DNA of 22,446 bases from a virus. The notes below the pieces were generated by a model that was given only the letters and a program-made list of their open reading frames with translations, was not told the origin of the DNA and did not search any database. The stretch is from positions 1-22,446 of the IMG/VR virus record IMGVR_UViG_3300042465_000439; one strand, 5' to 3'. Of the stretch, positions 1 to 22,446 are shown piece after piece (position 1 is the stretch's first letter; the number at the start of each line of letters is the position of its first letter). The position numbers were made by a program, and so were the translations under genes.

Positions 1-833
1 GAATCCCTAGCGAGTGGTTCCTGCTGCGCTTACCCGCTAGTACCAGCGGGCTTCTCCCGGCGTCTGAGTTACACGCTGCTAAAGCGCAATTGTCCGAGGA
101 TCAGTACTTGCAGGAGTACGAGTGCAGCTTTGAGGCTGCCATCCTCGGAGCTTTTTACGGCACGGAGATGCGCCAAGCGCAAGATCAAGGCCGTATGCGA
201 AGCCTTCCCTACGACCCCAACCTACCCGTCTATACGGCATGGGACTTGGGTTACCGCGACGACACCGCTATCTGGTTCTACCAAGTGCTGCGTGGCGAGG
301 TGCGCGTCATCGACTTCTTTGCCGTCTCGGGCGCTGACATTCACTACATTGCCGAGGTCGTCACCCGCAAACCCTACGAGTACGCCAAGCATTACTTGCC
401 GCACGACGCCCGTGCCAAGAGCCTACAGACGGGCCGAAGCGTGTTGGAGCAGTTAGCCGCTTACCTCGACATCAAGAAGCTGGCGGTTGTCCCCGACATC
501 GGCTTGCAGTCGGGCATACAGGCTGTGCGTATGTTGCTGCCGCGTGTGTACTTTGACGCCGAGAAGTGCCACGACGGCATTGAGGCGCTGCGCCAGTATC
601 AACGTGAGTACGACGAGGACAAGAAGGCGTTTAGGCAGTCCCCGCGCCATGATTGGACGAGCCACCCTAGTGACGCATTCCGTATGCTTGCGGTATCATG
701 GCAAGAGCAATCTGACAAGTCCCCGGCTACAGCGGAGCCGAAGCCGCTTATAGTCGGACCAGAGAACACAGTCACACTTAACGATATGTGGGCTGTGCAT
801 GACCGCACTACGAGCAAGAGGATACGGATATGA
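1..833 (+). CDS. Terminase large subunit, C-terminal (nuclease) part, 5'-truncated by window edge
   Basis: This is the motor/nuclease subunit that cuts concatemeric DNA and drives it through the portal. The reading frame (codons starting at position 3) is open to the left edge and reads IPSEWFLLRLPAS before reaching the TTG at 90, so that TTG is internal and the gene starts outside the window. The ATPase domain is therefore missing here. The visible part has the hinge pattern ending in EYECSFEAAILGAFYG, then the RNase H-like nuclease: AWDLGYRDDTAI (first catalytic Asp, codon 243-245), LPHDARAK (near 400) and SHPSDAFRML (near 660-690). These are the usual acidic motifs of phage large terminases. 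The stop overlaps the next start (ATGA at 830-833). The small terminase is probably upstream. Confidence 0.93.
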   Translation, partial: IPSEWFLLRLPASTSGLLPASELHAAKAQLSEDQYLQEYECSFEAAILGAFYGTEMRQAQDQGRMRSLPYDPNLPVYTAWDLGYRDDTAIWFYQVLRGEVRVIDFFAVSGADIHYIAEVVTRKPYEYAKHYLPHDARAKSLQTGRSVLEQLAAYLDIKKLAVVPDIGLQSGIQAVRMLLPRVYFDAEKCHDGIEALRQYQREYDEDKKAFRQSPRHDWTSHPSDAFRMLAVSWQEQSDKSPATAEPKPLIVGPENTVTLNDMWAVHDRTTSKRIRI

Positions 834-1096
834 GTTTGTCGGTTACACAGTCCCAGAACTACAAGAACCTGACCGCGACAGGAACCGTATTCACGGGGCC
901 GTGCGGAATGTTCGGTATTTTCGTGGCTTCTGCTTCCAGCACCCCAACCATCAAGGTCACCGATGGAGCCGCTACGGTCGTCAATACGTTCACCCCGGCG
1001 GGTGGCACGTTCTACACGATCCCCGCTCGCGTCAACACGAGCCTTGTCGTGACGATTGGTGGCACGGTTGACTGCACGGTGTTCTGGACGCCATGA
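830..1096 (+). CDS. Small beta-rich phage protein of unknown function
   Basis: An 88-residue protein that overlaps the terminase stop by 4 bases (ATGA), so it is probably translationally coupled to it. It is rich in Thr, Val, Gly and Ala, with alternating hydrophobic residues (for example STPTIKVTDGAATVV and SLVVTIGGTVDCTVFW), which suggests an all-beta fold. There are no charged clusters, transmembrane helix or catalytic motif. I do not recognise a named family. Its place between terminase and portal and its composition suggest a minor virion or head-associated protein, which is inference only. Coding status is supported by tight coupling on both sides and by uninterrupted frame use in a densely packed operon. 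Confidence 0.72.
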   Translation: MSLSVTQSQNYKNLTATGTVFTGPCGMFGIFVASASSTPTIKVTDGAATVVNTFTPAGGTFYTIPARVNTSLVVTIGGTVDCTVFWTP

Positions 1097-1251
1097 GCCG
1101 CAAAGCCGGTCTTTACGCAAACATCCTTGCCAAGCGTGAGCGCATAGCTGCCGGTTCAGGCGAGCGTATGCGTAAGCCCGGCGAGGAAGGCGCACCGACC
1201 GCTAAAGCGTTTCGGGAAAGCGCCAAAACCGTGAAGAAGGAAAACAAATGA
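1093..1251 (+). CDS. 52-residue basic phage protein
   Basis: A short gene joined to both neighbours by 4-base ATGA overlaps (ATG at 1093 over the preceding TGA at 1094-1096; its TGA at 1249-1251 over the next ATG at 1248). The product begins MSRKAGLYANILAKRERIA and continues with a GSGERMRKPGEEGAPTAKAF segment before a Lys-rich end. It is strongly basic (many Lys/Arg) and has no hydrophobic segment. I recall very similar small proteins (GLYANI.AKR.RIAAGSGE.MRKPG..GAPTAKAF) from many phages, usually annotated as hypothetical. Binding to nucleic acid is possible from charge alone, but the function is unknown. Without this gene there would be a 150-base hole in an otherwise gap-free operon. Confidence 0.8.
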   Translation: MSRKAGLYANILAKRERIAAGSGERMRKPGEEGAPTAKAFRESAKTVKKENK

Positions 1252-1544
1252 GCGCAGCGTGGCAGCGGGAAGAAGGTAAAAACCCGAAAGGCGGTCTGAA
1301 CGCCAAGGGTCGTGCCAGCTACAAGGCCGAGACGGGCGGCACCCTTAAGCCGCCGGTCAAAGCAGGCGATAATCCGCGCCGCGCATCGTTTTTAGCCCGT
1401 ATGGGCAACATGGCTGGCCCGATGGAAAAGAACGGGAAGCCGACACGCCTTGCGCTTGCCCTCCGTGCATGGGGAGCGAGCAGTAAGGAAGAAGCCCGCG
1501 CCAAGGCGAAGGCCATTAGCAGCAGGAACAAAGGTAAAGACTAA
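1248..1544 (+). CDS. DUF6321-like small basic phage protein
   Basis: A 98-residue Lys/Arg-rich protein. The N-terminal half, AAWQREEGKNPKGGLNAKGRA, followed by TGGTLKPPV and later ASFLARMGNMAGPM, KNGKPTRLALALRAWG, matches my memory of the phage family labelled DUF6321. That family has conserved W..eEGKnp.GGLn.kGR, FcaRM.gm.GPm and kP.rkalALr.W blocks. All three blocks are present, so it looks full length. Its function is not established. The gene overlaps the preceding stop by 4 bases, and its TAA at 1542-1544 shares one base with the portal ATG (TAATG). A role around packaging or the portal is suggested only by position. Confidence 0.8.
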   Translation: MSAAWQREEGKNPKGGLNAKGRASYKAETGGTLKPPVKAGDNPRRASFLARMGNMAGPMEKNGKPTRLALALRAWGASSKEEARAKAKAISSRNKGKD

Positions 1545-3736
1545 TGGAAAACCTCGTTAGCCCAGAGGTCGATAAGTACCTCCGTGTTATTGGCGCTTAT
1601 GACAACGAGTTCGCCAAGTGGACTGCTCGTACCAAGAAGATCATCAAGCGCTATCGGGACGACACCCGAGGCCAGACGGGCAACGAGTCAGCCAAGTTCA
1701 ACATCCTGTGGTCAAACGTCCAGACGTTGATCCCGGCTGTTTACGCCAAACTCCCGAAGGCTGACATCACCCGCCGCTTTGGTGACAACGACCAAGTAGG
1801 CCGTGTGGCTTCGCAAATCCTAGAGCGAGCCATCGACTTTGAGATTGAGCATTACCCCGACTTCCGCTCAACCATGAAGTACGCCGTAGAGGATCGCTTC
1901 CTCGGTGGGCGTGGCACGGCATGGGTGCGTTACGAGCCGCACGTTCGCCCGCAAGGCATTGAGGATGACGGCCTGCAAGTGACCGAGGACGTAGAGGCAG
2001 GCGAGCTTGCCGAAGTCCCCGAGGAGATTGAATACGAACGCGCCCCGGTCGATTACGTCCATTGGCGCGATTTTGGACACTCACAAGCCCGCACATGGGA
2101 GGAAGTGAGTCAGGTATGGCGCTGGGTTTACATGAGCCGTGAAGCCCTCGTAGAGCGTTTTGGCGAGGAAATGGCGCGGAAGATTCCGCTTGACCAAGGC
2201 CCAGAGCCGCTCAACGCCTACAACGAGAGCAAGAAAGCGTACAACCGTGCCAAGATTTGTGAACTGTGGGACAAAGAGACGCTGAAGGTCTATTGGTTCT
2301 GCAAGGGTATGCCGCAGATTATCGACGAGCGCGATGATCCGCTTGGTTTGGAGGGATTCTTCCCCTGCCCGAAGCCGCTTTATGCAACGACAACTAGCGA
2401 CACGCTGGTTCCCGTCGCTGATTTCATCCTGTACCAAGATCAAGCGATGGAGTTGGACATTTTGTCTGACCGCATCGACGGCTTGGTTAAGGCTTTGCGC
2501 GTCCGTGGCGTATACGACGCAAGCCAACCGGCTTTGCAGCGCCTCCTGACTGAAGGTGATAACAATGCTCTTATTCCAGTTGATAAGTGGATGGCTTTCA
2601 GCGAAAAGGGAGGGCTTAAAGGCTCGATTGACCTTCTTCCGCTGGATCAAATCGCCCAAACCCTGCTCAACTGCTACCAAGCCCGAGCAGACATCAAAGG
2701 CCAAATCTACGAAATCACCGGCATCTCGGACATTATCCGTGGTCAGAGCGCCGCATCTGAGACGGCGACGGCCCAACAAATCAAAGGACAGTACGCGGGA
2801 CTAAGACTGCGTTCGATGCAGGAGGACGTAGCCCTCTTTGCGTCAGAGTTGATCCGGCTAAAAGCGCAAGTCATGTGCGCCAAGTTCCAGCCGCAGACCA
2901 TCCTTTCGTATGCCGCCGCACAACAGATGGCCGAAGTGGATCAGCAGATGATCCCGCAAGCCCTCCAGTTGATGCAGGATCGACCGCTTCGCAACTTCCG
3001 CGTAGAGATTGCTGCCGATAGCCTCGTCCAGATCGACGAGAACCAGATGAAGCAAGACCGCTTGCAGTTCATCCAAGCCTTCGGTGGGTTCCTGCAACAA
3101 GCGCTGCCGGTCGGCCAAGCCTCGCCGCAGCTTGTCCCTGTCATGATGGAATTGATGAAGTTCGGTACGCAGGCGTTTAAGGCGTCTCGCCCGATTGAGG
3201 GCCAAATTGACGTTGCGATGGAGCAACTCAAGCAAGCAGCCGAGCAGCCGAAGCCAAACCCCGAGGCCGAAGCCGCCAGCGCTCAAATGCAAGCCGAGCA
3301 GCAACGCGCACAGGCCGAAATGCAGATGGAACAGCAAAAGGCGCAGTTGGAATTGCAACTCAAGGCGCAAGAGCTTGCCCAAAAGGAGCAGTTGGAGCGC
3401 TTCAAGGCAGAACTCGACGCTGCTACGAAGATTATGGTGGCGCGTATCTCGGCCAACCCCGGAATGGACTTGCCGATGCTGGAGCAACAGCAGGCCGTCA
3501 CGGATCGCGTGGCGCAGGATGTCGGTCAATCGGTGCAGGCAACGATGCAGCAGCTTGTTGGGCTGTATCAAAGCCTCATGGACACGCAAACGCAGAACAT
3601 GGCGGGTATCCGCGCTGCTCTCGCCCAACTTGCAGCACCCAAGCGCATTGTTCGCGGCCCAGATGGTCGCGCTGCGGGTGTAGAGGTCGCACCGGCTATG
3701 CCGCCAATGGCACAGCCGCCCATGACGAGGCAATAA
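1544..3736 (+). CDS. Portal protein
   Basis: The head-to-tail connector ring through which DNA is packaged and ejected. At 730 residues it is close to the P22-type portal size. Recognisable portal features include NILWSNVQTLIPAVYAKLPK (about residues 50-70), an early helical part with ERAIDFEIEHYPDF and AVEDRFLGGRGTAWVRYEP, the VHWRDFGHSQARTWEEV block (about 170-185), and the ITGISDIIRGQSAASETATAQQIKGQ block (from about 390). The last precedes the long stem/crown helices. About residues 560-635 are extremely Gln/Glu/Ala/Lys-rich and would form a coiled coil or long barrel-like helix. After that comes a Pro-rich tail (PAMPPMAQPPMTRQ). The ATG overlaps the upstream TAA. The terminase - small genes - portal order supports the call. 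Confidence 0.93.
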   Translation: MENLVSPEVDKYLRVIGAYDNEFAKWTARTKKIIKRYRDDTRGQTGNESAKFNILWSNVQTLIPAVYAKLPKADITRRFGDNDQVGRVASQILERAIDFEIEHYPDFRSTMKYAVEDRFLGGRGTAWVRYEPHVRPQGIEDDGLQVTEDVEAGELAEVPEEIEYERAPVDYVHWRDFGHSQARTWEEVSQVWRWVYMSREALVERFGEEMARKIPLDQGPEPLNAYNESKKAYNRAKICELWDKETLKVYWFCKGMPQIIDERDDPLGLEGFFPCPKPLYATTTSDTLVPVADFILYQDQAMELDILSDRIDGLVKALRVRGVYDASQPALQRLLTEGDNNALIPVDKWMAFSEKGGLKGSIDLLPLDQIAQTLLNCYQARADIKGQIYEITGISDIIRGQSAASETATAQQIKGQYAGLRLRSMQEDVALFASELIRLKAQVMCAKFQPQTILSYAAAQQMAEVDQQMIPQALQLMQDRPLRNFRVEIAADSLVQIDENQMKQDRLQFIQAFGGFLQQALPVGQASPQLVPVMMELMKFGTQAFKASRPIEGQIDVAMEQLKQAAEQPKPNPEAEAASAQMQAEQQRAQAEMQMEQQKAQLELQLKAQELAQKEQLERFKAELDAATKIMVARISANPGMDLPMLEQQQAVTDRVAQDVGQSVQATMQQLVGLYQSLMDTQTQNMAGIRAALAQLAAPKRIVRGPDGRAAGVEVAPAMPPMAQPPMTRQ

Positions 3737-3739
3737 CGC

Positions 3740-5911
3740 ATGGCGCTTGTTCTGCAAGATCGCGTTAAAGAAACAACGTCTACCGTTGGTCTTGGCGCTT
3801 TTGCGCTCGGGGGTACGTCCACGGGCTTTGTGCCGTTCTCGGTTATCGGTAACGGCAACGAGACGTACTACACCGCTGTAGACAACACCACGGGCGAGTG
3901 GGAAGTCGGCATTGGTACGTACAATGTCGGGACATTGACCCGCGACACGGTGCTGGCCTCTAGCAACGGCGGCAGCAAAGTGCCGTTTGCAGCGGGGTCA
4001 AAGGACGTATTCGTAGCGTATCCGGCAGAAAAAGCCGTCACGCTTGATACCGCACAAACCCTGTCCAACAAGACGCTTGCTAACGCTGACCTTGGCACCC
4101 CGACCGCTGGTGTATTGACCAATGCCACGGGGCTGCCGCTTTCAACCGGCGTTACCGGCGCATTGCCCACCGTAAATGGCGGCACCGCGCTGACGGCTAC
4201 GCCAACCAACGGCCAGCTATTAATCGGCAACGGTGCGGGCTACACGCTCGCTACGCTGACGGCAGGCACGGGCGTTTCGATCACGAACGGCCCCGGCAGC
4301 ATCACAATCAACGCACCGGATGTCGGCACGGTTACGGCTGTCACGGCTACCGCCCCGCTTGCCTCATCTGGCGGCAATACGCCGGATATCAGCCTGACGG
4401 GCGTTGTCAGCGTCCAAAACGGCGGTACGGGCGTAGCCACCTTAACGGGTTACGTTAAAGCCTCCGGTACGTCAGCGTTTACGGCTGTTGCCTCTATCCC
4501 TGCCGGGGACATATCCGGCCTTGGCACGATGGCGACCCAGAACGCCAGCAGCGTTGCCATTACGGGCGGGTCGATTAACGGCACAACGGTGGGAGGCTCG
4601 TCACCAAGCACGGGCGCGTTTACCCAAGTCATCGTTGATAACCTCGACATCAACGGCAACACGATTGCATCAACCGACACCAACGGCAACATCACGCTTG
4701 ACCCCAACGGTACGGGTGCGGTGGACGTTTCGTCGGCCAAAATCCTTAACGTCGCAACGCCGACTAACGCGAATGACGGCGTTAACAAGCAATACGTTGA
4801 TACCCTTGTCGCCAGCAGCATTACCTATCACACGCCGGTTAAGTACGAGGTGCCAATCGCACTCACCGCTACTTACAACCAGCCGGGTGGTGCGGGAGTT
4901 GGTGTAGGTGCCACGCTAACCAACGCAGGAACGCTTGCGGCCTTTGCGCCTGACGGCCCGACTGTTGCCTCGGTTGGTGACCGAATCCTGATTTATAACC
5001 AAGCCAGCGCGTTTCAGAACGGCGTGTACACCGTTACAACCGTTGGCGATGGGTCAACAGCGTGGGTGCTGACTCGCGCCACGGATGCCGACACTTATGC
5101 GGTGAAAAATCCTAACGCATTGGGCGAAGGCGATGCGTTTTTCGTCACTTCAGGCAGTACGGGCGCAGGCGAAACCTACGTCTGCAATACCCAAGGCACG
5201 ATTACCTTCGGGTCAACCGCCATCAACTTTGTGCAAATTGCCTCTGCTCAGATTTATTCCGCAGGCACCGGGCTTACCCTCTCTGGGTTGGTTTTCAGTA
5301 TTACGCCGGTCGGAACTGCCAGCACTTACGGCTCGGCCTCACAAGTTCCGGTCATTACGACCAACGTATCCGGCCAAGTCAGCAGCGTCACCAACACATC
5401 TATTGCCATCAACGGCAACCAAATCACCTCTGGCAGCGTTGGTGTAGCGTATGGCGGTACAGGTCAAACCTCGTACACAGATGGTGAGTTGTTAATTGGC
5501 AATTCCACCGGCAACACGCTGACCAAGTCCACGCTGACAGCCGGATCGGGAATTAGCATCACTAACGGCGCTGGAAGCGTCACCATTGCAGCCACGGGCG
5601 GCGGTTCAACGATCAACCTCGTTGCTGATACGTCAACTTCGTCCAATATTTACCCGGTTTTTGCTGATACCTCATCCGGCACAGCTTCAACGCTTTATAC
5701 CAGCAACCCAAAACTGCTCTATAAGCCGTCTACAGGCGAATTTCAGTCAACATTCCTCCAAGCCACAGGGGGAATCGTGTTGCAAGGCGCAACAGCGCCA
5801 TCTAGTTACACTATCGCGGCAGGAGTAAACGGATTAACGGTGACGCCGTATACAATCCCGCCGTCAACCGCAATCACCGTCGCCGCCGGTCAGCGTTGGG
5901 TCATGCTGTAA
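3740..5911 (+). CDS. Repeat-rich fibre / receptor-binding structural protein
   Basis: A 723-residue Gly/Thr/Ser/Asn-rich protein with no catalytic motif. Residues 1-105 form a beta-rich virion-attachment-type domain ([60 protein letters not shown]), a module I know from many phage fibres. Next come TLSNKTL and GGTG-type repeats. Residues 145-194 and 569-619 are two copies of a LLIGN..G.TL...TLTAG.GISITNG.GS.TI unit. Residues 345-355 carry the trimeric-fibre motif [12 protein letters not shown]. Residues 395-500 carry a [20 protein letters not shown] module common in fibres. The C-terminus ends [11 protein letters not shown] with no chaperone domain visible. It starts 4 bases after the portal stop with GAGG upstream. 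It could be a tail fibre or a head fibre; the position (between portal and scaffold) does not decide. Confidence 0.82.
4172..4321 (+). repeat. Fibre repeat unit, copy A (residues 145-194)
   Basis: The first copy of a roughly 50-residue unit within the fibre gene: [19 protein letters not shown], then a [20 protein letters not shown] segment. It pairs with copy B at 5444-5596 with clear protein similarity. The unit is followed directly by a [24 protein letters not shown] segment, another motif common in phage fibres. Likely a beta-prism or beta-helix shaft element. Confidence 0.75.
5444..5596 (+). repeat. Fibre repeat unit, copy B (residues 569-619)
   Basis: The second copy of the unit at 4172-4321: [18 protein letters not shown], then [19 protein letters not shown]. 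Conserved positions are GGT, LLIGN, TL, LTAG.G.SITNG and GS.TI. The copies lie about 1.27 kb apart, flanking a different central module (residues about 345-517). Confidence 0.75.
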
Positions 5912-5929
5912 CGGCAAAGGAGTTAGGAA

Positions 5930-6475
5930 ATGGCAAGCACAATCAACGCAGCAGTTACCGGCATTGTCCATACGGCAGACAATACTGGCGAATTGAATAT
6001 TCAAACTAGCGGCACAACCGCTATTTCAATCAACACCACGCAAGTTGCGACCTTCAGCAAGGGCGTAAAGATCAATGGCGCATCATCAGGCGCGATTACG
6101 TTAAACGCTCCAGCCGTTGCCTCTACTTACACTTACACGCTGCCCACGACAACGGCAACCCTCGGCTATTTGAATATCCCCGCCGTTGGTACGAAAACAT
6201 CAAGTTATACGCTGGCGACAGCTGACGTCGGCAAATACGTTCAAGTTGGGTCAGGCGGCAGCATTACGATCCCTGACGCGACGTTTGCGGAAGGCGATGT
6301 TGTTTCTGTGTTTAACAATACATCAGGGAACATCACGATTACTTGCACGATTACGACCGCTTATATCGGCGGTACGGATTCGGACAAGGCAACGGTTACT
6401 TTAGCCACGCGTGGCATAGCAACTATCTTTTTTATCAGCGGGACGGTTTGCGTCATCACCGGCAACGTGAGTTAA
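5930..6475 (+). CDS. Beta-rich fibre-associated structural protein
   Basis: A 181-residue Thr/Ile/Ser/Ala-rich protein preceded by a good ribosome binding site (AAGGAG at 5917-5922, 7 bases before the ATG). Residues about 1-75 read like the end of a fibre shaft (GELNIQTSGTTAISI, VKINGASSGAITLNAP, YTYTLPTTTATLGYLN). Residues about 85-181 form a compact beta domain (TADVGKYVQVGSGGSITIP, FAEGDVVSVFNNTSGNITITC). That arrangement, an early conserved GKYV then ITIPD then GD.VSV.N...G.ITI, recurs in C-terminal domains of phage fibres and tailspikes. It probably works as a separate fibre tip or second fibre protein with the gene before it. No enzyme motif is seen. Confidence 0.68.
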   Translation: MASTINAAVTGIVHTADNTGELNIQTSGTTAISINTTQVATFSKGVKINGASSGAITLNAPAVASTYTYTLPTTTATLGYLNIPAVGTKTSSYTLATADVGKYVQVGSGGSITIPDATFAEGDVVSVFNNTSGNITITCTITTAYIGGTDSDKATVTLATRGIATIFFISGTVCVITGNVS

Positions 6476-6478
6476 TCC

Positions 6479-8500
6479 ATGAGCGGATCGCAACTTTTGC
6501 TGTTGGGCGGCGCACAAGTCGTCAGCGACCCTAACTTCGAGTACACCACTCTGTTGCTGCCCGGTAACGGCACCAACGGAGCGCAGAACAATACGTTCCT
6601 AGACTCGTCTACTAACAACTTTACAATCACCCGCAACGGCAACACGACGCAGGGTGCGTTCTCGCCGTTCTCGCAGACGGGGTGGGGTAACTTTTTTGAT
6701 GGGTCAGGCGATTTTTTAAGTGTCGCTAGTAGTGCTGCGTTTGACATAGGCAGTTCGGATTTCACAGTTGAATGCTGGTTTAACGCAAATTCTTTCGCTA
6801 CAGCGTTCGGGCTAATTTCCAGATACGACAACGCTCCGGCTGGTTGGACGCTGCGCGTAACAAGCGCCACAAACATTCGATTTGTTAGAGGCGCGGATAT
6901 AATTTTTGATGCCACTACAACAATGTCGATAGGATTATGGAATCATGTTGCAGTCGTTCGAAGTGGCACTACGTTAAGTATTTACCACAATGGCACAAGA
7001 ATAAATCAAACAACGGGAATTTCAAATTTTACCGATGCTTCAACTGCGTTGCAGATTGGCCGTACCAACACTATAACCGATGACATAAACGGTTACATTA
7101 GCAACGCTCGTGTTGTTAAAGGCACGGCGGTTTATTCGGGGGCAACATACACAATCCCTACAGCGCCGCTTACCGCTATCACCAACACCTCCCTGCTGAC
7201 CTGTCAGAGCAACCGCTTCATCGACAACAGCAGCAACGCCTTTGCCATCACGGTCAACGGTAATACCTCCATCCAAGCCTTCAGCCCGTTCAACCCCACG
7301 GCAGCGTGGATTGCGGCGACTAATGGGGGAAGCGGGTATTACGACGGAAGCGGGGATTACTTAACCATCGCCAACAACGTAGCATTGCAGCCGGGTGGCG
7401 GCGCATTCACCTATGAAGCATGGGTTTATTGTTTAAGTTATCCAAGTGCTGGAAACTTTGAAACTTTATGGGCGCAACGCGCCACTGCCTCTGGCTATGG
7501 TGGCCCATTGGTTGTTATTAACAACAGCGGAACTTTGCTTTATTACATATCAAACGCTGCGGCAACCAACTGGCAAATTACGGGCAGTTCAAGCGGACTC
7601 ACGCTTCCGCTAAACCAATGGAATCACGTTGCTATCGTTAGAAACGTAAATACTTGCACTATTTACTTAAACGGAACGGCTGGAACTTCTGTAACGCTTA
7701 CAGAAAACGTGGGCGTAGGCGGCAATCTGTCGTTGATGGCTGGCGCTGCTGACGGTAGCCAAGCAGTTGATGGCTATATGTCTGACTTTCGCTTGGTCAA
7801 AGGCACGGCTGTCTACACCGCAGCCTTCACGCCTCCAACCGCTCCGTTAACCGCAATCACTAACACCTCTCTGCTCACAAGCTTCACCAACGCAGGCATT
7901 TACGACGCTACGTCCAAGAACGACCTTGAGACGGTGGGCAACGCGCAGATCAGCACGGCGCAGAGCAAGTTCGGCGGGTCGTCGATTGTGCTTGACGGCA
8001 CCGGGGACTATTTGCTTCCAAGCGGCGCAGCGTCCAACAACTTGCTTGCGCTTGGTAGTGGCGACTTTACGATTGAATTCTGGATTCGTTACGGATCGCT
8101 TGGCGACGTTACAATAATAGATTGGAGGCCAGCATCTACAAACGGCGCATATCCAACATTATTTAACGATGTTGGGACTAATAAACTTATTTATTACGCA
8201 AACAGCGCAACCAGAATTACTAGTTCAACTGTTTTTGCGACAAACACTTGGTATCACGTTGCTATTGTCCGTTACAGCGGATCAACCAAAATGTATGTCA
8301 ATGGAGTTAACGAAGGTTCTGCATATTCTGACGCCAACAATTACCTTTCTGGGGCTTTAAGGCCGATGATTGGCGCAAATGGCTCTGGCAATGGATCAAA
8401 CGCAATGAACGGTTTTATTCAAGACCTTCGCATAACCAAAGGCGTTGCCCGTTACACCGCTAACTTCACCGCCCCGACTGCGGCGTTCCCGCTTCTGTGA
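6479..8500 (+). CDS. Triple LamG / concanavalin A-like lectin structural protein
   Basis: A 673-residue protein made of three tandem LamG-like (jelly-roll, carbohydrate-binding) units at about residues 38-244, 245-468 and 469-673. Each has the signature of this fold as seen in phage adhesins: DGSGDFL/DGSGDYL/DGTGDYL, then DFTVECWF, AFTYEAWV or DFTIEFWI, then W(N/Y)HVA(V/I)VR, then a y.NG strand, and finally R(V/L/I)(V/T)KG near the end. Units 1 and 2 also share N.F.D.S.N.F.IT.NGN...AFSPF. The likely role is binding host surface glycans as part of a fibre or virion decoration. The short N-terminus (MSGSQLLLLGGAQVV) may be an attachment segment. It starts 3 bases after the preceding stop. DNA within the lectin cores is visibly richer in A+T than the linkers and neighbouring genes. 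Confidence 0.85.
   Translation: MSGSQLLLLGGAQVVSDPNFEYTTLLLPGNGTNGAQNNTFLDSSTNNFTITRNGNTTQGAFSPFSQTGWGNFFDGSGDFLSVASSAAFDIGSSDFTVECWFNANSFATAFGLISRYDNAPAGWTLRVTSATNIRFVRGADIIFDATTTMSIGLWNHVAVVRSGTTLSIYHNGTRINQTTGISNFTDASTALQIGRTNTITDDINGYISNARVVKGTAVYSGATYTIPTAPLTAITNTSLLTCQSNRFIDNSSNAFAITVNGNTSIQAFSPFNPTAAWIAATNGGSGYYDGSGDYLTIANNVALQPGGGAFTYEAWVYCLSYPSAGNFETLWAQRATASGYGGPLVVINNSGTLLYYISNAAATNWQITGSSSGLTLPLNQWNHVAIVRNVNTCTIYLNGTAGTSVTLTENVGVGGNLSLMAGAADGSQAVDGYMSDFRLVKGTAVYTAAFTPPTAPLTAITNTSLLTSFTNAGIYDATSKNDLETVGNAQISTAQSKFGGSSIVLDGTGDYLLPSGAASNNLLALGSGDFTIEFWIRYGSLGDVTIIDWRPASTNGAYPTLFNDVGTNKLIYYANSATRITSSTVFATNTWYHVAIVRYSGSTKMYVNGVNEGSAYSDANNYLSGALRPMIGANGSGNGSNAMNGFIQDLRITKGVARYTANFTAPTAAFPLL
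6590..7210 (+). repeat. LamG-like unit 1 of 3
   Basis: Residues about 38-244 of the lectin-type protein. Landmarks are FTITRNGNTTQGAFSPF, DGSGDFLSV, DFTVECWF, LWNHVAVVR, IYHNGT and ARVVKGTAVY. The C-terminal linker PTAPLTAITNTSLLT is nearly identical to that of unit 2. Confidence 0.8.
7172..7200 (+). repeat. Interdomain linker DNA repeat, copy 1
   Basis: A 29-base segment encoding the TAITNTSLLT linker after LamG unit 1. It matches 7850-7878 at 25 of 29 positions by direct comparison, far closer than the lectin cores it separates. Such a shared patch could serve as a site of recombination between units. Confidence 0.7.
7211..7882 (+). repeat. LamG-like unit 2 of 3
   Basis: Residues about 245-468. 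Landmarks are NRFIDNSSNAFAITVNGN, FSPFNP, DGSGDYLTI, AFTYEAWV, QWNHVAIVR, IYLNGT and FRLVKGTAVY. It ends with the same PTAPLTAITNTSLLT linker as unit 1. Confidence 0.8.
7850..7878 (+). repeat. Interdomain linker DNA repeat, copy 2
   Basis: The second copy of the 29-base linker repeat, after LamG unit 2. It differs from copy 1 at four positions, at least three of them silent. Confidence 0.7.
7883..8497 (+). repeat. LamG-like unit 3 of 3
   Basis: Residues about 469-673. Landmarks are SIVLDGTGDYLL, DFTIEFWI, WYHVAIVR, MYVNGVN and LRITKGVARYTANFTAPTA. Its opening (YDATSKNDLETVGNAQIS, then KFGGSSIVLDGTGD) differs from units 1 and 2 and resembles free-standing LamG domains of other phage proteins, so this unit may have a different origin. 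Confidence 0.8.
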
Positions 8501-8508
8501 GGTAGCCC

Positions 8509-8814
8509 ATGACACTCTATAGTTTCAAAGGCCACTACCCAGTTGAAGTCATCGACAACAACAAGGGTTGGTACGAAGTTCCTGCCAAGCCCGAGGCACC
8601 AGAGGGTAAGCAAGTTGCGTGGCTGAACGGCGAATGGGTCGTGCGTGATCCCAAGCCCGAGGATCGCCCCGGCTACCAATGGAACTGGAACCACAGCGAG
8701 ATGGCGTGGGTCGAGTGTCCGTGGGTGACGCTAGAGACGCCCGTTGAGCCGCCCGTGACTCAGTTATCCACCATGTCAGCCATGACCGCTGTTTCGGTGG
8801 TTAGCCAACTCTAA
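8509..8814 (+). CDS. Trp-rich small protein following the fibre cassette
   Basis: A 101-residue protein with many Trp and Pro residues: GWYEVPAKPEAPEGKQVAWL, NGEWVVRDPKPEDRPGYQW, then WNHSEMAWVECPW, then a Thr/Val-rich end. The W.NG.W.V pattern and the position directly after fibre genes recall small tail-fibre assembly or fibre-tip accessory proteins, but I cannot assign a family with confidence. GAGG at 8500-8503 lies ahead of the ATG. Its TAA shares one base with the next ATG (TAATG at 8812-8816). It may alternatively be a small structural protein with a chitin-binding-like or carbohydrate-binding Trp surface. Confidence 0.65.
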   Translation: MTLYSFKGHYPVEVIDNNKGWYEVPAKPEAPEGKQVAWLNGEWVVRDPKPEDRPGYQWNWNHSEMAWVECPWVTLETPVEPPVTQLSTMSAMTAVSVVSQL

Positions 8815-9209
8815 TGTTTGCGATTGCGCCATTTTGCGTATTGCCGTTCGCGGTTGCGGAGGTCACGACACCCCCGCCCCCGCCTCCCGTCGTTGTCATC
8901 GACAGTCACGACGGCGGCAAGAACACGCACAAGAAGCGCAAAGAGCAGCGTTACGACGAAGATTCCAAGCGCCGCGAACTGCGCCGCAAGGAAGTCATAT
9001 CCATTTACGAGGAACTGGTTGAAGGTCGCCCGCGTGTGGTGGCCGAGATTGTTGCTCCGTTCGTAGAAACCCCCGTTCCGGCCTACGCCGTCCCGGCAGT
9101 TGAGCAGATCGACTTTGATGCGCTGCTCGCTGACGTTGAGCGGCTGCAGGCTTTGTATCGGGAAATGCAAGAAAAAGACGACGAAGAAGTGCTATTGTTA
9201 CTCCTATGA
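8814..9209 (+). CDS. Small phage protein with hydrophobic N-terminus, polyproline and C-terminal oligoleucine
   Basis: 131 residues in distinct blocks. Residues 1-17 are hydrophobic (MFAIAPFCVLPFAVAEV). Residues 20-25 are six consecutive prolines. Residues about 35-62 are highly charged and mostly basic (KKRKEQRYDEDSKRRELRRK). A helical acidic part follows, and the protein ends EKDDEEVLLLLL. The opening pattern of PF-containing hydrophobic residues resembles small phage proteins that I have seen annotated only as hypothetical. Function is unknown. The five terminal Leu use codons cta, ttg, tta, ctc, cta and avoid ctg, which may reflect the need to encode the next start in the overlap (ATGA at 9206-9209). 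Confidence 0.68.
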   Translation: MFAIAPFCVLPFAVAEVTTPPPPPPVVVIDSHDGGKNTHKKRKEQRYDEDSKRRELRRKEVISIYEELVEGRPRVVAEIVAPFVETPVPAYAVPAVEQIDFDALLADVERLQALYREMQEKDDEEVLLLLL

Positions 9210-9553
9210 AACGAACCTACGTTTTTATTGACGGCGAGTTTGTAGAACGTAAGAAGGACGAGAAGGGTCGGTATCACTATGTGATGCCCGACATCCAGCC
9301 GTACCGCTCCATGATTGACGGGAAAATGGTGACTTCCCGTTCGGAACACCGCCGCCACCTCAAGGCCAACAACTGCATTGAGGTTGGCAATGACGACCCG
9401 TCACGGCACATACGGAACGAAAAGCCCGACAACTCTCGGCTTGAGCGCCTGAAGTACGAGATTAATAAGCGCATGACCAACGATCAGGCCGACCGCCTGC
9501 TTCGTGACTTGCGCCAACACGCGAACTTTACCAATCCCCACAGGAGAGGATGA
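9206..9553 (+). CDS. Small charged phage protein upstream of scaffold
   Basis: A 115-residue hydrophilic, basic protein. Distinct parts are the N-terminal strand pair VFIDGEFVERK, then YHYVMPDIQPYRSMIDG, KMVTSRSEHRRHLKANNCIEVGND, and a helical C-terminus (LERLKYEINKRMTNDQADRLLRDL). The IDGK.VTSRS.HR.HLK...C.EVGND block is one I recall from many phage proteins located just before the scaffold gene, where no function is assigned. The start overlaps the previous stop by 4 bases, and the sequence just before it (gttactcct) has no Shine-Dalgarno match, so translation is probably by coupling. Its stop overlaps the scaffold start. Confidence 0.75.
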   Translation: MKRTYVFIDGEFVERKKDEKGRYHYVMPDIQPYRSMIDGKMVTSRSEHRRHLKANNCIEVGNDDPSRHIRNEKPDNSRLERLKYEINKRMTNDQADRLLRDLRQHANFTNPHRRG

Positions 9554-10530
9554 TGAGCGACCTTGATAATCAACCTACAGTTGACAACGAAACCGTAGAC
9601 CGCAAAGAACTTCTAGCCCGTCAGTTTGAGGAAGCCGAGGCACAGCCCGAAGCACCCCGAGATTCTGGCCGTGACGAGTCTGGCCGATTTGCCAAGACCG
9701 TAGCCCCAGAGCCTACCCCCGAACCTGCCGAGGAAGCCGTATGGCGTCGTCCTCCGGCGTCGTGGAAAAAGGATTACCACGAGGTTTGGCAGAAAGCCGA
9801 CCCTCGCCTGCAAGAATACGCTTACCAGCGCGAAGAGCAGATGCGCCGTGGCGTGGAGCCGCTGCTGCAAGCCAAGCAGTTTGCCGATTCCATCCAAGAG
9901 GCGATCAGCCCTTACGTTTCGACCATTACCGGCCTTGGCTTAAAGCCAGAGCAGGCCATTGCGTCGTTAATGAAAGCTGACCACACCCTTCGCACCTCTG
10001 ACCCGCAGACCCGCTACAACTACTTCATGCAGTTGGCGAGCGAGTACGGGATCAACCTTCAAAATATGCCGCAAGGCCAAGCGCCTGCTGTAGACCCGAC
10101 CATTTTTAACCTTAAGAACGAGCTTGCGAGCGTTCGTGGCGAAGTGCTGACTTGGAAACAGCAGCAGGAAGCCGCCGAGCAAGCCGTAATGAGCAACGAA
10201 ATAGATTCCTTTGCCCAGAAGGCCGAGTACTTCGAAGAAGCACGGCCAGAGATGATTAAGCTCCTTCAGAGCGGCGTAGCCGAAACGCTGGAGGAGGCTT
10301 ATGATAAGGCAGTTTATGGAAATAGAGATTTGCGGGAACGCGTACTGTCAGCCCAACAGGCACAACAGGCCGCCCAAGTTTCCGCAGAGAAAAACCGAGC
10401 AGCTAAGGCCGCTCGGGCCGCTGCTGTGAGTGTCAGAAGCGCCACACCCGGCGCTAACACGGCTCCCAAAGCGCAAAGTCGTCGTGCGTTAATCGAAGAA
10501 GCCTTCGAAGAAACTAGCGCACGGTTGTAA
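9550..10530 (+). CDS. Capsid scaffolding protein
   Basis: A 326-residue, highly charged, mostly helical protein directly before the major capsid gene, the canonical scaffold position and close to T7-type scaffold length. It has an acidic, disordered N-terminus (residues 1-65, with ESGRFAKT and PEPTPEPAEE). A conserved-looking WRRPPASWKKDYHEVWQKAD block at about 65-85 leads into QEYAYQREEQMRRGVEPLLQ. Long Gln/Glu/Ala helices (about residues 190-285) follow, and then a basic Ala-rich C-terminus (AAKAARAAAVSVRSATPGA, SRRALIEEAF) of the sort that contacts coat protein. Two in-frame ATGs stand side by side (9550 and 9553), both behind AGGAGAGG. I chose the first, and the difference is one residue. 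Confidence 0.85.
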   Translation: MMSDLDNQPTVDNETVDRKELLARQFEEAEAQPEAPRDSGRDESGRFAKTVAPEPTPEPAEEAVWRRPPASWKKDYHEVWQKADPRLQEYAYQREEQMRRGVEPLLQAKQFADSIQEAISPYVSTITGLGLKPEQAIASLMKADHTLRTSDPQTRYNYFMQLASEYGINLQNMPQGQAPAVDPTIFNLKNELASVRGEVLTWKQQQEAAEQAVMSNEIDSFAQKAEYFEEARPEMIKLLQSGVAETLEEAYDKAVYGNRDLRERVLSAQQAQQAAQVSAEKNRAAKAARAAAVSVRSATPGANTAPKAQSRRALIEEAFEETSARL

Positions 10531-10541
10531 ACAACTGATAT

Positions 10542-10546
10542 AGGAG
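10542..10546 (+). promoter_or_regulatory. Ribosome binding site of the major capsid gene
   Basis: AGGAG, 7 bases ahead of the capsid ATG at 10554, inside one of the few real gaps (23 bases) of the operon. Coat protein needs the highest expression, which fits an independent site here rather than stop-start coupling. Confidence 0.6.
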
Positions 10547-10553
10547 CATCCAA

Positions 10554-11573
10554 ATGGCATTTGCCAACTCTAGTATCAGCGACATCATCGCTACTACAAT
10601 CCAGAGCCGTAGCGGTGAGCTTGCTGATAACGTGACGAACAACAACGCGTTGCTTCGTCGTTTGAAGGAGCGTGGGAACGTCAAGACGTTCTCGGGCGGT
10701 AACGTGATTTTGCAAGAAATCATGTACACCGACCCGACCACCAACAACACCAACTCGTACAGCGGCTATGAAGTGCTGAACGTCGGTCAGAACAGCCCCA
10801 TCTCGGCGGCTCAGTTTTCGATCACGCAGTACGCTTCTGCTGTGACCATTTCGGGTCTGGAGATGATCCAGAACTCGGGCAAGGAGGCCATCATTGACCT
10901 TCTTGACGGTCGCATGGAAGTGGCTGAGGCGCAGCTTGCCAACCGCATCAGCGGTGACCTGTACGGCGACGGTACCGGCAACGCGGGTAAGAACCTGACG
11001 GGTCTTGCTGCTGCTGTGCCGGATGACCCGACCGTGGGAACCTACGGCGGCATCAACCGCGCTGTGTGGACGTTCTGGCAGTCGAAGAAGTACAGCGGCT
11101 TGACCGATGGTCTTGCTGCCGTGTCGTCTTCGAACATCCAAGCGTACATGGACGCGCTGGCCGTTCAACTCGTTCGTGGCACCGACAAGCCTGACCTCAT
11201 CGTTGCGGATAACAACTACTATCGGTTGTATCTCCAATCGTTGCAGGCCATCCAGCGCATTACTGACGCTGGTTCGGGCATGGCGGGCGCGGGCTTTGCT
11301 TCGCTCAAGTACTACGGTGCTGGTATGGCCTCCGATGTTGTGTTGGACGGTGGTATCGGTTCCTCGACGTACAACAGCGGATCGGGCAACGCGAACCACA
11401 TGTGGTTCCTCAACACCAAGTACCTGCACTTCCGCCCGCACAAAGACCGCAACTTTGTGCCGATCGGTGGCGAGCGGCAGGCCGTCAACCAAGACGCCAT
11501 TGTTAAACTGATTGGCTGGGCCGGTAACCTCACCTGCTCGGGCGGTCAGTTCCAAGGCGTGTTGATTGCTTAA
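10554..11573 (+). CDS. Major capsid protein
   Basis: A 339-residue protein directly after the scaffold, close in size to T7-type coat (about 345 residues). It begins MAFANSSISDIIATTIQSRS, followed by NNALLRRLKERGNVKTFSGG, a segment typical of coat proteins that lack an N-terminal cleaved delta domain. A central helix region (SGLEMIQNSGKEAIIDLLDG, then AEAQLANRISGDLYGDGTGN) precedes the INRAVWTFWQSKKY and NIQAYMDALAVQLVRGTDKP segments, and the C-terminal part has HMWFLNTKYLHFRPHKDRNF. This matches coat proteins I recall from uncultured short-tailed phages. An HK97-type fold is inferred, not seen. Synonymous codon use appears stronger in ctg/cgt/acc/aac than in the fibre genes, consistent with high expression. 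Confidence 0.9.
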   Translation: MAFANSSISDIIATTIQSRSGELADNVTNNNALLRRLKERGNVKTFSGGNVILQEIMYTDPTTNNTNSYSGYEVLNVGQNSPISAAQFSITQYASAVTISGLEMIQNSGKEAIIDLLDGRMEVAEAQLANRISGDLYGDGTGNAGKNLTGLAAAVPDDPTVGTYGGINRAVWTFWQSKKYSGLTDGLAAVSSSNIQAYMDALAVQLVRGTDKPDLIVADNNYYRLYLQSLQAIQRITDAGSGMAGAGFASLKYYGAGMASDVVLDGGIGSSTYNSGSGNANHMWFLNTKYLHFRPHKDRNFVPIGGERQAVNQDAIVKLIGWAGNLTCSGGQFQGVLIA

Positions 11574-11585
11574 GGAGTAACGAAA

Positions 11586-12059
11586 ATGACTGTTTCAACA
11601 TCTGGCGTCATTGGCGTGGCTCTCGGTAACACCGACACCTCCCCGCAGTTCAACGTTGGCACGAGTGTCAACTTGGACGACGGCGGTCAGGCTGTGTACG
11701 TGCAGGCTGCTTCGGCGGTCGCGCAGTACGACGCCGTTTCCGTGCGTTTTAACAACACGGTGGTGCCGATTTCTACGACCAACTCTGCAAACAGCAAGGC
11801 GGTCGGTTTTGCCCAAGTGTCGATTGCCGCATCCGAATATGGATGGGTGCAGATCGGCGGCAAGCCGGTTGTCAAGCTGGCTGCGTCTTGCCTCCCGGCT
11901 GTCCCGCTCTATACGACGGCGACGGCTGGAACGCTTGACGATGCCCCGGTTAGCGGTGGCCTTGTGGCGGGCATTGTTGCCGTCACGACGGCTTCCGGTG
12001 CTACTGCGCTGACTTGCGTTGCGGGTTACCCGCACGTCCTGTCGGGCGTGGCTGGCTAA
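11586..12059 (+). CDS. Putative capsid decoration / head-stabilising protein
   Basis: A 157-residue Val/Ala/Thr/Gly-rich protein with very few charged residues, immediately after the coat gene and preceded by its own AGGAG (11573-11577). The protein has a beta-barrel-like pattern: NLDDGGQAVYVQAASAVAQYDAVSVRF, then AVGFAQVSIAASEYGWVQIGG, then LAASCLPAVPLYTTATAGTLD and VAGIVAVTTASGATALTCVAGYP. The order of a parameter-like strand, then GfA.....G..GWV.i.G, then a strand with LYTT.TAG.LDDA, recurs in small decoration proteins and DUF2190-like proteins that sit next to coat genes. I infer decoration from this, with no motif that proves it. The stop is 3 bases before the next ATG. Confidence 0.65.
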   Translation: MTVSTSGVIGVALGNTDTSPQFNVGTSVNLDDGGQAVYVQAASAVAQYDAVSVRFNNTVVPISTTNSANSKAVGFAQVSIAASEYGWVQIGGKPVVKLAASCLPAVPLYTTATAGTLDDAPVSGGLVAGIVAVTTASGATALTCVAGYPHVLSGVAG

Positions 12060-12061
12060 CC

Positions 12062-12835
12062 ATGCAGCCTCTGGAGATCACGGTTGTAAAGGCTGGGACG
12101 GAGGAGGAGCTTTGCTCCAATATCCGTTCGGCACTTGCCCGTGGTCTGCCAGAACTGACCCTCGCTCCCATCAAGCACGATGGCAACATCGTCTTGGTGG
12201 CGAGCGGGTGGTCTATGCCGGACTACATTGACGAGATTAAGGCGCACCGCAAAGCTGGTCGCCCGATTGTGGCTATAAAGGCCGCACACGACTTTCTAGT
12301 TGAAAACGGGGTAGAACCCGACCTGTGGATCAACCTTGACCCACGCGACCGCACGAACGGCATACAGCGGTTAAACGACCATACCGTTTATATGCCCGCC
12401 TCACGTTGCCCGCCCTCAACGTTTGAGCATTTGCAAGGGCGCAAGATATTGCTGTGGCACTCATGGGCAGAAGGCCCAGAGATGGAGGCCATTGGCCCAA
12501 ACAAGATTGCCGTTGGTGGCGGCACGACCTCGGGTTTGCGAGCCATCAACATCGGGTATTTGCTCGGTTTCCGTAATTTCATCATGTACGGCTATGACTC
12601 GTGCAACAGTCCTGCCGGTATCAAGCGATTTACAGGCGAAGCGAGCGGCCCCACGGTAGATGTGTACGTCGGCGGCCATGCAGGTAAGAAATTCACCTGC
12701 AATGCAGCAATGGCGCAGCAGGCTAACGAGTTTCAGAAGTTGTTTGAGGTGATGGCTGATATCACCCTTGATGTGCGCGGCCCCGGCTTGATTGCCGAAA
12801 TCATGCGCGTTCGCACCGAGAGGATGGCTGCTTAA
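12062..12835 (+). CDS. MptE/DUF115-like protein (6-hydroxymethylpterin diphosphokinase-like domain)
   Basis: 257 residues from the ATG at 12062. A TTG at 12014 would extend it upstream through the previous gene and is less likely. The core resembles the MptE/DUF115 fold of nucleotide- or sugar-handling enzymes: NIVLVASGWSM (nucleotide-loop-like strand-loop near residue 40), GRPIVAIKAAHDFLVENGVEPDLWINLDPR (about 60-90), then KIAVGGGTTSGLRAINIGYLLGFRNFIMYGYD (about 145-180), a pattern of Gly-rich loop, helix, then strand ending in G(Y)D. The C-terminal part has TCNAAMAQQANEFQKL. In bacteria, DUF115 occurs in flagellin-glycosylation (Maf-type) proteins and in archaeal pterin synthesis; phage members are generally uncharacterised. 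The function here is unknown. It may modify virion or host glycans. Confidence 0.6.
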   Translation: MQPLEITVVKAGTEEELCSNIRSALARGLPELTLAPIKHDGNIVLVASGWSMPDYIDEIKAHRKAGRPIVAIKAAHDFLVENGVEPDLWINLDPRDRTNGIQRLNDHTVYMPASRCPPSTFEHLQGRKILLWHSWAEGPEMEAIGPNKIAVGGGTTSGLRAINIGYLLGFRNFIMYGYDSCNSPAGIKRFTGEASGPTVDVYVGGHAGKKFTCNAAMAQQANEFQKLFEVMADITLDVRGPGLIAEIMRVRTERMAA

Positions 12836-13662
12836 TGGCTATTCCCTCCCGAGTTTTGGGTAGCGGCATCAGCCAGTTATCCACAGTCTCTATTTGCGGC
12901 GATGGCACAACGGCAGTAACGGCTGCCGGTACGTCTGCGGGCGATGCCACGCAAATCGCATACGTTTATACCAACGTCACAACGGCTGCATCTGGTACGG
13001 GCGTAAAACTGCCCAAGGCCGAGATGGGCGAAACGGTGATTATTAGGAACGGTGGCGCAAATTCGATAAAGGTTTACCCGTACAGCGCAACCGACACGAT
13101 TAACGAAGCCGGGTTTGGAACCATTAACGCAGACTGCTCTGCAATGTTCTTTGCCGTCAGCAATACGTTGTGGGAGGAACTGCAAGGCTTTGGTCGTTCG
13201 GTGCCAATTCTGCACTTTGGTGCGTTTTCGGACACAACTTTGCAAACTGCGGCTGCGGTCAATACCGCCTACGCAATGACGTTTAACACGACCGATAGCA
13301 GCAATGGCGTGTCTATCGGTTCGCCGTCCTCTCGGCTTGTTGTGGATTTCCAAGGCGTTTACAACGTGCAGTTTTCGGCACAGTTAGACAAGACCTCGGG
13401 CGGCGCAGGCAATATTTACATCTGGTTGCGTAAAAACGGCACCAATGTCGCCAACACAGCCACTACCATCGCCATCCAAGGCACGGCGGCGCGTACCGTT
13501 GCCGCTTGGAACTTTATTATTCAGCTTGAACCCACCCATTACGTCGAGTTGATGTGGGCTACGGACGACACAAGCGTTAGAATTCTTGCAGCCAGCGCTA
13601 CAAGCGTGTGGCCTGCGATCCCCTCGGTTATTTGTACTTTGACCCAAGTCAATAACCTATAA
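12835..13662 (+). CDS. Two-domain beta-sandwich virion protein (possibly C1q/TNF-like C-terminus)
   Basis: 275 residues, starting at TAATG (one base shared with the stop before). Residues about 1-115 form a small beta domain (GDGTTAVTAAGTSAGDATQI, then VKLPKAEMGETVIIRNGGAN and SIKVYPYSATDTIN). Similar segments occur in phage head and tail structural proteins. Residues about 122-275 look like a jelly-roll (HFGAFSDTTLQTAAAVNTAY, VDFQGVYNVQFSAQLDKTSG, NIYIWLRKNGTNV, HYVELMWATDDTSVRI). The order F.....G.Y.v.fs.q, then iyiWLRkNG..v, then ve.mW...d..v.i is what I see in C1q/TNF-like phage structural proteins, so I suggest that fold. No catalytic residues. Probably a head fibre or tail accessory protein. 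Confidence 0.62.
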   Translation: MAIPSRVLGSGISQLSTVSICGDGTTAVTAAGTSAGDATQIAYVYTNVTTAASGTGVKLPKAEMGETVIIRNGGANSIKVYPYSATDTINEAGFGTINADCSAMFFAVSNTLWEELQGFGRSVPILHFGAFSDTTLQTAAAVNTAYAMTFNTTDSSNGVSIGSPSSRLVVDFQGVYNVQFSAQLDKTSGGAGNIYIWLRKNGTNVANTATTIAIQGTAARTVAAWNFIIQLEPTHYVELMWATDDTSVRILAASATSVWPAIPSVICTLTQVNNL

Positions 13663-13688
13663 CCCCAATCCCCACAGGAGCAAGGAAA

Positions 13689-14237
13689 ATGCCACTAGAT
13701 AGCGATGTTTCAAATGCTGACGCCCAGTTGCACGTTGAGTTCTACACCAAGGACGGCGGTGCCAACGAAGGCAAGACTTATGTTCGGATCATGGCCCCCG
13801 GCGATAAGACGAACATTATTGACCAGCCTGCCCGAGACGATCATAAGGAGCGATTTCCGCGTCAATGGCTGTATTACCAAATGCAGCAAAATGAAGGCGC
13901 AGCGTCGCAGATTGGAACGCCTATCTCAGAGTGGCACAAGGCTGCTCCAGAGGAAATTAACCGTGACCAGATTGCGGAACTTGCCATCCTCAAGTTCATC
14001 ACAGTTGAACAACTGGCCTTGGCATCTGACGCGCAACTCCAGCGTATCGGCATGGGTGGCGTGGGTTTGCGCGAACGCGCCCGCCAGTACCTTAACCGTA
14101 AAAACCGCATGGACAGCAATGCGGAACTTGAAGATACCAAAAAGCAGTTAGCGGAACTGCAAGCGCAGATGGCAGAGCTTATTAGCTCGCAGCCGCGCCG
14201 TGGCAGACCGCCGAAGGAAACAGTCGCAGAGGGATAA
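13689..14237 (+). CDS. Phage protein with helix-hairpin-helix-like middle and AT-hook-like tail
   Basis: 182 residues, behind AGGAG (13676-13680) in a 26-base gap. Residues about 10-60 form a beta-rich part (HVEFYTKDGGANEG, TYVRIMAPGDKTNI, then DDHKERFPRQWLYYQM). Residues about 70-80 carry IGTPISEWHKAAP. Residues about 92-132 (IAELAILKFITVEQLALASD, then RIGMGGVGLRERARQYL) have the shape of a helix-hairpin-helix with a G.GG.G-like loop. A coiled coil follows (DTKKQLAELQAQMAELI), and the protein ends QPRRGRPPKETVAEG, in which RRGRPPK is like an AT-hook. The combination of this N-terminal part with the GTP...W and TVEQLA segments is familiar to me from unassigned phage proteins just before adaptors. 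A DNA- or connector-contacting virion role is possible. Confidence 0.68.
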   Translation: MPLDSDVSNADAQLHVEFYTKDGGANEGKTYVRIMAPGDKTNIIDQPARDDHKERFPRQWLYYQMQQNEGAASQIGTPISEWHKAAPEEINRDQIAELAILKFITVEQLALASDAQLQRIGMGGVGLRERARQYLNRKNRMDSNAELEDTKKQLAELQAQMAELISSQPRRGRPPKETVAEG

Positions 14238-14240
14238 CGT

Positions 14241-15158
14241 ATGTCTACGACCACGATGCTTCAACTCGTCCAGCAAGTCACGAACGAACTGGGCGTTGCT
14301 ACACCGGCCACGGTAGCGGGCAACAGCAACCAAGATGTCATTCAAATCTTGGCGCTAATGAACGCTTCTGGCTACGAGTTGATGCGTCGTGCTGATTGGC
14401 GCGAGCTTACCAAGCAGCATACGTTTTACACGGAAGCCATATCGACAACCGGCACTTGGACGGACAGCGCGTATACGATTACGGGCATCCCTTCTACTGC
14501 CGGTCTGTCTACCGCCTACCAAGTACAGGGCGATGGCATCCCCAACGCGACGTACATTACGAGCGTGGACAGCGCCACTCAGGTCACGCTGAACTACGAA
14601 CCGACCTCTAACCAGATCAACTCTCAGCTTATCTTCCAGAAGGTCAAATACAACCTTCCGGCTGACTACTACAGCACGGTAAACCGCACCCATTGGGACA
14701 AGAGCAAGCGTTGGGAAATGCTTGGCCCTGAGTCAGCGCAGCAATGGGAGTGGCTGTTGTCGGGCTACATCAGCACCGGCCCGCGTATCCGCTGGCGCTT
14801 GCTTGGTCAGTTCTTCCAGATTTGGCCGGGTATGAACGCGGGCGAGTTGCTCGGCTTTGAGTACCGCAGCAACGGGTGGGCTAATGCCGCTGACGGCACC
14901 CCCAAGACCAGCTTTACCGCCGACTCGGACACCTGCATCTACCCAGATCGGGTGATGGTGCTGTCCACCAAGCTCAAGTATTTTGAGGCCAAGGGCTTTG
15001 ACACTACGGCCATCTACCGCGATTACCTGCAAGAGCTTGAAACGGCCATTGCACAGGACACGGCCTCGGCCAATCTGTCGTTTGCCCCGCGACCGGGTAC
15101 GGTGCTGATCGGCTACGACAACATCCCAGACAGCGGTTACGGCACGGACGGGAACTAA
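14241..15158 (+). CDS. Head-to-tail adaptor (tail tubular protein A-like)
   Basis: 305 residues. The N-terminus (MSTTTMLQLVQQVTNELG, then NQDVIQILALMNASGYELMRRADWRELTKQHTF) is a helical pair followed by W..L.....F, as in phage adaptor/completion proteins. Residues about 55-130 hold a beta insertion (GTWTDSAYTITGIPSTAGLS, VQGDGIPNATYITSVD) found in adaptor-related proteins of environmental podoviruses. The core has YNLPADYYSTVNRTHWDK, WLLSG, then IRWRLLGQFFQIWPGMNAGELLGFEYRSNGW, the strong signature I associate with this family. The C-terminus (DYLQELETAIAQDTAS) is helical. The gene is directly followed by the nozzle-type gene at 2-base spacing, as usual. It sits on the portal ring in the mature phage. 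Confidence 0.8.
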   Translation: MSTTTMLQLVQQVTNELGVATPATVAGNSNQDVIQILALMNASGYELMRRADWRELTKQHTFYTEAISTTGTWTDSAYTITGIPSTAGLSTAYQVQGDGIPNATYITSVDSATQVTLNYEPTSNQINSQLIFQKVKYNLPADYYSTVNRTHWDKSKRWEMLGPESAQQWEWLLSGYISTGPRIRWRLLGQFFQIWPGMNAGELLGFEYRSNGWANAADGTPKTSFTADSDTCIYPDRVMVLSTKLKYFEAKGFDTTAIYRDYLQELETAIAQDTASANLSFAPRPGTVLIGYDNIPDSGYGTDGN

Positions 15159-15159
15159 T

Positions 15160-16728
15160 ATGGCGGGATTGCGTCAACGTCGCTTCGTACAACGTGCGGT
15201 GGCGAACGTCGCTTCGCTGCCCGCGCCTATTGGTGGCTGGAACGCCCGTGACTCACTCGCCAACATGGCTCCTACGGATGCCGTCACGCTGGATAACCTG
15301 TTCCCCGGCGTTTCTAACGTCAATCTGCGTGGTGGATACGTTAAACACGCCACCGGCTTGCCGGGGCAGGTAGAGAGCCTCTTTAGCTACGCTGGAGCGG
15401 CCACCAACAAGCTGTTTGCCGCGTCAGGAACGGGGTTTTACGACGTAACCTCCGCAGGCGCGGTGGGCGCAGCGGTCGTTAGCGGCCTGACTAACGCTCG
15501 GTGGGAGTACATCAACGTAACCACCCCCGGCGGTAATTACATGATGTGCGTTAACGGGGTCGATAAGCCCCGTTTGTACAACGGTTCCACATGGGTTGCG
15601 CTAGATGGAGCGTCAACGCCTGCCATTACGGGCGTCACGACCACCACGCTTGCCAATATCACGTTGTTCAAAAACCGCATTTGGTTTACCCAGAAAGACA
15701 CCCTTAAGGCGTGGTACTTGCCGACCCTTTCGGTGGGCGGTGCAGCGCAGGAACTTGACCTGTCTGCCGTTGCCAAGCTCGGCGGTACGTTGGTAGCGGT
15801 CGGAACGTGGACGATTGACGCCGGTTACGGTGTGGATGACAACCTCGTGTTTGTCACCGACAAGGGCGAAATCATCGTTTATCGTGGCACCGACCCCTCT
15901 AGCGCCTCCACATGGGCGCTGATCGGCGTTTGGATGGTGGGTGCGCCTATCTCCAAGCGTTGCATGATGAAGTACGGCGGCGACTTGCTGTTGTTGACGC
16001 TTGACGGGCTGTTCCCGCTTGCCTCAGCGCTGCAATCGTCCCGCCTTGATCCCAACGTGGCGTTGTCAGACAAGATTCAAGGCGCGTTTGCCGCTGCTGC
16101 CCAGAATTACAAGAACAACTTCGGCTGGGGCATGATTTACAACGCAAACAACAATGCGTTGATCGTGAACGTGCCGGTTGCCACGGGTTCGCAAGAGCAA
16201 TTTGTAATGAACAACATTACGAAGGCTTGGTGCCGGTTTACGGGCTGGAACGCCAACTGCTTTAACCTGCTAGGTGATGATCCGTACTTTGGCGGCAACC
16301 AATTTGTCGGCAAGTGCTGGACGATTGGCAGCACCGGTTACGTTGATGACACCAACAACATCGACGGTCGGGCTTTGCAGGCGTTTAACTACTTCGATTC
16401 GCGGGGTGTAAAGAAATACTTTACCCGCGCACGGCCTAGCTTGTTCAGCAATGGACAGCCCGCCATCAATATCGACATTAACGTGGACTTTGACCTTGCC
16501 CCGTCTACGGCGGCGTTGGCGTACTCGCCATCGACGTATGGCACATGGGATGTGTCTACATGGAACAACGGTATCTGGGGTCAGGACACGATTATTAGCA
16601 ACAACTGGCAGGGTGTGACCGGCATCGGTTACTGCGCCGGTATCCAGCTCAACAGCACTAGCAAGAACTTGCAGTTGCAATGGGCATCCACAGACATTGT
16701 GTATCAAATCGGATGGGCTGGCATATAG
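15160..16728 (+). CDS. Tail nozzle / stabilisation protein (tail tubular protein B-like)
   Basis: 522 residues. After a basic N-terminus (MAGLRQRRFVQRAVANVAS) comes LPAPIGGWNARDSLANMAPTDAVTLDNLFPG, the characteristic opening of phage proteins that cap the adaptor (roles equivalent to T7 gp12 or P22 gp10). Then come repeated blades suggestive of a beta-propeller: NKLFAASGTGFYDVTSAGAV, YMMCVNGVDKPRLYNGSTW, TLFKNRIWFTQKDTLKAWYL, NLVFVTDKGEIIVYRGTDPS and DLLLLTLDGLFPLASAL. The middle also has WGMIYNANNNALIVNVP, and the C-terminal beta-sandwich-like part includes ARPSLFSNGQPAINIDINVDFD. It completes the short tail and keeps DNA in. The C-terminus overlaps the next coding region by 16 bases if the start at 16713 is right. 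Confidence 0.82.
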   Translation: MAGLRQRRFVQRAVANVASLPAPIGGWNARDSLANMAPTDAVTLDNLFPGVSNVNLRGGYVKHATGLPGQVESLFSYAGAATNKLFAASGTGFYDVTSAGAVGAAVVSGLTNARWEYINVTTPGGNYMMCVNGVDKPRLYNGSTWVALDGASTPAITGVTTTTLANITLFKNRIWFTQKDTLKAWYLPTLSVGGAAQELDLSAVAKLGGTLVAVGTWTIDAGYGVDDNLVFVTDKGEIIVYRGTDPSSASTWALIGVWMVGAPISKRCMMKYGGDLLLLTLDGLFPLASALQSSRLDPNVALSDKIQGAFAAAAQNYKNNFGWGMIYNANNNALIVNVPVATGSQEQFVMNNITKAWCRFTGWNANCFNLLGDDPYFGGNQFVGKCWTIGSTGYVDDTNNIDGRALQAFNYFDSRGVKKYFTRARPSLFSNGQPAINIDINVDFDLAPSTAALAYSPSTYGTWDVSTWNNGIWGQDTIISNNWQGVTGIGYCAGIQLNSTSKNLQLQWASTDIVYQIGWAGI

Positions 16729-17156
16729 AAAGCGGCATGGATGTGGGCGAATGGGTCTGCTCCCAAACCGGGGGCGGCTACCACGACGCTCGCTCCAACG
16801 CCCTTGGGCTACGCCGAGACGACGAATTAGTGGCCGGTGTGGTGTACGAGAACTGGAATGGTCGTTCCGTCGTATGCCACATAGCGGTGCAGGGGAAAAT
16901 GACCCCTGCCTACCTCGCGGCCATATTCGACTACCCCTTCAACGTCTGTGGGGTTGACAAAATTATCGCTCCCGTGTCAAGCGGGAATAGCAAAGCATTG
17001 CGATTAGTGGGTAAAATGGGGTTCACCGAGGAAGCGCGTATCCATAACGCCGACACCGCCGGGGACATCGTGTTTTTAACTATGGCACGGGAGTCGTGTC
17101 GGTTTTTAGGAAGGCGTTATGGGCAAAAAGTCACCGAAACCACCTCCGGCACCTGA
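16713..17156 (+). CDS. GNAT-family acetyltransferase-like protein
   Basis: 147 residues from the ATG at 16713. Other in-frame ATGs are at 16680 and 16737. I prefer 16713 because the protein then opens MGWHIESGMDVGEWV, which looks like the first strand and helix, whereas the start at 16680 only adds residues read through the previous gene. Features are the strand ELVAGVVYENWNGRSVVCHIAV and NSKALRLVGKMGFTEEARIH, the typical end of a GNAT domain in which an acetyl-CoA-contacting N..A..l..k.GF motif precedes a final strand. The classic Q/RxxGxG/A pyrophosphate loop is not obvious (LAAIFDYPFNV instead). The substrate is unknown. It overlaps the next gene by 38 bases. GNAT genes embedded at this point of podovirus operons are common in my recollection. 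Confidence 0.68.
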   Translation: MGWHIESGMDVGEWVCSQTGGGYHDARSNALGLRRDDELVAGVVYENWNGRSVVCHIAVQGKMTPAYLAAIFDYPFNVCGVDKIIAPVSSGNSKALRLVGKMGFTEEARIHNADTAGDIVFLTMARESCRFLGRRYGQKVTETTSGT

Positions 17157-19038
17157 TTACGCTGCTGCCGCACAGGCGCAGGGTCAGGCTAACTTGGATG
17201 CGGCTCGTCTAACCGCTCGCATCTCTAACCCAAACATTGATACGCCCTACGGCGGGCAGCGCGTGAGCTTTGGCCGCAAAGTCACGGATGAAGCTGCATA
17301 CAACAAAGCAATGGAGGCTTATAACCAAGCCGTTGCCGCCCAGAAATCGTACAACGACCGTCGCGCACAGACCCCGAGCGTCGGCCCCGGCCAATTCCCG
17401 ACTACCGGCCCATTGCCGTCACAGCCTGCCGCAGAGCCGACCGTTGGCGGTGCGGTTGATGGATCAACTGGTTTAAAAGGTATTGGAGGATTTGAGCCGC
17501 AATATGGCGCCGTTTTGAAAGTAGACCCGCTTGCTCAAGGAGGCGGATCGGATGTATTTGAATACGACCCAATGACGGGCCAGCAGATTGCGCGACCGAC
17601 CAATCAAACAAAAGTGACAATGCCGGGGATTGGCGGTGCTGGCGGGATGCTTGATATGCGCCGCGGCTTTAACGAGCCGGCCCCCGACTACAGCCAATTT
17701 GCCACGACGGGCTACAGCCCTTATCTGAACGAAAAGGGCGAATTGGTTGCACCGACCCGCGAGCAGTTCACCTCAATGACGGATTTGGATACGCCGTTCA
17801 TTGAGCAATTCCTGTCGCCCGAGCAGCAGAAGATTTTAGAGGCCCAGCAGCGCGTTGAGCTTGGCCTTTCCGGCCTTGGCGAAACCGCCCTCGGAACCGC
17901 GCAAGACATCATTGGCAAACGCTTTAACCCCAACCTCCGCGACCTGCAAACGGAGCTTGGTGGTTACGGCAATGTGCAGGGTGCGCCTGACCTCATGGGC
18001 ATGGGGCGAGCCGGAGCCGACACGCAAGCCTACGAGTTTGGCGGTGCGCCTGACTTGTTTGGTTACGGAACGGCTGGCGGCGGCCCTGCCGGTGGTCTTT
18101 ACGGCATGGCAAGCGGTCGTGTTCCGATGGAGCGGTTGCAACGTGGCATTGATACCTCGCAACTGGCCGCCATGCCTGTATCCGCTGGCACCACGGGCCA
18201 GCAGGCAATTCTTTCGCGGGTCATGCCGCAGATTCAACAGCAGCGTCAAATGCTGGAGACGCAGTTAGCAAATCAGGGCATCCCGCGTGGTTCGGAGGCG
18301 TACAACCGCGCCATTACCGAACAACAACAGCAAGAGAACGACGCCGTACAGCAAGCCGCCCTCCAAGGGTTGCAGCTGGATATGTCGGCTCGCGCACAAG
18401 GCTTTGGCGAACGACAAGCCGCAGCGCAGTTTGCCAACCAAGCCGCGCTTGGGCAGTTTGGCATGGGCGCACAGGGCTTAGGGTTAAGAAACCAAGCTAT
18501 TGCACAAAACTTTGGGCAGGGTCAAGCCGCCCAGCAGATGCAAAATCAGGCTATTGCCCAAAACCAAGATGCCGCCCTCCGCGCTTATCAAGCGTTGCTG
18601 GCGGGTCAAGGTCAATCGTTTGGTCAGCAGATGGATGTGCAAGCCGCTCGCAACGCAGCCTTGGCGCAGAACCAAGCCATTGCCGCCCAACAGCAGCAGA
18701 TGGCAAACGCCGCGCAGTTGCAGCAGTACAACCAAGCCCTGCAAAACGCTCAGTTTGGCAATACGGCCCTGCAACAGTCGTTGCAGCAACAACTTGCGCT
18801 GCGTAACCAGCCGATCAACGAGATCGCTGCGCTTATGTCAGGCGTCCAAGTCAATATGCCGCAGTTCCAAGGCTACCAAGGTGCCAACGTGGCAGCGGCT
18901 CCGGTGTTTGCCGGTACGCAAGCCGCAGGCGACTTCGCCCAGCGCAACTACAGCAACCAAGTCGGCGCATATAACGCACAACTTGGCTTGTTGAGCGGAT
19001 TGGCTGGCGCGGCTGGCGGCTATTTCGGAGGTCGGTAA
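17119..19038 (+). CDS. Large Gln-rich internal / ejection-type virion protein
   Basis: 639 residues, starting within the GNAT gene behind AGGAAGG (17108-17114). The N-terminus MGKKSPKPPPAPDYAAAA, then AQGQANLDAARLTARISNPN and IDTPYGGQRVSF, is one I recall from phage proteins placed after nozzle genes. Residues about 85-210 are Pro/Gly-rich and poorly ordered, and residues about 225-280 hold helical TPFIEQFLSPEQQKILEAQQ. From about 350 to 570 the chain is overwhelmingly Gln/Ala/Asn (AQNFGQGQAAQQMQNQAIAQN, LALRNQPINEIAALMSGVQV), likely a long helix bundle. It ends in a Gly-rich, hydrophobic segment (GLLSGLAGAAGGYFGGR) that could touch a membrane. Probably part of an internal core or trans-envelope conduit. 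No lytic motif is visible. Confidence 0.65.
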   Translation: MGKKSPKPPPAPDYAAAAQAQGQANLDAARLTARISNPNIDTPYGGQRVSFGRKVTDEAAYNKAMEAYNQAVAAQKSYNDRRAQTPSVGPGQFPTTGPLPSQPAAEPTVGGAVDGSTGLKGIGGFEPQYGAVLKVDPLAQGGGSDVFEYDPMTGQQIARPTNQTKVTMPGIGGAGGMLDMRRGFNEPAPDYSQFATTGYSPYLNEKGELVAPTREQFTSMTDLDTPFIEQFLSPEQQKILEAQQRVELGLSGLGETALGTAQDIIGKRFNPNLRDLQTELGGYGNVQGAPDLMGMGRAGADTQAYEFGGAPDLFGYGTAGGGPAGGLYGMASGRVPMERLQRGIDTSQLAAMPVSAGTTGQQAILSRVMPQIQQQRQMLETQLANQGIPRGSEAYNRAITEQQQQENDAVQQAALQGLQLDMSARAQGFGERQAAAQFANQAALGQFGMGAQGLGLRNQAIAQNFGQGQAAQQMQNQAIAQNQDAALRAYQALLAGQGQSFGQQMDVQAARNAALAQNQAIAAQQQQMANAAQLQQYNQALQNAQFGNTALQQSLQQQLALRNQPINEIAALMSGVQVNMPQFQGYQGANVAAAPVFAGTQAAGDFAQRNYSNQVGAYNAQLGLLSGLAGAAGGYFGGR

Positions 19039-19304
19039 TGAACGGTCGATACCAAACCTTTAGCGGCCCTATGTCACGCCAACAGAAGCTCGCTAACGCC
19101 CTTCAGCAGCGTGGCAGCGCCGACAATTTCACACCTCCCCAAGATATGCAGTACACGCCGAACCCGATGACGATGGTTCCGGCGCAACCGCAGTTTGGAC
19201 GCACGTTTCCCAAGACTCCGTTAACCCAACCCAAACCCAAGTCACCCGGCATGACCACCCCGCAAGGCGGTAGTTACAGAGGGGATTTCGAAAATGCCAG
19301 TTAA
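19038..19304 (+). CDS. Small Pro/Gln-rich protein between internal virion genes
   Basis: An 88-residue hydrophilic protein. It starts at TAATG with GGAGGT (19027-19032) just upstream. The first half has helical SRQQKLANALQQRGSADNFT; the second half is rich in Pro, Thr and Gln (PKTPLTQPKPKSPGMTTPQG). It looks disordered with no domain. Its end overlaps the next gene's start by 11 bases. I do not recognise a family. It may be a co-packaged or scaffold-like partner of the flanking ejection proteins. Confidence 0.65.
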   Translation: MNGRYQTFSGPMSRQQKLANALQQRGSADNFTPPQDMQYTPNPMTMVPAQPQFGRTFPKTPLTQPKPKSPGMTTPQGGSYRGDFENAS

Positions 19305-20508
19305 TTACGTTCCCACGTTTCAAATGCCCTCAGAGTACGAGCGCCAAGTAGCCGAAGCTCGCCGTCGTCAAGCGATGGCAGAAGCCCTTGAGGCGCAGGC
19401 GTACCGCCCGCTGTCGGGATCAGACGCGCCGACCCCTGCCGCCGCCCCGCTCGTTTCGGCATTGCAGTCGTTTATGTCAGCCCGCCAACGCAAAAAGGCA
19501 ATGGAAGCTGCGACTAAGGCCGAGGAAATGGAAAGCACCGCAGGCAAGCAGATTGCCGGTCGATTGCGCGGTGGCTATGTGTACGATCCGAAAGCCGCCA
19601 CCCCTGCCGCCATTCCCGAGCAAACCGAATTGGAAGAATTCCAACCTACGTCGCAATACCGCCAAGACGTAGAAGGCGCAATGGGCATGGCGATGACGCC
19701 GGTTGGCACGGCTGCGCTGAAGCGCGCACCGATGCTTGCTGCCGCCCTTGAACGGTCTATGTCGCCTGCGGAAATGGAAGAATTCGGCACAACCGTGGTT
19801 CGCACCAAAGGCGGCAAGGGTGTAATTATTGGCAAGCGCGGTTCTGTGAAAGAGCTTGATGTTGAATTACAGGATGACACCAAGGGCAGCCAATTAGCGC
19901 AGTTGATTGCGGAGCGCGCTAACTTGAAGCCGGGCGATCCGGCCATTGCGTACTACGATGCTGCAATCGCAAAGGAAACGACTCGACCGACCGCTCCTGT
20001 CACAAACATTTACGGCACAAGCGTAGAGCGCGGTGTTGATGAGCAAGGCAACCCGGTGTTTTTCCAGACCACAAGAACGGGTGGAGCGCCCTCAATCGTG
20101 CCGGGGGTTCGCCCAGCGCCTACCCCAATGAATGAAAGCCAAGCAAAAGCCGCTGGCTTTGCGGATCGCTTGGTTGAGGCTTCGCCAATGTTGGATACCA
20201 CGCCTCCCAGCATCGGTACATCCATTTTGTCTGACCTACCGGGCGGTAACTTTGCATTGACTCCAGAACAGCAAAGTTTCTTGCAGGCAGAACGCAATTT
20301 TATCAATGCTGTTCTGCGCCGTGAATCCGGCGCGGTCATCAGCGACGAAGAGTTCTCCAACGCCCGCAAGCAATACATCCCGCAACCGGGCGATAGCGCA
20401 AGAGTGCTTGAGCAAAAACGCCTTAACCGCGAAACGGTGCAACGGTCGTTTATGCGTGACGCAGGCCCGTCGTATCAGCCGGTCATTGACTTGCCGCCTC
20501 GGAGATAA
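19294..20508 (+). CDS. Internal virion / ejection protein with conserved FINAVLRRESGA motif
   Basis: 404 residues behind AGAGGGG (19278-19284). It opens with a helical segment (PSEYERQVAEARRRQAMAEA), then a Pro/Ala-rich part, a helix (SARQRKKAMEAATKAEEMES) and a middle charged region (about 185-240). Residues about 325-380 contain LTPEQQSFLQAERNFINAVL, RRESGAVISDEEFSNARKQY and IPQPGDSARVLEQKRLNRE. The combination (N.F..AvLRRESGA.IS..Ef..a...Y.PqpGDs..v..qK...R) is, in my memory, a strong hallmark of phage internal/DNA-transfer proteins located before a large ejection protein. The charged helical composition fits proteins packed in the head and released first. Enzymatic activity is not indicated. 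Confidence 0.72.
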   Translation: MPVNYVPTFQMPSEYERQVAEARRRQAMAEALEAQAYRPLSGSDAPTPAAAPLVSALQSFMSARQRKKAMEAATKAEEMESTAGKQIAGRLRGGYVYDPKAATPAAIPEQTELEEFQPTSQYRQDVEGAMGMAMTPVGTAALKRAPMLAAALERSMSPAEMEEFGTTVVRTKGGKGVIIGKRGSVKELDVELQDDTKGSQLAQLIAERANLKPGDPAIAYYDAAIAKETTRPTAPVTNIYGTSVERGVDEQGNPVFFQTTRTGGAPSIVPGVRPAPTPMNESQAKAAGFADRLVEASPMLDTTPPSIGTSILSDLPGGNFALTPEQQSFLQAERNFINAVLRRESGAVISDEEFSNARKQYIPQPGDSARVLEQKRLNRETVQRSFMRDAGPSYQPVIDLPPRR

Positions 20509-20511
20509 GCA

Positions 20512-22179
20512 ATGCCGACATATCGCATTGAGGGTCAAGTTTACGAAGCAGCGTCACCTGACGAGGCTTACGCTAAACACGATCAGGCAAAAGTCAAAAA
20601 GCCGACAGCGCCAAAGCAGCCGCAAACACTAGGCACCGGCCAGATGCTTGCCCAAGCCGTCGCCAACTTCCCCGGTAGCGCATACGAACTTGGTAAATCC
20701 ACGTTTGAAGCGGTTACTAGCCCCATTGAAACCGGCAAAAACATTGCCGCATTGGGTAGCAGCGTTTTGGGCAAGATTGGCGTTACCGACGCTAGCCCCG
20801 AAATGGCTGACCGCGTTGGGCAGTTTTACAAAGACCGATACGGCAGCGTGGAAAACGCTAAAACCACGTTTGCTAACGACCCTGCCGGATTTCTGGCAGA
20901 TGCCGCCACTATTTTGACGGGTGCTGGCGGTGCGTTACGCGCTGCACCTCGCGCTATGGGCAGAACGGGCGGTGCGGTTACTCGCGCTGGCGAAACGCTG
21001 CAAAAAGCAGCCGACATAGTTGATCCGTTGTCGCTTGCCACGAAAGGCGTCAAAGGCACCGGCAAGCTCGCCGCAACAGGGCTTGGATTTACAACCGGCA
21101 CAGGAACTCGCGCCGTTGAGGAGGCCGCCAAGGCTGGTTATCGCGGGGGCGAACAAGGCGAGGCGTTTGTTTCGCAAATGCGCGGAACCGCTCCTGTCAC
21201 CGAGGTGGTGGAAACCATCAAGCCCGCCGTTAAGGCGCTGCGTGAGCAACGCTCGCAAGCCTACAAGCAAGGCATGGCCGGTGTTACCAAGGACAAGTCT
21301 GTACTCAGTTTCAACGACATTGATGCTGCGGTAGGCAAGGTTAAAGATCGCGGCTACTTTGAGGGCAAAAGCAAAGACCCGGCTGCCGCCTCTGCATGGC
21401 AAGACCTTAAAACCACGATTGACGATTGGAAATCTGGCGATCCGGCGGTGTATCACACCGTTGAGGGCATTGACTCGTTAAAGCAAGCCATCGGCAGTAT
21501 CCGCGACTCATTGCCGTATGGCAGCCCAGCCAGAAACGCAGCCAATGAGGTTTACAGCGCGGTTCGTGGCGAAATCACGCGGCAAGCGCCCAGCTACGCC
21601 AAAGTCATGAATGACTACGAAGTGGCTAGTGACTTGCTGTCAGAAATTGAAACGACGCTTTCGCAAAACCCTCGGGCAAGCATCGACACCCAAGTTCGCA
21701 AGTTGCAATCCATTTTGCGTAACAACGCTAATACGAACTATGGCCGTCGCGTAGAGCTTGGCGAAATGCTTGCAGAGCAAGGCGCGGAAAATCTTTTCCC
21801 GCAGCTTGCCGGTCAAGCGATGAGTTCTTGGACGCCCCGAGGCTTGTCCGGTGCGCTGGCTGGAGCCGGTGCGCTGTATAGCACTATCCCAACGCTCGCC
21901 CAAGGGCTGACCCCAACAGGTGCGCTGCAATTAGCCGCAACGTCGCCCAGAGCGGTTGGTGAGATAGCTTACGCGGCTGGCAAAACTGTCGGCAAACCCG
22001 TGCAACTTGCCAAGCTGTTAGCGCAGCGCGGCGACGAGTTGGTGCGCCGTAATCCAGAGATGGCAATGGCCGTGGACATGGCAAAACGGGCTGGCGGCAA
22101 GGTCGATCCTAGAACAGCAAGACTGTTGGCATATCAACTGGCGCAACTTGACCGTGCGACAGAGGAGGAAGAAAAGTGA
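20512..22179 (+). CDS. Large internal / ejection-type virion protein
   Basis: 555 residues. The N-terminal 20 residues (MPTYRIEGQVYEAASPDEAY) form a small beta-alpha motif, then a linker (KKPTAPKQPQTLGTG), then QAVANFPGSAYELGKSTFEA and VTSPIETGKNIAALGSSVLG. These, with FYKDRYGSVENAKTTFANDP and AGFLADAATILTGAGGALRA (about residues 100-150), form a conserved block that I recall from phage ejection proteins. A long helical middle (about 190-430) has several charged heptads (EVVETIKPAVKALREQRSQA). The C-terminal third contains hydrophobic stretches (GALAGAGALYSTIPTLAQGL) followed by KLLAQRGDELVRRNPEMAMA and an acidic tail EEEEK. These could cross the inner membrane upon ejection. It is followed with overlap by the fibre gene. 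Confidence 0.7.
   Translation: MPTYRIEGQVYEAASPDEAYAKHDQAKVKKPTAPKQPQTLGTGQMLAQAVANFPGSAYELGKSTFEAVTSPIETGKNIAALGSSVLGKIGVTDASPEMADRVGQFYKDRYGSVENAKTTFANDPAGFLADAATILTGAGGALRAAPRAMGRTGGAVTRAGETLQKAADIVDPLSLATKGVKGTGKLAATGLGFTTGTGTRAVEEAAKAGYRGGEQGEAFVSQMRGTAPVTEVVETIKPAVKALREQRSQAYKQGMAGVTKDKSVLSFNDIDAAVGKVKDRGYFEGKSKDPAAASAWQDLKTTIDDWKSGDPAVYHTVEGIDSLKQAIGSIRDSLPYGSPARNAANEVYSAVRGEITRQAPSYAKVMNDYEVASDLLSEIETTLSQNPRASIDTQVRKLQSILRNNANTNYGRRVELGEMLAEQGAENLFPQLAGQAMSSWTPRGLSGALAGAGALYSTIPTLAQGLTPTGALQLAATSPRAVGEIAYAAGKTVGKPVQLAKLLAQRGDELVRRNPEMAMAVDMAKRAGGKVDPRTARLLAYQLAQLDRATEEEEK
22162..22168 (+). promoter_or_regulatory. Strong ribosome binding site deciding a GTG start
   Basis: GAGGAGG, 7 bases ahead of GTG at 22176. 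It supports GTG as the start of the last gene, and it is inside the end of the preceding gene. GTG overlaps the preceding TGA by 3 bases (GTGA). Confidence 0.7.
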
Positions 22180-22446
22180 GTTTTAACGGTTCCGGTACAT
22201 TTCTCATCAATACGGCGGGGCAGCCTGTCGTATCAGGCACCGTCATTAGCAGCACGGCCTTTAACGCCCTGACCGCTGACCTTGCCACGGGCCTTTCCAC
22301 CTGCTTGACCAAGGACGGGCAAACCACGCCGACCGCCAACATCCCGATGGGTAACAACAAGGTTACCGGGCTTGGCGCAGGCACGGATGCCACGGACGCC
22401 GCTAACCTGTCTCAAGTGCAAAGCACGGTTGTTAAGCTGATCGGTT
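22176..22446 (+). CDS. N-terminal part of a second fibre / tailspike-type protein, cut by the window edge
   Basis: The reading frame runs from GTG at 22176 and stays open to the window end (90 codons). The first residues read MSFNGSGTFLINTAGQPVVS, then a GTVISSTAFNALTADLATGLSTCLTKDGQT segment, then ANIPMGNNKVTGLGAGTDATDAANLSQVQ. This opening (a GSG-type strand, a helix with NaL..Dla.gl..cl.kDGQT, followed by mg..kvtnLg.gt..tDaa...q) is common in phage tail fibre N-termini that attach to the virion, so I expect a fibre or spike whose receptor-binding part is downstream. With the gene at 3740 this gives two fibre loci. Confidence 0.78.
   Translation, partial: MSFNGSGTFLINTAGQPVVSGTVISSTAFNALTADLATGLSTCLTKDGQTTPTANIPMGNNKVTGLGAGTDATDAANLSQVQSTVVKLIG

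Follow-up and report, generated by a model that had tools for sequence, protein, structure and literature searches.

A likely resident tail-fibre locus beside the portal gene of an Mx8-like phage, with a swappable lectin tip

Introduction

Why should a short-tailed phage carry fibre genes between its portal and its scaffold? In the cultured relatives Mx8, Mx9, BUCT555, ctMlz233, and ppBjS10J-1 the usual order, in which the portal leads on to scaffold and coat, does hold, with only one to three small genes in between. The question arises from a viral sequence record 22,446 bases long (the whole stretch of DNA analysed here, called the window), which is a fragment of a genome, since genes are cut at both of its ends. 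Judged from its sequence, this is the genome of an Mx8-like short-tailed phage, a virus of bacteria. It shares with Mx8, Mx9, BUCT555, and ppBjS10J-1 the order of portal, scaffold, coat, tail protein, and stabilisation genes, with portals 34-41% identical; unlike the window, these four phages have no fibre between portal and scaffold.

A preliminary description had proposed either that an adhesin module was inserted at this site or that its products decorate the head near the portal. We consider it likely that positions 3740-8814 form a resident, portal-proximal tail-fibre locus with a swappable, mobile lectin tip whose domains are exchanged singly.

Results and Discussion

Gene order at the locus

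The left border of the locus is the portal gene (1544-3736, + strand; phrog_12082 portal, E 4.5e-182). It is followed, as the preliminary description reported, by tightly packed + strand open reading frames of 723, 181, 673, and 101 residues: fibre 1 (3740-5911; phrog_31660 tail fibre, E 8.7e-23), fibre 2 (5930-6475; residues 75/78-181 at 65-80% identity in relatives), a lectin with three LamG domains (6479-8500; PF13385, E 8e-53, together with its conservation profile and the mosaic analysis below), and a Trp-rich lectin partner (8509-8814; recognised by alignment and by its position after the lectin stop). The block gives way to two small + strand genes, g131 (8814-9209), which overlaps the stop of the 101-residue gene, and g115 (9206-9553), a conserved right border with a relative in ppBjS10J-1. 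These lead to the scaffold gene (9550-10530), which had no profile match and was assigned because it precedes the coat gene and resembles Mx8 p47 (32%), and to the major head protein gene (10554-11573; phrog_9953, E 5.7e-105).

Two neighbours farther along may be recorded here. A conserved 259-residue protein of the structural operon (12056-12835) has a weak phrog_2111 match and by eye resembles a putative DUF115-type sugar enzyme, and a GNAT acetyltransferase-like gene (16680-17156) overlaps the stabilisation gene; several Mx8-like phages have an annotated acetyltransferase at a comparable place.

Two proteins of probably one fibre

Fibre 1 begins with a conserved N-terminal anchor (about residues 1-110), is partially conserved up to residues 149-297, and continues as a repetitive shaft. 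Across relatives the N-terminus is conserved and the remainder variable; among near relatives the C-terminus is replaced behind a conserved N-terminus, the pattern of a tail fibre with an anchor and a variable tip. Sequence matches to the anchor domain are mostly unnamed phage proteins, and in most cultured phages that carry it the anchor is annotated as a tail fibre. Fibre 2 is built the other way round, with a variable N-terminus and a C-terminal domain conserved from about residue 78. One relative (L084) encodes a single protein of 894 residues in which the fibre 1 anchor is joined to the C-terminal domain of fibre 2, and the two window proteins are therefore probably parts of one fibre. 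Fibre 1 would supply the conserved virion anchor and the shaft, and fibre 2 would extend it.

Domains related to a weak BclA_C (C1q-like) match in g275, a window gene between the coat and tail genes (12835-13662), occur inside the portal-side fibres of three relatives (L052, L056, and L083); domains may thus move between loci of one genome.

Tail or head attachment

That the cassette products decorate the head beside the portal, as head or neck fibres, is suggested by genes that adjoin the portal, by the recurrence of this portal-side placement in several backbones, and by a match of fibre 1 to phrog_2647, "head decoration" (E 1.1e-14). This match, however, covers the shaft only (residues 325-562) and is also found in the second fibre of the window. 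Moreover, the anchor gene stands behind genes of tail-tube type in about 40 contigs and in the phages Venkman, HTVC023P, and ctXG6705. Of the VIA matches to the predicted fold of the anchor (pLDDT 73), the best was to one chain in the portal-tail complex of phage GP4, a weak similarity below the trusted level of the tool (Z 7.0); sequence searches of the PDB with the portal, tail, and stabilisation proteins returned nothing useful. With the anchor usually directly behind tail-tube genes, and with a tail-fibre annotation in most of its cultured carriers, we regard head decoration as rather unlikely and attachment of the fibre to the tail as the better inference.

The second fibre gene noted at the right end of the window is present (22176-22446, + strand; 90 residues in the window, open at the window end). 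It is recognised by its conserved N-terminus and by profiles of virion structural, tail-fibre, and head-decoration type. All seven downstream contigs that reach the gene share its residues 1-90 at 83-91% identity, and its tip is variable, with S74 in one relative (G004) and a Gly-rich partner gene in another (G001). The same N-terminus is found in relatives that have no portal-side fibre, so that 22176 would be the canonical tail-fibre locus. On these sequences, the phage group appears to have one such locus, and the lineage of the window a second one.

An old fibre site with replaceable tips

Scanning with the portal of the window yielded 80 viral contigs, and we compared the interval between portal and g115; most of the relatives are metagenome contigs. 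In a fibreless sister lineage, with portals mostly 72-77% identical, this interval is about 1.2-1.4 kb long and holds three small genes. In the other lineages it measures 2.8-6.3 kb and nearly always opens with a fibre that resembles the window fibre over its first 150-300 residues; the exception is a pair (L064 and L066) with another fibre type after the portal. In the first of these, a further fibre-like gene of 622 residues and a 103-residue gene lie between g88 and the portal (L064 660-2842). Two other contigs (L061 9049-9546, and L067) have a 165-residue HNH-like reading frame between small genes that precede the portal.

About 25 relatives, with portals 73-98% identical, have the same anchor fibre behind the portal, and its tips differ. 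One tip is a Peptidase_S74 chaperone (L021; S74 is also visible in the L012 sequence), and another is a Gly-rich adhesin (Gly_rich_2) with a 2OG-Fe oxygenase (L016 and, by sequence, L083). The tip consists of the lectin and the 101-residue protein in the window and in L017, L025, L026, and L051. Relatives with the portals most similar to that of the window (98%) have non-lectin tips wherever their sequence reaches the tip, and on the portal tree four changes are needed for the lectin state.

The site itself looks older than its tips. In two contigs with portals only 45-46% identical (L141 and L144), the portal is followed by the anchor fibre and then by genes that we judged by eye from the sequences to be g131-like and g115-like; in L144 a coat gene is also seen. 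The same gene plan occurs with another portal type in L118, and in the cultured phage CRP-6, likewise with a portal of another type, the anchor fibre lies one gene after the portal. At the corresponding site the fibreless lineage has a 152-residue gene of the gp57 family of HTVC023P, members of which stand immediately before the anchor gene in numerous other phages; the g131 homologue of this lineage has a repeat-rich N-terminus. These placements, and the gp57-family gene, point to an old fibre site rather than a fresh insertion.

The idea of an inserted adhesin module thus stands in part. Its adhesin character is supported by the anchor domain, the shaft, the three-domain lectin, and the swappable tips. 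The absence of a fibre from cultured Mx8-like phages and from the sister lineage, together with a lectin part that is clearly mobile, might suggest that the whole module was recently inserted between portal and scaffold. However, the comparison of synteny with relatives, recommended in the preliminary description, shows the anchor fibre kept at one site while tips differ: the fibre and the small genes keep their order in almost all g88-carrying relatives as well as in L141 and L144, and in the sister lineage the site is not empty. Since the same anchor fibre sits behind such divergent portals, recent insertion of the block is not supported, and we hold it to be quite unlikely. From these comparisons, the recent part appears to be the swapping of tips and of individual lectin domains.

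We also considered whether g88, a small protein of beta type encoded ahead of the portal (window 830-1096), serves the fibre as a specific adaptor. It occurs together with a fibre in all 27 scored carriers, two of them with another fibre type, and is absent from all 36 contigs without a fibre; two more carriers missed by the automatic score have the anchor nonetheless. In the fibreless lineage, the slot holds a different small beta-type protein of 96-101 residues, and both states follow the portal tree. Linkage by descent is therefore sufficient, and we rejected the adaptor.

The lectin and its partner

The 673-residue protein contains three Laminin_G_3 stretches (PF13385) that score 179.1 bits against a curated cut-off of 27.6, which places it among LamG/ConA-like proteins. 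Its domain cores span about residues 80-210, 301-440, and 511-650, and conserved linkers occupy about residues 21-75, 231-295, 451-508, and 651-673. From the LamG domains we predict that it binds sugars and forms the distal, receptor-binding tip of the fibre. Lectins of about 1300 residues occur in some phages (L155 4075-7992 and L176 4107-7997), and 13 reading frames in the lectin set have a doubled K0-K1-K2 linker array, suggesting six LamG domains.

In nearly all contigs that show both, only 12-15 bp separate the lectin stop from the start of the 101-residue gene, a position directly behind the receptor-binding gene like that of Tfa genes. In alignments its residues 1-70 are conserved and its tail is variable. 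The protein had no Pfam or PHROG match, its predicted structure (pLDDT 59.5) had no fold or PDB match, and a scan of genome contigs, made in search of a host, revealed no relative. It probably helps the lectin to fold or attach, and may be a fibre chaperone. Like gp24/gp25 of Pam3 and the Tfa chaperones (PMC9608196), it is a small fibre-paired protein with a small beta-rich N-terminal part and a different C-terminal part; no sequence or fold match to the 101-residue protein turned up, however, and the N-terminal part is non-conserved in Pam3 gp25 but conserved here.

Mobility between backbones

A comparison of the window with all loci by blastn revealed a stretch shared at the DNA level with unrelated phages (6192-8718, + strand). 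Its right edge is sharp, at 8717/8718 inside the 101-residue gene, and its left edge lies at about 6192-6210 where fibre 2 is shared. The lectin and its partner are a mobile module, present in five to six phage backbones. Carriers with a phrog_332 portal have the lectin between terminase and portal, a carrier with a phrog_156 portal (L173) has it between portal and scaffold, and those with a phrog_21 portal possess a tape measure; further carriers are DSL-LC04-like phages and phages with a ctXG6705-like coat protein. Placement near the portal occurs in four backbones, that of the window included. Ten tracts of 614-1392 bp with 96-99% DNA identity, some of them duplicates of one event, link different backbones. 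The tip is swapped often, that of the window being a lectin-partner module in circulation among phages of different portal families.

Exchange of single lectin domains

Conservation is very unevenly distributed along the lectin. Among 25 lectins, the inner linkers have median identities of 82-94% and the last 23 residues 78%, compared with only 25-27% for the cores. Domain 1 of the window is 97% identical to that of two other lectins (L169 and L173), the other domains of which are 26-37% identical. With the same two lectins, L017 shares domain 3 at 98%. The core of domain 2 in L026 is identical in protein sequence to that of L161, and against L162, which has the same lectin as L161, the second-domain DNA is 97.2% identical over 739 bp (blastn).

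To quantify such sharing we used 80 complete three-domain lectins. At least one domain is shared at 80% or more in 25 pairs, of which 21 have another domain below 45% and four share all three. Shared domains occupy the same position 38 times and different positions four times. Tract ends fall in linkers at 63 of 71 borders, a count that includes islands of conserved linker and hence many borders that are not true crossovers. Each domain appears to move as a whole, and the simplest route would be homologous recombination within the position-specific conserved linkers. We rejected a diversity-generating retroelement, as the changes are replacements of whole domains and none of the scanned window genes was named as a reverse transcriptase, and likewise site-specific recombination, there being no notable repeats beyond the domain periodicity.

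Could the mosaics be artefacts of assembly, in which linkers longer than the assembler k-mer join reads of different phages? The linkers are indeed long and similar in DNA, and all mosaic pairs come from metagenome contigs. Against this, the lectins of L017, L026, L051, L161, and L225 recur, mostly at full length and with 100% identity, in contigs of different IMG metagenome ids, and DSL-LC04, a complete named genome, has a relative of both the lectin and its partner. The recurrence disfavours chance chimeras, even if a shared source of those metagenomes is still conceivable, and we judge an artefact to be very improbable. Exchange of single domains remains the reading that we prefer.

Comparison with known systems

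Shuffling of domains in the receptor-binding tip is a known process, which here is unusually clean, position-specific, and cross-family. Smug et al. (2023; PMC10684548) described domain shuffling in phage receptor-binding proteins, in a main text that does not mention lectins, laminin, or linkers. As in their study, otherwise unrelated receptor-binding proteins of distant phages have fragments in common; unlike there, the lectins compared here combine a mostly fixed domain order with position-specific exchange and conserved linkers between unrelated cores. Metaviromic islands (Mizuno et al. 2014; PMC3909814), where genes and fibre C-termini turn over within marine groups, are likewise hypervariable regions for host recognition and hold genes for tail fibres, lectin-like proteins, C1q, 2OG-Fe oxygenase, XkdW, and gp38, but the lectin module of the window passes between portal families and has a domain-wise mosaic structure. 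Because of its fixed three-domain order, conserved linkers, closely linked partner gene, and crossing of portal families, the lectin system is a clear variant, and we found no description of it among the open-licence papers that our searches listed.

Conclusions

A resident fibre site with replaceable tips accounts for the inserted look of portal-side fibre genes in uncultured phages. More tentatively, and we think this possible rather than probable, unrelated phages may draw on one community-wide pool of lectin domains, with three position-specific linkers serving as fixed sockets for single LamG domains. If so, domains would cross portal types by homologous recombination and produce new binding combinations while the virion anchor stays undisturbed. 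Trading domain by domain between unrelated viruses would let them alter their grip on host cells. The locus would then offer a natural, sequence-readable case of receptor-binding tips built combinatorially from exchangeable domains across phage families, in which the acquisition of new phage specificities becomes testable with defined parts.
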